Part shown: positions 1-64,000 of the stretch, piece after piece
Numbering within the stretch: the first letter of the stretch is position 1
Layout of the letters: the number at the start of each line of letters is the position of its first letter
DNA from: Rubellimicrobium arenae
GTDB lineage: Bacteria > Pseudomonadota > Alphaproteobacteria > Rhodobacterales > Rhodobacteraceae
DNA length: 64,000 bases
NCBI RefSeq assembly: GCF_017916275.1
Contig: NZ_JAFMST010000007.1
Span: 62,001-126,000, forward strand
Direction of reading: 5' to 3'
The notes under the pieces: model-generated
Told to the model about the DNA's origin: nothing
Database searches by the model: none
Seen by the model: the letters and a program-made list of their open reading frames with translations, nothing else
Translations under genes and position numbers: made by a program

Positions 1-443
1 CGATCCGGCTGATGATCCGCGACAGCCGCGAGGGCTCGATCGTCAACATCGGCTCGACATCGGAGCGGGCGGGGCAGCCGTTCATCGCTCCGTACTGCGC
101 CTCGAAGGGGGCCCTGGCCACGCTGACCCGGAACACGGCCTTTGCGGTCATGCGGAACCGCATCCGGGTCAACCAGCTCGACATCGGCTGGATGTCCTCG
201 GAGAACGAGGACCGCGTCCAGCGGGACCAGATGGGCGGGGGCGACGATTGGCTGGCCCGGGCCAGCGCGTCCCAGCCCTTTGGGCGCCTCGTCGAGCCGG
301 AGGAAGTCGCGCGGGCCGTGGCCTTCCTTGCGTCGGACGATTCGGGCCTGATGACCGGGGCGGTCATCCAATTCGACCAGTCGGTCTGGGGCGCCTATGC
401 CGCCTCGCCTCCCGTGCCGGACGCGCCGCTGCGGCTGGGCTGA
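1..443 (+). CDS. SDR family oxidoreductase, C-terminal part (5' end outside window)
   Basis: The reading frame is already open at the window edge, so this is the last ~146 residues of a short-chain dehydrogenase/reductase. The YCASK stretch is the catalytic YxxxK motif, preceded by the Ser-containing VNIGSTS strand. The end has the usual EEVARAVAFLASDDSGLMTG segment of classical SDRs that covers the substrate lid and last Rossmann strand. Substrate cannot be told from this part. It converges with the response regulator gene on the other strand, with a strong hairpin between them. Confidence 0.85.
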   Translation, partial: IRLMIRDSREGSIVNIGSTSERAGQPFIAPYCASKGALATLTRNTAFAVMRNRIRVNQLDIGWMSSENEDRVQRDQMGGGDDWLARASASQPFGRLVEPEEVARAVAFLASDDSGLMTGAVIQFDQSVWGAYAASPPVPDAPLRLG

Positions 444-466
444 CGCGGGATCCGATCGACGATCAA

Positions 467-492
467 GGGCGGCCGCGGGATCGCGGCCGCCC
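467..492. terminator. Hairpin between convergent genes (likely bidirectional terminator)
   Basis: An 11-bp perfect inverted repeat (GGGCGGCCGCG / CGCGGCCGCCC) with a GGAT loop lies in the short gap between two convergent genes. There is no T-run on either side, so it is a terminator by position and stem strength only. Confidence 0.55.
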
Positions 493-504
493 CGACCCTG
501 ACGG

Positions 505-894
505 TCATGGCGTCCCCCGGGTCCTGGCGAGGCCGAGACTGCGCAGGAGCTGGACCGCGTCCACCGGCTTGTCGCAGCAGGGCACATCCCGGAACTGGCC
601 CGGCAAGGCCCAGGCGTCGTAGCCGGTCACGAAGACGAACGGGACCCCGCGGCCGCGCAGGGCCTCGGCCAGGGGGAAGACCATTTCGCCCCCGAGATTG
701 ATGTCCAGCACCGCCGCATCGATCGTGATGCCATCGTTCAGCGCCGAGAAGGCCTGCTCCAGCGAGGCGACGGGACCCAGCACCCGCGCCCCTGCCTCCT
801 CCAGGTCCCGGCGCAGATCGTCGGCGAGCATGTACTCGTCCTCGACCACAAGGACGTGCTTTCCTTCGGCGGGTCTCGGTCCGGCCATGGCCAT
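505..894 (-). CDS. Single-domain response regulator (receiver only)
   Basis: About 129 residues forming one receiver domain and nothing else. Visible: acidic pair in VVEDEY near the N-terminus, phosphoacceptor Asp in AVLDINL, and conserved Lys in CDKPVD. The FVTGYD segment at the end of beta-4 resembles the FATGUY signature of alphaproteobacterial single-domain receivers that act in general-stress phosphorelays (family knowledge; the assignment is inference). ATG at 894 was chosen because GGGAGGGG sits just upstream; a second ATG at 888 is possible. Having no output domain, it probably passes phosphate or competes for it. The EcfG-like sigma factor and HWE kinase nearby are plausible partners. 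Confidence 0.85.
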   Translation of the reverse strand: MAMAGPRPAEGKHVLVVEDEYMLADDLRRDLEEAGARVLGPVASLEQAFSALNDGITIDAAVLDINLGGEMVFPLAEALRGRGVPFVFVTGYDAWALPGQFRDVPCCDKPVDAVQLLRSLGLARTRGTP

Positions 895-936
895 TCCCCT
901 CCCGGCAGTCTGCCAAGGTGCGCTTGCACCCGGCTC

Positions 937-962
937 AACGTCCGATGCCGTCGCCCGGTTCA
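937..962 (-). promoter_or_regulatory. Weak EcfG-type promoter candidate for the response regulator
   Basis: Read on the minus strand this is TGAAC-N17-CGTT, one mismatch from the alphaproteobacterial general-stress consensus GGAAC-N16/17-CGTT, about 43 bases upstream of the start at 894. It overlaps the region just beyond the 3' end of the 95-residue ORF. Weaker than the four elements at 19.8-22.6 kb. Confidence 0.3.
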
Positions 963-998
963 TCTCGTGCGGCCAGGCCGTCCCGCGCTCCTGCCCCC

Positions 999-1286
999 TC
1001 ATGCCGCCCCGCGGCGGGAACCGGCGGGCGCGATGGCGCGCTGACGGGCCTGCTCCAGGAGGCTGACGCAGACCCGGCGTTCGGCCAGGACCCGGTCAGG
1101 ATCGTTGGCCACCCGGGCGAACTGGAGGCGAAGCCAGGCATCGTTGAGCTCCGCCTCGACCCGGCGCGCCTGCGCAGGATCGGCGATGCGCGCCGCTAGG
1201 CCTCCGAACATGCTGCGGATGCGAAGGATGCGCCTCTTGCCCAAGATGCCCATGTGGTGCCGATTGTCGTACATGGACTGCCCCAT
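999..1286 (-). CDS. Small hypothetical protein (95 aa)
   Basis: I do not recognise this protein. It is basic at the N-terminus (GKRRILRIRS), then has a predicted helical Ala/Arg/Leu-rich body with a plausible amphipathic pattern, and no cysteines, signal peptide or membrane segment except the CVSLL stretch. It lies upstream of and in the same direction as the response regulator, about 100 bases away. The divergent sigma factor gene begins 130 bases in the other direction. It is not NepR-like: I do not see the short two-helix NepR core. It may be a real small gene or a chance ORF in GC-rich DNA. Confidence 0.4.
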   Translation of the reverse strand: MGQSMYDNRHHMGILGKRRILRIRSMFGGLAARIADPAQARRVEAELNDAWLRLQFARVANDPDRVLAERRVCVSLLEQARQRAIAPAGSRRGAA

Positions 1287-1382
1287 CCGTTGACGCGGCT
1301 GAGGCTAATGCGAACCAACCGCACGGCAAGGTTGCATAGGTTAACGCAGCGGATTTCCGATTGTGTCCTCTTTGGGACAACA

Positions 1383-1399
1383 GGACCCGTCACGGGTCC
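1383..1399. promoter_or_regulatory. 17-bp perfect palindrome upstream of the sigma factor gene
   Basis: GGACCCGT-C-ACGGGTCC is an 8-bp perfect inverted repeat with a one-base centre. It ends 8 bases before the AAGGAG ribosome binding site (1408-1413) of the GTG start at 1420. It could be an operator. As RNA the one-base centre is too tight for a full stem, so DNA binding is the likelier reading. Confidence 0.4.
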
Positions 1400-1419
1400 A
1401 GATCCCGAAGGAGTTGCTC

Positions 1420-1947
1420 GTGACGATCCACACCGAGTGCCCCATTGTTCCGCCCCAATTGTCCTCGTTCGACCGCGACGTGCTCGCGCTGCAGCCTGCG
1501 CTGTGTGCATTCGCGCGTCGACTCCTGCGTCAGGAGGCCGATGTCGAGGATCTCGTGCAGGAAACGATCCTCAAGGCGCTGGCCGCCCGCGACCGGTTCC
1601 ACGACGGGACCAACCTGAAGGCCTGGCTGTTCACCATCATGCGGAACTCGTTCAACACGCGCTGGCGCAAGGCCCGGCGCGAGACGACCCCCGGCGCCGA
1701 GGCCATCGAGCAGAGCGCCACAACGCCGGCGACGCAGGCCACGGACCTGTGGGCGCGCGAGGCGATCGGGCGGCTGCTCAACGACCTGTCGCCGGCGCAT
1801 CGCGAGATCCTAATCCTCATCCCCGTCCTGGGCCTGGGCTACGAGGACGCGGCCGAAGTCTGCAACTGCTCGGTCGGCACGATCAAGAGCCGGCTCAACC
1901 GGGCGCGGGCCGCCCTGGCCGGACTGGTGGACGGCGACCGGCCGTGA
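1420..1947 (+). CDS. ECF RNA polymerase sigma factor, EcfG (ECF15)-like
   Basis: About 175 residues with sigma region 2 (from the ALCAFARRLL segment through DVEDLVQETILKA and the AWLFTIMRN helix) and region 4 (LSPAHREILIL, then GYEDAAEVCNCSVGTIKSRL helix-turn-helix and RARAAL). The region 4 wording matches the general-stress sigma factors EcfG/SigT that recognise GGAAC-N16/17-CGTT. The GTG start is set by AAGGAG at 1408-1413; an in-frame ATG at 1363 lacks such a site and would run through the 17-bp palindrome. No PhyR (sigma-like domain plus receiver) or NepR gene is adjacent, which is unusual for a main EcfG, so this may be an accessory paralogue. Confidence 0.85.
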   Translation: MTIHTECPIVPPQLSSFDRDVLALQPALCAFARRLLRQEADVEDLVQETILKALAARDRFHDGTNLKAWLFTIMRNSFNTRWRKARRETTPGAEAIEQSATTPATQATDLWAREAIGRLLNDLSPAHREILILIPVLGLGYEDAAEVCNCSVGTIKSRLNRARAALAGLVDGDRP

Positions 1948-1988
1948 GCCCCGGGAAGGCCACCTTGGCGCAGAGCCGAGGCGGGCCG

Positions 1989-2759
1989 TCAGGCGGCGTT
2001 GTTGGCGTCGAGATGGCGCCCTTCGCGGTCCAGGTGGAGATAGTTCGCGTTGAACAGCGCCGCCGTCTTCAGATCGTCCAGGTCGCGGATGGTGAGCACG
2101 CGGTTGCGGATCTCCACCAGGCCTTCCTCCCGCACCGTCTGGAAGGTGCGGCTCACATGAACGGTGGACAGTCCGGTGATGTCGGCGATCATCGTCTGGG
2201 TCAGCGGCCATTCGCAACTGAGACCCTTGGCCCGCCCCGCCGCACGCAATCTCAGGTAGATTTCACAAAGGAGATGGGCGATCCTTTCAAAGGCGGTGCG
2301 CTGCCCCAGGTTTACCAGCCATTCACGTTGTATGGCCATGTTGACCAGTGAATCCCACCAGAGCGCCTGAAGGAGACGCGGATGGGCCAAAGTGATGTCC
2401 TCGAATGCTTCGCGGGAAATCTGGGCCACGGTCAGGGGCGTGATCGCACCGATGAAGTGATCCATCTCCCGGAGCACGAAGACGTTCAGGTCGCAGATGT
2501 CGCCCGGGATGAAGAGGCCCAGCACCTGCCTGCGGCCATCCTCGAGGTATTTGTACCGGCAGGCCCAGCCATCCACCACCAGCCGGACGAACCGGGGGTC
2601 CTCGCCTTCCCGCACCACGTCGTCCTTGGCGCGGAACTTCTGGATCCTCTCGTTCCACAGGCGCATCGCCGCGCCCCGGTCCTCGTCCGACAGGCGGGCA
2701 TAATGTTCCAGCTTCTGGATGAACGGATTGGTGGGAGAGGGCAGGACGCTGTTCGGCAT
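1989..2759 (-). CDS. Crp/Fnr family transcriptional regulator
   Basis: 256 residues. The N-terminal half is a cyclic-nucleotide-binding-like beta barrel (VVREGEDPRFVRLVVDGWACRY, then GRRQVLGLFIPGDICDL) followed by the dimer helix. The C-terminal part is a winged helix with recognition segment MIADITGLSTVHVSRTFQ. No N-terminal four-cysteine cluster is present, so it is not an oxygen-sensing Fnr. Proteins of this subtype in Alphaproteobacteria often sit near HWE kinases and stress regulators. It converges with the sigma factor gene, ends 41 bases from it, and diverges from the kinase at 3028. Confidence 0.9.
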   Translation of the reverse strand: MPNSVLPSPTNPFIQKLEHYARLSDEDRGAAMRLWNERIQKFRAKDDVVREGEDPRFVRLVVDGWACRYKYLEDGRRQVLGLFIPGDICDLNVFVLREMDHFIGAITPLTVAQISREAFEDITLAHPRLLQALWWDSLVNMAIQREWLVNLGQRTAFERIAHLLCEIYLRLRAAGRAKGLSCEWPLTQTMIADITGLSTVHVSRTFQTVREEGLVEIRNRVLTIRDLDDLKTAALFNANYLHLDREGRHLDANNAA

Positions 2760-2797
2760 GTCGGACGACCCTTCACGAAAGCCTGCGGCCGCACCTT

Positions 2798-2807
2798 AAC
2801 ATATGTT
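2798..2807. promoter_or_regulatory. AACATATGTT palindrome in the Crp/Fnr-kinase divergent gap
   Basis: A 10-bp perfect palindrome about 40 bases upstream of the Crp/Fnr start, in an otherwise GC-rich gap of 268 bases (2760-3027). It is a possible autoregulatory or shared operator. It is short enough to arise by chance. Confidence 0.25.
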
Positions 2808-3027
2808 GGCCCTGCCGTTTGTCCGGATGGCGCTACATGACGAAACGCATCGAACGAGGAGGACGGTTGGTCCGGGTGGTCGAGGACGGTTTCTGGAAGG
2901 GCGGGGCACGCCTCCGCGACGTGGGGCGGGTGGCCAGGTGGCCCGCGGCCCGAAGGTTCGGGACGTTCGGCGCGGATGCTGTGGCCGGCGTCCCGATTTT
3001 CGGGGCGGATCGGCTGGGGCCTTGCCC

Positions 3028-4386
3028 ATGAACGCCTCGGCCCATCGGGACTGGATCAACGAACGCCGTCTGAAGGCCCTGCTCGAAGCCTCGGGGCAGA
3101 TCCACTTCCGCATGAACGCCGACTGGTCCGAGATGCAGCGACTTTCGGGTGGAGGCCTCCTGAGCGACGCCACAGCCCCTCTGCCCGACTGGCAGGAGCG
3201 CTACATCCCGTCCGAGGACCGGGAGTTCGTGCGCGGAAAGGTGGCGCAGGCCGTCGCCGAAGGCTGTCCGCTCACCCTGGAGCATCGGATCTACCGCATC
3301 GACGGCGCGGTGACCTGGATCCGCACCCGCGCCGTTCCGCTCCGGTCTCCGGACGGCGCCATCGAGGAATGGCTCGGCGCCGCCGAGGACGTCTCGGAGG
3401 CGCGCGCCGCCCGGGAGCTCCTGGCCGAACGGGAGGAACGGCTCGCGCTCGCCCTGGCGGCGGCCGATCTGTCCACCTGGGACTGGGACATGGTCACGGG
3501 GCGGCTGAACTGGTCCGAAGGCCATTACCGCCTGCTGGGCTACGCGCCCGGCGAGATCGTCCCAAGCTACGAGGCCTGGGCCACGCGCGTGCATCCGGAC
3601 GATCTCCCGGACGTCGAGACCCGGATCACCCAGGCACGGGAGACGCAGACCTCCTACGAGGCCGAATTCCGGGTCCTGGCCGAAGCGGGGCCGGTCCGCT
3701 GGTGCCGCGCGCGGGCGCGCTTCCACTACGACGAGGCTGGCCACCCCATCCGGATGATCGGGGTGATGCAGGACATCACGGCAGCCAAGCTGGCCGAGAA
3801 ACAGGAGCGCGTGCTGCTGGCCGAGCTTCAGCACCGTGTCCGCAACACGCTGTCGATGGTGCGATCGATCGTACGTCGCAGCGCGGCGACGGCCACCAGC
3901 AAGGACAGCTTCGCCACCCATCTGGATGGGCGCGTCACCGCGCTGGGGCGGGTGCAGGCGGCGATCACCCGCGCATCCGGCACGGGCGTGGACCTCGAGA
4001 CCCTGCTGCGCGATGAGATGCAGGGCGCCGCAGTCAGCGAGGACCGTCTGCGGCTGGCAGGCCCCCCGGTCCGACTGCCCAACCGCATGGTCGAGCTGAT
4101 GGCCCTGACCGTTCACGAACTGACCACGAACGCCATCAAGTACGGCGCCCTGGCGGCCCCCGACGGGATGATCGCCGTGGAATGGACCCTCGAGGGGGCT
4201 GGTCCGCCCCGACTTTCGCTTCGCTGGAGCGAAACCGGGCGGGTCGCGCGCCGGCCGGCCTCGCGGCGGCGGGGCTTCGGAACGGAACTTCTCGAGCGGA
4301 TGCTGCCCTACAGCCTCGGGGCGCAGACGCGGGTCGACCTCCGCCCCGACGGGCTGCTCTGCGAGATCGAGCTGCCGCTCGCCTGA
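3028..4386 (+). CDS. PAS domain HWE/HisKA_2-type sensor histidine kinase
   Basis: About 452 residues, soluble (no membrane segment). Two PAS units: roughly residues 20-135 and 140-255; the second has the typical LSTWDWDMVTGRLNWSEG and HPDDLPDV signatures. Then an H-box LLAELQHRVRN with His about residue 269, the LQHRVKNTL-type box of HWE kinases, and a HATPase with N-box HELTTNAIKYGAL near 375. The C-terminal GFGTELLERM is typical of the family. The frame stays open upstream to 2803, but that stretch is low-quality Gly/Arg-rich sequence, so ATG 3028 is preferred. HWE kinases of this kind (PhyK-like) feed the general stress response; here that is inference from the nearby EcfG-like gene. Confidence 0.85.
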   Translation: MNASAHRDWINERRLKALLEASGQIHFRMNADWSEMQRLSGGGLLSDATAPLPDWQERYIPSEDREFVRGKVAQAVAEGCPLTLEHRIYRIDGAVTWIRTRAVPLRSPDGAIEEWLGAAEDVSEARAARELLAEREERLALALAAADLSTWDWDMVTGRLNWSEGHYRLLGYAPGEIVPSYEAWATRVHPDDLPDVETRITQARETQTSYEAEFRVLAEAGPVRWCRARARFHYDEAGHPIRMIGVMQDITAAKLAEKQERVLLAELQHRVRNTLSMVRSIVRRSAATATSKDSFATHLDGRVTALGRVQAAITRASGTGVDLETLLRDEMQGAAVSEDRLRLAGPPVRLPNRMVELMALTVHELTTNAIKYGALAAPDGMIAVEWTLEGAGPPRLSLRWSETGRVARRPASRRRGFGTELLERMLPYSLGAQTRVDLRPDGLLCEIELPLA

Positions 4387-4464
4387 GACACGCCGGGAAC
4401 GGGTTGCGCCCGCCGGGGCTTCGCGCCACCACTGGCATCAGCCAACAGACCGGACCTCGCCCCT

Positions 4465-5481
4465 TTGCTCAGCGACCGAAAGAACCAGCATCTCGACATC
4501 GTGCTCGATGGACGGGGCCGCAGCGGCGCCCTGACGGGCTTCGATGAGGTGGCCTTCGCCCATGTGGCCCTGCCCGAGCTGGACATGGACCGGATCGACC
4601 TGTCCACGACCTTCCTGGGCCGACGGATCAGCGCGCCCCTGCTGGTGAGCTCGATGACAGGCGGGCCGGCGCGCGCCGCCGCGATCAACAGGAACCTCGC
4701 CGTCGCCTGCGCCGAGCTGGGGCTGTCGCTGGCCGTGGGCTCCCAGCGCGTGGCTCTGGAGGCGGGCGAAGCGGGCGGGCTCGGGGCCGAACTGCGGACG
4801 CTGGCGCCCGGCATCCCGCTGCTGGCGAACTTCGGCGCGGCGCAGCTCAACACCGGCTTCGGCGTCGACGAGGCCCGCCGGGCGGTCGAGATGATCGGGG
4901 CCGATGCGCTCATCATCCACCTGAACCCCCTGCAGGAGGCGGTTCAGCCGGAAGGGGACCGGGACTGGCGCGGTCTTCTGGGCCGCATCGAGGCGCTCGC
5001 GCGCGGGTTGCCTGTGCCTGTCGTGGCCAAGGAGGTTGGCTCCGGCATCTCGGGCCCGGTGGCGCGGCGGCTTTGGAACGCAGGGGTCCGGATCATCGAC
5101 GTGGCGGGCGCGGGCGGCACGAGCTGGGCCGCCGTCGAAGCCGAACGGGCGCACAATCCCCGTCAGGCGCTCGTGGCACGGGCCTTCGCCGGATGGGGCC
5201 AGCCCACCGCCCAGGCCATCGCCGATGTCCGGGCGGCCTGTCCGGAGGCGGTGGTCATCGGATCGGGCGGGGTGCGGGACGGACTGGACGCCGCCAAGGC
5301 CATCCGGCTCGGGGCGGACCTTGTCGGGCAAGCGTCGGGTGTGCTCGAAGCGGCGACGACCTCGGCCGCAGCCGTGGTCGAGCACTTCGAGACGGTGATC
5401 GCCCAGCTTCGCGTGGCCTGCTTCTGCACGGGATCCGCGAACCTGGGCGCGCTGCGCCGGGCGGCCCTGCAAGGATCCTAG
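4465..5481 (+). CDS. fni: Type 2 isopentenyl-diphosphate delta-isomerase
   Basis: 338 residues. Fni interconverts IPP and DMAPP using FMN and NADPH, supplying the prenyl starter for squalene. The N-terminal [10 protein letters not shown], the FMN-binding SSMTGG, the [15 protein letters not shown] block with catalytic Gln, the KEVGSGIS loop and the [19 protein letters not shown] phosphate-binding region are all family hallmarks. The start is TTG at 4465; no ATG or GTG gives the standard N-terminus and the ribosome binding site is weak. It converges with hpnE and their stop codons share a CTAG palindrome. Being next to the squalene genes, it probably serves the pigment pathway. Confidence 0.95.
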
Positions 5482-6737
5482 GCGGTCAGCAGCCGCGCCG
5501 CCGCGCGCCGGCCCGAGATCACCGCCCCCTCGAGGGTGGCCGGAAGGCCGGTGCGGACATGATCCCCGGCAAGGACCAGGTTACGCAGTCCGGTTGCGAT
5601 GCCCGGCCGAAGCGCCGCCCCTGCGGGGGACTGATCGAATGTCGCCGCCCGTTCGCGCAGGAGGCGGCGGGCCAGCGGCACCGGGACGCCGAGACGCAGC
5701 GCCTGCCACACTTCGGACCAGAGCAGATCCAGGGCGTCGTCCCGCCCCATGGCCCAGACTGGCGAGTGTTCGGCGGCCGAGACGGTGACCGAAAGGACAT
5801 CGCCGCGCCGGAAGACCCACTGCGCGTTCGACGACAGGAGACCCAGGAGCGGCGGCGCGGACTCGGCCACCTCGGGCGGCACACGGAAATGGGCGTTCAG
5901 GATCGCAGGCCCAGGAGCCGGCCGCGGCAGGCCGGGACAAAGGTCCGCCAGCACCCCTGGTGGCACGGCAAGGACGACGCCATCCGAAGGCCCGAGCGGG
6001 ATGCGTGTCCCCTCCGCGAAAACCAGCGCCTGGGCACGCCCGTCCGATTGGGCGATCCCGGCCAGGGGCGCGCGGAGCCGCAGGATCACGCCCCGGTCCC
6101 GCAGCTTGTTCACGGCCGGGTCGATCAGGGCGGCTCCAAGACCGTCCGGGGCGAAGACCGGGCGGCAGGCGGCCTCGCCCCGGAAGAAGCTCCGCACCAG
6201 CGCGGCCCGGAGCAGGGCGGCCGATCCCGCCGTGGGCGGAAGGTTGAGCACGGCCGTTGTCATCGGCTCCCAGAAGGCGCGCCACATCGGCCCGCGATCG
6301 CGCACCGCCTCGGCCACGGTCTGGCCCGGGCGCGCGGCTAAAAGGCCGATCACGCCCCCGAGGGCCGCCCAAGGGGACGCGCCGGGGGGCCTTGATCCGG
6401 GGCGGACGGCTCCGAGCGGGGTGCGGGGCACCCGCACCGTCCAGGACCGTCCGTCGGCGAGGTCCACGAAGGGAAAAAGCGCCTCGGGCCAGGTCCGCAG
6501 CCGGTCGGCCGCCCCGACCCGGCGGGCGTGGTCCAGCACCGTCCCGTTGCCCGACAGGATCAGGTGGTTTCCGTTGTCGATGTGCCGGTCCAGCACGGCA
6601 TCGTGATAGCTCCGGCAGCGCCCGCCGGGCTTGGGCGAGGCTTCATGGATCGTGACGCCGAGGCCCGCCTCGCTCAGGTCGAGCGCGGCGGCGAGGCCTG
6701 CGAGCCCCGCTCCGATGACGTGGACATGGCCCGTCAC
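5478..6737 (-). CDS. hpnE: Hydroxysqualene dehydroxylase
   Basis: About 419 residues, FAD-dependent flavoprotein of the CrtI/amine-oxidase fold. HpnE reduces hydroxysqualene to squalene. The N-terminal [21 protein letters not shown] is the dinucleotide-binding motif, followed by [14 protein letters not shown] and [11 protein letters not shown], which are characteristic of HpnE. The C-terminal [23 protein letters not shown] is the FAD/C-terminal motif. GTG at 6737 is chosen because it overlaps the hpnD stop (GTGA), the coupling pattern used throughout this operon; the open frame further upstream is hpnD in another frame. Last gene of hpnC-hpnD-hpnE. Confidence 0.93.
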
Positions 6738-7597
6738 CGCCAGGCGAGCCCTCCGGTCGCGCAGGCGATCCCGTCGGCAGCCTTGCGCCAGCCGGGGCGG
6801 CGGACGGGAGGACGGGTCCAGTCGGTCTCCATGTCCGCGAGCATCCGTTCGTACGGCCCCATCATCATGAGGGCAGGCAGGATCCGTGCCCATGCGTGCC
6901 CGGCCCGCGCAGCCTGCGCCCGGCGGAACTGGGTCCGGGCAATCAGGCCCAGGCGTCGCCGCGCGTCCGGCAGGGCGGGATGGGACCAGGCCGCATAAGG
7001 ATCCGGCGGCACGCCCGCCGCCTCCAGCACCGTGGCCGGAAGGTAGAGCCGCCCGAGGCAGGCGTCCTCCTCGACGTCGCGCAGGATGTTGGTGAGTTGC
7101 ATGGCCCGGGCCAGCGACAGCGCGAAACGGCGGGACCGGTCCCCCTGCCAGGCGCCGAAAACGCGCATGGACAGCAGGCCGACCGCCCCGGCCACGCAGC
7201 GGACATAGCGCTCGAGCCGGATGGGATCCGGCGCGACCATCCCTTCGGCATCCATGCGCATGCCTTCCAGGATCAGGTCGAACTCATGCCGGGGTAGGCC
7301 GTAGCCATCGACGGCGCGGGCAAGCTCCTCGCCGACCGGGGTGCGGGGCGCGCGCAGGAAGACCCGGTCAATCTCCTCGGCCCAATCGGCCAGCGCGTCC
7401 ACCTTCTCGAGGGGAAGCATCGTGCCATCGGCGATGTCGTCCACGACACGGCAGAAGGCATAGACCGCGAAGATCGCCTCGCGCCGACGGCGTGGCAAAA
7501 CCCGCATCCCCGCCGCAAAGGAAGAGCCCGACTCGACGACGATGCGGCGAACCTCCTGACGGGGCGCGAAGTCGGTCAGGATGGGAAGTGCGGTCAC
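6734..7597 (-). CDS. hpnD: Presqualene diphosphate synthase
   Basis: About 287 residues of the squalene/phytoene synthase superfamily. HpnD joins two farnesyl diphosphates to presqualene diphosphate. The first Asp-rich motif is in FCRVVDDIADG and the second in QLTNILRDVEEDACLGRLYLP; both bind Mg-diphosphate. The segment GLPRHEFDLILEGMRMD is also typical. GTG 7597 overlaps the hpnC stop (GTGA) and has an AGGAGG site upstream. The longer open frame to 8029 is only hpnC read in another frame. With HpnC and HpnE it forms the three-enzyme bacterial squalene route. Confidence 0.93.
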   Translation of the reverse strand: MTALPILTDFAPRQEVRRIVVESGSSFAAGMRVLPRRRREAIFAVYAFCRVVDDIADGTMLPLEKVDALADWAEEIDRVFLRAPRTPVGEELARAVDGYGLPRHEFDLILEGMRMDAEGMVAPDPIRLERYVRCVAGAVGLLSMRVFGAWQGDRSRRFALSLARAMQLTNILRDVEEDACLGRLYLPATVLEAAGVPPDPYAAWSHPALPDARRRLGLIARTQFRRAQAARAGHAWARILPALMMMGPYERMLADMETDWTRPPVRRPGWRKAADGIACATGGLAWR

Positions 7598-8436
7598 GCC
7601 CCCTCCTTTCCGGCCTGGTGCGGCATGGGCCGGCCCGAACGGCCCGGCCGGATCATCGTCGCGATCCCCCAAAGGCCGGCCCGAACGAAATCGGCGCGCG
7701 ACAGCGCCACGCGACCGGCGATCGGGTCGTCCCGGCGCAGGCGGGCGGCCAGTTGCCGCGCGAGCCACAGGATGGTCGCCGTCTCGCCGGCCAGCCGGGT
7801 CGAAGCCAGGGCCTCGGGCAGGCCGGCCGCCCCATCCAGAAGCGCGTCGCAGCGATCGAGAGCGCGGTCCACGGCCCGGCGCAACGCAGGCGTGATCGCC
7901 GGAGCCTGGAGGTCGTCCAGCGTGGCTCCGGCATCGGCCATCCAGTCGAGCGGCAGGTAATGGCGCCCCAGCCCCTGGTGATCCGCCTTCAGGTCCTGGA
8001 GGTGGTTGAGCACCTGCAGCGCCGTGCAAAGCCTGTCGCTGAGTTGCCAGACGGCCCGGTCCTCGCCATGCAGGTCGAGGAGGAAGCGCCCGACCGGGTC
8101 CGCGGAATCGGCGCAGTAGGCCAGCAGGTCATCCCAGGTGGCGCAGTCCTGCCCCATGGCGTCCCGCCGGAAGGCCGCAAGGAGTTGCCGCGCGTGGCGC
8201 GCGGGCTCGGGCCGGCCCAGCGCCGCGAGAGCCTGTCCCTCCCGGGCACCATCGGGGTGGCCGTCGAGGCCGCGCTCGAACGCATCGAGGCGGCGGAGCT
8301 TGTCCCGGGTCGTGAGGTCAGGGCTGTCGGCGATGTCGTCGGCCGCCCGCGCAAAGCGGTAGAAGGCATGAACCGTGCCGCGCAGATTCCGCCGGATCAG
8401 GAGGGAGCCGACAGGAAAGTTTTCACCGCGACTCAT
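7594..8436 (-). CDS. hpnC: Hydroxysqualene synthase
   Basis: About 280 residues, the second squalene/phytoene-synthase paralogue. HpnC turns presqualene diphosphate into hydroxysqualene. The N-terminal ENFPVGSLLIRRNLRGTVHAFYRF is diagnostic of HpnC, followed by RAADDIAD and the degenerate second motif LNHLQDLKADH. ATG 8436 (MSRGENFPV) is preferred; an ATG seven codons upstream (8457) is also possible and neither has a strong ribosome binding site. First gene of the leftward hpnCDE operon, divergent from the DUF2141 and carotenoid genes, so the 94-base gap 8437-8530 should hold both promoters. Confidence 0.92.
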   Translation of the reverse strand: MSRGENFPVGSLLIRRNLRGTVHAFYRFARAADDIADSPDLTTRDKLRRLDAFERGLDGHPDGAREGQALAALGRPEPARHARQLLAAFRRDAMGQDCATWDDLLAYCADSADPVGRFLLDLHGEDRAVWQLSDRLCTALQVLNHLQDLKADHQGLGRHYLPLDWMADAGATLDDLQAPAITPALRRAVDRALDRCDALLDGAAGLPEALASTRLAGETATILWLARQLAARLRRDDPIAGRVALSRADFVRAGLWGIATMIRPGRSGRPMPHQAGKEGA

Positions 8437-8530
8437 GCAGAGGCCCTGTCCGCACATGTTTTTTCTTGGTGACGGGCGCGCATCGCGATTTAGTTCCATC
8501 CGCATGGGAAGCGGGCAGCAGGTCCCGCGC

Positions 8531-8974
8531 ATGACAGAATGGGGTCCGGCGGTGTTTTGGCAAACGAAAAGCGTCGGGATGATGACCGTGGTCGCGCTCC
8601 AGGCTCTTCCCGCGGCGGCCGCCGACCTCCGGATCGAGGTGACGGGCCTGCGCAACGCGAACGGCACCGTCTATGCGGCCGTCTGCAGGGAAGACGAGTT
8701 CCTTAGCCCGGCCTGCGCCTACCATGGCAGCGCCCCCGCGACAGGCGGCGTGGTGACCGTGACCGGGGTGCCCCCCGGAACCTATGCCGTCCAGGTCATC
8801 CATGACGAGAACGACAACCAGACGCTCGACCGTCCGGGCTTCCTGCCGACCGAAGGAATGGGCTTCTCGCGCGATGCGCCGATGCGATTCGGGCCGCCGC
8901 AATGGCGGGACGCGTCCTTCGCGCTCGAGGACCCCGGCGCGACCGTGCGCCTGAGCATGAGGTACTTCCAGTGA
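8531..8974 (+). CDS. Periplasmic DUF2141 family protein
   Basis: About 147 residues. The hydrophobic MMTVVALQALPAAAA stretch followed by ADLRIEV looks like a Sec signal peptide with cleavage near AAA-A. The mature part is the DUF2141 beta-sandwich: LRIEVTGLRNANGTVYAAVC, GTYAVQVIHDENDNQTLD and GFLPTEGMGFSRDAP are its conserved blocks. Function of DUF2141 is not established; members often sit in carotenoid or outer-membrane lipid loci. Start choice is uncertain: ATG 8531 gives an odd Trp/Glu-containing n-region, and ATG 8578 gives a shorter signal. Its stop overlaps the next gene's GTG, so it heads the rightward carotenoid operon. Confidence 0.85.
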   Translation: MTEWGPAVFWQTKSVGMMTVVALQALPAAAADLRIEVTGLRNANGTVYAAVCREDEFLSPACAYHGSAPATGGVVTVTGVPPGTYAVQVIHDENDNQTLDRPGFLPTEGMGFSRDAPMRFGPPQWRDASFALEDPGATVRLSMRYFQ

Positions 8975-10518
8975 GGATGTTGCGACGGGGCCCCCAGGCG
9001 GGGCGTCGGGTCGCGGTGATCGGAGCCGGGCCGGGGGGCCTGGCCGCGGCGATGCTCGCCCGCGCGGCGGGGGCCGAGGTGACGGTGCTGGAACGCGCAG
9101 CCAAGGTCGGCGGGCGCACGGCCAGCATCGAGCAGGACGGCTACGTCTTCGACACCGGGCCGACGTTCTTCCTGTATCCCGAGATCCCGCGCGAGATCTT
9201 TGCCGCCTGCGGCTTCGACTTCGACGCCATGGTGCCGATGAAGCGGCTCGACCCGATGTACCGCCTTCGCTTCGACGACGGGCGCACCTTCGACGCGACG
9301 CCGGACGTGGACCGCCTCAAGGCCGAGGTCGCGCGGATCGATCCGGAGGATGCGAAGAACGTCGAGGCCTATCTGGCCGACAACCTCGCCAAGTTCGAGG
9401 CCTTCAAGCCGGTGCTGCAGAAGCCGTTCCTGAACCTCGGCGCCTTTGCCGACGCGGACATGCTGCGCGCCCTGCCCCACCTGCGGCCCTGGGCGACGGT
9501 GGACGCGGACCTTAGGCGCTGGTTCCGGCACCCGGACACCCGGCTCGCCTTTTCGTTCCAGTCCAAGTACCTGGGCATGTCGCCCTTCAAGTGCCCGTCG
9601 CTGTTCACGATTCTGGCCCATATCGAATACGGGCACGGCGTCTTCCATCCCTTGGGCGGTTGCAACGCCATTCCCCGGGCGATGGCGGACTGCCTGTCGC
9701 GCATGGGCGTGGAGGTCCGCCTGTCGGAGCCCGTGGAGGAGTTGCTGTTTGACGGCCGCCGCGCCACCGGGGCACGAACCTCCAGGGGCACCTACGACGC
9801 GGACGCCGTGGTGGTGAACGCCGACTTCGCCCATGCCATGAAGAGCCTCGTCCCCGACCGGCTCCGGCGGCGCTGGACGGACGCCAGGATCGACTCCAAG
9901 AGCTACTCCTGCTCGACCTTCATGCTCTACCTCGGCGTGGAGGGGACGTTCCCCGACCTCGCCCACCACACGATCTTCCTGAGCCGCGACTACGAGCGGA
10001 ACATCCGCGAGATCGAGGCGGGCCAGGCGCCCTTCGAGCCGTCGATCTACGTCCAGAACGCCAGCGTCACCGACCCGTCGCTGGCCCCGCCCGGGCATTC
10101 CGCGCTCTATGTGCTGGTGCCGGTCGGCAACCTGGCGGCCGGGACGGACTGGCAGGCCATCGTCGCGCCCTACCGCGAGGCGGTGCTGGATCGGCTGAAG
10201 ATCCTCACCGGCCATGACCTGCGCCCGTTGATCCGGACCGAACGCATGCTGGCGCCACCCGACTGGCGCGACATGGGCATCCACAACGGGGCGACGTTCA
10301 ACCTCGCGCATAACCTGGGCCAGATGCTGCACCTTCGGCCCCGGAACCGCTTCGAGGACCTGGACGGCGTCTATCTGACAGGCGGCGGCACCCATCCGGG
10401 CAGCGGCCTGCCCACCATCTTCGAATCGGCCCGGATCGCGACCAAGCTCCTGGCCAGGGACCTGGGACTGGACGCGTCACGCGTCCCGGAAAGCGCATTG
10501 ACGGAGGCGGCGGAATGA
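8971..10518 (+). CDS. CrtI/CrtN-family carotenoid desaturase (first of two)
   Basis: About 515 residues, FAD-dependent. The N-terminal VAVIGAGPGGLAAAMLARA motif, VLERAAKVGGRTASI, FDTGPTFFLYPEI and the C-terminal LTGGGTHPGSGLPTIFESA are hallmarks of phytoene or dehydrosqualene desaturases and carotenoid oxidases. With hpnCDE supplying squalene and no phytoene synthase in view, a C30 substrate (squalene to diapo-carotenes, CrtN-like) is inferred. GTG 8971 is chosen: it overlaps the DUF2141 stop and has TGAGG eight bases upstream; ATG 8977 is the alternative. It overlaps the next desaturase by ATGA. Which paralogue desaturates and which oxidises cannot be read from sequence. Confidence 0.88.
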   Translation: MRMLRRGPQAGRRVAVIGAGPGGLAAAMLARAAGAEVTVLERAAKVGGRTASIEQDGYVFDTGPTFFLYPEIPREIFAACGFDFDAMVPMKRLDPMYRLRFDDGRTFDATPDVDRLKAEVARIDPEDAKNVEAYLADNLAKFEAFKPVLQKPFLNLGAFADADMLRALPHLRPWATVDADLRRWFRHPDTRLAFSFQSKYLGMSPFKCPSLFTILAHIEYGHGVFHPLGGCNAIPRAMADCLSRMGVEVRLSEPVEELLFDGRRATGARTSRGTYDADAVVVNADFAHAMKSLVPDRLRRRWTDARIDSKSYSCSTFMLYLGVEGTFPDLAHHTIFLSRDYERNIREIEAGQAPFEPSIYVQNASVTDPSLAPPGHSALYVLVPVGNLAAGTDWQAIVAPYREAVLDRLKILTGHDLRPLIRTERMLAPPDWRDMGIHNGATFNLAHNLGQMLHLRPRNRFEDLDGVYLTGGGTHPGSGLPTIFESARIATKLLARDLGLDASRVPESALTEAAE

Positions 10519-12044
10519 GGATCGGGGGGACGGGGATCATCGGCGGGGGGCTGGGGGGCCTCGCGGCGGCCTGCACCTTGGCGGCCAGGGGCCACAAGGT
10601 CACGCTGTTCGAGAAGAACCCCTGGCTGGGCGGCAAGGCGGCCGTGCTGGAGGAAGGCGGCTTCCGCTTTGACATGGGGCCAACGATCCTGACCATGCCG
10701 CGCGTGCTGGAACGGATCTTCTCCGAGGCCGGCCGCGACATGTCGGACTACCTCCAGCTCATCCGGCTCGACCCGCAGTGGCGCTGCTTCTACGACGACG
10801 GCACCGTCCTCGACCTGCGCGAGACGCAGGAGGACGCGCGCGCGGCGATCGGGGCGATCTCGCCTCGCGATGCCAAGGGCTTCGACGACTTCATGGCGGT
10901 GGCGCGCCGCCTGGCCGACGTGTCCGACAAGTTCTTCTTCTGGAAGTCCGTCGAAGACCTGAAAGACACGATGAACCTGAAGGCGAACATGACTCTCAGC
11001 ACGCTGTCGGACGTGCTGAGCCTCCGGATGCACCGGACGGTCGCGGGCCAGATCAAGAAGAACATCGCCGACGCGCGCGTGCGGCAGATGCTGGAGCATT
11101 TCATCCAGTATGTCGGCAGCAGCCCCCTTGGCGCCCCTGCGGTTCTTTGCGGCATCGCGCAGATGCAGCTGGGCGAAGGGGTCTGGTATCCGATGGGCGG
11201 CACCCGCGCGGTGCCCCTCGCGCTGACGCGCCTGGCCGAGGAGCTGGGCGTGGACTTCCGCACCGGCGTCGACGTCGCGCGGATCGAGACGCACATCGGC
11301 CTGGCGCAAGCCATCATCACCGCGGACGGCGAACGGATCGAGTTCGACCGGATCGTGTCGAACATGGATTCGATCCGCACCTACCGGGAGCTGGTCGGCG
11401 GCCAGGCCTGGGAGGACTTTTCACGCGGGCGCAAGCGTGAGGCGGCCTGCTCGGGGGTGGTGCTCTATCTCGGCCTCGATCGCGCCTACGATCACCTCGC
11501 CCACCACAACTTCGTCTTTTCCCGCGACCCGGAGGAGGAGTTCGGCGCGATCTACGACAAGGGCGAGCCTGCCCCCGACCCCACGGCCTACATCGCCGCC
11601 CCCGCGCGGACCGAATCCGCCGTCGCCCCGGAGGGCGGCGAGGCGCTCTATGTCCTCGTCCACACGCCCTACCTGCGGGACCGGCACGACTGGTCGAAGA
11701 TGCTCCCTGCCTATCGCCGCACGATCCTCGACAAGCTCGCCCGCACCGCAGGGATGGGCGACATCGAGGAACGGATCGTGGTGGAGCGGACGCTCACGCC
11801 GCAGGACATCCACGACCGCTACAAGGTGCTGAACGGGGCCATCTACGGCCTTGCCTCGCACGGGAAGGTGATGGGCGCCTTCAAGCCCGGGAACCGGTCG
11901 CGGCAGGTGCGCAACCTTTATCTCGCGGGCGGGTCGGCGCATCCGGGTCCGGGGATGCCCATGGCGCTCATGTCCGGGTGGATCGCCGCGGATTCGCTGC
12001 ACAAGGACGCCGTCTCGAACGCCGACACCGTCGCCGCGCAGTGA
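10515..12044 (+). CDS. CrtI/CrtP-family carotenoid desaturase/oxidase (second of two)
   Basis: 509 residues. FAD motif GIIGGGLGGLAAACTLAARG, then LFEKNPWLGGKAAVL and FRFDMGPTILTMP. The C-terminus has LYLAGGSAHPGPGMPMALMSG, a variant seen in CrtN/CrtP-type enzymes. It is a clear paralogue of the preceding gene but diverged in the middle third. In C30 pathways one such enzyme makes the polyene and the other oxidises terminal methyl groups to aldehyde; that division is known for staphylococcal CrtN/CrtP and is only inferred here. Start overlaps the previous stop (ATGA); the next gene starts at GTG within its own stop. Confidence 0.88.
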   Translation: MRIGGTGIIGGGLGGLAAACTLAARGHKVTLFEKNPWLGGKAAVLEEGGFRFDMGPTILTMPRVLERIFSEAGRDMSDYLQLIRLDPQWRCFYDDGTVLDLRETQEDARAAIGAISPRDAKGFDDFMAVARRLADVSDKFFFWKSVEDLKDTMNLKANMTLSTLSDVLSLRMHRTVAGQIKKNIADARVRQMLEHFIQYVGSSPLGAPAVLCGIAQMQLGEGVWYPMGGTRAVPLALTRLAEELGVDFRTGVDVARIETHIGLAQAIITADGERIEFDRIVSNMDSIRTYRELVGGQAWEDFSRGRKREAACSGVVLYLGLDRAYDHLAHHNFVFSRDPEEEFGAIYDKGEPAPDPTAYIAAPARTESAVAPEGGEALYVLVHTPYLRDRHDWSKMLPAYRRTILDKLARTAGMGDIEERIVVERTLTPQDIHDRYKVLNGAIYGLASHGKVMGAFKPGNRSRQVRNLYLAGGSAHPGPGMPMALMSGWIAADSLHKDAVSNADTVAAQ

Positions 12045-12841
12045 GCGCGCCCATCCACGGCCAGGACCCGTCGCAGGACCCAGTGGCGCTGCGGCATGCC
12101 GGCATGACCCGGTTCTTTTCGGCGATCATGGCGCGGCAGATGGCCTCGTCCTTTCGCGCCGTGCGGCTGGCCCGGCCCGGCCTTCCCGACCTGCCCCGGG
12201 ATCGGCCGTTGGTGGTCTACTCCAACCACCCCTCCTGGTGGGACCCTGCCTTCTACATCGTGCTCCATTCCCGCCTGTTTCCGGGCCGGGACGGCTACGG
12301 GCCGATGGAAGAGGCGATGCTGAAGCGCTACGGCTTCTTCCGCCGCGTCGGAATCTTCGGCGTGAGCGAAGGCCGGTCGGGGGCGGCCCGCTTCCTGAAT
12401 GTCTCCCAGGCGATCCTCTCGGACCCGGGGCGGATGCTCTGGGTCACGGCCCAAGGGCGCTTTGCCGACCCTCGGGAGCGGCCGCTCGGCCTTCGTCCCG
12501 GCGTGGCGCACCTGATGGCCCGGATGCCCCAGGCCGTCGCCGTGCCCCTGGCCCTGGAGTATCCGTTCTGGAGCGAGAAGCGGCCCGAGGCGCTGGCGCT
12601 CTTCGGCCAGCCCCTCGAGGGCCCCGCCGACGCCGCCGGGTGGGGCCGCAGGCTGGAGGACGCGCTGACCGGGACCTGCGACCATCTCGCGGCCCTTTCG
12701 GCGGCCCGCGACCCCTCGGCCTTCGTCAATCTCCTGGCCGGAACGTCCGGCGTGGGCGGCGTCTACGGGGCCTGGCTGCGGCTCAAGGCCCTGCGACGGG
12801 GGGAGCGGCACGTTCCCGACCACCTCGCCGAGGAGCCGTGA
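12041..12841 (+). CDS. PlsC-like acyltransferase of the carotenoid operon
   Basis: About 266 residues. The NHPSWWDP segment is the HX4D catalytic motif of glycerolphosphate-type acyltransferases, and GRSGAARFLNVSQAIL plus LWVTAQGRFADPRERPLGLRPG covers the second and third blocks. It probably esterifies a fatty acid to the sugar of a carotenoid glycoside, as CrtO does in staphyloxanthin synthesis; the role is inferred from neighbours. GTG 12041 overlaps the preceding stop; ATGs further upstream lie inside the desaturase gene. Its own stop overlaps the next start (TGATG). Confidence 0.85.
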   Translation: MSAPIHGQDPSQDPVALRHAGMTRFFSAIMARQMASSFRAVRLARPGLPDLPRDRPLVVYSNHPSWWDPAFYIVLHSRLFPGRDGYGPMEEAMLKRYGFFRRVGIFGVSEGRSGAARFLNVSQAILSDPGRMLWVTAQGRFADPRERPLGLRPGVAHLMARMPQAVAVPLALEYPFWSEKRPEALALFGQPLEGPADAAGWGRRLEDALTGTCDHLAALSAARDPSAFVNLLAGTSGVGGVYGAWLRLKALRRGERHVPDHLAEEP

Positions 12842-13950
12842 TGCTGGCCTTGGCCCTGCTCGCCCTGGCCTTGGCGGCGCTTTACGCCGGGATGACCTTC
12901 GCGAACCTCCGGGCCTACGCGCCGCCGCCCCAGGCCGGTCCGGGCCAGCCGCGGGTTTCCGTCCTCATTCCCGCCCGCGACGAGGAAACCAACATCGGCG
13001 CGGTTCTCGACAGCGTGCTGGCCTCCCGCGGCATCGAGCTCGAGGTCGTGGTCCTGGACGACGGCTCGTCGGACGGGACGGCACGGATCGTGCGGGCCTG
13101 GACCGCCCGGGACCCGCGCGTGCGCCTGGTCGACGGCGCGCCGCTTCCGGCTGGCTGGGTCGGCAAGCAGCACGCCTGCTGGCAACTGTCCCTGGCCGCG
13201 CGGCACCCGCTGCTCATCTATGTGGACGCGGATGTGAGGGTGCACCCCGACGCCCTGGCCCGCCTTGCCGCCTTCATGGAGCGCGGGCGGCTGGGTCTGG
13301 GGAGCGGCTTCCCGCGCCAGATCGCGCTGACCCTGGGCGAGAAGATCGCGATCCCGCAGATCTTCGTCGTGCTGCTGGGCTACCTGCCGCTGCAACTGGC
13401 CCGCCGCCATGCCACGGACCCGCGATTTGCCGCGGCCTGCGGCCAGATCCTGTCTGTCACGCGCGAGGCCTACGACACCTCCGGAGGCCATGCCGCCCTC
13501 AGGGGGACGATCCATGACGGCCTCGGGCTGGCCCGCGCCGTCAGGTCGGCCGGGTTCGCAACCGATCTGTGCGATCTCACGGAGCTGGCGACGTGCCGGA
13601 TGTATTCGACCTGGGCCGATCTCTGGGCCGGGTTCTCCAAGAACGCCCGGGAGGGCATGGCGACGCCTCGGGCGCTGCCGATCTGGACGCTGCTCCTGGG
13701 GGGCGGCCACATCCTGCCGGTCCTGCTGCTGATCCTGGCGGACGGAGCCGCGTTCCGGATCGCCGGCCTTGCGGCGCTCCTGGTCTGGGCCGCCTCGGCG
13801 GCCGTCGCCGCGCGGACCAGGGCCTCCTGGCTTTCGGCGTTGCTGCATCCGGCCGGAGTGGCGGTGACCCTGGCGATCCAGTGGACCGCGCTCCTGCGGG
13901 GACGGCGGCGCAGCCCCGCCGTCTGGCGGGGGCGGACCTACGACCTATGA
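12841..13950 (+). CDS. GT2 glycosyltransferase, CrtQ-like
   Basis: 369 residues, membrane-linked family 2 glycosyltransferase. One N-terminal membrane helix (residues 1-20), then SVLIPARDEETNIGAVLDSV, VVVLDDGSSDGT, and YVDADVRVHPDAL with the DXD-type motif, and PAGWVGKQHACWQ typical of CrtQ/hopanoid-type transferases. Two or three hydrophobic helices end the protein. In C30 pathways CrtQ glucosylates the diapo-carotenoic acid. ATG 12841 overlaps the acyltransferase stop and its own stop overlaps the sulfotransferase start, so these genes are translationally coupled. Confidence 0.87.
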   Translation: MLALALLALALAALYAGMTFANLRAYAPPPQAGPGQPRVSVLIPARDEETNIGAVLDSVLASRGIELEVVVLDDGSSDGTARIVRAWTARDPRVRLVDGAPLPAGWVGKQHACWQLSLAARHPLLIYVDADVRVHPDALARLAAFMERGRLGLGSGFPRQIALTLGEKIAIPQIFVVLLGYLPLQLARRHATDPRFAAACGQILSVTREAYDTSGGHAALRGTIHDGLGLARAVRSAGFATDLCDLTELATCRMYSTWADLWAGFSKNAREGMATPRALPIWTLLLGGGHILPVLLLILADGAAFRIAGLAALLVWAASAAVAARTRASWLSALLHPAGVAVTLAIQWTALLRGRRRSPAVWRGRTYDL

Positions 13951-15044
13951 CCGGGTTTCCCTGGCATCGCGTGTTCCACCCTCTCTGCGGCGCGGACCCC
14001 CTGACCCTCCTGGCGCTCGCGGCGCGGAACGGCCCACCATCGCCCAAGGGGTGGCCCGCCTATGCCGTGGCGCTGATGACCTCGGTCGTGCGCCTGCCCT
14101 TCACCACGCTGGACCTCGCCTGGGGCGCGCTCTCACCGACGCCGCTGGGGGCGCCGGTCTTCATCGTGGGCTACCCCCGGAGCGGGACCACCCATCTCCA
14201 CAACCTCATGGCCGCCTCGGGCGCCTTTGCCACGGCCTCCCCCGTTCTTGCGGCCATGCCCTGGGAAGCCCGGAGCCTGGCCCCGATCGCCAAGCCGTTC
14301 ATCGACCCTTATCTCCCCCGGACCCGGCTGATCGATGGCGTCGCCATGGGTCCGGACGCCCCCACCGAGGACGAGGTCGGCCTCGCCAACCTCGGCCCCG
14401 ATTCGTATTTCCACGCGATCTACTTTCCGCGGCACTTCGCCCGCGACTACCGCGAAGGCCTGGCGGATCCGGCCGGACCCGCACGACGCCGCGCAATCCG
14501 GCGCTACGTGGCCGCCCTGGGCCGCCGCGCGAGGGGGCGCCCCCTGCTGCTCAAGAATCCGGCCTATACCGCCGAGATCGCGACGCTGCTGGGGCTGTTC
14601 CCCGACGCGCGGATCGTCCACATCCACCGCGACCCCCGGGCCGTCTTCGCGTCCTCCCGCCGCGCGCTCCGGCGAACCCTGCGGGAGCTTGCGCTTCAGG
14701 ACTTCGGCGGGGCGGACATCGACGGGGCGGTGCTGGAAACCTACCCTCTGGTCATGCGCGCCCTGCGCGAGCAGGCGACCGGCCTCGGGCCGCGGCAGTT
14801 CGCCGAGGTGGCCTTCGAGGACCTGGTCGCCGATCCCAAGGCCGTGCTGCGTCGGCTCTGGCAGCGGCTCGGCCTTCCGGATGCGCCCGGCGCGATGGCC
14901 CGGGTCGACACGCACCTGGCCGAGGTCGCGGGCTTCCGCCCCGAAGGCGGCCGGCTCGATGCCGAGGACCTGCACCGTCTCCGCTCGGCCTGGCCCGAGG
15001 AGATGGCGCTTTACGGCACGGCTAGCGCAGCAGGAACCGGATGA
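13947..15044 (+). CDS. Sulfotransferase family protein in the carotenoid operon
   Basis: 365 residues. The 5'-phosphosulfate-binding loop is in VFIVGYPRSGTTHLHNLM (about residues 69-86), and the 3'-phosphate-binding region is ARIVHIHRDPRAVFASSRRAL. Both are typical of PAPS-dependent sulfotransferases. The start overlaps the glycosyltransferase stop (ATGA), so it belongs to the carotenoid operon. A product sulfated on the sugar or on the polyene end is therefore inferred. It overlaps the convergent aldehyde dehydrogenase gene by 23 bases. Non-sulfating members of this superfamily exist, so activity needs testing. Confidence 0.85.
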   Translation: MTGFPWHRVFHPLCGADPLTLLALAARNGPPSPKGWPAYAVALMTSVVRLPFTTLDLAWGALSPTPLGAPVFIVGYPRSGTTHLHNLMAASGAFATASPVLAAMPWEARSLAPIAKPFIDPYLPRTRLIDGVAMGPDAPTEDEVGLANLGPDSYFHAIYFPRHFARDYREGLADPAGPARRRAIRRYVAALGRRARGRPLLLKNPAYTAEIATLLGLFPDARIVHIHRDPRAVFASSRRALRRTLRELALQDFGGADIDGAVLETYPLVMRALREQATGLGPRQFAEVAFEDLVADPKAVLRRLWQRLGLPDAPGAMARVDTHLAEVAGFRPEGGRLDAEDLHRLRSAWPEEMALYGTASAAGTG

Positions 15045-16404
15045 TCCGCTCCACCGTCGCGCCAAAGGGCGGCCGGGCGAGCCGGGCCGGCATGAGGCGC
15101 GAGGCCACCATTACGCTGCGGGGCCGCGTGAAGGTCAGGAAGCCCTCGTGCCCGTGGTAGGTGCCCAGGCCGGATTCCCCTGCCCCGCCGAACGGCAGCG
15201 CATGAGCCGCGACATGCAGGAGGCAGTCGTTGATGAGCGCGCCGCCGGACCGCACCCGCGCCACCACGCCTTCGCAGGCCGCGCGGTTCCGCCCGAAGAC
15301 ATAAAGAGCGAGCGGACAGGGCCGGGCATTCACGAAGGCCTCGGCCTGCGCCGGATCGTCGTAGGGAACGAGAGGCAGGACCGGCCCGAAGATCTCCTCG
15401 TGCATCAGGGCTGAGTCCGCGTCCGGGTCAACGACCGCCCAGGCCCCGAGCCTGGGCGCGGGGGGCATCGGCTCCATCAGCGGCACGGCGCGCTGCCCTT
15501 GCAGCAGCCCCTTGAGGCGGTCCCGGTCCTGCGGGCGCGCGATGGCCGCGTAGTCCGGCCCCATGGGATCGGGATAGAGCGCCCGAGTCGCGCCCTGGAT
15601 CGCCGCCAATGCCTCCTGCATCCGGGACCGGGGCACGAGGACATAGTCCGGGGCCACGCAGGTCTGTCCCGCCGAGAACAGCTTGCCCGCCATCAGCGAC
15701 CGCGCCGCCTCGGCCAGATCGACGTCGGGCAGGAGGATCGCCGGCGACTTGCCGCCCAGCTCCAGGGTCACCGGAACGAGGTTCCGCGCCGCCGCCGCCG
15801 CGACCATCCGTCCCGTCCGTGTCGACCCGGTGAAGAACAGCCCATCGAGCGGCAGTTCGGCGATGGCGCGCGCTTCCTCGGTCCCGCCCTCGATCACGCG
15901 GACCAGATCCGGGGGAAGCGCCGCGCCCGCGATCCGCGCCAGCTCGGCCGCCGTTCGGGGCGTGACCTCCGAGGGCTTGAGCAGGACCCGGTTGCCCCCG
16001 GCCAGCGCCGCGACCAGCGGCATGAGCGTCAGCTGGACGGGGTAGTTCCAGGGGCCGATGATGCCGACCCGGCCCAGAGGCACCCGCTCCACCCGACCGG
16101 AGGCGCCCAGGAACTCGGGCGGGAGCGCGACGCGGCGCGCCTTGGTCCATCGTTTCAGCCGCCCGAGCACCCAGTCGATATGGGCCAGCACGAGGGCGAC
16201 CTCGGCCATCATGGTCTCGACCCGGGGCCGACCGCCGAAATCGGCATCGATCGCGGCGGCGAGGGGTTCGGCCGCCTCCTGCACCGCCCGCCGGAGAGCC
16301 GACAGATGCGACCTCCGCCCGGCCAGGTCGGGGGCCGGCGCGGTCAGGGCGTCGAAGGCCCCGCGCACGCGGGCCGCCGCTTCGAATCCGGTGCCGCCGT
16401 CCAT
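15022..16404 (-). CDS. Aldehyde dehydrogenase (coniferyl-aldehyde/CrtNc-like)
   Basis: 460 residues, NAD(P)-dependent. Visible: IIGPWNYPVQLTLMPLVAAL cofactor loop, FTGSTRTGR, catalytic Glu in LELGGKSP (about residue 215) and catalytic Cys in SAGQTCVAPD (about residue 249), and HEEIFGPVLPL. The short class (no long oligomerisation tail) matches aldehyde dehydrogenases that oxidise apo-carotenals to carotenoic acids. Placed opposite to the carotenoid operon and ending inside it, it most likely makes the terminal carboxylate that CrtQ glycosylates. Its C-terminal MPARLARPPFGATVERIIRFLLR may associate with membrane, as in the fatty-aldehyde enzymes. Confidence 0.9.
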   Translation of the reverse strand: MDGGTGFEAAARVRGAFDALTAPAPDLAGRRSHLSALRRAVQEAAEPLAAAIDADFGGRPRVETMMAEVALVLAHIDWVLGRLKRWTKARRVALPPEFLGASGRVERVPLGRVGIIGPWNYPVQLTLMPLVAALAGGNRVLLKPSEVTPRTAAELARIAGAALPPDLVRVIEGGTEEARAIAELPLDGLFFTGSTRTGRMVAAAAARNLVPVTLELGGKSPAILLPDVDLAEAARSLMAGKLFSAGQTCVAPDYVLVPRSRMQEALAAIQGATRALYPDPMGPDYAAIARPQDRDRLKGLLQGQRAVPLMEPMPPAPRLGAWAVVDPDADSALMHEEIFGPVLPLVPYDDPAQAEAFVNARPCPLALYVFGRNRAACEGVVARVRSGGALINDCLLHVAAHALPFGGAGESGLGTYHGHEGFLTFTRPRSVMVASRLMPARLARPPFGATVERIIRFLLR

Positions 16405-16520
16405 CCGGGCCTCCTGTCACGCCCCGATCGGGCCTTGGGCAAGCTAGGCTGCCCGCGCGCATCGGACAACCGGCGCGCAGGCCTACCCCTCGTCCATGCC
16501 GTTTCCTGAACGGAGAGGGG

Positions 16521-19500
16521 ATGCTAGGCATGATCCCGTCGACCCCATCCGTGGGAGGAGCCTTGGACATCCCCTCGCCCCCAGCCCGGCCCGTCTGGCT
16601 TCCCGCCCAGGGAGGTTGCGCGGACCTGATCGCGGGGCACGACTGGCCCGGCACGCCGCTCGGGCCGATCGAGGCCTGGCCCCCTTCGCTGACTGCCATG
16701 GTCGGCATGGCCTTGCGGTCGGCGACCCCCATGGCCGTGCTCTGGGGCGATCAGGGGATCGCGATCTACAACGACGGCTTCGCGTCCCTCATCGGCAGGC
16801 GGCATCCAGGGGCGATGGGGCGATCCTGCCTCGACGTCGTCACGGACCTCATGGGGTTCGACACGGAGGTCCTGCGCAGCTGCCTGGCGGGCGGCACGCG
16901 TTCCGTCACGGCACAGGAGATGACCCTGGATCGGCACGGCACGCCCGAGCCGGCCTGGTTCGATCTCGAATGCGTTCCCGTTCCGGGGGTGGATGGCCGG
17001 CCAACCGGCGTCCTGGCCACCGTGCGCGACGTCAGCGACCGCGTGCGGGCCGAACATCGGCGCACCGAGGAGATCGAGAGGCTGCGGGCGCTGGCGGACA
17101 ACCTGCCAAACACGACGGCGTTCCAGGTCGAAACCACGCGCGACCTGTCCGAGCGGCGCTTCATCTATCTTTCGACCAGCAGCGGCCCGCTGTTCGGAGT
17201 GAGCCCGGACGCGGCCCGCACCGATCCGCTGTTCTGGACGAACCTGTTCCACCCCGAGGATGCCGCACGGGTGCTGCGCGAGGAGGCGCGGGCGGCACGG
17301 TACCTTTCCACGCTCGACGTTGAGTTCCGGATCCGCAGGCCCGACGGGCAGATGGTGCTGGGGCGCCTTCTGACCCGCCCCCGCGAGGCGTCGGACGGAC
17401 GCCTTCTTTGGGACGGAATGCTGATCGACGTCACCGCCGTGCGCGGCGCCGAGGCGGAGTTGCGGCGGACCTCGAGCCTTCTGGCCGCGATCGGAGCCGC
17501 CACGCCCGACCTGGTCTACGCCAAGGACCGGGACAGCCGGCTTCTTTACGCGAACGCGGCCCTGGCGGCGCTTCTGGGCCGTTCGCCGGCCGAGCTGATC
17601 GGGAGCAGCGAACAGGACTGGTCCGCCAACCCCCGGGAAGGCGAGGCGATCCGGGCCAACGACATCCGGATCATGGAAACCGGCGAGACTGTGGAGTTCG
17701 AGGAGGTCTTCACCGGCGTCGACGGCCAGACGCGCCATTTCCGAACGGTCAAGTCGCCCTTGCGGGACGGGCGGGGCGACATCGTGGGGCTCGTCGGCCT
17801 GTCCGGCGACATCACCGAGACCCGGCAGGCCCAGGAGGCGCTCCGGCGGCTCAACTCGGAACTCGAGGAGCGGGTGGCCGAGGCCTTGGCAGAACGGAAG
17901 GTCTGGGCCGACGTCTTCGAGACCACGGATGCCTTTGTTGCCGTCGTCGGGCTGGACATGCGCATCCTCGCCATCAATCGCGCCTGCGTTCAGGAGATCG
18001 GCAAGCTGGGGGGCCGGAAGCCCCGGGTGGGCGACCGGATGCCCGATCTTTACAGCAGCCAGCCCGACATCGCCCGGGCGGCCGAGGCGCTCTGGCAGAG
18101 GGCGCTGACAGGCGAGGCCTTCGCCGTCACGCAGGACTTCGTGGCGGCGGACGGACAGGCGACAAGCTACGAGCTACGCCATGGCCCGCTTCGGGACCGG
18201 GGGGGTCACCTGATCGGGGCCTACCAGTACGGGACCGACGTCACCGACCGGCTGCGCGACCAGCGCCGCGCCGCCGAGGCCGAGGCCGCCCACCGCGAAG
18301 CGGATGCCCTTTACCGCGCCTACTTCCAGAACTCGGACGAAGGGCTCTTCATCATCGCGGTGCTGGGCGACGACCTTTTCTCGATCGAGGAGGTGAACCC
18401 CGCGCACAAGCAAACGCTGAAGCTCGATCTCGAGGGCCTGCGCGGCCGCCCCCTGGAGGAGCAGCTTCCCGCAGGGGTGGCCGAGGCCGTGGCCGTCAAC
18501 TATCGCCGGGCCATCGAGACGGGGCAGGTCCAGCGCTACCGGGAAGATGTCGATCTGGGCGGCTCGCTGCGCCACTACGAGACGGTGCTGGTCCCGGTCC
18601 GTGACCTGGAGGGCCGGATCACCCGGCTTGTGGGGTCGAGCCGCGACATGACCGCCCAGATCAAGGCCGAAGAAGCGCTGCGGCAGAGCCAGAAGCTCGA
18701 GAGCATGGGCCAGCTCACCGGGGGCGTGGCGCATGACTTCAACAACCTGCTGACGCCGATCCTTGCCAGCCTGGACATGCTGCACCGGCGCGGCGTGGGC
18801 GACGTCCGGATGGGACGGCTGGTGGAGGGCGCGCTCCAGTCGGCCGAACGGGCGCGCACGCTGGTCCAGCGCCTGCTGGCCTTCGCCCGGCGGCAGCCGC
18901 TCCAGTCCGAGCCGATCGATCTGGGCGCGCTCGTGACCGGCATGGCCGAGCTGATCGCCAGCACCGTCGGCCCCCGCATCTCGGTCGAGACCGCCATCGA
19001 GCCCGGCCTGCCTCCGGTCCAGGCCGACGCGAACCAGCTCGAGATGGCGATCCTCAACCTCGCCGTGAACGCGAGGGATGCGATGCCCGGGGGGGGATCG
19101 CTGCGCGTGGCGGCGCGGGCCGGACTTGCGGCGGAGGGGCCATCGATCCTGCCGTCCGCCGGACGGTTCGTGCGGCTTGGCGTGTCCGACAGCGGCGTCG
19201 GCATGGACGGCGCCACCCTCGCCCGGGCGATCGAGCCCTTTTTCTCGACCAAGGGCGTAGGGCGGGGCACGGGCCTGGGGCTCTCGATGGTGCACGGCCT
19301 GGCGTCGCAGCTGGGCGGAGCCCTGGCCATCCAGAGCCACCCGGGCCGGGGCACCACGGTGGAGCTCTGGCTGCCCCAGTCCGTTCAGGCGGTCGCTGAG
19401 CCCCAGGTTCCGGAAGACGGGCTGACGGCGCCTTCGGCGGGAACCGCGCTCCTCGTGGACGACGAGGATCTCGTGCGGGCCTCGACCGCGCACATGCTGG

Positions 19501-19793
19501 TGGACATGGGCTACGACGTCGTCGAGGCCGCGACGGCGGACGCGGCTCTCGACCTCGTGGACGAGGGGCTGAGGCCGGATCTCGTGGTGACCGACCACCT
19601 TATGCCCGGAATGACGGGCACGGCTCTTGCCCACATGCTGGGGCAAAGGTTCCCCGACCTGAGCATCCTGGTCATCTCGGGCTATGCCGAGGACGGGGGC
19701 ATCGCCGCGGACCTGCACCGGCTGGCCAAGCCGTTCCGGCAGCCCGAGCTCGCGACGGCGCTCGCAGCCCTTGGCAAGGGTCCGCTGCGCTGA
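16521..19793 (+). CDS. Multi-PAS hybrid sensor histidine kinase with C-terminal receiver
   Basis: 1090 residues without membrane segments. The N-terminus carries HDWPGTPLGPIEAWPPSL, the signature that opens many alphaproteobacterial PAS hybrid kinases. About five PAS-type units follow (roughly 55-175, 185-315, 320-440, 455-580, 600-715). The dimerisation helix has His about 738 in GGVAHDFNNLL, then an HATPase with NLAVNARDAMPGGG and GRGTGLGLSMVHGL, and a receiver (about 975-1085) with Asp about 1025 in VVTDHLMPG. No output domain, so the final target is a separate histidine phosphotransferase or regulator. ATG 16521 has GGAG five bases upstream. Confidence 0.9.
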   Translation: MLGMIPSTPSVGGALDIPSPPARPVWLPAQGGCADLIAGHDWPGTPLGPIEAWPPSLTAMVGMALRSATPMAVLWGDQGIAIYNDGFASLIGRRHPGAMGRSCLDVVTDLMGFDTEVLRSCLAGGTRSVTAQEMTLDRHGTPEPAWFDLECVPVPGVDGRPTGVLATVRDVSDRVRAEHRRTEEIERLRALADNLPNTTAFQVETTRDLSERRFIYLSTSSGPLFGVSPDAARTDPLFWTNLFHPEDAARVLREEARAARYLSTLDVEFRIRRPDGQMVLGRLLTRPREASDGRLLWDGMLIDVTAVRGAEAELRRTSSLLAAIGAATPDLVYAKDRDSRLLYANAALAALLGRSPAELIGSSEQDWSANPREGEAIRANDIRIMETGETVEFEEVFTGVDGQTRHFRTVKSPLRDGRGDIVGLVGLSGDITETRQAQEALRRLNSELEERVAEALAERKVWADVFETTDAFVAVVGLDMRILAINRACVQEIGKLGGRKPRVGDRMPDLYSSQPDIARAAEALWQRALTGEAFAVTQDFVAADGQATSYELRHGPLRDRGGHLIGAYQYGTDVTDRLRDQRRAAEAEAAHREADALYRAYFQNSDEGLFIIAVLGDDLFSIEEVNPAHKQTLKLDLEGLRGRPLEEQLPAGVAEAVAVNYRRAIETGQVQRYREDVDLGGSLRHYETVLVPVRDLEGRITRLVGSSRDMTAQIKAEEALRQSQKLESMGQLTGGVAHDFNNLLTPILASLDMLHRRGVGDVRMGRLVEGALQSAERARTLVQRLLAFARRQPLQSEPIDLGALVTGMAELIASTVGPRISVETAIEPGLPPVQADANQLEMAILNLAVNARDAMPGGGSLRVAARAGLAAEGPSILPSAGRFVRLGVSDSGVGMDGATLARAIEPFFSTKGVGRGTGLGLSMVHGLASQLGGALAIQSHPGRGTTVELWLPQSVQAVAEPQVPEDGLTAPSAGTALLVDDEDLVRASTAHMLVDMGYDVVEAATADAALDLVDEGLRPDLVVTDHLMPGMTGTALAHMLGQRFPDLSILVISGYAEDGGIAADLHRLAKPFRQPELATALAALGKGPLR

Positions 19794-19817
19794 ACGGTCA
19801 CAATCGGCAGGCGGGCC

Positions 19818-19842
19818 GGAACCGGGTCGGCGGGGGGACGTT
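19818..19842 (+). promoter_or_regulatory. EcfG-type promoter upstream of the DUF892 gene
   Basis: GGAAC-N16-CGTT, a perfect match to the general-stress consensus, 67 bases before the start at 19910. DUF892 proteins are often stress-induced, which agrees. Confidence 0.7.
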
Positions 19843-19909
19843 CCACAGGCCTAACCGGACCGGGCGGGCCCCCTGCCCCCCGGGCCGCGCAACCGGAGGA
19901 ACGATCGCA

Positions 19910-20413
19910 ATGGGTCTCTTCACGAAGGACATCGCGACGCTGGACGACCTCTTCGTGCACCAGCTTCAGGACATCTACTACGCCGAGAACCAGATCACGA
20001 AGGCGCTGCCGACGATGATCGCCAAGGCCACCGACCCGCAGCTCCGCTCGGGCTTCGAGCAGCATCTGGCCGAGACGCAGAACCAGATCAAGCGCCTGGA
20101 GCAGGTCTTCCAGATGCATGGCCATACGCCCAAGGCCGTGGACTGCCCGGCCATCGACGGCATCATCAAGGAAGCCAACGAGACCGCGGGCGAGATCGCC
20201 GATAAGGAGGTGCTCGACGCCGCCCTGATCGCCGCCGCGCAGGCCGTGGAGCACTACGAGATCACCAAGTACGGCTCGCTCATCGCCTGGGCCAAGCAGC
20301 TGGGCCGCGAGGACTGCGCGGCGGTGCTTCAGCAGAACCTCGACGAGGAAGGCGCGACCGACAAGAAGCTGACCGCCATCGCGGAAGCCAAGGTCAACGC
20401 CCGCGCCGCCTGA
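19910..20413 (+). CDS. DUF892 (YciE/YciF) ferritin-like protein
   Basis: 167 residues, all-helical. MGLFTKDIATLDDLFVHQLQDIYYAENQITKALP is the standard opening of the YciE/YciF family, and repeated Glu/His helices (EQHLAETQNQIKRLEQVFQ; QAVEHYEITKYGSLIAWAKQLG; QQNLDEEGATDKKL) would form a four-helix ferritin-like bundle with a di-metal site. Members are cytoplasmic and induced by osmotic or general stress; the chemical role is not settled. Ribosome binding site GGAGGAA is well placed. The upstream GGAAC-N16-CGTT element predicts EcfG control, and a strong terminator follows. Confidence 0.93.
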   Translation: MGLFTKDIATLDDLFVHQLQDIYYAENQITKALPTMIAKATDPQLRSGFEQHLAETQNQIKRLEQVFQMHGHTPKAVDCPAIDGIIKEANETAGEIADKEVLDAALIAAAQAVEHYEITKYGSLIAWAKQLGREDCAAVLQQNLDEEGATDKKLTAIAEAKVNARAA

Positions 20414-20436
20414 CGGGCAAGCCGCACGATCGGGTG

Positions 20437-20470
20437 AAGGGCCGGCGGGGGCAACCCTGCCGGCCCTTTC
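20437..20470 (+). terminator. Rho-independent terminator after the DUF892 gene
   Basis: AAGGGCCGGC paired with GCCGGCCCTT, with further G:C pairs around a CAAC loop, followed by TTTC. Separates the DUF892 gene from queF. Confidence 0.75.
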
Positions 20471-20521
20471 GCATGGCGGCCCGCGCTGCTAGGGGCCAGC
20501 GGTCCCGCGCGAGGTTCCCCA

Positions 20522-20986
20522 ATGTCCGACAGCATCTACTCCGGCCTGACCCAGCTGGGCCAAGCCACGCCCCTGCCCCAGCGCCCCGAGGACGCCGTCC
20601 TCGAACGCGTGCCCAACCCGCAGGCGGGCACCGCCTATGTCGTCCGGTTCACCGCGCCCGAGTTCACGTCGCTCTGCCCGATGACGGGGCAGCCGGACTT
20701 CGCGCATCTGGTGATCGACTACGTGCCCGGCGACTGGCTGGTGGAAAGCAAGTCGCTCAAGCTGTTCCTGGGCAGCTTCCGCAACCACGGCGCCTTCCAC
20801 GAGGACTGCACCGTGACCATCGCCAAGCGGATCGCGGAGCTGCTCGATCCGCAATGGCTGCGGATCGGCGGCTACTGGTACCCGCGCGGCGGCATCCCGA
20901 TCGACGTGTTCTACCAGACCGGGCCGGTGCCGCAGGGCGTCTGGCTGCCCGACCAGGGCGTGCCGCCCTATCGCGGGCGGGGCTAG
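20522..20986 (+). CDS. queF: NADPH-dependent 7-cyano-7-deazaguanine reductase
   Basis: 154 residues, short (unimodular, type I) QueF. It reduces preQ0 to preQ1 in queuosine tRNA modification. Catalytic Cys lies in [14 protein letters not shown]; the QueF signature is [22 protein letters not shown]; the second half has [13 protein letters not shown]. Acts in the cytosol as a multimer. It has its own short gap after a terminator and no other queuosine gene nearby. No preQ1-riboswitch fold is evident in the 50 bases before the start. Confidence 0.95.
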
Positions 20987-21022
20987 GCCCGCCCGCCCTT
21001 GGCGCTCGTTCATTGGCCCCGG

Positions 21023-21799
21023 TTACTGGCCCGAACCCGGTTCGGCCATCTTCCGGTGCTGCTCGGCCAGCATCCCGGCGGGGGTGATGTTGGCGATCGC
21101 GGACTGGAGCTTGTTCTTCCAGCCGGCGACCACGTCGCCCTCGCCGTTCATCATCGCCTTCCAGCCCACCTCGGCCACCATGGCGGGATCGTCCTTCTTG
21201 GCCGCGCCCACCTTGGTGTCCTCCATGTCGGCACGCTCGAAGAACTCGGTCTCGGTGGCGCCGGGCATCAGGTCGGTGACGGTGACGCCCGAGTCCTTGA
21301 TCTCCTCGCGCAGCGCGAAGGCAAAGGAGTTTATGAAGGCCTTGGTGCCGTTGTAGACCGCCTGGAACGTGCCCGGCATGAACCCGGCGATCGAGCCGGT
21401 AATCAGGATGCGCCCCTGCCTGCGGGCCACCATGTCGCGGCCGACCTTCTGGATGAGGTAGATCGTGCCGGTGATGTTGGTGTCGACGACATGACGGGCC
21501 TCGGCGAAGTCCTGTTCGAGGAAGCCGTGCCCGAGCCCGTGGCCCGCATTGGCCAGGAGCGCATCCACCGGGCGGCCCCGCGCGGCGGCGTATAGACGGT
21601 CCACGCCGTCGAGCGTGGACAGGTCCACCTCCAGGGCCTCGACCTCGACCCCCAGGGCGCGCAGATCCTGGGCGGCCTCCTGGATCTTGGGCTGGTCGGC
21701 GGCGATGAGCAGATCATGGCCGTTCTGGGCGGCCAGCTTGGCGAGCTCATAGCCGATGCCGGAGGAGGCGCCGGTCACGATGGCGAAGGGACGGGTCAT
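21023..21799 (-). CDS. SDR family NAD(P)-dependent oxidoreductase
   Basis: About 258 residues. TGASSGIG cofactor motif at the N-terminus, NAGHG, catalytic Ser in LITGSIAG and YNGTK as the YxxxK motif. The C-terminal half has DLMPGATETEFFERADMED, typical of DltE/YqjQ-like SDRs of unknown substrate. ATG 21799 is preferred (GGAG upstream); ATG 21814 is possible. An excellent EcfG-type element lies on the same strand 74 bases upstream, divergent from a second one, so this gene is probably a general-stress gene. Confidence 0.9.
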   Translation of the reverse strand: MTRPFAIVTGASSGIGYELAKLAAQNGHDLLIAADQPKIQEAAQDLRALGVEVEALEVDLSTLDGVDRLYAAARGRPVDALLANAGHGLGHGFLEQDFAEARHVVDTNITGTIYLIQKVGRDMVARRQGRILITGSIAGFMPGTFQAVYNGTKAFINSFAFALREEIKDSGVTVTDLMPGATETEFFERADMEDTKVGAAKKDDPAMVAEVGWKAMMNGEGDVVAGWKNKLQSAIANITPAGMLAEQHRKMAEPGSGQ

Positions 21800-21872
21800 T
21801 GGGGGATACTCCATGAGGTCATGGCCCGGACCGGCCGCCAGTCGGGCGTCCGCGGCCGGGCGTCACGGCTCC

Positions 21873-21897
21873 AACGCCGGGCCGCGGACGGCGTTCC
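21873..21897 (-). promoter_or_regulatory. EcfG-type promoter for the SDR gene
   Basis: On the minus strand: GGAAC-N16-CGTT, perfect consensus, ending 74 bases before the SDR start. Divergent from the element at 21913. Confidence 0.7.
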
Positions 21898-21912
21898 GGG
21901 GTCGGGGCCCGG

Positions 21913-21937
21913 GGAACCATGACGCAGCGCGTGGGTT
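21913..21937 (+). promoter_or_regulatory. EcfG-type promoter for the 102-aa protein gene
   Basis: GGAAC-N17-GTT (the base before GTT is G instead of C), 32 bases upstream of the start at 21969. Confidence 0.6.
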
Positions 21938-21968
21938 GGCGCGGCAGACCTGGACAGGAGCCAGCATC

Positions 21969-22277
21969 ATGGCCGAAACGACGACCGATCACGACACCAT
22001 CCGGAAATGGGCCGAAAGCAAGGGCGGCAAGCCCGCGGCGGTGGACCGGACCCACTCCGACAAGGACGTGGGCCTGATCCGCATCATGTTCCCGGATGCC
22101 CCCAACTCCCATCACGAGAACCTCGTGGAGATCTCCTGGGAGGAGTTCTTCGAGGAATTCGACGCCAAGGACCTGGCGCTGCTCTTCGACGAGAAGAGCC
22201 TGTTCAACAAGCTCGTGGGCCGCGACACCGCCGAGAAGCGCGAGCACGGCGATCACGCGGCCGCCCGCCACAAGTAG
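21969..22277 (+). CDS. Small conserved protein (102 aa), unknown function
   Basis: An acidic protein with the pattern TDHDTIRKWAESKGGKPAAV, THSDKDVGLIRIMFPDAP and LVEISWEEFFEEFDAKDLALLFDE. I know this as a widespread small family in Proteobacteria with no proven role; database copies are sometimes labelled 1,4-alpha-glucan branching enzyme, which its size cannot support. The HDxIRxWAE...VDRTHS core looks like a compact nucleic-acid- or protein-binding fold, but this is guesswork. GGAG lies nine bases before ATG 21969, and an EcfG-type promoter precedes it, so a stress role is likely. Confidence 0.8.
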   Translation: MAETTTDHDTIRKWAESKGGKPAAVDRTHSDKDVGLIRIMFPDAPNSHHENLVEISWEEFFEEFDAKDLALLFDEKSLFNKLVGRDTAEKREHGDHAAARHK

Positions 22278-22607
22278 GCGCTGGACGAAGGCCCGCTGGC
22301 TGGGCGGCCGCAGGGCGGCTCAGCCGGGCGACGGAGGCCTCGGGCACCTTGAACGGTCACGACCAGCCGTCCGCCATCCGACCGAGCGCACGACGCCGGG
22401 GCGGCCGGCGTGGGCGCCCCGGCGCGGGCCTCGGACGCGGGCTCCCGGCCCAGGCTGCCAGCATCGCGATCCGGCGACCGGATGGCGCGTCCGGCGCAAC
22501 CCGGCCCAGCCTGGCAAAATGATTGTGGCTGGCGGGGAACTTACCCCGTTCGACCCTGTTGACGTGGGCAATCGCCGCAGGACGGCGGCATAGGGTCAGG
22601 GGCGCGG
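22278..22607. other. Intergenic region upstream of the inositol/glycan operon
   Basis: 330 bases with no convincing gene. GC-rich with several short inverted repeats and, near its right end, the EcfG-type element at 22536. Nothing else recognised. Confidence 0.6.
22536..22560 (+). promoter_or_regulatory. EcfG-type promoter of the inositol/glycan operon
   Basis: GGAAC-N17-GTT, 47 bases before the first start codon at 22608; same spacing variant as the element at 21913. Confidence 0.55.
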
Positions 22608-23723
22608 ATGAGACTGGTGGTGTTCGGGCTGGCCGTGAGCTCGTCATGGGGCAACGGTCACGCGACCCTATGGCGTGGGCTCATCGGAGCGTTGACACGC
22701 CTTGGCCACGAGGTCGTCTTCTTCGAACGCGACGTTCCCTACTACGCCGAAACGCGTGACCTGACGCGGCTTCCGGACGGTGCGGAGCTGGTGCTCTACC
22801 CCGACTGGTGGTCGGTGCTGCCGCGCGCCCGCGCCGAGGTGGCGCGCGCGGACGCGGTCATGGTCACGTCCTTCTGCCCCGACGGCCCGCTGGCGTCCGA
22901 GCTGGCCTGGACCGAGGCCAAGGGACTGACCGTCTTCTACGACATGGACACGCCCGTGACGTTGCGCCGCCTGGAGGGGGGCGAACGCGTCGACTTCCTG
23001 CCCCCGGAGGGGCTGGGCGACTTCGACCTCGTGCTCAGCTACACGGGTGGCATGGCGCTCGACCTGCTGCGGACGCGGCTGAGCGCGCGACGGGTCGCGC
23101 CGCTCTACGGCCATGTGGATCCGGCGGCGCATCGGCCCGGGTCCCCGGACCCTGCCTTCCGCGGCGACCTGTCCTACCTGGGCACCTACGCCGCCGATCG
23201 GCAGGCCGCGCTCGAGACGCTGTTCATCGACCCCGCCCGCCAGCGTCCCGGCCTGCGGTTCGTGCTGGCAGGGGCGAATTACCCCCCGGACTTTCCCTGG
23301 ACGGACAACATCTACTTCGTGAAGCACCTGCCGCCCCCCGACCATCCGGCGTTCTTCGCGTCCTCCCGCCTGACGCTCAATGTGACCCGGGAAGCCATGG
23401 CCTCGATGGGCTGGTGCCCGTCCGGGCGGCTTTTCGAGGCGGCCGCCTGCGGCATCCCGGTCCTGAGCGACGCCTGGGAGGGCCTGGGCGACTTCTTCAC
23501 GCCCGGCGAGGAGATCCTGACCGCCCGGACCACCGCCGACGCCATCGCCGCGCTGGAGCTGCCGGATGCCGAACTGGCCCGCATCGCCAGGGCCGCGCGC
23601 GACCGCACGCTGTCCGAGCACAGCTCGGACGTCCGCGCGGCGGAACTTGTCGACCTGCTGGGCGGCGATGGCCGTCGCCGCGCCACATCTCAGCCAGAAG
23701 GGACAGTTGCATGTGGGGAATAA
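22608..23723 (+). CDS. CgeB-like glycosyltransferase
   Basis: 371 residues, GT-B fold. N-terminal VVFGLAVSSSWGNGHATLWRG and a C-terminal half with FRGDLSYLGTYAADRQAAL, RLTLNVTREAMASMGWCPSGRLFEAAACGIPVLSD and LGDFFTPGEEIL, the pattern of the CgeB/DUF3880-type glycosyltransferases. Acceptor and donor unknown. First gene of an eight-gene rightward operon; its last codons overlap the next gene by 13 bases. The upstream EcfG-type element suggests the whole operon is stress-controlled. Confidence 0.85.
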   Translation: MRLVVFGLAVSSSWGNGHATLWRGLIGALTRLGHEVVFFERDVPYYAETRDLTRLPDGAELVLYPDWWSVLPRARAEVARADAVMVTSFCPDGPLASELAWTEAKGLTVFYDMDTPVTLRRLEGGERVDFLPPEGLGDFDLVLSYTGGMALDLLRTRLSARRVAPLYGHVDPAAHRPGSPDPAFRGDLSYLGTYAADRQAALETLFIDPARQRPGLRFVLAGANYPPDFPWTDNIYFVKHLPPPDHPAFFASSRLTLNVTREAMASMGWCPSGRLFEAAACGIPVLSDAWEGLGDFFTPGEEILTARTTADAIAALELPDAELARIARAARDRTLSEHSSDVRAAELVDLLGGDGRRRATSQPEGTVACGE

Positions 23724-24454
23724 TTCCCGCCGCCGGGAACGGGACGCGGATCCAGCCGCTCGCCTTCTCCAAGGAGCTGCTGCCCGTCGGAGGGCGGCTC
23801 TCGGGCGACGGCCGCAGCCGCCCAAAGGCCGTCAGCGAGTTCCTGGTGGACCGCATGGCGTTGGCCGGGGCGACCAAGGTCTGCTTCGTGATCTCGCCCC
23901 ACAAGGCCGACATCCTCAAGTATTACGGGGGACACTGCGACATCGTGGAGATCGCCTACGTCGTCCAGCCCGAGGCATCGGGCCTGTGCGACGCCATCTT
24001 CCGCGCCCATCCGGTGATCCCGCACAACGAGCCGGTCCTCGTGGGCCTGCCGGACACGATCTGGTTCCCCGAGGATGCGCTGCGGGCGCTGCCGGATGAC
24101 CGGCTGTCCTTTCTGCTGTTCCCGGTGGAGCAGCCGCAGTTCTTCGACGCGGTGGTGACCGACGCGGACGGACGCGTCCTGGCCATCGACGTGAAGTCGC
24201 CCGAGGTCCGGACCAACTGGATCTGGGGCGCCTTCAAGATGCCGGGCCACATCTTCCACGAGCTGCGCGAGTTCTGGCTGTCGCGCCGGGACCCCGACGA
24301 ATACATCGGCACGCTCGTCAACGCCTGGATTGAGCAAGGTGGCCAGGCGCTCGGGGTCCGGGCGGGAACGCTTTACGCCGACGTGGGCACGCTGGAGGGC
24401 TACCGGATGGCGATGGAGCTCCTCGGCCCGGAGCCCGCGCGCGCCGCGCGCTAG
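23711..24454 (+). CDS. Sugar nucleotidyltransferase family protein
   Basis: 247 residues. GIIPAAGNGTRIQPLAFSKELLPVGG is the nucleotide-binding GXGTR...P signature of RfbA/GalU-type enzymes, with GLPDTIWFPEDAL as the metal-binding Asp loop and YADVGTLEGYRMAME near the end. It should join an NTP to a sugar-1-phosphate to make the activated donor for the operon's glycosyltransferases; the sugar cannot be told. It lacks the C-terminal hexapeptide domain. Overlaps the preceding gene and is followed 3 bases later by the PIG-L gene. Confidence 0.87.
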   Translation: MWGIIPAAGNGTRIQPLAFSKELLPVGGRLSGDGRSRPKAVSEFLVDRMALAGATKVCFVISPHKADILKYYGGHCDIVEIAYVVQPEASGLCDAIFRAHPVIPHNEPVLVGLPDTIWFPEDALRALPDDRLSFLLFPVEQPQFFDAVVTDADGRVLAIDVKSPEVRTNWIWGAFKMPGHIFHELREFWLSRRDPDEYIGTLVNAWIEQGGQALGVRAGTLYADVGTLEGYRMAMELLGPEPARAAR

Positions 24455-24457
24455 GCC

Positions 24458-25252
24458 ATGACGGACCTGCCCGGACGCCTCGCGCGGAGGGAGCGCATCC
24501 CCGAACGGGTGGTGCTGGTCGTGGCGCATCCGGATGACGAGACCCTGGCCCTGGCAAGCCGGCTGGACTGCCTGGAGGACCTGTCGATCATCCACCTGAC
24601 CGACGGCGCCCCCCGGGACCTGAGGGATGCCCGGCAGGCCGGGGTCGACACGGTCGAAAACTATGCCGAGCTGCGCCGCCAGGAACTACGGACCGCGATG
24701 GCCGCGCTGGGGTCGACGGCCGAGCTCCGCTGCTACTGGCATCCCGACCAGGAGGCGATCCTCCACGGCGCGGCCATCGTCCAGAACCTCGTCCGCGACC
24801 TTTGGGGGGCCGGCGCGGTCATCACCCACCCCTACGAGCATGGCCATCCCGACCATGACGCGGCGGCGCTCTGCGTCGCGCTGGCCTGCCGCCGCTTCGA
24901 GGCGGAGCGGCGGCCCGTCCCCGACCGGTTCGAGTTCCCGAGCTACCACCTGCGCCAGGGGCAGGCCCGGTTCGGCGAGTTCTGGCCCGACGCCTCGGCC
25001 CCCGAGACGGCGATGCCGCTGTCCGATGACGACCGGGCGCGGCGGCGCGCCGGCCTCGCCTGCTTCGGGAGCCAGCAGGCCTTCCTCAGCCATATGCCCG
25101 AGATGGGCGAGCGGCTGCGCCCCGCTCCCGCCTATGACTTCCGCGCCCCTGCCCCGTCCGGTCAGGCCTGGTACGACCAGTTCGGCTGGACGATGAACCT
25201 CGCGGCGTGGCGGCGCCACGCGGACGCGCTGCTCGATCAGGCCCCCGCATGA
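24458..25252 (+). CDS. PIG-L (LmbE/MshB-like) deacetylase
   Basis: 264 residues. The zinc-binding AHPDDE at residues 23-28 and the second metal motif in EHGHPDHDAAAL match the GlcNAc-inositol deacetylase family (PIG-L of GPI anchors, MshB of mycothiol, LmbE). These remove the acetyl from an N-acetyl sugar linked to inositol or another aglycone. With an inositol-3-phosphate synthase and a GT4 in the same operon, a GlcNAc-inositol-type substrate is a reasonable inference. Its stop overlaps the next start (ATGA). Confidence 0.9.
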   Translation: MTDLPGRLARRERIPERVVLVVAHPDDETLALASRLDCLEDLSIIHLTDGAPRDLRDARQAGVDTVENYAELRRQELRTAMAALGSTAELRCYWHPDQEAILHGAAIVQNLVRDLWGAGAVITHPYEHGHPDHDAAALCVALACRRFEAERRPVPDRFEFPSYHLRQGQARFGEFWPDASAPETAMPLSDDDRARRRAGLACFGSQQAFLSHMPEMGERLRPAPAYDFRAPAPSGQAWYDQFGWTMNLAAWRRHADALLDQAPA

Positions 25253-26364
25253 GGCGCCTGACGATCCTCAGCGTGTCCTACCCGCTCGCGCCCGTGACGG
25301 CCGATCCGGTCGGGGGCGCGGAGCAGGTGCTCGCCCGGCTGGACCGGGCGCTGGTCGCGGCGGGCCACCGGTCGCTCGTGATCGCGCCCGAGGGATCGCA
25401 GGTCGCAGGCGAGCTTCGCTCCGTCCCGGCGGTGGAGGGGCCGATCTCGGACGCGGATGCGGAGCGGGTCCGGGCCGCCGTCCGGGCCCGGATCGCCGAG
25501 GTCGTCGCGCAGGAGGCGCCCGATGTCGTCCATCTCCACGGCATCGACTTTCCCGCCTACCTTCCCGAGCCCGGCCCGCCGGTCCTCGTGACGCTTCACC
25601 TGCCGCTCGACTGGTATCCGCCCGAGGCGCTGTCGCCCGCCCGGCCCCGAACCCATCTCCATCCGGTTTCGGCCGCGCAGGCGGCGACCGCTCCGCCGGG
25701 CGCGCGGATCGAAGCCCCCATCGAGAACGGCGTGGAGATCCCCGACCTGCGCGTCCGCAGGCGCGGCTTTGCCTTCACGCTGGGGCGCATCTGCCCCGAG
25801 AAGGGCTTCGACGACGCCCTGATGGCCGCAGAGATGGCCCGCAGGCCGCTGGTGATCGCCGGGACCGTGTTCCCTTATCCCTTCCATCAGCAGCATTTCC
25901 GCGACGCCATCGCCCCGCGCCTGTCCTGGCGGCGGCGCTGGATTGGCCCCGTCGCAGGCGCGCGCAAGCAGCACCTCCTGGCCGCGGCCGCCTGCGTCCT
26001 GATCCCGGCCAAGGCACGGGAAACCTCGTCCCTCGTCGCCATGGAGGCGCTCGCCGCCGGGACCCCGGTCATCGCCTATCCGAGCGGGGCGCTTCCTGGC
26101 ATCGTGGAGCATGGCCGGACCGGGTTCCTCGTGGAGGACGTGGCCGGTTTGGCCGACGCGATCCGCAGGGCCGGCGAGATCGACCCGGACACCTGCCGCG
26201 CCACCGCCCGGGCCCGTTTTTCCGCCGACCGCATGATCGCAGGCTACCTGGCCCGGTACCGCGATCTGTCGCGCCCCTCCGGCGCGCACGGCGCGTTCCC
26301 GCCGCATCGGAACGAACCATGGAACCTCACGCCCTCGCGAGCGTTTGTACCCGAACGAAAGTAG
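25249..26364 (+). CDS. GT4 family glycosyltransferase
   Basis: 371 residues, GT-B fold. N-terminal VGGAEQVLARLDRALVAAGH, then LGRICPEKGFDDALMAAEMA donor-domain start and ETSSLVAMEALAAGTPVIAYPSGALPGIVEHGRTGFLVED, which contains the E-x7-E motif. This is the family of MshA, PimA/B and other inositol- or lipid-linked transferases, but generic GT4 enzymes look the same, so the acceptor is not proven. ATGA overlap with the PIG-L gene; its 3' end overlaps the phosphatase ORF. Confidence 0.88.
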   Translation: MRRLTILSVSYPLAPVTADPVGGAEQVLARLDRALVAAGHRSLVIAPEGSQVAGELRSVPAVEGPISDADAERVRAAVRARIAEVVAQEAPDVVHLHGIDFPAYLPEPGPPVLVTLHLPLDWYPPEALSPARPRTHLHPVSAAQAATAPPGARIEAPIENGVEIPDLRVRRRGFAFTLGRICPEKGFDDALMAAEMARRPLVIAGTVFPYPFHQQHFRDAIAPRLSWRRRWIGPVAGARKQHLLAAAACVLIPAKARETSSLVAMEALAAGTPVIAYPSGALPGIVEHGRTGFLVEDVAGLADAIRRAGEIDPDTCRATARARFSADRMIAGYLARYRDLSRPSGAHGAFPPHRNEPWNLTPSRAFVPERK

Positions 26365-26986
26365 AAGCCACCGGGGGTTCCCCATCAGCGTCCAGCTTTA
26401 TCTGATCCGCCATGCAACCCATGCGGACTTCGGGCGGCGCCTGACGGGCCGGGCCGCTGGCGTGCCGCTCACCCCCGAGGGCGAGCGTCAGGCCGCCGCA
26501 TTGGCGCGCGGGCTGGCCGGAGAGGCGTTGACCCAGATCCACACCAGCCCGCGGGACCGCGCCCGCGCCACCGCCGAGGCCCTGGCCCGCGCCAGCGGCG
26601 CACCGGTGACGGTGGTGGAGGCCTTGGACGAGGTCGACTTCGGCGACTGGACCGGATCGGAGTTCGCGGACCTCCATGGCCAGCCGCTCTGGGACGACTG
26701 GAACACCCGCCGCGCCACCGCGCGCGCGCCGGGGGGCGAGAGCATGGGCGAGGCCGCGGACCGCGCGGTCCGGCATATGGAGTCGCTTGCCCCGCACGGT
26801 GGGGAGCGGATCGCCCTGGTGAGCCACTGCGACGTGATCCGCGCTCTCGTGGCCCGCGTGCTGGGCCTGTCCCTGGACCATCTCCTGCGCTTCGAGATCG
26901 GCCCCGCTTCGGTAAGCCGGCTCGAGGCCGGGACTTGGGGCGCGCGGGTACTAAGTCTGAATGAAACCATCGGAATGGACGCATGA
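26345..26986 (+). CDS. Histidine phosphatase (phosphoglycerate-mutase-like)
   Basis: About 213 residues. LYLIRHATHA carries the catalytic RH(G/A) His; TSPRDRARATAEAL, DEVDFGDWTG with the acid Glu, and VSHCDVIRAL with the second His complete the active site. It hydrolyses a phosphate ester of unknown identity. In this operon the obvious candidate is an inositol-phosphate intermediate, as in the unassigned MshA2 step of mycothiol synthesis (inference). The start is unclear: the only in-frame conventional start is TTG 26345 without a ribosome binding site, inside the end of the GT4 gene; a non-standard start nearer ISVQLYLIRH is possible. Confidence 0.82.
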   Translation: MYPNESRSHRGFPISVQLYLIRHATHADFGRRLTGRAAGVPLTPEGERQAAALARGLAGEALTQIHTSPRDRARATAEALARASGAPVTVVEALDEVDFGDWTGSEFADLHGQPLWDDWNTRRATARAPGGESMGEAADRAVRHMESLAPHGGERIALVSHCDVIRALVARVLGLSLDHLLRFEIGPASVSRLEAGTWGARVLSLNETIGMDA

Positions 26987-27762
26987 AGGACGTGAATGAC
27001 CCCGGGGACGACGACCTCGCCCGTCGCATCGAGGCCTTGGGGCCCTGGTTCCACAATCTGCGGCTTGGCGGGATCGAGACGGCGCCCGGGCACTTCCTGG
27101 GAGACTTCCCCCGCACCAAGTTCGAGCGTTTCGCCCATGCGATCCCCGAGGACCTGTCCGGCAAGTCCGTGCTCGACATCGGCTGCAACGCCGGGTTCTA
27201 CGCCCTGGAGATGAAGCGGCGCGGCGCCTCCCGCGTCCTGGGCATCGATCACGATGAGCACTACCTCCGGCAGGCCCGGCTTGCCGCCGAGGTGGAGGGC
27301 GCGGAGATCGAGTTCCGGCAGCTCGAGGTCTATGACGTGGGCGCCCTGGGCGAGACCTTCGACCTCGTGATCTTCATGGGCGTGCTTTATCATCTGCGGC
27401 ACCCCCTCCTCGCGCTCGACCTGATCCGGGAACATGTCTGCGGCGACATGCTGGTTTTCCAGTCGCTCCAGCGGGGCCCCGAGCAGGTGCTGGAGGTTCC
27501 CGACGAGGTTCCGTTCTCCGAGGAAACCATCTTCGAGAAGCCGGGCTACCCGGCGATGTACTTCATCGAGAAGTCCTACTCGGAGGACTGGACCAACTGG
27601 TGGGTTCCGAACCGGGCCGGCACCGAGGCGATGCTCCGGGCCGCGGGGTTCTCGATCGAAGCGCGCGCCTCCGAGGATGTCTACATCTGCCGCCGGGCCC
27701 AGGTGCCCTACGCCCAATGGGGGGCTGGCGCGGCCTATCCGGCACGGGGGGCCGCGCGATGA
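26983..27762 (+). CDS. CmoB-like SAM-dependent methyltransferase (TIGR04290-type)
   Basis: 259 residues. WFHNLRLGGIETAPGH and GDFPRTKFERF at the N-terminus recall CmoB, and SVLDIGCNAGFYALEMKRRG is SAM motif I, followed by LVIFMGVLYHLRHPLLALD. I recall a named family (TIGR04290) for such proteins in carbohydrate clusters of this composition; I could not check it. It is not cmoB itself: shorter and in the wrong context. Likely methylates (or carboxymethylates) the cluster product. ATGA overlaps on both sides couple it to its neighbours. Confidence 0.85.
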   Translation: MKDVNDPGDDDLARRIEALGPWFHNLRLGGIETAPGHFLGDFPRTKFERFAHAIPEDLSGKSVLDIGCNAGFYALEMKRRGASRVLGIDHDEHYLRQARLAAEVEGAEIEFRQLEVYDVGALGETFDLVIFMGVLYHLRHPLLALDLIREHVCGDMLVFQSLQRGPEQVLEVPDEVPFSEETIFEKPGYPAMYFIEKSYSEDWTNWWVPNRAGTEAMLRAAGFSIEARASEDVYICRRAQVPYAQWGAGAAYPARGAAR

Positions 27763-28685
27763 TCGATTCCGTGATGTTCTGGAACGAACCCAACAACAAG
27801 TCGCATTGGGATCCCGAGATCGATCCCGACTGGTCGCAGTTCGCCACCATGATCAACCTGGCCGGCCAGGCGGTCGCCTCGGTCAACCCGGACATGACGC
27901 GCGTTCTGGGGGGCATCTCCCCGATCGACCCGAACTTCATCCTCCGGCTCAAGGACCGGGGCGTGCTCGACAACGTGGACGTGCTGGCGGTGCATGGCTT
28001 TCCGCTGGACTGGAACCTGTGGCAGATCAACGAATGGCCCGCCAAGGTCGCCGAGATCGAGGCCGTGGCCCCCGACCATCCGGTCTGGGTCAGCGAGGTC
28101 GGCGTCGGCTCCTTTGGCGCCGAGGAGGTGCAGACCTTCGGCGTGCAGCGGACGGCCGAGCTGCTCCTCGATCGCGTGCCACGGGTCTACTGGTACTCGC
28201 TCTTCGACCTGCCGCGGCAGTGGGAGGCCACGACGCGCCACAAGGAAGCCGAGGGGTCGAGCTACTACCGCCACTTCTACATGGGCCTGATCCGCGAGGA
28301 TGGGACACCCAAGCCGGGCCTTGAAGCCTTTGCTCCCCATGCCGGGCGCATGGGGCTCATGCAGTGGTTCCACTACGAGGACCCGCGCCTCCCCCTCGCG
28401 GTGGAGTGGCTCAAGCGGCTGGGCGTGCGGCACCTGCGGACGGGGCTGTCCTGGGCCGACAGCTTCCGTCCCAACGCGCTCGACTGGTTCGACCGCCAGA
28501 TGGACGCCTTGCAGGACTTCGACGTGATGGTGACCTTCTGCTTCACGCCCGAGCACCTGGGGGTGGGCGAGCACCACACCAGTCCCCCGCGCGAGCCGCA
28601 GCAGTTCGCCGACTTCTGCGCCGCCATGGTGGAGCGCTACGCGCCGGCCCGACCGGCCCGGGCCCAGATTGCAGGGAGGGGATGA
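27759..28685 (+). CDS. Clan-A glycoside hydrolase-like protein, apparently circularly permuted
   Basis: 308 residues. MFWNEPNN at residues 6-13 is the acid/base NEP motif of (beta/alpha)8 retaining glycosidases (beta-4), and VWVSEVGVG with Glu about 113 is the nucleophile strand (beta-7). The normally N-terminal part comes last: WLKRLGVRHLRTGLSWADSF, WFDRQMDAL, VTFCFTPE, TSPPREPQQFADFCAAMVERYAP. In ordinary barrels RYAP-type helices are followed directly by the WNEPN strand, so here the chain seems opened exactly at that point. No signal peptide, so it works in the cytosol, perhaps trimming or transglycosylating an intermediate. Confidence 0.8.
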   Translation: MIDSVMFWNEPNNKSHWDPEIDPDWSQFATMINLAGQAVASVNPDMTRVLGGISPIDPNFILRLKDRGVLDNVDVLAVHGFPLDWNLWQINEWPAKVAEIEAVAPDHPVWVSEVGVGSFGAEEVQTFGVQRTAELLLDRVPRVYWYSLFDLPRQWEATTRHKEAEGSSYYRHFYMGLIREDGTPKPGLEAFAPHAGRMGLMQWFHYEDPRLPLAVEWLKRLGVRHLRTGLSWADSFRPNALDWFDRQMDALQDFDVMVTFCFTPEHLGVGEHHTSPPREPQQFADFCAAMVERYAPARPARAQIAGRG

Positions 28686-29800
28686 TGCCCGATGGAAGCC
28701 TGACCCGCGAGGGGATCAACATCGCCATCGTGGGCGTGGGCAACTGCGCGAGCTCGCTCGTGCAGGGCATGGCCATGTACCGCGACCACGACCGGAACGA
28801 ACATACCGGCCTCATGCACTGGGACCTGGGCGGCTACCGTCCCGGCGACATCCGCGTGGTGGCGGCCTGGGACATCGACCGCCGCAAGGTGGGCCAGGAC
28901 GTGGCCCGGGCGATCTTCGAGAAGCCGAACTGCACCCTGACCTTCTGCGCCGATGTCCCCGAGACCGGGGCCCGGGTGCGGATGGGCCGGATCCTCGATG
29001 GCTTCGCGCCCCATATGGCCGACCAGCCCGAGCATCGCACCTTCCTCAGGTCGGACGAGGCCGAGCCCGACAAGGAGGACGTGATCCGCGTGCTCCGCGA
29101 GAGCGGCACCCACGTGCTCATGAACTACCTCCCCGTGGGCTCCCAGAAGGCGACGGAGTTCTACGCCGAATGCGCGCTCGAGGCCGGCGTGGCGTTCGTC
29201 AACAACATCCCGGTCTTCATCGCGTCGGACGAGGCCTGGGCGCAGAGATTCCGCGACGCCGGCGTCCCGATCATCGGCGACGACATCAAGGCGCAGGTGG
29301 GCGCGACCATCGTGCACCGGGTCCTGACGGATCTTTTCGCCAAGCGGGGCGTGCGGCTCGACCGGACCTACCAGCTCAACACCGGGGGCAACACCGACTT
29401 CCTCAACATGTGGGCGCGCGACCGCGTGGCGTCCAAGAAGATCTCCAAGACCGAGGCCGTCCAGGCCGTCGCCGGCGAGCGGCTCGATTGGGAGAACATC
29501 CATGTCGGCCCGTCGGATTACGTGCCTTGGCAGAACGACAACAAGGTCGCCTTCATCCGGCTGGAAGGAACGCAGTTCGGCGGCGTTCCCATGCACATGG
29601 AGGTGCGCCTGTCGGTGGAGGACAGCCCCAATTCCGCCGGGGTGGCCATCGACCTGATCCGCTGCGCCAAGGTCGCCCGCGACCGGGGTCTGTCCGGTCC
29701 CATCGAGGCGCCCGCCGCCTTCTTCTGCAAGCATCCGCCCCGCCAGATGACGGACGACGCCGCCCACCAGGAGGTCGAAGCCTTCATCCGCGGCGCCTGA
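28682..29800 (+). CDS. ino1: Inositol-3-phosphate synthase, actinobacterial type
   Basis: 372 residues. Converts glucose-6-phosphate to myo-inositol-3-phosphate using NAD. INIAIVGVGNCASSLVQGM is the NAD-binding motif, and NYLPVGSQKATEFYAECAL, PVFIASDEAWAQRFRDAGVPIIGDDIKAQVGAT and LDRTYQLNTGGNTDFLNM are the family's active-site blocks (SYLPVGS, GDDIKSQ, LNVGGNxDF in Mycobacterium). The short form closely follows the actinobacterial/archaeal class, not the ~530-residue eukaryotic one. Last gene of the operon, with GGGAGGGG before the start and ATGA overlap. It makes inositol the likely core of the cluster product. Confidence 0.93.
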   Translation: MMPDGSLTREGINIAIVGVGNCASSLVQGMAMYRDHDRNEHTGLMHWDLGGYRPGDIRVVAAWDIDRRKVGQDVARAIFEKPNCTLTFCADVPETGARVRMGRILDGFAPHMADQPEHRTFLRSDEAEPDKEDVIRVLRESGTHVLMNYLPVGSQKATEFYAECALEAGVAFVNNIPVFIASDEAWAQRFRDAGVPIIGDDIKAQVGATIVHRVLTDLFAKRGVRLDRTYQLNTGGNTDFLNMWARDRVASKKISKTEAVQAVAGERLDWENIHVGPSDYVPWQNDNKVAFIRLEGTQFGGVPMHMEVRLSVEDSPNSAGVAIDLIRCAKVARDRGLSGPIEAPAAFFCKHPPRQMTDDAAHQEVEAFIRGA

Positions 29801-29828
29801 GCGAAGGCCAAGCCGCTCCGAACGCATG

Positions 29829-29855
29829 AAGGGCCGCCCCCCGGGAGGAGCGGCC
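29829..29855. terminator. Hairpin between convergent operons
   Basis: AGGGCCGC paired with GCGGCCCT around a CCCCCCGGGAG loop region, in the 138-base gap between the ino1 operon and the convergent beta-helix gene. No T-run, so assigned by position. Confidence 0.5.
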
Positions 29856-29938
29856 CTGCCTTGGCTGCGCACACGGACTGTCCAGCCACGGGATCGCAGT
29901 GCGGATCCGCGCGCCTTAGGCCAGACCGCCGTGGTGGA

Positions 29939-32152
29939 TCAGGCGATCAGGTCGTGGCCCTGGTGGTGCGTGACCAGATCGTAGCGGGCGTCATCCTGAT
30001 GATGGTGGTCGAGCGCCGACGAGGCATCGTGCTGGCCGCTGTCGTGCTCCATGGCCGAGGACACGGTCAGGACGCCCGCGTCCGAAGCCGTCGTGGCGGT
30101 CTGGGCGGTCTTCAGGATCGTGGTCTTGGGCGAGGCCGGGAAGCCTGCGGAGACCGACATCTCGAAGGCCGACAGGTCGCCGACGAAATTGCCCTTCTTC
30201 CAGGGATTCCCGAACACGAGGTCCTGCACGTTGTACCCGGTGGCGCCGCCGATCGTGCCGCTCATCGTGGTCTGGCCGGCCAGGGCGCCGTCCACCCAGA
30301 TCTGCAGCTTGCCGCTGTCGAGATGGATCACGACGTCATGGTCCTTTTCGACCACGGAGTTGAGCCTGGCCCCCTTGGTCATCACGGTCACGGGAGAAAG
30401 GCCGCCGTCGCGGAAGACCTGGAAGCTCATCTCGCCCGTGGAGGTGACGGCCGCGGTGAAGCTGCCATGGAGACGGAAGACCTCGCCCGAGGTGCCGACC
30501 TTGTCGGCGTCCAGCGTCATGCCGATCGTCATCTTGTCGCTGCCGATGACATCCAGAACGTGGTTCCGGTCAATGGTGGCCGTCACGCCCACGGCGCCGA
30601 GCTGGATGCCGTCCGACGTCAGCTTGGGCGCGACGCCCAGATCGACGGGCGCCCCGTCGTGGTAGGCCACGAAGTGACCGTCCTGCAGGCTCAGCACCTC
30701 GGAGGACTGGATCGAGCACTTGTAGTCCTCGTAGACGGTCGCGCCCGTCGGCAGCTTGATCGTGAGCTTGACCGGGTAATCGCCCGGGCCGGAGTAGCTG
30801 TGGCGCACCGTGACGCCCTGCGCCTTGGTGCCGTCGCCGAACGTCCAGTAGAACGCGGTGCCGACGGGCAGCGAGCCGCCGTCGAACACGGAATGGCTGG
30901 CGTCGAACACGCGGGTCGCGCCGTCCACCTTGGCGACCTGGAACTGCACCTGCAGACCACCGCCCGCGCCCTGGGTCACGTCCGACCCGGCATTGGCCTG
31001 GTCGATGACCCCGCCAGCAACGGCCAGATAGCGATGCTCGCCGTCACGAAGAGCGAGGGAGGAGCTGACGAAGACGTCGTTGTAGTAGTTGGGGGCGAAG
31101 GAGTCCTGGTCCTGCACCAGGATGTTCTTGGTCACGGTCCAGCCAGCCTCGGCCGAGGGGATGTCCGCGGCCAGGTTGGCGGAGATGACCACGTTCTTGG
31201 CGTTCTCGGCCACCATGATCTTCGGGATCTCGACGGACGGGTCGGGACCGTCGGCGGCCGCGCCGTCGGCGTGCAGGACCGAATTGTTGCGGATCACGAG
31301 GCCGTTGGTCTCGCCAACCGAGATGCCGCGCGCCGACGCGTTGGTGATCGTGTTATTCTCGATCAGGATGTTCTGGTAGTACATGGACGCGCCGGCGCGC
31401 CCGGTGTCCACGACCTCGTTCCGCATGAAGATCGACTGGGTCCGCGCGCCGTTGCCGATGTCGAGCAGGTTGTCGCGGATGACGACGTTCTCGGTCGGGG
31501 CGTCGGTGCCGCTCGTCCAGAACTGGATCATGTCGCGGTGGTCGGTCGAAGCCGGCGGGGCCCGGAAGTCGTGGATGTGGTTTCCTTCGATGACGACATT
31601 CTGGACTTCACTGAAATCCATGCCGTCCGACCGCATTCCGTAGACTTCGTTATTGCGAACCGTTACCCCGGAGTTTTCGCTGAACACCATTCCGCGGTGG
31701 AAATCGTAGGACTCGCAATTCTCGACCGTCACGCCGGTCGAGGTGCGAACCGAAAGGCCGATTCCGTAGCCATAACCATCGGCCAGCGACGAAACGCCGC
31801 GGGCAAAGTCACCATCGAAGGTGGAATTGCGAATCGTGAGGTTGGTGCAGTTCTGGAAGTTGAAGGGACGTTCCGAGGTTAGGTCGCCGGACTGGAACTC
31901 GTAATCGAACTTGATCCCGTCGAACGTCATGTTCGCCGCGCCACGAACCTCCACGGCCGAAAAAGACGCAGGATTCCTGGCATCCGCCGACATGATCGTG
32001 ACGTTGGACGGAAATGCGAAATTGAACCCGGACTTCACGGACAGGTTCATGTTCCCGTAATCGCCGCCAGCAAGCAGGATGGTTTCGCCACCCTTGCAGC
32101 TCGCCAGTGCGCTGTAGAGTTGCTTCAGGTCCGAAACGTTGATCGTCGCCAT
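29939..32152 (-). CDS. Right-handed beta-helix / PKD / LamG-like protein, probable type I secretion substrate
   Basis: 737 residues, no signal peptide. Residues ~20-390: parallel beta-helix with Asn-ladder repeats (NLTIRNSTF, GVTVENCES, NVVIEGNHIHDF, DHRDMIQFW 204-212). Residues ~400-480: PKD domain (FYWTFGDGT, HSYSGPGDYPVKLTI). Residues ~505-665: LamG-like sandwich (LQIWVDGALAGQT). The C-terminal ~70 residues are disordered and rich in His and Asp. Next to HlyD and ABC exporter genes, so type I export is inferred, although RTX repeats are absent. Residues 50-390 resemble the Sec-exported protein at 38730. It may be a polysaccharide lyase or epimerase. The 5' third is less GC-rich than its neighbours. 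Confidence 0.85.
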   Translation of the reverse strand: MATINVSDLKQLYSALASCKGGETILLAGGDYGNMNLSVKSGFNFAFPSNVTIMSADARNPASFSAVEVRGAANMTFDGIKFDYEFQSGDLTSERPFNFQNCTNLTIRNSTFDGDFARGVSSLADGYGYGIGLSVRTSTGVTVENCESYDFHRGMVFSENSGVTVRNNEVYGMRSDGMDFSEVQNVVIEGNHIHDFRAPPASTDHRDMIQFWTSGTDAPTENVVIRDNLLDIGNGARTQSIFMRNEVVDTGRAGASMYYQNILIENNTITNASARGISVGETNGLVIRNNSVLHADGAAADGPDPSVEIPKIMVAENAKNVVISANLAADIPSAEAGWTVTKNILVQDQDSFAPNYYNDVFVSSSLALRDGEHRYLAVAGGVIDQANAGSDVTQGAGGGLQVQFQVAKVDGATRVFDASHSVFDGGSLPVGTAFYWTFGDGTKAQGVTVRHSYSGPGDYPVKLTIKLPTGATVYEDYKCSIQSSEVLSLQDGHFVAYHDGAPVDLGVAPKLTSDGIQLGAVGVTATIDRNHVLDVIGSDKMTIGMTLDADKVGTSGEVFRLHGSFTAAVTSTGEMSFQVFRDGGLSPVTVMTKGARLNSVVEKDHDVVIHLDSGKLQIWVDGALAGQTTMSGTIGGATGYNVQDLVFGNPWKKGNFVGDLSAFEMSVSAGFPASPKTTILKTAQTATTASDAGVLTVSSAMEHDSGQHDASSALDHHHQDDARYDLVTHHQGHDLIA

Positions 32153-32257
32153 CTTATCCCTCGTATTCTTAGTTTGTGTTAGGTGCCCCTTAGGTCTGCC
32201 TGCCTTCTGAACTATGATCGTGGCGAAACAACGCCGTGGCAGGAGCAGGACAAAGAC

Positions 32258-32281
32258 TTATGTGGGACACATAAAGATCAC
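32258..32281. promoter_or_regulatory. 17-bp palindrome with adjoining CATAAAGAT element upstream of the beta-helix gene
   Basis: TTATGTG-GGA-CACATAA (32258-32274) is a perfect 7-bp inverted repeat in an AT-richer 295-base gap (32153-32447), about 106 bases upstream of the beta-helix start. CATAAAGATCAC (32270-32281) overlaps its right arm and recurs with one change at 42534. Candidate operator; the rest of the gap shows no gene. Confidence 0.45.
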
Positions 32282-32447
32282 CTATTGCGAAGAGTTTTCG
32301 GCGAACCGGATCGGCCCGCCTCGATCGGCAGGTAAAAGGAAACGGCTCCAATCGATCGGCCCGTTTCCCTGGCTGGCTGGTCCAGTCGCGGCGGATGCGC
32401 GGGCCCGGCCCGCGCATCCATCGCTCAGGTCTGGCTGCCTGGTGCTG

Positions 32448-33770
32448 TCAGGATTCCCGGAACGCGCGGTGGAGATGGCTCTCGACGGGATGCAGGAGAT
32501 ACTCCAGCACCGAGCGTTCGCCGGTCTGGAGGAAAGCCTCGACCGGCATGCCCGGGATGAGGCTCACCCCGTCTCCGAGCCGGGCCAGCTGATCCGTGCC
32601 GACGGACAGGGTCACGCGATAGAAGCTCCGGCCCGTCTGCGGATCGTTGACCGCCGCCGCCGGGACCATCTCGACCTGCGCCTTCAGATGCGGCGTCGAG
32701 GCCGGATCGAGCGGCGCGATCACGATCTCGGCCGGCTGGCCGGGATGAACCTGGTCGATCGAACGGGGGTCGACCTGGAGCTCGAACTCGAACCCTTCGT
32801 CCAGGGGCATCACCTGAAGCAGGGTATCGCCCGGACCGACGACGCCGCCGACCGTCGCCACCTGCACCTCGTGGACGATGCCGTTCGAGGGGCTGCGGAT
32901 GACCGTGCGTTCCAGCTCGGCCGACCGCGTGATGATCTCGAGCACGAGCTCGTCCACCTTGGCCGAGGCGTCCCGCAGATCGGTGGCCACGCCCTCGCGG
33001 AACTCGCGCTCGTCCTGGAGCGTGCTGAGCCGGGCGTCCTCCATGTCGATGCGGACGCTCGCCATCTCGGCCTCAAGGCTCGCGATCTCGCCCCGGAGGT
33101 CGGCGGCGGAACGGGTCATGTCGTTCAGCTCGCGCGTGGGGACGAGTCCGCGCCCATCGAGCTGGCGCATGTTCGCAAGATCCTCGTCCATGAGCGAGGC
33201 CTGGTCCCGCTTGGCCGCGATCTGGGCCCCCAGTCCGGTCAGGCGTGCCTCGCCCTGGCGCAGCGCTTCGGCCAGCTGGTCGCGGGCGCCCCGGAGGACG
33301 TCGGCACGGGCGGCAAAGATGCGGCTTTGCGCCTGCTCGGACCGCGAGGTGTCGGGGCGGGTGAAGGGCAGGTCCGGATAGTCGAACGCCGGTTCGGACA
33401 GCCCCGCCTGCTCCGCCTCCAGACGCGCCTTCAGCGCAAGAGCGTCGGCCAGCCGCACGCGGGCGATGTTCAGGTTCGTCTGCACCAGCGTCGAGTCGAG
33501 CCGGAGCAGTTCTTGGCCTGCAACGACGCGATCGCCGTTCTTGGCCTCGATGGCCCGGACGATGCCGCCGTCCAGCGATTGCACCAGCTGCGGCCGGCCC
33601 GCCACCGTGATCTGGCCCGAGCTGACGACCGCCCCTTCGATCTTGGTGAAGGTGGCCCAGCCACCGAACCCGGCGAACAGGAGAGCCAGTCCGGCGACGC
33701 CCAGCCGCACGGGGCGGCGCAGGTCCGTCGCGGGGATGAGGTCGATACCGGCAACGGCGGCAGCAGTCAT
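32448..33770 (-). CDS. HlyD family type I secretion membrane-fusion protein
   Basis: 440 residues. Cytoplasmic N-terminus, one membrane helix about 21-44 (LGVAGLALLFAGFGGWATF), then a first lipoyl half (GRPQLVQSLDGGIVRAIEAKNGDRVVAGQELLRLD), a long coiled coil (about 100-290), the second lipoyl half (SPSNGIVHEVQVATVGGVV) and a beta-barrel domain ending IPGMPVEAFLQTGERSVLEYLLHP, all typical of PrtE/HlyD adapters. It bridges the ABC transporter at 33767 and an outer-membrane TolC, which is not in the window. Overlaps the ABC gene by 4 bases. Confidence 0.92.
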   Translation of the reverse strand: MTAAAVAGIDLIPATDLRRPVRLGVAGLALLFAGFGGWATFTKIEGAVVSSGQITVAGRPQLVQSLDGGIVRAIEAKNGDRVVAGQELLRLDSTLVQTNLNIARVRLADALALKARLEAEQAGLSEPAFDYPDLPFTRPDTSRSEQAQSRIFAARADVLRGARDQLAEALRQGEARLTGLGAQIAAKRDQASLMDEDLANMRQLDGRGLVPTRELNDMTRSAADLRGEIASLEAEMASVRIDMEDARLSTLQDEREFREGVATDLRDASAKVDELVLEIITRSAELERTVIRSPSNGIVHEVQVATVGGVVGPGDTLLQVMPLDEGFEFELQVDPRSIDQVHPGQPAEIVIAPLDPASTPHLKAQVEMVPAAAVNDPQTGRSFYRVTLSVGTDQLARLGDGVSLIPGMPVEAFLQTGERSVLEYLLHPVESHLHRAFRES

Positions 33771-35896
33771 GACATCCTCATGGTCTGGTGAGCCTTCTCG
33801 GCGGCGGCACGGCTGCGTGCGGCACGCTGGTCGGCAAGGCGCTTCATGGCCGCAGCCACGTTGGGCGGCGGGGAGAACTCGGCCTCGGACGCCCCGTTCG
33901 CCTCAGCGGCGGGCTGGACCTCCCGGTGGATCTCCGGATCGTTGGCGGGGCGCCCGGACGCGGCCTCGGCTCCGGCCCGGACCACGAAGGGCTCCCAGGG
34001 CTGTCGGGCCGCGACGGGCAGTTCGGCGGACTGGCGCTGCGGACCGGCCGACAGGGGCAGGTTCGCCGGCGCCGGGACCTCATGCTCCTGAGCCGGCTGG
34101 ATGGGCCCGAAGCGGTGCACCTGCCCATCCTTCAGCACGAGAACCTTGTTCAGGGCGGCCATGGCGGCCGGCCTGTGGGTCACGACAATGACCACCGACC
34201 CGGCGTCCCGGAGCCGCGTGATGACCTGGCCCAGGGCTTCGTCGCCCGCGGCGTCCAGGTGGGCGTTGGGCTCGTCGAGCACGATGAGGCGGGGCATCCC
34301 GCAGACCGCCCGGGCGAGGCCGAGCCGCTGCATCTGGCCGCCCGACAGCACGGCTCCGGTCGCGCCGCCGATCTCGGTCGCATAGCCCTGCGGCAGCGCC
34401 AGGATCATGTCATGGATGCCGACCATGCGGGCCGCCTCGATGACCGTGGCGTCCGTCACCTCGGGATCGAACCGGGCGATCACGTCCCGGGCGGTGCCCG
34501 GCAGCAGGTCCGGCAGCTGCGGGAGGTAACCCACGAAGCGACCCAGCCGCGCCGGATCCCACTGGTCGAGCGTGGCGCCATCGAGGCGCACCTCGCCGCT
34601 GTCCGGCCGGACGATCCCCATCAGGGCGCGCACCAGCGTGGACTTGCCGCTGCCCGAGTTGCCGATCACGGCCAGGCCATCGCCCGGCTCGAGAGCGAAG
34701 GTCACCTTGTCGAGGAGCGGACGACGCTCCCCCTGCCCCTGGGCCACCGGCGCGAGCTTGGTGAGGTCGCGGACCTCGAACTGCCCCTTGGGCTCGGGCA
34801 GTTCCACGATGCGGGCGGCGGCGGGCGCGTCGGACAGGACGCGCTCGAGAGAGCGGCGCGCGAGGACGGCCTTTTGGATGCCGCGCCAGCCGCCGATGAT
34901 CTGGTCCACCGGCGCCAGGGCGCGCCCGGACAGGATGGAGGAGGCCACGATCATCCCGCCCGAGATCTCGCCCTGGATGACGAGCCAGGCGCCAGCCGTC
35001 AGGATCGCGGACTGAAGGAACATGCGGAAGGCGCGGCTCGTGGCGGACAGCACCTCGGCCGGATGGCCCGAGGTCTGGCCGGCCGCCAGGGCCGCCTGCC
35101 GGTACTGCTGCCAGCGCCGCATCAGGGCGGCCTGCATCCCCATGCCGAAGATCGCCTCGGCGCCGCGGCGCGACCGATCGACCAGGTCACGCTCCATGGC
35201 TTCGCGCGCCATGGTCTGGGCGATCGGCTTGCGCGTCAGCAGGTGGTTCAGCATGGCCAGCATCGCCGTGACCAGGGCACCCGCCACCGTGAGCCAGCCC
35301 AGCACGGGGTGCACCAGGAACAGGACGCCCAGGTACAACGGCACCAGCGGCACGTCGAAGAGGGCGCCCATGGTTCCCCCCGAGATGAAGGAGCGGAGCG
35401 TGTCGAGGTTCTGCAGGGGCTGCGGCGACGGCTCATTGGTCGCCGAGGCGCCGCGCGAAACGGCCGGAAGCCCGCTGCGCAGGAACAGGCCGAAGGCCTG
35501 GGTCCCAAGCACCTGGTCCAGCCGAACCGCCGCCAGGCCCAGGATGCGGGCCCGCAGGAAGTCGAAGAACCCGAGAAAGGCGTAAAGGACGACGACGATC
35601 CCGAAGAGGGCAACCAGCGTCTCGACGGACCGGCTCGACAGCACCCGGTCATAGACCTGGAGCATGTAGATGGAGCCGGTCAGCATCAGGATGTTGAGGA
35701 TGATGCTGAAGCCGAACACGACGGCGCAGGTGCGCCGAAGGCCGCGCAGCGCCTGTTCAAGCGCCGCCCGTGGCTGGATCAGCCCCTGTGCCGGGGCTGC
35801 CTTGGGGGAACGGATCTCCTCCGCAGCGGCCGGCATGCCAGCCGGCCGCATGTCGCCCTGCGATGGCAGGACGGCATTGATTGCCATCGTCCGCAT
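33767..35896 (-). CDS. Type I secretion ABC transporter (permease-ATPase, PrtD-like)
   Basis: 709 residues. N-terminal ~50 residues are unordered, then about six membrane helices (about 60-340), then the ATPase with Walker A GNSGSGKS (412-419), LSGGQ signature (517-521), Walker B LIVLDEPNAHLD and switch His in VVTHRP. Family length is about 580, so the ~105-residue C-terminal tail rich in Pro, Glu and Ala is extra. It probably drives export of the beta-helix protein encoded downstream. Promoter expected in the 186 bases before the start (35897-36082), where I see no clear box. Confidence 0.92.
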   Translation of the reverse strand: MRTMAINAVLPSQGDMRPAGMPAAAEEIRSPKAAPAQGLIQPRAALEQALRGLRRTCAVVFGFSIILNILMLTGSIYMLQVYDRVLSSRSVETLVALFGIVVVLYAFLGFFDFLRARILGLAAVRLDQVLGTQAFGLFLRSGLPAVSRGASATNEPSPQPLQNLDTLRSFISGGTMGALFDVPLVPLYLGVLFLVHPVLGWLTVAGALVTAMLAMLNHLLTRKPIAQTMAREAMERDLVDRSRRGAEAIFGMGMQAALMRRWQQYRQAALAAGQTSGHPAEVLSATSRAFRMFLQSAILTAGAWLVIQGEISGGMIVASSILSGRALAPVDQIIGGWRGIQKAVLARRSLERVLSDAPAAARIVELPEPKGQFEVRDLTKLAPVAQGQGERRPLLDKVTFALEPGDGLAVIGNSGSGKSTLVRALMGIVRPDSGEVRLDGATLDQWDPARLGRFVGYLPQLPDLLPGTARDVIARFDPEVTDATVIEAARMVGIHDMILALPQGYATEIGGATGAVLSGGQMQRLGLARAVCGMPRLIVLDEPNAHLDAAGDEALGQVITRLRDAGSVVIVVTHRPAAMAALNKVLVLKDGQVHRFGPIQPAQEHEVPAPANLPLSAGPQRQSAELPVAARQPWEPFVVRAGAEAASGRPANDPEIHREVQPAAEANGASEAEFSPPPNVAAAMKRLADQRAARSRAAAEKAHQTMRMS

Positions 35897-36082
35897 TGCT
35901 TTGTCCCACGTCCGAGATTGGTGTTCTTGCCGAACTGTCTGCTCGGTCCGTGCGACGGGTCGCGTGCAACTCAGTCCATTTCAAGGCACTATGCGGGCAA
36001 TGCTGCGGATCGGTGGGAAGCCGCGCAGGTCGTGCGGGCTTTCGCCGACTCACCGCCGACGATGCCCAGAGTTTAGGCTCGC

Positions 36083-37132
36083 TTAGGAAGCTGTGCGGCC
36101 AAAGGCCAAGGCACGGGCCTCGGGCGACAGGCGCGAGCGGACCGAGCTGGGAGGCGGAAGGTTCAGCGATCCCGCCATGATCGTCCAGGCTTCAAGGCCG
36201 TGTCCCTTCGCCGCGAGCTGCCCCGCCTTGTAGAGCGAGTAGACCAGCCCGATCGGGAGCGACCACGGCCGGAAGCGCCGCAGGAACAGCATCCGGCCCC
36301 GGTGCTTGAAGTAGAGCGAGAACGGCGACGCCGGCCGCCCGATCGACGGCGAGCCGATCGCGGTGCCCGCGCGGTGATAGACGAACGCCTCGGGGCAATA
36401 GGCCAGGGGCAACGCCCCCCGGCGCAGCGCCCAGTCCACCTCCTCGTAATAAAGGAAGTAGTCCTCCCGCATCGGACCCACCGCCTCGTAGAAGGCGCGG
36501 GACACGACCATGCTCGCTCCGGTGATGAAGTCGAGCGCGGTGGGATCGGGCGGCGGGGTGGTGTCGTGCGGCTTGAACTGGTTCACGTTGCCGGTGACGC
36601 CCGTCGTCCACTTCACGTAGCCGCCATCGAGCTGGATGCGGTCAGATGTGTCGGCCAGGTAGATCAGCCGCCCTCCCATCAGGCCGAAGCCGGCGGACGC
36701 CGTGGCAAAGGCGCGGGCGGCGCCGGGGGCGACCACGCTGTCGGGATTGAGCACCCAGAACCGGTCCAGTTCCGGCAGGCCGGCGAGATGGCTCAGCCCA
36801 CGGTTCACGCCCGCCGCAAAGCCGCCGTTCACGCCCGTCTCGATCAGGGTGATGCAGTGCCCCTCGGCGGGCAGGCGGTCGCCCGGGCCGTAAAGGGTCA
36901 CCGGCTTGGGCGTGGCGTCCCAGGAGAACGGGACGTCGGTCGGCGCCGCATAGCCGCTCCGTCCCGCGGCCCAGTCCTTCAGCACGGTCACGGTGTCATC
37001 GGTGGAGTCATTGTCCACCACCGAGATCAGGAGCCGCACGTCCCTGGCCGCCAGGAGGCTTTCCAGGCAGTCGAGGATGACGTCCGAGGAGTTGAAGGAG
37101 ACGATAACGACGCCAAGGGCAGGCAGGGTCAT
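36083..37132 (-). CDS. GT2 family glycosyltransferase
   Basis: 349 residues, soluble GT-A fold. VVIVSFNSSDVILDCLESLLA, VVDNDSTDDTV, GVNGGFAAGVNRGL, FWVLNPDSVV (DXD-like) and DYFLYYEEVDWALRRGALPLAYCPEAFVYHRAGTAIG are the WcaA/rhamnosyltransferase-type blocks. The EEVDW motif and HRAG loop point to dTDP-rhamnose or similar users, which suits the dTDP-rhamnose genes at 60-63 kb; donor not proven. Part of the leftward EPS block. Confidence 0.9.
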   Translation of the reverse strand: MTLPALGVVIVSFNSSDVILDCLESLLAARDVRLLISVVDNDSTDDTVTVLKDWAAGRSGYAAPTDVPFSWDATPKPVTLYGPGDRLPAEGHCITLIETGVNGGFAAGVNRGLSHLAGLPELDRFWVLNPDSVVAPGAARAFATASAGFGLMGGRLIYLADTSDRIQLDGGYVKWTTGVTGNVNQFKPHDTTPPPDPTALDFITGASMVVSRAFYEAVGPMREDYFLYYEEVDWALRRGALPLAYCPEAFVYHRAGTAIGSPSIGRPASPFSLYFKHRGRMLFLRRFRPWSLPIGLVYSLYKAGQLAAKGHGLEAWTIMAGSLNLPPPSSVRSRLSPEARALAFGRTAS

Positions 37133-37181
37133 GGAAGCTCGCGGCTGGTCAGGGGGACGGGGGGCAGGCGGCCTGGGCCGG

Positions 37182-38633
37182 TCAGGGGGTGCGGCGCCTC
37201 ATCGGCTGAACAGGCGGAAAGCGGGTGTAGCCTCCGCTGGCCAGGCCTGCGGGCCGGGGGATCGCTCCGGACTGTGGCGGGCGAAGGCTCGGCCCGGCGC
37301 CGACCCGGGGCGTCGGGGCAGCCTCGCCGGACGCGGGGGGTTGGTAGGTGATGAGCCACATGCCGCTCCCGAAGGTGAAGAAGACGTAGGAGTAGATGCT
37401 GCTCCAGATATGCACGGTGCAAAGGGTGAAGCTGAGACCCAGGATCGTGAACACCCAGCCACGGCGGATGTGCAGCACCACGGAGTCGGCGTCGAAGTTG
37501 CGCCGCATCACCTGGGCGGTGGCGAGCGCATAGCCTACGGCCAGCAGCAGGAAGCCCGGGATGCCGTAGCGGACGCCCATGACGAGCCAGAAGTTGTCCA
37601 TGCTTCCCGACACCATGAAGCGCGGGCGCACCCAGTCGTTCAGGCCGATGCCGAAGATCGGATTGGCCCAGACGTTCACCATGCCCCATTCGAAGATGAT
37701 GCCACGCCAGTAGGCGGTATGCGAGGAGAAGGTCGCATAGGTCATCAGCACCTTGATCGGGGACCGGTTCGAGAAGAGATCGACCCCGATGTAGAAGAGC
37801 ACGAACAGTCCGAAGAGGATCCACCACCGCTGCTTCACGGGCGCGAAGATCCACGACCAGGCGAACAGGCCGAACTGGAGGAAGATCGCCAGCAGCGCCC
37901 CGCTCGAGAGCGCCAGGAACCCCGAGCCCGCGACGACCATGCTGCTGAGGTAGCGCCAGATCGTTCCCGAGATCCCCCTGAGGGCGACGAAGGACATCGA
38001 GAGCGCCACCGAGCAGAACAGCCCGAAGTGGATCGGGTGCGCGAAGGTCAGCTGCACGCGTTCAAGGCCCATGCGCTTGTCGGCATTGCTGATCGTCACG
38101 CTGCTCAGGCCCGGCACCTTGCGGATCGTCTCGACGATGATCGGGTGGCCGGTCAGGGTTTCATAAAGCGTGAACGGCAGCATCAGGAGGATGATGAAGA
38201 CGAGACGCCGGCTCAGCGCCAGGAAGGCCTCGGGCGTCCGGACATAGGCGCGGCCGATCAGGTAACCCCCCAGGAACTCGAGGCCGACGGAGCCCGCCTG
38301 CTCGATCACCTTGTCGGGGTTGTTGTAGGCTAGGGCGATGATGGCCCAGAAGATGTGGGCGATGAACAGGTAGTCCGTCGGAAGGATCGGGCCGTAGCGC
38401 TTGGCCAGGAGGTTGATCAGGAGCGGAATGACCATGATCAGCAGCACAAGCCGCAGCGACGTCATGGCCAGCGGCCCCAGTTGGAAGCCGATCGGCAGGA
38501 TCGCGGCATAGACGTAGATCGACGCCTGCCAGGGCAGCTTCGACTTCCTCAGGGCCGCCCTGCGCTCGGGCGTGAGCGGGGCGCCCGACGCCGGGTTTAT
38601 GCTTCGACCGGGAATATCCTCGAGCACGGCCAC
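37182..38633 (-). CDS. O-antigen ligase/Wzy-like polymerase
   Basis: 483 residues with about ten hydrophobic segments spread from residue 38 to about 440 and a hydrophilic Pro-rich C-terminal tail of about 50. A large periplasmic loop (about 150-200) and a second loop around HTAYWRGIIFEWGMVNVWANPIFGIGLNDW match the Wzy/WaaL family. In a locus that has Wzx, Wzc and Wza proteins, polymerisation of the repeat unit in the periplasm is the likely role. Between two other leftward EPS genes. Confidence 0.85.
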   Translation of the reverse strand: MAVLEDIPGRSINPASGAPLTPERRAALRKSKLPWQASIYVYAAILPIGFQLGPLAMTSLRLVLLIMVIPLLINLLAKRYGPILPTDYLFIAHIFWAIIALAYNNPDKVIEQAGSVGLEFLGGYLIGRAYVRTPEAFLALSRRLVFIILLMLPFTLYETLTGHPIIVETIRKVPGLSSVTISNADKRMGLERVQLTFAHPIHFGLFCSVALSMSFVALRGISGTIWRYLSSMVVAGSGFLALSSGALLAIFLQFGLFAWSWIFAPVKQRWWILFGLFVLFYIGVDLFSNRSPIKVLMTYATFSSHTAYWRGIIFEWGMVNVWANPIFGIGLNDWVRPRFMVSGSMDNFWLVMGVRYGIPGFLLLAVGYALATAQVMRRNFDADSVVLHIRRGWVFTILGLSFTLCTVHIWSSIYSYVFFTFGSGMWLITYQPPASGEAAPTPRVGAGPSLRPPQSGAIPRPAGLASGGYTRFPPVQPMRRRTP

Positions 38634-38729
38634 GGCCTGGGTGATCCTTTCACTCGGGAGCGTATCGGCGGACGTTGTATCCGCCTTGGCGGGCGAATGC
38701 GACCCCGGCCCGACACAGGACGCCGGCGG

Positions 38730-39974
38730 TCATCGCGCCAGGACCATCAGGGGCGCGCCGATGCCCGTGCCGTCGAGCGGGCCGCCCGGCTTGGGCAGGA
38801 AGGACGCGGGATTGACGGGGTCCCCCCCGACGAAGACGGCCCCATAGAAGCCCGGCTCCATGCGGGTCCGGCCCTGGACGAACAGGTTGTCGGCCACCGT
38901 CCAGTCGCGCTGGTCCTCGGCGCCCACGATCTTGGAGACCACGTTTCCCATGACCCGCACGTTCGTGGATTCTGGCGTGACGCGGATCTGGGGCGTCCAG
39001 AGCGCGGTGTTGTCCTTCTCGCCCTTGGAGGTCGGGTTCTGGACCACGGTGTTGTTCAGGATGGAAAGCCCCGTGGCCTGCCCCACCGTGATGCCGTGAA
39101 GGTGGGCGTTCAGGATGAAGTTCCCCTCGATCGTGACGTTGCGGTAGAACATCTCGGGCCCGGCCCGGCCGCGGTCCACCTGCTCGTTCCGCATGAAGAT
39201 CGACTGGGTGAACAGGCCCCGCCCCGAGTTGAGGAGGTTGCCCCGGATCTGGATGTCCTCGGACGGGGCGTCGGTCCTGTTGGTCCAGAACTGGATCATG
39301 TCGGCGTGGTCCTTGGAGGTGGCCGACCGGGCGAAGTCGTGGATGTGGTTACCCTGGATCAGCACCTGCTGGACCTGCGCGAAGTCCATTCCGTCGGACC
39401 GGATGTCATGGACGTCGTTGCGCTGGATGGTGATGCCCCGGCTGCGCGAGACGAGAAGGCCGCGCGCGAACCCGCGGATGATGTTGTCCTCGAGGGTGAC
39501 GTCCGAGGAACCGGTCACGCTCAGCCCGAAGCCGGCCGGGAAGCCGTCGAGGCTCGGATCGTCGTCCTGCGCCACGTCGCCATCGAAGACGCCGTTGCGA
39601 ACGACGATGCCTTCCGAGCCCGAAATGCGGAACGGCCGGTAATGACGCGCATCGCCCGGCGTGAAGGTGTAGTCGAACAGGATCCCGTCCAGGACGACGT
39701 TGTGGACGCCGGACAGGCCCATCGAGGAAAAGCGCGGCGGATCGGAGGGGTCGGCCGCGGTCAGCACGAGAGGCTGCCCATCGGGCCAGGATGTCTTCTG
39801 CAAGGACAGGCCGCCCCAGTCGCCGCCTGCCAGGCGGAGGACGCCCCCGTCCTTGGCGGCCTCGAGGGCGCCGGCCAGGTCCCCGGGCCCGTTCAGGGTC
39901 ATGTCCGCATCCGCCCGTCCGTTGCCCGCCGCGAGCAGCAAGGCCGTCAGGATCATGGCACCAAGATGTCGCAT
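38730..39974 (-). CDS. Sec-exported right-handed beta-helix protein
   Basis: 414 residues. Signal peptide MRHLGAMILTALLLAAGNGRA with cleavage near ADA. The rest is a parallel beta-helix (NVVLDGILFDYTF, GIVVRNGVFDGD, DVTLEDNIIRGF, GITIQRNDVHDIRSDGMDF, DHADMIQFW 222-230). It aligns along its length with the first ~390 residues of the protein at 29939, including DGMDF, HIHDF and D-H-x-D-M-I-Q-F-W, but has no PKD/LamG tail. Likely periplasmic, acting on the polysaccharide as lyase or epimerase (inference). GGAGGGAAC precedes ATG 39974; the longer ORF upstream is noncoding. Confidence 0.87.
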   Translation of the reverse strand: MRHLGAMILTALLLAAGNGRADADMTLNGPGDLAGALEAAKDGGVLRLAGGDWGGLSLQKTSWPDGQPLVLTAADPSDPPRFSSMGLSGVHNVVLDGILFDYTFTPGDARHYRPFRISGSEGIVVRNGVFDGDVAQDDDPSLDGFPAGFGLSVTGSSDVTLEDNIIRGFARGLLVSRSRGITIQRNDVHDIRSDGMDFAQVQQVLIQGNHIHDFARSATSKDHADMIQFWTNRTDAPSEDIQIRGNLLNSGRGLFTQSIFMRNEQVDRGRAGPEMFYRNVTIEGNFILNAHLHGITVGQATGLSILNNTVVQNPTSKGEKDNTALWTPQIRVTPESTNVRVMGNVVSKIVGAEDQRDWTVADNLFVQGRTRMEPGFYGAVFVGGDPVNPASFLPKPGGPLDGTGIGAPLMVLAR

Positions 39975-40085
39975 CGTTCCCTCCAGGAGCGGGGCCGCGG
40001 CCGTAGTCTGGCGCAGGATCGGCGGTTCGGCCAGACCGCGGCGCCGTCGGATGGGCGGGGGCCTGCCGGCGCCCCGGCCCATGCC

Positions 40086-41003
40086 TTATTTATAGCTCGT
40101 CAGATCGACCGGGTGGCGGACGAGGTCCCTGAGCCGGGCGTTGCTGGCCGCGTAATGGCCTGCGAACCGGCTGCGGACATAGTCGCTGACGGGAGTCCGC
40201 GCCTTGAACATGCTGTTCACGAAGGGTCGGCGCAGGAGGTAGCTCGTGCCCTTGAAGACCGAGTCGGATGCCGGGCCGAGCGAGATGGCCGGGGTCCTGT
40301 CGAGGGCGGATGTCCTGATGTGGTTGACCCGGCGGAGCACGGGCACCGCATATTCCGGATCGCTGGCTCCCCGGACCTTCCGGGCCTCCGGCGACAGCCC
40401 CTGGAACCCTGTATTGCCCGCGAACTCGGCCAGGGATGCCGCCGTGTCGTCCATCGCCTTCCTCAGCCCTTCCTGGGGAAGGACGAAGACGTTCTCGGCG
40501 CCGAAGAGGTCCTGGTAAAGCCCGACCAGCCGGTCGTATTCGAAGTGCTCGGGCGCGAAGCCGAAATAGCCAAGCTCGCTTTCCCCGTCGAAGAACCGGG
40601 CGATCGGCATGGTGCCGCCGCGCCGGATGTACTGCATGTAGACGGACGGCAGGATCCGGGTCTGTTCACGGATCGAGACCAGGATGCGCGCGTCGGGCGC
40701 CACGTCGCGAAGGCGGCGGGCGTAGTCGTCGCTTTCGCGTCCTCCGAAGAAGGGATTTCCCGAGATGAGCTCGGACGAGATCACGGGCGTCTCGTTGTCA
40801 GGGACCTGGGCCCGGCGCTCGGCGATCAGGTCGCGCATGGCGTCCGGCGCGAACTGGAGGCCATGCGGCCGCAGGAGCCCGTCGAACACCTCCTTGTGGG
40901 AGAGGACCTGCCGGTAGCCGTGCACCGGTGTGAACAGCGCGTTCTGCATCCAGGTCGTGGCGGTCTTGTGGTACCCCACATGGAGAAGGAGCGGACGCGT
41001 CAT
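40086..41003 (-). CDS. Sulfotransferase family protein
   Basis: About 305 residues. LLLHVGYHKTATTWMQNALF is a PAPS-binding loop of the bacterial sulfotransferase type, and ARILVSIREQTRILPSVYMQYIRRGG is the 3'-phosphate-binding region. Related proteins occur in EPS and glycolipid loci. ATG 41003 has GAGGAAT upstream; the open frame continues far upstream but only as the flippase gene in another frame. It starts 11 bases after the Wzx-like gene, so both are cotranscribed. A sulfated polymer is suggested, not shown. Confidence 0.83.
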   Translation of the reverse strand: MTRPLLLHVGYHKTATTWMQNALFTPVHGYRQVLSHKEVFDGLLRPHGLQFAPDAMRDLIAERRAQVPDNETPVISSELISGNPFFGGRESDDYARRLRDVAPDARILVSIREQTRILPSVYMQYIRRGGTMPIARFFDGESELGYFGFAPEHFEYDRLVGLYQDLFGAENVFVLPQEGLRKAMDDTAASLAEFAGNTGFQGLSPEARKVRGASDPEYAVPVLRRVNHIRTSALDRTPAISLGPASDSVFKGTSYLLRRPFVNSMFKARTPVSDYVRSRFAGHYAASNARLRDLVRHPVDLTSYK

Positions 41004-41014
41004 ACGATTCCTCT

Positions 41015-42430
41015 TCAGCTCTCGGACTTCTTGACGAACGCAGCGACGAGACGGCTGCGGAGCGCACCCATCGAGGCGAGTTGCAGGGCGAATGCGCAGA
41101 CCACGGCGACGGCCGGCACCCAGACGGGCAGCGTGGGCATCAGCACCGGCAGCGTGCCGACCACGAGCAGCAGGACCGTGGACAGGAGCGCCGGGACCAA
41201 GGGCCGCAGCGACACGGCCAGCCGGCTTTCCACCAGATAGAGCGAGACGATGTAGCCCACCGACTCGCCCAGGATCGCGATCCAGATGATCGTGACGAGG
41301 CCATAGCCCTGAAGGAGGGCGATCCAGGCCAGCGGGAGCGAGACGAGGCGCACGAGGTTCGCCAGCGGCGCATTGCCGCTCCGCCCGACTGCCAGCGCCA
41401 CCACGGAGCTGCCGCTCTTGAAGACGCGGGCCGCCTGCATGACGGCCATGAGGCCGAGCAGCGGCACCAGCGCGGCGTATTTCTCGCCCAGCGCGAACTC
41501 CACGAACGGCTGCCCGGCCAGGACGGTCGCCAGGACCAGCACGCCCCCGTTCAGGAGGCCGGCCTGGAGCGTTGCGTCGGCCAGCTCGGTGAAGCGGCGC
41601 CGCGCGCCCTCCCCTTCCCGGTGCGCGGCACTGGACAGGCGCGGGAGGAAGAAGTTCTGGACGCTCTTGGCCATGACCAGCGTGGGGGTGAGCGTGAGGG
41701 TCGTGCCCATGCTGAAGATGGCCAGGGCTTCCATCCCCAGCACGCGCCCGACCATGATGCGGTCGCCGTTGAACACCAGGAACAGCAGCACGTTGTTGGC
41801 CAGCAGCGGCCAGCCGAAGCTGAGGCTCCCCCGGATGATCTCCCGGTCGAAGGCCAGCCGGTAGCGACGCTCGGCCACGACATGCGAGGTGAGCATGCCC
41901 AGGACGCCCTGCAGCAGGTTGGCCCAGAGCAGGGCGCGCCAGTCGCCGAACCACATCGCCAGCGGCCAGACGGCCAGAAGCGACCCCAGCGCCGGCACCA
42001 GCCCCACGATGAGCATGGGGCCGAACACCATGCGCCGGTTCATGCGATAGATGTCGAAGTGGGTCAGGGCGTTGAGGAGGGGCACCACCGCCATGACCTG
42101 ATGGCCCCAGGTCGCCTGCGGCACGTTCATGAAATCGGCGATGAACGGCGCGAGCAGGAACAGCAGGATCGAGGACATCATGCCGCGGAAGACCTGGAAG
42201 CCCTGGAGCGCGGCCTGGAAATGCGGGTCGTCCCCGTTCTTGGCCTGCACGATCTGCTGCTGGAGCCCGATGGACGACACCATCTCGATGACCGCCATGG
42301 CGATGGCGAAGGTCGAGGCCACGCCATAGTCGGCCACGGGGATGAGCCGCGCCACGAGGAGGTTGCGAACAAGCAGCAACACGGAGGCCAGGGCGTTCCC
42401 TGACAGGATCAGCAGAGCGGAGCGGAGCAT
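41015..42430 (-). CDS. Wzx-like polysaccharide flippase (oligosaccharide translocase)
   Basis: About 471 residues, 12-14 hydrophobic helices in MATE/MurJ-type arrangement. The opening LRSALLILSGNALASVLLLVRNLLVARLI is the standard Wzx/RfbX start, and residues near 210-290 have GWPLLANNVLLFLVFNGDRIMVGRVLG. It flips the lipid-linked repeat unit across the inner membrane. ATG 42430 is chosen because the preceding 27 codons to a TTG at 42511 look noncoding. First gene of the leftward block, divergent from the F420-type gene. Confidence 0.87.
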   Translation of the reverse strand: MLRSALLILSGNALASVLLLVRNLLVARLIPVADYGVASTFAIAMAVIEMVSSIGLQQQIVQAKNGDDPHFQAALQGFQVFRGMMSSILLFLLAPFIADFMNVPQATWGHQVMAVVPLLNALTHFDIYRMNRRMVFGPMLIVGLVPALGSLLAVWPLAMWFGDWRALLWANLLQGVLGMLTSHVVAERRYRLAFDREIIRGSLSFGWPLLANNVLLFLVFNGDRIMVGRVLGMEALAIFSMGTTLTLTPTLVMAKSVQNFFLPRLSSAAHREGEGARRRFTELADATLQAGLLNGGVLVLATVLAGQPFVEFALGEKYAALVPLLGLMAVMQAARVFKSGSSVVALAVGRSGNAPLANLVRLVSLPLAWIALLQGYGLVTIIWIAILGESVGYIVSLYLVESRLAVSLRPLVPALLSTVLLLVVGTLPVLMPTLPVWVPAVAVVCAFALQLASMGALRSRLVAAFVKKSES

Positions 42431-42533
42431 CGAGGACGGGAGGCCTTCCAGCTGCGGCGCGGCGACGCCGGGACAGGACCGCTTGTTTCCGACAAAACAG
42501 GCCGGGGTCAAGTTGCCGTTCCCCGTTCGGGAT

Positions 42534-42545
42534 CATAAAGATGAC
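42534..42545. promoter_or_regulatory. Second CATAAAGAT element
   Basis: CATAAAGATGAC, one base different from CATAAAGATCAC at 32270, in the divergent gap upstream of the Wzx gene (about 104 bases from its start). Orientation relative to the leftward genes is the same in both places. Confidence 0.3.
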
Positions 42546-42609
42546 ATCGGCCTGTTTCCCGACACGCGTCTAGTCGGCCCGCCCCTTCTTTGAAAGAATC
42601 CGTTCATCC

Positions 42610-43851
42610 ATGACGATCCCCTCCGTTCCGTCCGCGCCCTCCCTTGCCCGCGTCGCCCGTGGCGACACCTGTTCGGGCTGCGGAGCCTGCGCCGCCATCG
42701 CGGCCGGCAAGGTGGCGATGCACGTCGCCACGCCCGGTTACCTGCGCCCCGTCCAGTCCGCCCCCCTGACCCCCGAGGAGGACAAGGCGATCTGGAACGT
42801 CTGCCCCGGCCTCGTGGAGCGGGTGGAGGCCGATGGCCGCACCGACGACGCCCTCTGGGGCCCTTATGTCTCGATGCGCCTGGGCTGGTCCACCGATGAC
42901 GCGGTCCGCCACGCCGGCGCGTCGGGCGGGGCGCTGTCGGCCATGCTGCTGCACCTCGTGGACAGCGGGGTCGTGGACGCCGTGATCGAAACGACGGCGG
43001 CGGCCGACCTCGCGATCGGCAACGCCCCCGTGGTCACGACCGACCGCGACGGCATCATCGCGGCGGCCGGCTCGCGCTATGCCCCTTCCGCCCCGCTGGC
43101 CGACCTGCGCGACCGGCTGGCCGACCACCGGGCGACGGGTCGCCGCTTCGCCTTCGTGGGCAAGCCATGCGACGCCGCCGCGATGGCCGCGCTGCGGACC
43201 GTCGACCCGGAGGTGGCGGCCGCCGTGCCGGTGATCCTGTCGTTTTTCTGCGCGGGCGTGCCCTCGCACACTGGCGGGCGGGCCGTCCTGGCGGCGCTGG
43301 GGGCCGAGGAAGCGCGCACGCGCAGCTTCCGGTATCGCGGCAACGGCTGGCCGGGGCGCGCGACGGCGGTGCTCGACGACGGCACCGAGACGTCGATGAG
43401 CTATCACGAAAGCTGGGGCAAGATCCTCTCGCGCCATGTCCAGCACCGGTGCAAGATCTGCCCGGACGGGACCGGATCCCTGGCCGACATCGTCTGCGCC
43501 GACGCCTGGGAAAGCGACGCCGAAGGCTATCCCATGTTCGAGGAACAGCCCGGCGTCAGCCTGATGGTGGCGCGAACGGCTCTGGGCGAGCGGTTGATCG
43601 CCGAGGCCCAGGCAGCCGGGCGGATCGGGACCGGGCCCTTCGACGTCGCGACCCTGGCCGCCATCCAGCCCGGCCAGCGCGAACGCCGCCGCGGCCTCGC
43701 GGCACGGCTTCTGGCGCTCCGTCTGGTGGGGCGACCCGTGCCGCGCTACGAAGGCCTCCGAATCGTCGCTGCGGCGCGGCAGAATCCGCTCAAGCGCAAT
43801 GTGAGGAACTTCCTCGGCATGGTCCGGCGCACCGCCAAGCGTCCGGGCTGA
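42610..43851 (+). CDS. Coenzyme F420 hydrogenase/dehydrogenase beta-subunit-like protein
   Basis: 413 residues. GDTCSGCGACAAIA at the N-terminus supplies clustered cysteines of an Fe-S site, and HASGASGGALSAML, VGKPCDAAAMAAL, FFCAGVPS and HRCKICPDGTGSLADIVCADAW are the FrhB/FdhB blocks. Alphaproteobacteria do not normally make F420; such proteins beside pyruvyltransferase genes are recurrent in EPS loci and may use FAD as the electron carrier in a sugar modification. The divergent gap has CATAAAGATGAC. The pyruvyltransferase starts 26 bases after its stop. Confidence 0.85.
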   Translation: MTIPSVPSAPSLARVARGDTCSGCGACAAIAAGKVAMHVATPGYLRPVQSAPLTPEEDKAIWNVCPGLVERVEADGRTDDALWGPYVSMRLGWSTDDAVRHAGASGGALSAMLLHLVDSGVVDAVIETTAAADLAIGNAPVVTTDRDGIIAAAGSRYAPSAPLADLRDRLADHRATGRRFAFVGKPCDAAAMAALRTVDPEVAAAVPVILSFFCAGVPSHTGGRAVLAALGAEEARTRSFRYRGNGWPGRATAVLDDGTETSMSYHESWGKILSRHVQHRCKICPDGTGSLADIVCADAWESDAEGYPMFEEQPGVSLMVARTALGERLIAEAQAAGRIGTGPFDVATLAAIQPGQRERRRGLAARLLALRLVGRPVPRYEGLRIVAAARQNPLKRNVRNFLGMVRRTAKRPG

Positions 43852-43877
43852 GCCCGACCGGCCTGGAAAGCGAGGCA

Positions 43878-45056
43878 ATGCCCCCAAGACCGATCCGCGT
43901 TTGCCTGATCATGCACTCCACCCGCTCCGACAACCTCGGGGTGGGGGCTCTCACGGTGTCCGAGATCGAGATCCTGCGCGGGCTGGCGCGGGACATGGGC
44001 CGCGACCTGGACGTCACGGTGCTCGACTTCAAGGACGCGCGCGAACCCTATGTCTCGGGGCCGGACATCCGGATCGTGCCCTTCGACCGGCAGGCCATGA
44101 CCCGGCCAAGCGGGTTCCTCGCCCTCGCGCGCGTTTCGGACATGGTGATCGACATCGGAGCGGGCGACAGCTTCGCGGACATCTACGGGGCAAGCCGGCT
44201 CCGGCGGATGTTCGTGCTCAAGGCCATCACGCATCTGGCGGGAACGCCTCTGGTGATGGCCCCGCAGACGATCGGCCCCTTCACCAAGCGCGGCTCACGC
44301 CTCGCGGCCCGGCTGTTCCTCCGTCGCGCCGCCGTCGTGGCATCCCGGGACAGGCCGTCCACCGAGGCTGCCCACGCGCTTGGCCGACGCGACGTCATCG
44401 AAGCGTCGGACGTGGCGCTGCGCCTGCCCTACACCCCCCCTGCCCCGCGCGACGGCGGCCCGGTCAAGGTGGGGATCAACGTGTCGGGGCTGCTGATGGC
44501 GGGCGGCTACACGGGCAAAAACGACTTCGGGCTCCGCACCGACTACCCGGGCCTGGTGCGCCGGCTTATAAGTCACTTCCAGGACCACCCCGACCGCTGC
44601 GAGGTGCACCTCGTGCCGCATGTGATCGTCCGCTCCGGCCACAAGGTGGGCGAGGACGACCTGGCGGTCAGCCGGACGCTGGCGGAGGAGTTTCCGGGCA
44701 CGGTCCTCGCCCCGGCCTTCGCGTCGCCCTCCGACGCCAAGAGCTACATCGCGGGTCTCGATTTCTTCATGGGCGCGCGGATGCACGCCTGCATCGCCGC
44801 CTTCTCCTCCGGCGTCCCGGTGATCCCCATGGCCTATTCCCGGAAGTTCGCGGGACTCTTCGGGTCCTTGGGCTACGACCGGACGGTGGATTGCACCGGC
44901 GAGGAGGCCAGCGCCATCCTCGGCAAGATCGCCGCCGCCTTCGAGGAGCGCGCGACCCTCGCGCGCGAAGCCGACAAGGCGCTGAAGCTCGGCCTCGAGA
45001 AGCTCGGGGCCTATGAGACGGCCCTGCGCCGCCTGATGGAGGGAACCCGTGCCTGA
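43878..45056 (+). CDS. Polysaccharide pyruvyl transferase family protein
   Basis: 392 residues. HSTRSDNLGVGALTVSEIEILRGL at the N-terminus, DIGAGDSFADIYG, PLVMAPQTIGPF, FFMGARMHACIAAFSSGVPVIPMAYSRKFAGLFGSLG in the C-terminal half: the GT-B-like fold of CsaB/WcaK-type enzymes, which transfer pyruvyl from PEP to form ketals on sugars. Together with its upstream F420-type neighbour it forms a typical pair. Its last bases overlap the GTG of the next GT2. Confidence 0.9.
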   Translation: MPPRPIRVCLIMHSTRSDNLGVGALTVSEIEILRGLARDMGRDLDVTVLDFKDAREPYVSGPDIRIVPFDRQAMTRPSGFLALARVSDMVIDIGAGDSFADIYGASRLRRMFVLKAITHLAGTPLVMAPQTIGPFTKRGSRLAARLFLRRAAVVASRDRPSTEAAHALGRRDVIEASDVALRLPYTPPAPRDGGPVKVGINVSGLLMAGGYTGKNDFGLRTDYPGLVRRLISHFQDHPDRCEVHLVPHVIVRSGHKVGEDDLAVSRTLAEEFPGTVLAPAFASPSDAKSYIAGLDFFMGARMHACIAAFSSGVPVIPMAYSRKFAGLFGSLGYDRTVDCTGEEASAILGKIAAAFEERATLAREADKALKLGLEKLGAYETALRRLMEGTRA

Positions 45057-45909
45057 AGCCGCAGTCGTCATCCCTCATTACAACGACGTCCAACGGCTCG
45101 AACGCTGCCTTGCGGCGCTGATGCCGCAGGTCACGCCCGAGGTCGAAGTGGTCGTCGTCGACAACGGCTCGACCGAGTCGCTCGATGGCGTCCGGGCAGC
45201 CCATCCCGCGCTTCGGATCGTGACCGAGACCCGCAAGGGCGCTGCGCTGGCGCGCAACCGGGGCGTGGCCGAGACCACCGCGCTATGGATTTACTTCCTG
45301 GACTGCGACTGTGTCCCCGCGTCCGATTGGCTCGCGACCGCGCATCGGGTGCGGACCAATGGCGATGCGGTCGGCGGGACGATCACGCTCTTTGACGAGA
45401 CGCCCGGCCCCCGTTCAGGGGCCGAGGCGTTCGAGACCGTCTTCGCCTTCGACAACCGCAGCTACATCGAGACCAAAGGGTTCTCGGCCACCGCGAACCT
45501 GCTGACCAGCCGGGCGGTCTGGGACAGGGTCGGCGAGTTCCGGACCGGGCTGTCCGAGGATCTGGACTGGTGCCATCGCGCCCGGGACGCGGGCTTCCGC
45601 TTGGTCCACGCTGACGATCTGCGGGTGTCCCACCCGACGCGGTCGAACTGGCCCGCCCTCGAGAAGAAGTGGCGCCGGCTCACGGTCGAGACCTGGGAGC
45701 TGCGGCCCCGGAACGTGACGGCCCGGGTGGGCTGGGCGGGACGGGGCCTTGCCATGATCCCGTCGATCGCGGCGCATTCCGTCAAGGTGATGAGGAGCCC
45801 CAGGCTCCATGGCATGGCCGAGCGGCGAGCGGCGCTGGGCACGTTGGCCCGGATCAGGCTCCGCCGCTGCGCGTGGATGCTGGGTCAGGCTGTCGGCCTG
45901 GATCCCTGA
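45049..45909 (+). CDS. GT2 family glycosyltransferase
   Basis: 286 residues, soluble GT-A fold. AAVVIPHYNDVQRLERCLAALM, VVVVDNGSTESLDG, TRKGAALARNRGVAET, FLDCDCVPASDW (DXD motif) and FRTGLSEDLDWCHRARDAGFRL acid base region. GTG start overlaps the pyruvyltransferase end. Converges with the acetyltransferase with a 3-base gap. Donor and acceptor unknown. Confidence 0.9.
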   Translation: MPEAAVVIPHYNDVQRLERCLAALMPQVTPEVEVVVVDNGSTESLDGVRAAHPALRIVTETRKGAALARNRGVAETTALWIYFLDCDCVPASDWLATAHRVRTNGDAVGGTITLFDETPGPRSGAEAFETVFAFDNRSYIETKGFSATANLLTSRAVWDRVGEFRTGLSEDLDWCHRARDAGFRLVHADDLRVSHPTRSNWPALEKKWRRLTVETWELRPRNVTARVGWAGRGLAMIPSIAAHSVKVMRSPRLHGMAERRAALGTLARIRLRRCAWMLGQAVGLDP

Positions 45910-45912
45910 GGG

Positions 45913-46455
45913 TCAGGACCGCATCCGGATCACGCGGGCGGGGACGCCTGCGGCGATGGCTCCGGCGGGAATGTCCTTGGTCACGACGGACCCCGCCCCG
46001 ATCACGCAGCCGGCGCCCAGCGTGACCCCGGCGGTGATGACAGACTTGGTTCCGATCCAGCAGTCGGGGCCGATGATGACGTCCCGCTCGATCATCTCCT
46101 GATCGATGATCCGCGCCCCTGCGGCCAGCCCGTAATCCGCCGCCGTGACAAAGCAGCCCGGGCCGAAGGTCGTCCGCTCCCCCACCCGGATCCACGAACT
46201 CGACTTCCCGGCCCAGAGCGCCGTGTATTCGCCAAGCTGCACCTGATCGCCCAGGCTGATCCGCTCGGCGTTGCGGAAGGACGTGTTGGGCGCCAACCGG
46301 ACCCCCTGCCCCAGCGTCATCTGCCGGCGCGGGCGGACGTGGCTATAGCCGTAGTAGTGCAGCATCCGGAACGGATGCACGAGGACCATCGGATCGAGGA
46401 ACGAGCTGAACAGGTTGGCGATGCGCCCCCGCAGGGTGCGTTTCTTGACGGGCAT
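45913..46455 (-). CDS. Hexapeptide (LbetaH) acetyltransferase
   Basis: About 180 residues. The C-terminal two thirds has hexapeptide turns (VGERTTFGPGCFVTAADYG, VIIGPDCWIGTKSVITAGV, LGAGCVIGAGSVVTKDIPAGAIAAGVPARVI) of a left-handed beta-helix CoA acyltransferase, WcaF/NodL type. Likely O-acetylates a sugar of the repeat unit. ATG 46455 fits the family start; the upstream frame is noncoding. The 284 bases upstream (46456-46739) hold no gene that I can support and probably carry its promoter. Confidence 0.88.
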   Translation of the reverse strand: MPVKKRTLRGRIANLFSSFLDPMVLVHPFRMLHYYGYSHVRPRRQMTLGQGVRLAPNTSFRNAERISLGDQVQLGEYTALWAGKSSSWIRVGERTTFGPGCFVTAADYGLAAGARIIDQEMIERDVIIGPDCWIGTKSVITAGVTLGAGCVIGAGSVVTKDIPAGAIAAGVPARVIRMRS

Positions 46456-46739
46456 CTTGGGCGTCTGACCTTTTCTGATGGGATCGAAGCCGAGGCGGCC
46501 AGAGGGTACTGGCCTTTGAACCCGGGCACCAGCAGGGCCGCGTTGCGCGCCCGTGCCGCCCGGCGACCATGCGCCCAGGGCGGCAGGCCGTCGAAACGCC
46601 GGCTGGCTCGTGCCACGACATGCGGCACGCCTCGCCCGATCCGCCATCCGGCCGCGCCCGGTTCGACGACCGGCCGCCACCGCACGCCACGATCCTGGGA
46701 TGCCGGACGGCCAAAGGGCCAAGGCCTGCCGCCGCGGCC

Positions 46740-47579
46740 CTATTCGTCGTAGGCGTAGTCCTTGCCCAGGTAGCGGCACTTGTTCACCACCACCCCCATG
46801 ACGTTGGTGCGCGTTGCCAGTTCCCGCTCACAGGCGTCGATCTCGGCCACGGTGGTCGTCCCGGCCCCGGCGATGATCAGCACGGCGTCCGTGTGCGCCG
46901 CGAAGGCCATGACATCGTCCCCCGTGAGCGTGGGCGGCATGTCGAACAGGACCACGTGGGGGGCAAGGCTCGCCTCCAGCACGTCCAGCGCTTCGGCCGC
47001 GCTCCGCGACTGGAACAGCTCGGCCGCGTTGTGCCGCGGCTCGGGGTTCAGCAGCACCGCGAGGTTGGGACGCAGCCGGATGGCGACGTCCGACAGGGGC
47101 GTCCGACCGGCCAGGAAATCACCGACGCTGCCCTGAGGCTTGATTCCCAGCATCTGCGCGATGGACGGACGGCGAAGATCCGCCTCGACCACGGCCACGC
47201 GGAGTTCCGGCTGTCGCGCCAGGCTGAAGGCCAGGTTGAGGCAGACCGTGCTCTTGCCGCAGTTGGGCCCGGGCGAGGTGACGCCGACACGCCGCCACTT
47301 GCTGGAGTCGAGCTGGTGCAGGAGCTTCGTCCGCATCATGTCGAAGCGCACGGCGTCCCGGTTCCGCTCGGCGGTGACGATGTGCGACCGGATCAGCGCC
47401 CGGGGCGGAAGCGAGACTTCGCGAAGCCCATACCATTGGGCCGAGATCTTGTCGGCCTCGGATGTCGCCGCCGAAGGGGCGCCCGCCGCCTCGGTCGTGG
47501 GGCGAACCACCTCCTCGACGGGGCCGTCGCCCTGACGGGCGGCACGGGCCTTCTCGATGGCGTGCTGGATGCGTTCCAT
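46740..47579 (-). CDS. CpsD/CapB-type tyrosine kinase (PEP-CTERM locus type)
   Basis: 279 residues. Walker A SPGPNCGKSTVCLNLAF, Walker A' VVEADLRRPS and Walker B VVLFDMPPTLTG mark a BY-kinase. The C-terminal tyrosine tail is very short (CRYLGKDYAYDE with three Tyr). It is separate from its membrane partner, the Wzc-like protein at 47590, ten bases away, as in PEP-CTERM-type EPS loci; enterobacterial Wzc is a fusion. Controls chain length and export by cycles of phosphorylation. Confidence 0.9.
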   Translation of the reverse strand: MERIQHAIEKARAARQGDGPVEEVVRPTTEAAGAPSAATSEADKISAQWYGLREVSLPPRALIRSHIVTAERNRDAVRFDMMRTKLLHQLDSSKWRRVGVTSPGPNCGKSTVCLNLAFSLARQPELRVAVVEADLRRPSIAQMLGIKPQGSVGDFLAGRTPLSDVAIRLRPNLAVLLNPEPRHNAAELFQSRSAAEALDVLEASLAPHVVLFDMPPTLTGDDVMAFAAHTDAVLIIAGAGTTTVAEIDACERELATRTNVMGVVVNKCRYLGKDYAYDE

Positions 47580-47589
47580 GTCTCTGTCC

Positions 47590-49188
47590 TCAGCCCAGCA
47601 TGTCTTCGATGGCCGCGAAGCGGTTGGCCAACTGTTCCAGCACATGGTCGGCCACCCGGTCGAGAGGCACGATCTGGCTGTGAATGATCCAGAGCGACCC
47701 CGGGATCAGGAACAGGATGACCACGAGCGCGGCAATGATCCGCAGCCGCCGACGGCGCACGTCATAGGCCGTGCGGATCAACGGAAGGGCGGCGAAGGGC
47801 TGGATCCCCAGCCGGTTCGTGAGCTCGATGGGACGCCGGATGGAGCGGTCGCTGAATTCCAGCAGCGCCACCAGCGCAAGTCCCAGGAACAGGCCGCCGC
47901 CCAGCCCGCCGGCCGCGATGATGGGCCGGTTCGGGCTGACCGGGGAGGCCGGGGGAATCGCCTGCTCGATGACCGAGATGCGCTGCCCCTTGGACAGGGT
48001 CTCGATCATCTGGCCGGTCTGGGCCACGGCGCGCCGCTGCACGGCCTGATCGTACTGCGCCCGCGTGTTGTCGTAGTCGCGTTGCAGCTCGTCCAGCGAG
48101 ATCCCGTTGCGGGGCGTGGCATCGATCGTGGTCTGCAGCTCGGCCATGTTGGCTTCGATCTGCGACCGCTGCTGCCCAAGGGCCTGGATCTGCGCGTCGA
48201 GATCGGCCAGCTGCAGCTCATAGGCCGAGTTCGCCGAATTCGGCGCGTCCACCGGCGTCACGCCGCGGCTGGCCGCCACCTGCGCCTCGAGAGCGGCGAT
48301 CTGGCCTTGCAGCAACCTCACCCGGGGGTTGGTGGGCGACAGCACGGCCTGCGCCGAGGTCAGCTGGTTGCGAAGATCGAGAAGCTGCCGTTCCTCGGGG
48401 GTGGTCGGTTCGGCCGGAGCGGCCACGGCGGCCACGTTGCCCGTCGACTCGTAGATCTGGACGAGCTGCTGCCGGCGGTCCCTCAGGGCCGCCTCGTCGC
48501 GTTGAAGGCCGACCAGACGCTCCTGCTCCGCCACCAGCTGGCTGCGACGGAATTCGAGGCTGTCCGGAAGGGCGTCGTGATTGGCCTCCTGGAACGCCTG
48601 GATGGCGGCCCCCTTGCTCTTCAGCTCCTGGTCGAGCCGGTCGACCTCCTGGGTGAAGAAGTCGAGCGTCTGGTCCGCCGTCTGGGTGCGGATCTCCACG
48701 TTCTCGCTCAGGATGAGCGTGACGACCTCGTTCACCACGGAGGCGGCGAGCTGGGCCGTCGGAGCCGTGAAGCTGACGGTCACGAGCGTGGCCGAGGGGG
48801 CCTCCCGCCGGCTTCCGCTGCCCCCGCTGGTCACGATGGAGATGCGCCGGCGCATGTCGCCGACGATCGCGTCGGCCGCCATCCGCACCGGGGCCTGCCC
48901 GGGCCGGGGCGCATAGACGTTCAGGCGGTTCGCCATGTCCAGCAGGTTCTCGCGCGTGAGGATGCGCTGCTGGATGACCTGCAACTGCTCGGCGGCGCCG
49001 ATCCGGACCGTGGAGGCCGCCAGTTCCCCCGGGATCTGCTCGGGTTCCACGACAAGGGTCGCCTGCGCGTAATAGACCGGCGGCAGAAGCACGGCCGCCG
49101 TCCCGCCGACCGTGCCGCCCAGAATGGCCAGCAGGACGACATAGTGCACCCGCCGCAGGAAGATCGACAGGTAGAACTTCAAATCCAT
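47590..49188 (-). CDS. Wzc-like polysaccharide chain-length determinant (kinase domain absent)
   Basis: 532 residues. Two membrane helices: about 18-38 and about 495-515, enclosing a long periplasmic coiled coil (about 175-420) and the Wzz start VYYAQATLVVEPEQIPG. The pre-helix SPVSPNRPIIAAGG is the conserved Pro-rich motif before TM2 of chain-length proteins, which here adds another helix near 440-460. Works with CpsD (46740) and the ATPase at 49191. Starts 3 bases from the ATPase stop. Confidence 0.88.
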   Translation of the reverse strand: MDLKFYLSIFLRRVHYVVLLAILGGTVGGTAAVLLPPVYYAQATLVVEPEQIPGELAASTVRIGAAEQLQVIQQRILTRENLLDMANRLNVYAPRPGQAPVRMAADAIVGDMRRRISIVTSGGSGSRREAPSATLVTVSFTAPTAQLAASVVNEVVTLILSENVEIRTQTADQTLDFFTQEVDRLDQELKSKGAAIQAFQEANHDALPDSLEFRRSQLVAEQERLVGLQRDEAALRDRRQQLVQIYESTGNVAAVAAPAEPTTPEERQLLDLRNQLTSAQAVLSPTNPRVRLLQGQIAALEAQVAASRGVTPVDAPNSANSAYELQLADLDAQIQALGQQRSQIEANMAELQTTIDATPRNGISLDELQRDYDNTRAQYDQAVQRRAVAQTGQMIETLSKGQRISVIEQAIPPASPVSPNRPIIAAGGLGGGLFLGLALVALLEFSDRSIRRPIELTNRLGIQPFAALPLIRTAYDVRRRRLRIIAALVVILFLIPGSLWIIHSQIVPLDRVADHVLEQLANRFAAIEDMLG

Positions 49189-49190
49189 TG

Positions 49191-50087
49191 TCAGCTTCCC
49201 CTCTGGGATGAGGCCTCGGTGGTCTCGAGCGGCCTGGGCGGCAGATCTATCGTCTGGCCGCCGGCGAAGAAGACCCCATCCCTCAGCACGTCCTCGACCG
49301 TTTCGCGCGACACGTGGCGCTGGTCCTTGGTGAAGCCATAGACCATCGCCAGATCGCAAAGCTGGTTGACAAGCCGCGGCACCCCCTTGGAGGCCATGTG
49401 CACCATGTCGATGGCATCCGGATCGAAGATCTGGTCCTGGGCCCCGGCCACCTGCAGCCGGTGCTTCACATAGCCGTGGACGGTCGCGCGGTCCATGGCC
49501 GGAATGTGGAAGCTGGCCGCCACCCGCTGGGCCAGCTGCGTCATGTCCGGACGACGGATCGTGTCCCGCAGCTCGGGCTGGCCCACGAGCACGAGCTGCA
49601 CGAGCTCGTCCTTGTTGGAGTTGATGTTGGTGAACATCCGCAGCTCCTCGAGCGATTCGCGCGAAAGATTCTGCGCCTCGTCGAAGATCAGGATGACCCG
49701 CCGGCCGGCGGCGTACTCGGCGATGAGGTAGGCCTGGAACTGGCCGAACAGGTCGACGTAGGACGCATCGGGCGAGGCTGGCTGATCGAGGGCCAGCAGC
49801 ACCCAGCGCAGAAGCTCGCCCCGGTCCCCATGAGAGTTGGTGATGAGCCCGATCCTCACATCCTCGCCCAGCGTGGCGAGGAGCTTGTAGAGGATGGTCG
49901 TCTTCCCCGCGCCCACCTCGCCCGTGATCAGGGTCACGGGCGCCCGCGTCAGGATGCCGTACTCCAGCATCGTGAAGGCACGGCGGTGCTGCTCGGACCA
50001 GAACATGAAGGAAGGGTCCGGCACCAGAGAGAAGGGCCGCTCCGACAAGCCGAAGAAGTCGATGTAGATGTCAAGACTGGTGCCCAT
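49191..50087 (-). CDS. XrtA/PEP-CTERM locus-associated AAA ATPase (ExeA-like)
   Basis: 298 residues. MGTSLDIYIDFFGLSERPFSLVPDPSFMFWS is the standard opening of the family, with Walker A TGEVGAGKTT (about 56-65) and Walker B VILIFDEAQNLS. C-terminal GVPRLVNQLCDLAMVYGF is the sensor-2 region. ExeA-like proteins bind peptidoglycan or regulate secretion; the EPS-locus variety is found with CpsD and Wzc proteins. First gene of a leftward block with Wzc and CpsD, divergent from the ExoY-like gene. Confidence 0.92.
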   Translation of the reverse strand: MGTSLDIYIDFFGLSERPFSLVPDPSFMFWSEQHRRAFTMLEYGILTRAPVTLITGEVGAGKTTILYKLLATLGEDVRIGLITNSHGDRGELLRWVLLALDQPASPDASYVDLFGQFQAYLIAEYAAGRRVILIFDEAQNLSRESLEELRMFTNINSNKDELVQLVLVGQPELRDTIRRPDMTQLAQRVAASFHIPAMDRATVHGYVKHRLQVAGAQDQIFDPDAIDMVHMASKGVPRLVNQLCDLAMVYGFTKDQRHVSRETVEDVLRDGVFFAGGQTIDLPPRPLETTEASSQRGS

Positions 50088-50438
50088 AAGCCTTCAAGCC
50101 GCCGTCATCCCGAACTCTGGTAGCCGAGGGGGCGAAGGATGGCCAGTCAAGAACCTGGTAAGTCCCGGAATGGTTGCCGGCGCCCCATCGGACCCTACAA
50201 CCAATGCCGAGGCAAGTATCATCCCGCCTAGTTTCTGATATTGATCCAGTCTGTTGCGCATCTCGGGCCAGTCCAAAGCGTATAGAATGTGTTGCAAATG
50301 CAGAATGAAGGTGCTTACCTCTATCATGAGATCATCCGGCCCGTTCGGGCTGGGGATCACCATCGCCGCCCCTGGGCGCGACGCGCCCGCGGGGGTGCGG
50401 TGCGACCACATCGGGTGTGTTGGACGCTGAGGTAGCAG
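50088..50438. other. Intergenic promoter region, divergent
   Basis: 351 bases between divergent blocks, markedly AT-richer than the coding DNA on both sides (50200-50340). It probably has the promoters for the ATPase-Wzc-CpsD and ExoY-PrsT operons. I see no confident -35/-10 pair and no inverted repeat. Confidence 0.5.
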
Positions 50439-51146
50439 ATGTCGACGCAAGACCGCGATCACGCTTGGACGATGAGTGGGTCGGGCAGTTCCCTGGTTGC
50501 AGGGATCGGCAAGACCTCCGCCGGCCGACGCGCGCCCGGCGTCCTGTATCGCGCCTTCGCCAAGCGCCTGCTCGACATCTCCCTGGTCCTCTTGGTCCTT
50601 CCGATCATCCTCCCGACGGTCGTGGTCCTCGCGACGCTGGTGGCCCTGGACGGCGGCCAGCCGTTCTACACGCAGAACCGGATCGGACGCGGCGGCCGCC
50701 TCTTCCGCATGTGGAAGCTGCGCAGCATGGTCACCGACGCCGACGCGCGCCTGGAGGAGCACCTGAGGAACAACCCGACGGCCCGGGCCGAATGGGACGA
50801 GACCCAGAAGCTCAAGTCCGACCCGCGCATCACGCGCATCGGCCACATCCTTCGCAAGTGCTCGCTCGACGAACTGCCGCAGCTCTGGAACGTGCTCAAG
50901 GGCGACATGAGCCTTGTGGGTCCGCGGCCCATGATGCCGTCGCAGGCGGCGATGTATCCCGGCACGGCCTACTTCGCGCTGCGCCCCGGCGTGACCGGGC
51001 CCTGGCAGGTCAGCGAGCGGAACGAGAGTTCGTTCGCCGCCCGCGCCTCGTATGATAGCGCATATCTGAACGGTCTGTCCTTCACCCTTGACGTGAAGAT
51101 CATGGTGGCGACGGTCCGGGTGATCTTGCGCGCGACCGGCTACTGA
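50439..51146 (+). CDS. ExoY-like sugar transferase (polyprenyl glycosylphosphotransferase)
   Basis: 235 residues. One membrane helix (about 43-70, LLDISLVLLVLPIILPTVVVLATLVAL), then GQPFYTQNRIGRGGRLFRMWKLRSM, DPRITRIGHILRKCSLDELPQLWNVLKGDMSLVGPRP and LRPGVTGPWQVSERN. This transfers the first sugar-phosphate to undecaprenyl phosphate. ATG 50439 with GAGG six bases upstream. Next gene follows 76 bases later. Confidence 0.93.
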   Translation: MSTQDRDHAWTMSGSGSSLVAGIGKTSAGRRAPGVLYRAFAKRLLDISLVLLVLPIILPTVVVLATLVALDGGQPFYTQNRIGRGGRLFRMWKLRSMVTDADARLEEHLRNNPTARAEWDETQKLKSDPRITRIGHILRKCSLDELPQLWNVLKGDMSLVGPRPMMPSQAAMYPGTAYFALRPGVTGPWQVSERNESSFAARASYDSAYLNGLSFTLDVKIMVATVRVILRATGY

Positions 51147-51222
51147 CGCAAAGTGCACAGGGTTGCGGGGGAACCTGGACAGGTCCTTGCCACTCGTGTC
51201 CCTGTAGCAATGAGCCTCCATC

Positions 51223-53790
51223 TTGATCCGATCCAGCGTCCTGTTCGCGGCGGCCCTGTCGTCCACACTGCTTCTGACCGCCTGCGAAAGCCGCGAGGAG
51301 AAGGCTGAGCGCTACTACCAGTCCGCGCTGACCCTGCTTGAACAGGGGGACGAGGACCGGGCGCTCGTGGAGCTCCGCAACGTCTTCGAATACGATGGCT
51401 TCCACAAGGAAGCCCGCATGGCCTATGCCGACCTGCAGCTCAAGCGCGGCAACGTGGCCGAGGCCTACCGCCATTACCTGCGCCTGATCGAGCAATACCC
51501 GGACACCGCCGAGGTGCGTCTCACCCTGGCCGAGATCGCGATCGAGCAGGGCAACTGGGATGAGGCCCGGCGCCATGGCCAGGAGGCGGTCCGCCTCCTG
51601 CCCGACGACCCGCGCGCGCAGGCCATCGACCTTGCTCTCCGCTACCAGGCGGCCGTCGAAGGCAGCGACAGCGACCAGGAGGAGGAGATCGCCCGCCAGG
51701 CGCGCATCCTCCTGGCTTCGCATGAGGATCTCGAGGTGGCGCGGCGTATCGTGATCCACCGGCTGATGACCGGCCCGAATCCGACCGACGCCCTCCCCGA
51801 GCTTGACCGCGCCATCGCGGCCGAGCCGGGCTCGCTCGAGTTCAACATGGCCAAGTTCCAGCTCCTGGCCAACTCGGGCGACATGGCGGCGACCGGGGCG
51901 CAGCTCCAGTCGATGTACAAGCAGTTCCCCGACAACGAGGAAGTCCGGACGGCGCTGGTCCGCTGGTACATCGTGCAAGGGGACACCGACGGGGCCGAGA
52001 CGCTCCTTCGGGAGCTGGCTGGCGACGAGAAGGGGTCCACCGACGGCTTCGTGACGCTGGTGCAGTTCCTCGAATCCGCACGTGGCTCGGATGCGGCCCG
52101 GCAGGAACTCGACAAGCTCATCACCGCCAACGAGGGCACGCCGAACGCCGATCTGTACCGGACGCTGCGCGCCAGCCTCGATTTCCAGGAGGGCCGGCAG
52201 GACGAGGCGATCGCCGCGATCGAGGACGTGCTTGGCAAGGCCGAGCCGTCCGACCAGACCCGCGACATCAAGACGACCCTGGCCCGGATGCTTTCGGCGA
52301 CCGGCAACCTCACCGGCGCGCGCCAGCGCGTCGAGGAAGTCCTGACCGAGGATGCGACCAACGTCGATGCGCTGAAGCTCCGCGCCGCCTGGGCCGTCTC
52401 CGAGGACCGGCCCGGCGATGCAATCGTGGACCTTCGGACCGCCCTGTCCCAGAACTCGCGCGATATCGAGATCCTGACCCTCATGGCCGAGGCCTATGAG
52501 CGGGACGGCAACCTCGACCTTGCCGCTGAGCGTCTGGCCGCAGCCGTCGACGTCTCGAACTCGGCCGCGGAGCCGTCGCTCCGGTATGCCGACCTCCTGA
52601 TCCGGCAGAACAAGCCCGCCGTGGCGGAATCCGTTCTCACGGATGCCCGTCGCGCCAACCCGGGCAGCGTGGACGTGGCGCTCCGGCTCGGTCAGCTCTG
52701 GCTCGAAGGGAACCAGCCGGACCGTGTGCAGCCGCTGATCGACCAGCTGGACCAGATCGATTCGCCTCAGGCCAAGGATGCCGCCCAAAGGCTCCGGGCC
52801 GGCGTGCTGTTCGCGCAGGACCGGACCGAGGATGGGCTGGCGATGCTGCGGTCCCTGGCTGACGCCGGCGGCGACAGCTCGGACGTGGCGCGCGCCGTGG
52901 CCGCCATGGTGCGCAACGGCAGCCAGGCCGAGGCGCGCGACTACCTTGATGGCCAGCTTGCCAAGTCGCCCGACAGCACGGACCTGCGCCTCCTCGACGC
53001 CAGCCTTCGGGCTTCCGCCGGGGAAATGGACGCCGCCGAGGCGACGCTCCGCGACATCGTCGGCAAGGAGCCCGGCAACGACAAGGCTGTCCAGCAGCTC
53101 TACTCGCTCCTGATCGCGACCCGCCGCGGGCCAGAGGCGGAGGCCGCGCTCGACGCGGGGCTGGCCGCGCAGCCCGAATCGGGGTCGCTGCGCTGGATCA
53201 AGGCCGCACTCCTTGAACAGAAGGGCGACATCTCGGGGGCGATCGAGATCTATCAGGCCCTCTACGACCAGGACACCTTCAACGTCCTGTTGGCGAACAA
53301 CCTCGCCAGCCTCCTGAGCCAGCGCGCCGCCTCGTCCGAAGACCTTGACCGGGCCTTCGCCATCGCACGACGCCTGCGCGGCTCGAACGAGCCGGCCTTG
53401 CAGGACACCTATGGCTGGATTCTGTCCCAGCGCGGCGAGCACGAGGAGGCGCTGACCTACCTCCAGCCTGCCGCCGAGGCGCTCTCGAACGACCCAACCG
53501 TGCAGTTCCATCTGGGCATGACCTTGGAGGCATTGGGACGCACGGACGACGCCAGGACGGCGCTCGCCCGTTCCGTCGAGATCGGATCGACCCGGCCCTT
53601 CCCGCAACTGGACACGGCCCAGGCGGCCTTGGCCAAGCTGGGTTCAGGGGGCGAATCACCGGCCGATGGCAACTCGACCGATGAGGGGCAGGCCCCCTCC
53701 CCTGCCCCGGCCGGTGACGCCGGTGCCGCGGGCCAGACCGCCCCTGCCCAAACTGACGCGGCCCCTGCGCCGGCAACGGGAACTCCCTGA
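51223..53790 (+). CDS. prsT: PEP-CTERM system TPR-repeat lipoprotein
   Basis: 855 residues. Lipobox LLLTAC in the first 21 residues, then about 20 TPR-type repeats across the protein (e.g. AERYYQSALTLLEQGDEDRALVELR; AFAIARRLRGSNEPALQDTYGWILSQRGEHEEALTYLQPA). The C-terminal ~50 residues are Ala/Pro-rich. PrsT proteins pair with exosortase/EPS loci and act as periplasmic scaffolds. TTG start at 51223: the ATG at 51210 is out of frame. No strong ribosome binding site is seen. Confidence 0.92.
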   Translation: MIRSSVLFAAALSSTLLLTACESREEKAERYYQSALTLLEQGDEDRALVELRNVFEYDGFHKEARMAYADLQLKRGNVAEAYRHYLRLIEQYPDTAEVRLTLAEIAIEQGNWDEARRHGQEAVRLLPDDPRAQAIDLALRYQAAVEGSDSDQEEEIARQARILLASHEDLEVARRIVIHRLMTGPNPTDALPELDRAIAAEPGSLEFNMAKFQLLANSGDMAATGAQLQSMYKQFPDNEEVRTALVRWYIVQGDTDGAETLLRELAGDEKGSTDGFVTLVQFLESARGSDAARQELDKLITANEGTPNADLYRTLRASLDFQEGRQDEAIAAIEDVLGKAEPSDQTRDIKTTLARMLSATGNLTGARQRVEEVLTEDATNVDALKLRAAWAVSEDRPGDAIVDLRTALSQNSRDIEILTLMAEAYERDGNLDLAAERLAAAVDVSNSAAEPSLRYADLLIRQNKPAVAESVLTDARRANPGSVDVALRLGQLWLEGNQPDRVQPLIDQLDQIDSPQAKDAAQRLRAGVLFAQDRTEDGLAMLRSLADAGGDSSDVARAVAAMVRNGSQAEARDYLDGQLAKSPDSTDLRLLDASLRASAGEMDAAEATLRDIVGKEPGNDKAVQQLYSLLIATRRGPEAEAALDAGLAAQPESGSLRWIKAALLEQKGDISGAIEIYQALYDQDTFNVLLANNLASLLSQRAASSEDLDRAFAIARRLRGSNEPALQDTYGWILSQRGEHEEALTYLQPAAEALSNDPTVQFHLGMTLEALGRTDDARTALARSVEIGSTRPFPQLDTAQAALAKLGSGGESPADGNSTDEGQAPSPAPAGDAGAAGQTAPAQTDAAPAPATGTP

Positions 53791-53803
53791 CCTCACTGTG
53801 TCC

Positions 53804-53824
53804 TGGCGGGCGCGATGCCCGCCA
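53804..53824. promoter_or_regulatory. 8-bp hairpin after prsT
   Basis: TGGCGGGC-GCGAT-GCCCGCCA lies 13 bases after the prsT stop, in the 152-base gap before the Wza-like gene. Could slow or stop transcription; no T-run follows. Confidence 0.45.
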
Positions 53825-53942
53825 AACCACGCCCGCCGGCGGTGCGGGCCTCCGGCTTGGCTTGTGTATGGGCCAACGACCGTTATCGTGACGGCAACAC
53901 ACGGGTCCCTGAGGCCCGGGACTGCGCAGGAGAGATCCCCCA

Positions 53943-54581
53943 ATGACCAAAGGGAACACTTGGACCGCCGCCGTGATGGCCGGCCTTCTCGGGCTTTCCA
54001 GCCTCCTGCCTGAAACGGCACTGGCGCAGGACGCGTACCGCGTCCGCCCTGGCGACGTCCTCCAGATCGAGGTGATCGAGGATCCGGGTCTCAACCGGAA
54101 TGCTCTCGTCTCGCCCGACGGACGCATCACCGTGCCGCTCGCCGGGGCGATCCAGGCCCAGGGCCGGACGGTGGAGCAGATCCAGTCCGAGCTGATCGAT
54201 CGCCTGACCTCCAGCTTTGCCGCCCCGCCCAGCGTGTTCGTCAGCATCAGCCAGATCGCCGCCGAGGAAGAGGCCGCGCCGACGGGCCCGGCCGAGGAGC
54301 CGACGATCGACATCTTCGTGGTGGGCCAGGCGGCCCAGCCCGGTCGTCTCACGGTCGAGCCCGGGACCACGATCCTCCAGCTGATCGCGCAGATGGGCGG
54401 CTTCTCGCAGTTCGCGGCGACCAAGCGGCTGCAGCTGCGCCGGACCGATCCGAACACCGGCCGCGAGACCATCTATGCCATCGACTACGAAGCGATCGAG
54501 CAAGGGCGCAGCAACGCCGGCGCCGTGACCCTGATCGATGGCGACGTCATCATCGTGCCGCAGCGCAGGCTGTTCGAATGA
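53943..54581 (+). CDS. Polysaccharide export protein (Wza/BexD-like, no lipobox)
   Basis: 212 residues. Signal peptide ending ETALAQDA, then the polysaccharide export domain (YRVRPGDVLQIEVIEDPGLNRNALVSPDGRITVPLAG, about 32-105) and one SLBB domain (DIFVVGQAAQPGRLTVEPGTTILQLIAQMGGF, about 125-205). No Cys lipobox and no C-terminal helix, so it is not a classic Wza; it probably forms a periplasmic ring that docks to the outer-membrane barrel encoded next. GGAGAG lies nine bases upstream of ATG 53943. Overlaps the next gene by ATGA. Confidence 0.9.
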   Translation: MTKGNTWTAAVMAGLLGLSSLLPETALAQDAYRVRPGDVLQIEVIEDPGLNRNALVSPDGRITVPLAGAIQAQGRTVEQIQSELIDRLTSSFAAPPSVFVSISQIAAEEEAAPTGPAEEPTIDIFVVGQAAQPGRLTVEPGTTILQLIAQMGGFSQFAATKRLQLRRTDPNTGRETIYAIDYEAIEQGRSNAGAVTLIDGDVIIVPQRRLFE

Positions 54582-55909
54582 CCACTCGGCCGCCATTCGG
54601 GCCCGAACCGCGGGAACCGAGGCAGCTGCACCCAAGCTGGCCGGGCCGCATCGCCGTGATCGCAGCCCTGGGCGCGATGGCGCCGCAGGCCACGCTCGCC
54701 CAGGCGCTGGACCGGACCACTCCGAATCCCCTGCTGACCTTCAATCTGTCCGAAGGACTCGGGCTGGAGACGAACGCGGATCTCGACCCGGGCGTCGAGG
54801 ATGCCGAGCCGCGGTCGACGACCACTCTGGGCCTGTCGTACCTGACCGCGACCCCGATCTCGCAGTTCTCGCTCTCGGCCGGGGTGACCGTCGACACGCC
54901 GTTGTCCTCCGACGTATCGTCGCAGGACGTCCAGGTGGACGGGCCGCGGCTCGACTTCGGCTACAGCCGGGCCGTGCCCAGCTCCAGCCTCGACCTGTCA
55001 GGTAGCCTGGGCCAGACCGAGGTGTCCTTCCTGCGGAGCCTCACCGACTTCATCGGCGATGACGGCTCCATCGACCTGCCTGACGACTTCGAGGAGTTTC
55101 GAGGCGAAGGCTCGCGCCGCAACGCCAGCCTGGGGGCGGTGTTGACGTTGCGCGACGATGCCCCGTTCGGCATCACGCTGTCGACCGGCTTCGACTCCGT
55201 ATCCTACGATGACGTCACCTCCGGTGAGTTGATCGACTACAGGACGACTGACTTCGAGGCATCCTTCCGCTTCCGCCTCACCGAGGCGGCCAGCCTGAAC
55301 GCCGGACTCCGCAGCTCCGTCTATGACGAGGACGGGGACGAACCGGTGACGCGGTATGGCCTCGATGTCGGGGGCTCCATCGACCGCCCCGCCGGGCAGA
55401 TTTTCGGACAGCTGGCCTTCGACGACACCGAGGATGGGCTGAGAACCGAGCTGAGCTTCGGCCGCGAGCTGCAACGGCCGCTGGGCCTGTTCTCGGGACG
55501 GCTGGGGGTCGCTCGGGACGCGACCGGAGAGCTGCAGCTGACGGGGGGCGTCCAGGCGAGCCGGACCCTGCCGCGCGGGTCCGCCTCCCTTTCGCTCGAC
55601 CAGTCGGTCCAGACCCGCGAGGGCGAGGACGAGGAGCTCGTGACCACGCTGGCAGCGCAGTACCAACGGAACCTCACGCCTTTGGCCTCGCTGAGCCTTG
55701 ACGCCCTATACGGCGAGACCCAGACCACCGGCGGCGGCGACAGCACGAGCAGCATCGAGTTCGGAGCCAGCCTCAACCGCCAGCTGGCGGAGGACTGGTC
55801 CCTGTCGCTCGGATACCGCCATCAGCAGCGCGACGAGACCGGGGACGAGCTGGCCCGGAACGAAAGCCTGTTCCTGACCATCGGCCGCAGCTTCCGCGGC
55901 GGGTTCTAG
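54578..55909 (+). CDS. Outer-membrane beta-barrel protein of the EPS locus
   Basis: 443 residues. An N-terminal hydrophobic stretch (IAVIAALGAMAPQATLAQ) is a signal peptide after a longer Arg/Pro-rich leader. The mature part alternates charged and aromatic strands (QFSLSAGVTVDTPL; FDSVSYDDVTSGELIDYRTTDFEASFRFRL) and ends FRGGF, with a terminal Phe. This is an EpsL-like outer-membrane porin type that would let the polysaccharide out with the Wza-like ring. Fused by ATGA overlap to the export gene. Confidence 0.85.
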   Translation: MTTRPPFGPEPREPRQLHPSWPGRIAVIAALGAMAPQATLAQALDRTTPNPLLTFNLSEGLGLETNADLDPGVEDAEPRSTTTLGLSYLTATPISQFSLSAGVTVDTPLSSDVSSQDVQVDGPRLDFGYSRAVPSSSLDLSGSLGQTEVSFLRSLTDFIGDDGSIDLPDDFEEFRGEGSRRNASLGAVLTLRDDAPFGITLSTGFDSVSYDDVTSGELIDYRTTDFEASFRFRLTEAASLNAGLRSSVYDEDGDEPVTRYGLDVGGSIDRPAGQIFGQLAFDDTEDGLRTELSFGRELQRPLGLFSGRLGVARDATGELQLTGGVQASRTLPRGSASLSLDQSVQTREGEDEELVTTLAAQYQRNLTPLASLSLDALYGETQTTGGGDSTSSIEFGASLNRQLAEDWSLSLGYRHQQRDETGDELARNESLFLTIGRSFRGGF

Positions 55910-56151
55910 GCCAGCGAGGGCCGGGAGCTGGCCGCGGCGCGACGCTGACGGCCAGAGGCTTCTCCATGCGACATCCTCCGGTCATCTGTGGCATCCCGCA
56001 ACCTCTTGGCCCAGGGCGGCTGCGCTCTGCAATCCGGGATTGATCCGGCGTCGCTTTCGGGCCTGCGGCGCCCGGCTGCGACGCATGGACCAAGCAAAGT
56101 CATGAAGATGCCCTCGATTTTTCCCGAGTGAATCCCTAAAGTCTTGCGAGC

Positions 56152-56177
56152 TTGGCACCCGCTTCGGGAGCCCGAAG
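56152..56177 (+). promoter_or_regulatory. Partial sigma-54-like site plus CTTCGGG/CCCGAAG hairpin upstream of the exosortase gene
   Basis: TTGGCAC at 56152-56158 is a full -24 box, but the -12 position reads TCGG instead of TTGC. A perfect 7-bp inverted repeat CTTCGGG-AG-CCCGAAG (56162-56177) overlaps it. The rest of the 296-base gap 55910-56205 holds no gene. PEP-CTERM systems of other Proteobacteria use RpoN-dependent regulators, which is why I record this weak match. Confidence 0.3.
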
Positions 56178-56205
56178 TGCCGTGCTTCAATCTCCAGGGG
56201 GTCCA

Positions 56206-57813
56206 ATGTCCGTCACCGAGCCATCCCGGGTCGCCGCCGTCCTCGATCGGCCCATCCGGATCAATCCGCAGGGCCTGTTCTGGTTCGCGGCGATGATCCT
56301 GGCGGCGCTTCCCATCTACTGGCTCGGCTTCGAGTCCCTGGCGCGCGCCTGGTCGACCCCCGAATACAGCCACGGCCCCCTGATCCCGCTGATCTCCCTG
56401 TACCTCTTCCTGCGCGAGCTCCGTGCCGCGCCGCCCGAGGATCCGTCCCGCCCCAACTCCCGCTGGCCGGGGATCCTGGTGATCCTTTTCGCGCTGGGGT
56501 TCGGGATCTTCGGCAACCTGGTCCAGATCCCGGACGTGACGACCTATGCCTTCATCATCTGGGTCATGGGCGTCGTGCTGGTGGGCTTCGGCTGGGAGCG
56601 TGGGCGCAGCCACTGGGCGCCCGTCCTCCACCTCATCTTCATGCTGCCCCTGCCCCAGTTCCTCTACTGGCAGCTGACCATCTTCCTGCAGCTCGTGTCG
56701 TCCGAGCTGGGCGTATGGTTCGTGCGCATGGCGGGGGTGCCGGTGTTCCTGGAAGGGAACGTGATCGACCTTGGCGTCTACAAGCTGCAGGTCGCGGACG
56801 CCTGCTCGGGCCTGCGATACCTGTTCCCGATCCTGAGCTTCTCGTATCTGTTCGGGATCCTGTACCGCGGCCCCTTCTGGCACAAGGTCGTGCTCTTCCT
56901 GATGGCGGCGCCGCTGACGGTGTTCATGAACTCCTTCCGGATCGGCGTGATCGGCATCCTCGTGAACAGCTACGGGATCGAGCAGGCCGAAGGGTTCCTC
57001 CACTTCTTCGAAGGCTGGGTGATCTTCGGCGCCTGCATCATCATCCTGTTCCTGACCGCCGTCACGCTCCAGCGGCTCACGCCCAGCCCGCTCTCTCTGT
57101 CCGAGACGATCGACCTCGACTTCGAAGGGTTCGGGGGCCAGGCGGCGCGGATCATGGGGATCCAGCCCTCCCGCGGGCTGGCCATGGCGGCCCTCGTGTC
57201 CGGGGCCGTGGCCGTGGCGTTCCTGACCTTCCCCACGCCCGAACGGGCGCAGGTGAGCCGGGATGCCTTCAGCCTCTTTCCCCGGGACGTCGGCACCTGG
57301 TCGGGCCTGCCCGACCCCCTCTCGGCCGAGACCGAGGCCGTCCTGGGCGCCACGGACTACGTGAACCTGCTTTACGCCACCCCCGGAGAGGCGGCTCCCG
57401 TCAGCTTCTTCGCCGCGTGGTACGACAAGCAGACCGAAGGCGCCGGCATCCACTCGCCGGAGGTCTGCCTGCCCGTGGGGGGCTGGGAGGTGTTCTCGAT
57501 CGATCCCACGCCCGTTTCGATGCCGGGCACGGTCTATGGCGACTTCGTCCTGAACCGGGCCGTCATCCAGAAGGGGCTGACCAAGCAGCTCGTCTACTAC
57601 TGGTTCGAGCAGCGCGGGAAGCGGATGACCAACGACTACCTCGCGAAGGCGAGCGTGGTCTGGGACAGCCTGACGATGGGCCGGACGGACGGCGCGATGG
57701 TGCGGTTCGTCACCCCGATCGGCCAGGACGAATCCGAAGCGGAGGCCGACGCCCGCATCCAGCGCCTGATGGCGCAGGTGCTGCCGCGCCTGCCGGCCTT
57801 CATCCCCGAATGA
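56206..57813 (+). CDS. xrtD: Exosortase fused to EpsI (XrtD-type, VPLPA-CTERM system)
   Basis: 535 residues. The exosortase part (about 1-320) has about eight membrane helices with the catalytic Cys200 in [13 protein letters not shown], Arg245 in [10 protein letters not shown] and His266 in FLHFFEGW. The C-terminal part (about 330-535) has one more helix and then the EpsI domain ([38 protein letters not shown] with a Cys; [25 protein letters not shown]). This fusion is the rule for XrtD of Rhodobacterales. Exosortases cleave C-terminal sorting signals at the inner membrane; EpsI is thought to help polymer export. None of the proteins encoded in the window has a VPLPA/PEP C-terminus. Confidence 0.92.
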
Positions 57814-58025
57814 GGCTTGGGGGCGCAGCGACCCTGCGCCCTGTCGCCCCACCCCGGATTCCGTCCCGCCCCCCGTCAGGACGGCCCGCGCCGTTGGCGA
57901 TCAGGGCGTGAGCAGGTCGCGGGCCTTTTGAACAGCTGCGCTCCGGTCGAAGCCCCAGGCGCATTGCCACTCCGGGGCCGATTGGTTACCCACGGCGCGG
58001 GATCAATGGCTTGGAGCCTCGGCAG

Positions 58026-59234
58026 ATGCAGGATCGGAAAGGCCGGCACGTTCTCATCGTCGTGGAGAACCTTCCGGTGCCCCTGGACCGCCGGGTCTGG
58101 CTCGAGGCGACGACGCTGATCGCGGCCGGTTACCAGGTGTCGGTGATCTGCCCGGCCATGCGGAACTGGACCAAGTCGCACGAAGTCATCGACGACGTCC
58201 ACATCTACCGCTACCCCCTGCCCCTCGAGGCGCATGAGGGCGCAGTGGCCTATGCCCGCGAATACGGCGCGGCCGTGCGCGGCTGGTTCCGGCTGGCCGC
58301 CAAGGTCTGGCAGGACCGCGGGCCGTTCCAGGTCATCCAGGGCTGCAACCCGCCGGATCTCGTCTTCCTTCTGGCGCGGCGCTACCGCCGGAAGGGCGTG
58401 GCCTACCTGTTTGACCACCACGACCCGAGCCCGGAGCTCTTCGAGGCCAAGTTCGACCGCAAGGGCATGCTCTACAATGTCATGCTGCTCTGGGAGCGGC
58501 TGACCTTCCGCACGGCCCGGGTCTCCATCGCCACCAACGAAAGCTTCCGCCGCATCGCGATCGAGCGGGGCGGCATGGCGCCCGAGGATGTCTTCGTCGT
58601 CCGGTCGGCCCCGAAGCTCGAGACCTTCATCCCGGGCCCCGGCAACCCTGTCCACCGCAAGGGGGCTGCCGCCGTCATGGGATATGTCGGCGTGATCGGC
58701 CAGCAGGAGGGAATGGATCTCCTGGTGGCGGCCGCCGACCACCTGGTGAACCGGATGGGGCACAAGGACGTGCAGTTCGCCATCGTGGGCTTCGGCTCCG
58801 CGCTGGAGGAGGTGCAGGCGGACGTGGCGCAACGCGGGCTGGGCGACCATTTCACCTTTCACGGCCCGCTCTATGGCGAGGCGCTGGTCGAGGTGCTCAA
58901 CAGCATCGACATCGGCGTGGCGCCGGACCCGAAGAATCCGATGAACGACATCTGCACCATGAACAAGGTCATCGAATACATGGCCCTGGGCAAGCCGCTG
59001 GTGCAGTTCGACCTCACCGAGGGCCGTGCCTCGGCGGGCGACGCGTCCCTGTACGCGCGCGCCAATGACCCGGTCGACTTCGCGGAAAAGATCGCCGCCC
59101 TGATCGCGGATCCCGCGCTGCGCGACCGACTGGGCCGGATCGGGCTTGACCGGGTCCAGAACGGCCTGAGCTGGAGCGATTCCGCGCCCAAGCTGCTGGC
59201 CGCCTACGATCGGATCTATCAGACGATCGGCTGA
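58026..59234 (+). CDS. GT4 family glycosyltransferase
   Basis: 402 residues, GT-B fold. VVENLPVPLDRRVWLEATTLIAAGYQVSVICP at the N-terminus is typical of EPS-locus GT4 enzymes; donor half has VMGYVGVIGQQEGMDLLVAAADHL and MNDICTMNKVIEYMALGKPLVQFDLTEGRASAGDAS. The usual ExxxxxxxE is replaced by a NDICTMNKVIEY block. ATG 58026 has GGAG upstream; TTG 58011 is less likely. A 212-base gap precedes it. It overlaps the convergent rhomboid gene by 16 bases. Confidence 0.88.
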   Translation: MQDRKGRHVLIVVENLPVPLDRRVWLEATTLIAAGYQVSVICPAMRNWTKSHEVIDDVHIYRYPLPLEAHEGAVAYAREYGAAVRGWFRLAAKVWQDRGPFQVIQGCNPPDLVFLLARRYRRKGVAYLFDHHDPSPELFEAKFDRKGMLYNVMLLWERLTFRTARVSIATNESFRRIAIERGGMAPEDVFVVRSAPKLETFIPGPGNPVHRKGAAAVMGYVGVIGQQEGMDLLVAAADHLVNRMGHKDVQFAIVGFGSALEEVQADVAQRGLGDHFTFHGPLYGEALVEVLNSIDIGVAPDPKNPMNDICTMNKVIEYMALGKPLVQFDLTEGRASAGDASLYARANDPVDFAEKIAALIADPALRDRLGRIGLDRVQNGLSWSDSAPKLLAAYDRIYQTIG

Positions 59235-59857
59235 CCCGGACGCCGACCCGGGTCCAGCGCCAGGGTCGCCAGCGCGCCCGCCACGAGGCCCCCGAGGTGG
59301 GTCTCCCAGGCGAGCTGGCCGCCCAGCATGAGCCAGGTCAGCGCATTGAGGGCGACAAGCCCCACGACCGCCCCAGCAAGCCCGCGTAGCGACCGCTGCT
59401 CCTGCCAGTAATGGACGAGGCCGGCTCCGGCGAGGCCGAAGATCGCGCCCGAGGCCCCGACCATCGGCGCTGCGCTCGAGGACAGGAGGCCGAACGCCAC
59501 CCCTCCCCCCAGCGCGGACAGCCCGTAGATCGCGGCAAAGCGCCAGCCCCCCAACCGGTCGGACAAGGGTTTGCCCAGCAGGGCCAGCATGATCATGTTG
59601 CCGATCAGATGGCCCGGGCCCGCATGCAGGAAGGAGTAGGTCACGAACATCGTGGCCGGCTGGCCCGGGAAGTTCGGCCGCCAGTCGCGCAGGAGCCCGG
59701 ACCAGAACGCGCCGTTGCCGTAGGCCAGCGCCCGCCAGATCGGTGACCCGAGGATGCGGTGGTCCGCGGCCAGAAGGACGGCCTCGACCAGAACGTTCAC
59801 GGCGATCAGGATGGCCGGAACGAGCGGCAGGCCCAGGGGACGGTTCCGTGGGGTCAT
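59219..59857 (-). CDS. Rhomboid family intramembrane serine protease
   Basis: About 212 residues with six hydrophobic helices. [14 protein letters not shown] on helix 2, catalytic Ser in [13 protein letters not shown] on helix 4 and catalytic His in [13 protein letters not shown] on helix 6 make a complete active site. Substrate unknown; it may be unrelated to the EPS. ATG 59857 has AGAGG upstream; a longer form from 59959 would add a hydrophilic tail. Divergent from rfbB. Confidence 0.88.
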
Positions 59858-60158
59858 GGCCTCTGGCGACCGCAGCGGCCGGACCGACGCTCCTGTCCCC
59901 TGCCCCGCGCGCGATCGTGGGCTGGCCCCACCATCATCCACCCTGTTCACCGTTTCCATGCGTCGGCCTTCCGGCGCGGACGGACAGCCCATCCGCGTTC
60001 GTCATCTTGGCCCGAGGACGCCGGGAAAACCAAGCCCGGACCGGTGCGATCCGACGCGACGGCGATGCCGCGCCGCCGCATTATGGATCAAGCCTCTCTT
60101 GACCATCGGGCCGCGCCGTGGCGGGGTTCGCGGGCGTCTTGAAGAAGGGGAGCCCACC
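59858..60158. other. Intergenic region between rhomboid and rfbB
   Basis: 301 bases with no supportable gene, expected to hold the divergent promoters. I find no clear -35/-10 pair and no strong inverted repeat. Confidence 0.5.
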
Positions 60159-61226
60159 ATGAAGATCCTCGTGACCGGCGGCGCCGGGTTCATCGGCTCT
60201 GCCGTCGTCCGCCTCGCGGTGGAGCGCGGGCATCACGTCGTGAACCTCGACGCGCTGACCTATGCGGCGAACCTGGCCAACGTGGCCTCGGTCGGGAACT
60301 CGCCCCTTTATGCCTTCGAGAAGGCCGACCTGCGGGACCGCGGGGCACTGGATCGCGTGCTGGCCACGCACGGGCCCGATGCCATCCTCCACCTCGCGGC
60401 CGAAAGCCACGTGGACCGGTCCATCGACGGCCCCGGCACCTTCGTCGAAACCAACGTGAACGGCACCTTCAACCTGCTCGAGGCGGCGCGGGCCTATTGG
60501 ATCCGGGCGGGCCGGCCCACCGGGTTCCGCTTCCACCATGTGTCCACCGACGAGGTGTTCGGCACCCTTGGGGCGACCGGACAGTTCACCGAGGATACCC
60601 CCTACGCCCCGAACTCCCCCTATTCCGCCACCAAGGCGGCCTCGGACCACCTCGTCCGCGCCTGGCACGAGACCTATGGCCTGCCGGTGCTGCTGACGAA
60701 CTGCTCCAACAACTACGGCCCCTTCCACTTCCCCGAGAAGCTGGTGCCCGTCGTCATCCTGAACGCGCTCCATGGACGGCCCATCCCGGTCTATGGCCAG
60801 GGGCTGAACGTGCGCGACTGGCTGTTCGTCGAGGACCACGCCGACGCGCTCCTGACCGTCCTACAGAACGGCGAGGTCGGCCGCAGCTACAACATCGGCG
60901 GCGAGAACGAGGCGCGGAACATCGACCTCGTTCGCACGATCTGCGCGATTCTGGACGAGAAGCGGCCGGACGCCGCCCCGCACGATCGCCTCATCACCTA
61001 TGTCGAGGACCGCCCCGGCCACGATCTCCGCTACGCCATCGATCCGTCCCGCATCCGCGAGGAGTTGGGCTGGCGCCCGTCGGTGACGCTGGAGGAAGGG
61101 CTGCGCCGGACGGTGGACTGGTATCTCAGGAACGAGGATTGGTGGCGTCCCCTGCTCGACCGGCAGGGGGTCGGGCAAAGGCTCGGCACCAGGACCGAGC
61201 CGGTGCCGGCGGAGGTGGCGCGATGA
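60159..61226 (+). CDS. rfbB: dTDP-glucose 4,6-dehydratase
   Basis: 355 residues, extended [24 protein letters not shown] cofactor motif, [26 protein letters not shown] with catalytic Thr-Asp-Glu, YSATK as YxxxK, and [19 protein letters not shown] are RfbB hallmarks. Second step of dTDP-L-rhamnose synthesis. GGGGAG six bases before ATG 60159. Overlaps rfbD by 4 bases. Confidence 0.97.
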
Positions 61227-62092
61227 AGATCCTCCTGATCGGCCGGTCCGGCCAGGTCGCGACCGAGATCCTGCGGCGCGCGCCGGCCGGCCTCGCCGTC
61301 ACCGCGCTCGGGCGCGAGGGGGCGGACCTGTCCGACCCCGCCGCCTGCGCGCGGGCCGTGGCCGGAGCCGACGCGCAGGCTGTCATCAACGCCGCCGCCT
61401 GGACCGCCGTGGACAAGGCCGAATCCGAGGAGGCCGCCGCACGGGTCGTCAACGCCGAGGCGCCGGCCGCGATGGCGCAGGCCGCCGCCGCCCGGGGCCT
61501 TCCCTTCGTTCACATCTCGACGGATTACGTCTTCGACGGCCAGGGCGCGGCTCCGTTCGCGCTCGATCACCCCGTCGACCCGCAGAACGCCTACGGCCGC
61601 ACCAAGCTCCTCGGCGAAGAGGGCGTGCGCGCCGCAGGCGGATCGCACGTCGTCCTGCGGACCTCCTGGGTGTTCTCCTCGCATGGCGCGAACTTCGTGA
61701 AGACGATGCTCCGGCTGGGCCGCGAGCGGGGCGAGATCAACGTCGTCGATGACCAGGTCGGCGGCCCTACCCCCGCGTCGGCCATCGCGGACGCCTGTCT
61801 CTCCATTGCCCGGGCTTTGGCGGACGGGCAGCCTGGGGGCACGCACCACCTGTCGGGGGCCCCCGACACCAGCTGGGCCGGGTTCGCCCGCGTCATCATG
61901 CGCGAGGCCGGCCTGTCCTGCCGCGTGAACCCGATCCCCTCGTCGGCCTTTCCAACACCCGCCAGGCGCCCGCTCAACTCCCGGCTCGACGGGTCGTCGC
62001 TGGAGCAGGCCTTCGGGATCGCCAAGCCCGACTGGCAGGCCGCGCTGCGCGAGGTGCTGCGGGACCTCCACGCACAGGCGGCGGCGGGCTGA
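61223..62092 (+). CDS. rfbD: dTDP-4-dehydrorhamnose reductase
   Basis: 289 residues. [63 protein letters not shown] and [18 protein letters not shown] are the RfbD blocks. Final step to dTDP-L-rhamnose with NADPH. Overlaps rfbB by ATGA. Convergent with rfbA, which ends 30 bases away. Confidence 0.96.
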
Positions 62093-62102
62093 CGCCGCCG
62101 CC
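62077..62102. terminator. GC hairpin between rfbD and rfbA ends
   Basis: GGCGGCGGCG / CGCCGCCGCC, a 10-bp stem with a six-base loop that overlaps the rfbD stop codon, located between convergent genes. No T-run. Confidence 0.4.
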
Positions 62103-62122
62103 CCTGGGGCCATCCAACCGCG

Positions 62123-63016
62123 TCAGCGGCCCATCGGCCGTCCGTCGGACATGAGCCCCAGAAGATACTGGCCGTAGGCGTTCTTGCCGAACAGCTTGGC
62201 CCGCGCGGTCAGCTCCTCGGCCGAGATCCAGCCCTGCCGCCAGGCCACCTCGTCCGGGCTCCCCGTCTGGAGGCCCTGGCGGTCCTGGAGCGTGCGCACG
62301 AAGTTGCCCGCGTCCAGCAGCGAGGCGTGGGTCCCCGTGTCGAGCCAGGCGTAGCCCCGGCCCATGGTCTTCACGTTCAGCAGGCCCTCGTGCAGATAGG
62401 TCTCGAGCAGGGTGGTGATCTCGAGCTCGCCCCGGGCCGAAGGCGCCACCGTCCGGGCCCGCTCGGACGCGGTGCCGTCCAGGAAGTAGAGCCCCGTCAC
62501 GGCATAGCTCGACGGCGGGACCTGGGGCTTCTCGATGATCGCGCTGGCCTGCCCATCGGCGTCGAACGCGACCACGCCATACCGCTCCGGGTCGGCGACA
62601 TGGTAGCCGAAGACCGTGCCGCCCGTGGCCTGGACGTCCGCCTCGGCCATCAGGTCGGGAAGGCCGTGCCCGAAGAAGATGTTGTCCCCCAGCACCATGG
62701 CCGAGGGCGCCCCGGCCAGGAACTCTTCCGCGAGGATATAGGCCTGCGCGAGCCCGTCCGGCGAGGGCTGGGCGATGTAGGTGAAGCTGAGCCCCCACTG
62801 GGACCCGTCGCCCAGGGTGCGGCGGAACTGGTCCTGATCGGCGGGCGTGGTGATGACCGCGATCTCCCGGATTCCCGCCAGCATCAGCACCGACAGCGGA
62901 TAGTAGATCATCGGCTTGTCGTACACCGGCAGGAGCTGCTTCGAGAGCCCCAGCGTGATCGGGTAAAGGCGCGTCCCCGACCCGCCTGCGAGGATGATGC
63001 CCTTGCGATTCGTCAT
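62123..63016 (-). CDS. rfbA: Glucose-1-phosphate thymidylyltransferase
   Basis: About 297 residues. [37 protein letters not shown] is the nucleotide-binding signature, followed by [11 protein letters not shown] and [21 protein letters not shown]. First step of dTDP-rhamnose synthesis. ATG 63016 overlaps the rfbC stop (ATGA), so rfbC-rfbA form a leftward operon opposite to rfbB-rfbD: the four genes are split in two convergent pairs. Confidence 0.97.
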
Positions 63017-63582
63017 TCCGCTCCGTCCCATGTGAAGGGGCTGTCCCAGTCGGCAAAACGCGGCGCGACGCGATCCTTGTCGGACAGGACGGCGGTCGCC
63101 GGGTCGATGCTCCAGTCGATCGCCAGGGTGGGGTCGTCCCAGGCGATGGCGCCGTCGCAGTCGGGCGCATAGACATCGCTGCACTTGTAGACGACCTGCG
63201 TGTCCGGCCGCAGCGTGACGAAGCCGTGGAGGAACCCGATCGGCACGAGGAGCTGCCTGCCATTCTCGGCCGAGAGTTCCTCCGCCACCCAGCGCCCATA
63301 GGTCGGGGAGCCTTTTCGGGCGTCCACGGCCACGTCGAGGATCGCGCCTGCGACCACACGGACGAGCTTGTCCTGGGCGCGCGGCGGCCGTTGGAAATGA
63401 AGGCCCCTCACCGTGCCCGCGGGCCGGCTGAGCGAGTGGTTGTCCTGAACGAAATCAAGGTCGATGCCCCGGCCTCGCAGGGTTTCGCGGTTCCAGGTCT
63501 CGCTGAACCAGCCACGCGCATCCTCGAAGCGTCGTGGCGTCAGGACCTTGACGCCCGGCAGGGCGGTGTCGTCGATCTGCAC
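63013..63582 (-). CDS. rfbC: dTDP-4-dehydrorhamnose 3,5-epimerase
   Basis: About 189 residues, cupin fold. [51 protein letters not shown] with catalytic His, and [12 protein letters not shown] carry the active site. GTG 63582 gives the usual family length and has GGAAG upstream; an in-frame start at 63621 would add 13 residues. Third step of the dTDP-rhamnose pathway. Confidence 0.95.
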
Positions 63583-64000
63583 GAAAGTTCTTCCCAGGCT
63601 GTCCCGCCCCGGCTGTAGCAAGGCGGTCCCGGTCCGTCACGGCCTTTCGAACGTGGGTTGCCCCGACGAGAGCGCCGAAGGCCCGGAAAGTCCGTTTCCC
63701 GGGCAGAATCGGCCCTCGCCGCCTCCCGGAGCGAGCCTGTCCCAGTCGCGGCCCCGGCGGCCCGCCCCTCCCGCCGGCTGCGCGCCCATGCCGCCGGAAG
63801 AGCCTGCGCCTATTGCGTGGCGGAATCCGAATCACTTGGCCGATAGACCCGAGAACGGTGGCGACTTGCCGGAGTCTGGGGCGTTCGACCGCGTTTCCCA
63901 TACGACATGCCCGAAATAATGTCCGCAATTATGAAACAATACATCCCGTGTCCATGAAATGTAAACGCGCACGCAGGGTAAAGTTAATTGGGCCGCTCGC
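63583..64000. other. Region upstream of rfbC at the window end
   Basis: 418 bases without a gene I can support. GC-rich up to about 63840, then AT-rich to the end, so a promoter region for rfbC-rfbA or a boundary to the next locus. A bulged hairpin (63681-63704) is present. Confidence 0.5.
63936..63965 (-). promoter_or_regulatory. Candidate sigma-70-type promoter for rfbC-rfbA
   Basis: On the minus strand: TTTACA, 18 bases, TATTGT, in the AT-rich tract about 350 bases upstream of rfbC. Five of six and four of six matches. Confidence 0.3.

Follow-up and report, generated by a model that had tools for sequence, protein, structure and literature searches.

The operon of eight genes described here is, in a reading that we hold at about an even level of confidence, part of an undescribed general-stress pathway under EcfG control, predicted to make a small soluble methylated inositol glycoside. 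It was found in the window, the whole stretch of 64,000 nucleotides of Rubellimicrobium arenae DNA that was analysed, and it apparently belongs to a larger undescribed system.

The operon and its promoters

The eight rightward genes A to H are tightly coupled and form a real operon; the open reading frames were confirmed. Domain scans agreed with the names that the sequence-only reading had given to all eight proteins. The features are as follows.

22536..22560, + strand: EcfG-type promoter element GGAAC-N16-TGTT, 72 bp before A
22608..23723, + strand: A, CgeB-type glycosyltransferase (PF13524)
23711..24454, + strand: B, sugar-1-phosphate nucleotidyltransferase (PF00483)
24458..25252, + strand: C, PIG-L-type deacetylase (PF02585; AHPDDE and HGHPDHD motifs)
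25249..26364, + strand: D, GT4 glycosyltransferase (nearest solved chains tll1591 and BH4 glucosyltransferases)
26321..26345, + strand: second EcfG-type promoter element GGAAC-N16-CGTT, before E
26384..26986, + strand: E, histidine phosphatase (PF00300; start uncertain)
26983..27762, + strand: F, CmoB-like TIGR04290 methyltransferase (profile match)
27759..28685, + strand: G, circularly permuted clan GH-A-type glycosidase barrel (by sequence and AlphaFold2 model)
28682..29800, + strand: H, inositol-3-phosphate synthase, Ino1 (PF01658; solved chain 1gr0)

A and B overlap by 13 bases, B and C are separated by 3 bases, and there are overlaps of 4 bases at C/D, E/F, F/G and G/H. Candidate start codons of E are ATC at 26384 and TTG at 26345; the latter may not be the true start. 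No known structured RNA was matched by Rfam at the gathering score between 19000 and 31000.

The element at 22536 was already claimed from the sequence and is indeed present. The second element was missed at that time; it overlaps the 3' end of the D gene and has the full CGTT. We compared the loci bearing C in five congeners (L179, L180, L181, L182 and L183; L182 is apparently R. roseum, as is L043). All eight genes are present in L179, L180, L182 and L183, with B and C in two pieces in L183, while L181 stops after D and a GNAT gene. A motif like that at 22536 sits 72-75 bp before A in L179, L181 and L043/L182, and no such motif was seen before A in L180 and L183. Every congener locus that holds E (L043/L182, L179, L180, L183) also has the motif in front of this gene.

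EcfG promoters have a known consensus, and the motif searched across loci was GGAAC-N16/17-[CT][AG]TT. This motif was found upstream of 63 of 185 lead genes (28 with CGTT) versus 3 of 746 internal genes, and five scrambled -35 words gave only 0-2 of the 185 lead genes. At least one motif occurred in 45 of the 89 loci having lead genes, the window among them; in the other 44 it was absent in the form searched. The window holds four matches versus 1.5 expected (8 of 100 shuffles reach four), or three versus 0.53 with CGTT (2 of 100 shuffles), a count that is weak evidence when taken alone. These four motifs precede DUF892, SDR, A and E. NepR is present in the genome of R. arenae. The consensus agrees with the motifs listed in PMC6599016, and by its GGAAC-N16/17-CGTT-like promoter the operon would belong to the EcfG regulon. 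Stress control had been proposed from the first element; the enrichment at lead genes supports promoters of stress type, and the operon is probably switched on by stress through EcfG. Some of the EcfG-dependent genes of S. melonis given in PMC6599016 code for glycosyltransferases (#3505-3509) and one (#2499) for a Zn-dependent alcohol dehydrogenase; they could not be linked to the cluster.

An inositol-linked core with two kinds of cassette

F scores 373 bits with TIGR04290 (curated cut-off 300). Of the 299 genomes of the phylum that were scanned, 10 have a match above this cut-off. We gathered 92 loci by F: 9 from TIGR04290 genomes, 80 from genome contigs (the best 80 of 570 matches) and 3 from plasmids. 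By this design every locus contains F; E was found in 75, G in 86 and H in 67, counts that are depressed by short loci and not independent, as the sampled genomes and loci are related. Thus the expected set of inositol-linked genes, with Ino1, phosphatase, glycosyltransferases and methyltransferase, does recur across the 92 loci. Within the gene set, E-F-G-H make up the recurring core, and the PIG-L gene, which occurs in 8 of the 92, is optional.

Two types of cassette share this core, type I in 72 and type II in 21 of the 92 loci (best 80 of 570 matches included); eight loci have both and seven have neither. Type I consists of SDR2, SDR1, GT4b, Cg1, Cg2, Cg3 and UXS (a record label; it reached no NCBIfam cut-off), often with ZnDH and Gfo (41 of 92 each). 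Type II is defined by the presence of A and B, and its 21 loci also carry G (18 loci), D (16), GNAT and H (14 each) and C (8). A is a paralogue of type I Cg3 (48% identity).

The carriers belong to Sphingomonadales (32), Hyphomicrobiales (19), Acetobacterales (10), Rhodobacterales (6) and Rhodospirillales (6); sphingomonads, methylobacteria, rhizobia, Roseomonas and Paracoccus are among the groups that have the cluster. Four further loci come from Acidobacteriota, Verrucomicrobiota and Gemmatimonadota, mostly from metagenome assemblies, and may be misbinned; the remaining 15 were unplaced or their order was not listed. In the literature searched, the cluster and its parts were not described, S. 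meliloti locus tags being guessed from position, and term searches in PMC6180224, PMC3892343 and PMC7083833 gave no matches. A search with such tags led to a paper that names SMb20231, an ABC transporter protein.

The Ino1 assignment of H is strong. H scores 122.6 bits with PF01658 (cut-off 27), and its residues 11-371 align along the full length with M. tuberculosis Ino1 (1gr0, E 2e-117, the best solved chain); the match to the five-membered-cyclitol-phosphate synthase 6k96 is weaker (E 1e-56). It is the sole PF01658 gene found in its genome, where PF07994 gave no match. Strong Ino1 matches (E below 1e-100) were observed in 9 of 10 genomes with above-cut-off TIGR04290 versus 18 of 289 others (Fisher p = 9.5e-10, which is optimistic because several of the ten genomes share a genus). 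In all nine genomes Ino1 sits inside the cluster. On the other hand, Ino1 was not found nearby in 17 of the 74 loci that span 19.5 kb or more, and the annotated clusters of R. etli and Paracoccus AK26 have neither Ino1 nor phosphatase; that some complete clusters do without Ino1 is evidence against an inositol core. The best profile for type I Gfo is inositol 2-dehydrogenase (90.8 of 355 bits; next 86.4) and for type I ZnDH scyllo-inosose 3-dehydrogenase (102 of 450 bits; next 95.6), scores that would weakly support such a core.

It is unlikely, in our estimate, that the locus modifies a surface polysaccharide or glycolipid in which inositol is one residue. This would agree with the many glycosyltransferases and with the pyruvyltransferase-family genes beside 17 and FrhB-like genes beside 18 of the 92 clusters (best 80 of 570 matches included), both of which are usual company in polysaccharide loci. 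However, no exporter, flippase or polymerase is listed within the cluster in four annotated relatives, and the window proteins look soluble: none of the eight exceeds 1.48 in a 19-residue hydropathy scan. Against our own reading, a value of 1.6 is passed by five of the 24 representative proteins, none of which is encoded by the window operon. The EcfG-dependent glycosyltransferases of S. melonis include one whose gene name refers to exopolysaccharide biosynthesis (PMC6599016); it counts in favour of a surface polysaccharide but is not tied to the cluster.

The window itself has a hybrid arrangement. Genes A-D are type II genes, while the E-F-G-H core groups with type I: in the G and H trees (quick trees with SH-aLRT support; G read among the branches listed) the window and R. 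roseum fall within type I groups (99 and 100) that contain no type II locus. As judged from these trees, the operon is a composite of type II genes and a type I core that has its own EcfG-type promoter. Elsewhere in the genome, contig C9 carries a type I cassette (SDR2, SDR1, GT4b, Cg1-3, ZnDH and a UXS homologue, 44-69% identity) with an EcfG-like motif before SDR2. Only a single above-cut-off TIGR04290 gene and a single Ino1 gene turned up in this genome. As the window core also belongs with type I in the trees, it may serve both modules.

The glycosyltransferase, the deacetylase and the comparison with mycothiol

Mycothiol synthesis employs Ino1, the GT4 enzyme MshA, a phosphatase, the PIG-L deacetylase MshB, MshC and MshD. 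A mycothiol-like logic had been suggested for the operon, and it holds in so far as Ino1, phosphatase, GT4 and PIG-L share one operon; it does not hold for D, which is not MshA-like, or for PIG-L, which is optional. The solved chains nearest to D are tll1591 (E 2e-26) and the BH4 glucosyltransferases (4e-24), at only 27-30% identity. A fold search with an AlphaFold2 model of D (pLDDT 88, 11 sequences) placed tll1591 first. MshA was rejected as an identity for D, given 40.8 of 462.5 bits with TIGR03449 (residues 229-310 only), E 8e-7 with the MshA chain and a first appearance at rank 19 by fold.

The enzyme tll1591 is a glucosylsucrose synthase (TeGSS) with Tyr18 as its catalytic residue (PMC9909042). 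D keeps the R..PEK donor stretch of these enzymes (R180, E184 and K185, in 11 of 11 sequences) but not Tyr18, which is Val21 in D by sequence alignment, assuming that the chain numbering is offset by 3. Since D is nearest by sequence and fold to tll1591 and the BH4 glucosyltransferases, enzymes that glucosylate small soluble acceptors, it probably acts on such an acceptor too. The product could then be a sugar oligosaccharide solute of glucosylsucrose type, with Ino1 and E supplying free inositol as a separate solute, and the clusters without Ino1 would suit this. We consider it rather improbable given the association of Ino1 with TIGR04290 genomes and the fact that Tyr18 is not kept in the alignment. 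PIG-L and GNAT chemistry, which calls for an amino sugar or similar, also speaks against it, and we continue to prefer an inositol glycoside.

The metal motifs of C are intact, and AHPDDE and HPDHD are kept in 8 of 8 homologues checked. Its best NCBIfam profile is TIGR04000 (BshB2; 38 of 195 bits), and no solved chain matched at E 0.01. We rejected PIG-L as a hallmark of the system because it is present in 8 of 92 gathered loci (with the best 80 of 570 matches), in 1 of 149 genomes of the family, each from another genus, and in 6 of 8 genomes within the genus. The sequence-only reading had named a lack of joint conservation of Ino1 and PIG-L as one result that would refute it. The two occur together in 5 of 8 PIG-L loci and in the genus (one of the three PIG-L loci without Ino1 spans only 6.5 kb), while Ino1 mainly accompanies the phosphatase-methyltransferase-glycosidase core; the pair is therefore conserved, though as a minority variant.

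It had also been stated that the MshC and MshD steps are missing, and neither is above cut-off in this genome. For MshC (TIGR03447) there was one match of 281 of 485 bits, below cut-off; 14 of 14 control genomes also match, 1 of them above the cut-off, and none of the 8 relatives bearing PIG-L exceeds it. MshD (TIGR03448) gave five matches, the best with 27 of 163 bits. The claim needs correction with respect to GNAT (PF13480), which occurs in 14 of the 92 loci (best 80 of 570 matches included) and lies directly after D in the congeners L181 (33%) and L183 (37%). An unlinked homologue on contig C11 of R. arenae (41%; 33-42% to 14 type II GNATs) is a candidate orthologue only, and GGAAC-N16-CGTT lies 167 bp upstream of it.

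H is of the actinobacterial kind but scores 444.9 of 638 bits with the mycothiol-type equivalog TIGR03450. The cluster further differs from the mycothiol genes by its methyltransferase, permuted glycosidase and EcfG-type promoters. If the product were nevertheless glucosaminyl-inositol, D would join UDP-GlcNAc and inositol-3-phosphate, E would remove the phosphate and C the acetyl group, and decoration would follow. The sharing of one operon by Ino1, phosphatase, GT4 and PIG-L, kept in congeners, and the GNAT of relatives as a possible MshD counterpart are in line with this. We think it hardly probable, because D is not MshA-like, neither MshC nor MshD is above cut-off and PIG-L is optional.

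Aminocyclitol antibiotic pathways, with BtrM/NeoM, BtrD/NeoD and NeoA, resemble the cluster in combining a GT4, a PIG-L deacetylase and a cyclitol, and type I adds Gfo and Zn dehydrogenases. They differ in that an aminotransferase is absent among the tallied cluster genes and in four annotated relatives.

The permuted glycosidase and the proposed pathway

The first strand of G is the NEP strand, and the final third of the protein looks like the opening part of a GH-A barrel. Native G scores 20.9 bits with Glyco_hydro_cc, just under the cut-off of 21, and rotated G passes it with 24.4. Against PslG, which we take to belong to clan GH-A, G 210-295 matches PslG 34-129 and G 6-186 matches PslG 135-320 (whole-sequence E 0.073, neither piece significant by itself); rotated G aligns in a single stretch, 15-263, with E 6.9e-7. 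In L036 an unpermuted relative of G is fused to SDR1 and has the same two pieces in the opposite order. SDR genes of this fusion kind sit in the R. etli and Paracoccus AK26 clusters.

Among the 86 loci with G, the gene is permuted and complete up to its stop codon in 82; of the others, L036 is unpermuted, L079 and L109 reach the contig end and L107 is split. The start at strand 4 is real, since a stop immediately precedes it in L044, L048 and L087. The AlphaFold2 model of native G (pLDDT 90.2, pTM 0.88) has eight barrel strands. The catalytic glutamates E10 and E113 are present in 44 of 44 sequences and, by sequence and model position, lie after strand 4 (the NEP glutamate) and on strand 7, as in PslG and clan GH-A. 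In contrast to that clan, the strands run 4-8 and then 1-3. Foldseek gave no convincing full-length match to the model (best TM by query 0.46, 12 matches at E 0.001), which fits a permutation and proves nothing. By sequence and model, then, G is a circularly permuted clan GH-A barrel. In the literature searched we found no clan GH-A glycosidase that is circularly permuted in nature; G would be such a case, and the unpermuted SDR-fused relatives in rhizobia and Paracoccus allow comparison.

In the pathway we propose, H would turn glucose-6-phosphate into inositol-3-phosphate, as its strong homology indicates, and E would take off the phosphate. B, by its family, would activate a sugar-1-phosphate, and D and A would add sugars to inositol or an inositol glycoside. 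C may unmask an amino group that GNAT would then re-acylate, F would O-methylate, and G, with both catalytic glutamates kept, may trim or transglycosylate an intermediate. We infer every reaction after Ino1, the solubility of the product and the role of G. More tentatively, and with less confidence than in the pathway as such, we suggest that an inositol-making core (Ino1, phosphatase, methyltransferase, and G via transglycosylation) feeds interchangeable glycosyltransferase cassettes, which would yield different methylated cyclitol oligosaccharides as protectants.

In summary, if the proposal is true, it would add a new general-stress metabolite system to the alphaproteobacteria. The cluster is widespread and about one locus in two has EcfG-type promoters, which makes it a candidate, amenable to deletion, for making an unknown product of the general stress response in alphaproteobacteria.

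Start codon of the phosphatase gene

We compared the start region of the histidine phosphatase gene E in the window (26321-26410) with the corresponding regions of five loci from Rubellimicrobium congeners (L043, L179, L180, L182 and L183; L043 and L182 are apparently both R. roseum). We searched for in-frame ATG, GTG or TTG codons from the EcfG-type promoter motif to the LYL[IL]RHA start of E, and found none past the motif in these congeners. The window additionally has a TTG that overlaps the motif. An ATC codon was present between the motif and LYL[IL]RHA at an identical position in the window (26384) and in all congeners compared. The rare AUC codon may be the start of E.

Fused and split genes

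A relative of the circularly permuted glycosidase-like protein G was found in unpermuted order, as a fusion with a type I cassette SDR, at three loci:
L036, about 15780-17800
L168, 11650-13689
L169, 9677-11668

Matches were split into two pieces in different frames for G of Devosia aurantiaca (L107 10741-11678) and for B (nucleotidyltransferase) and C (PIG-L deacetylase) of one congener (L183 9020-10539).

Genes flanking the operon

29939-35896, minus strand: right-handed beta-helix/PKD protein, HlyD-type protein and ABC transporter genes
19818-21897: DUF892 and SDR genes adjoining the operon, one EcfG-type motif each

The former are perhaps a type I secretion set. A multi-PAS hybrid histidine kinase (1090 residues, 16521-19793) adjoins the DUF892 and SDR genes. 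Since the DUF892 and SDR genes carry EcfG-type motifs and also adjoin the operon in the fetched congeners, we infer that they form a small stress island.
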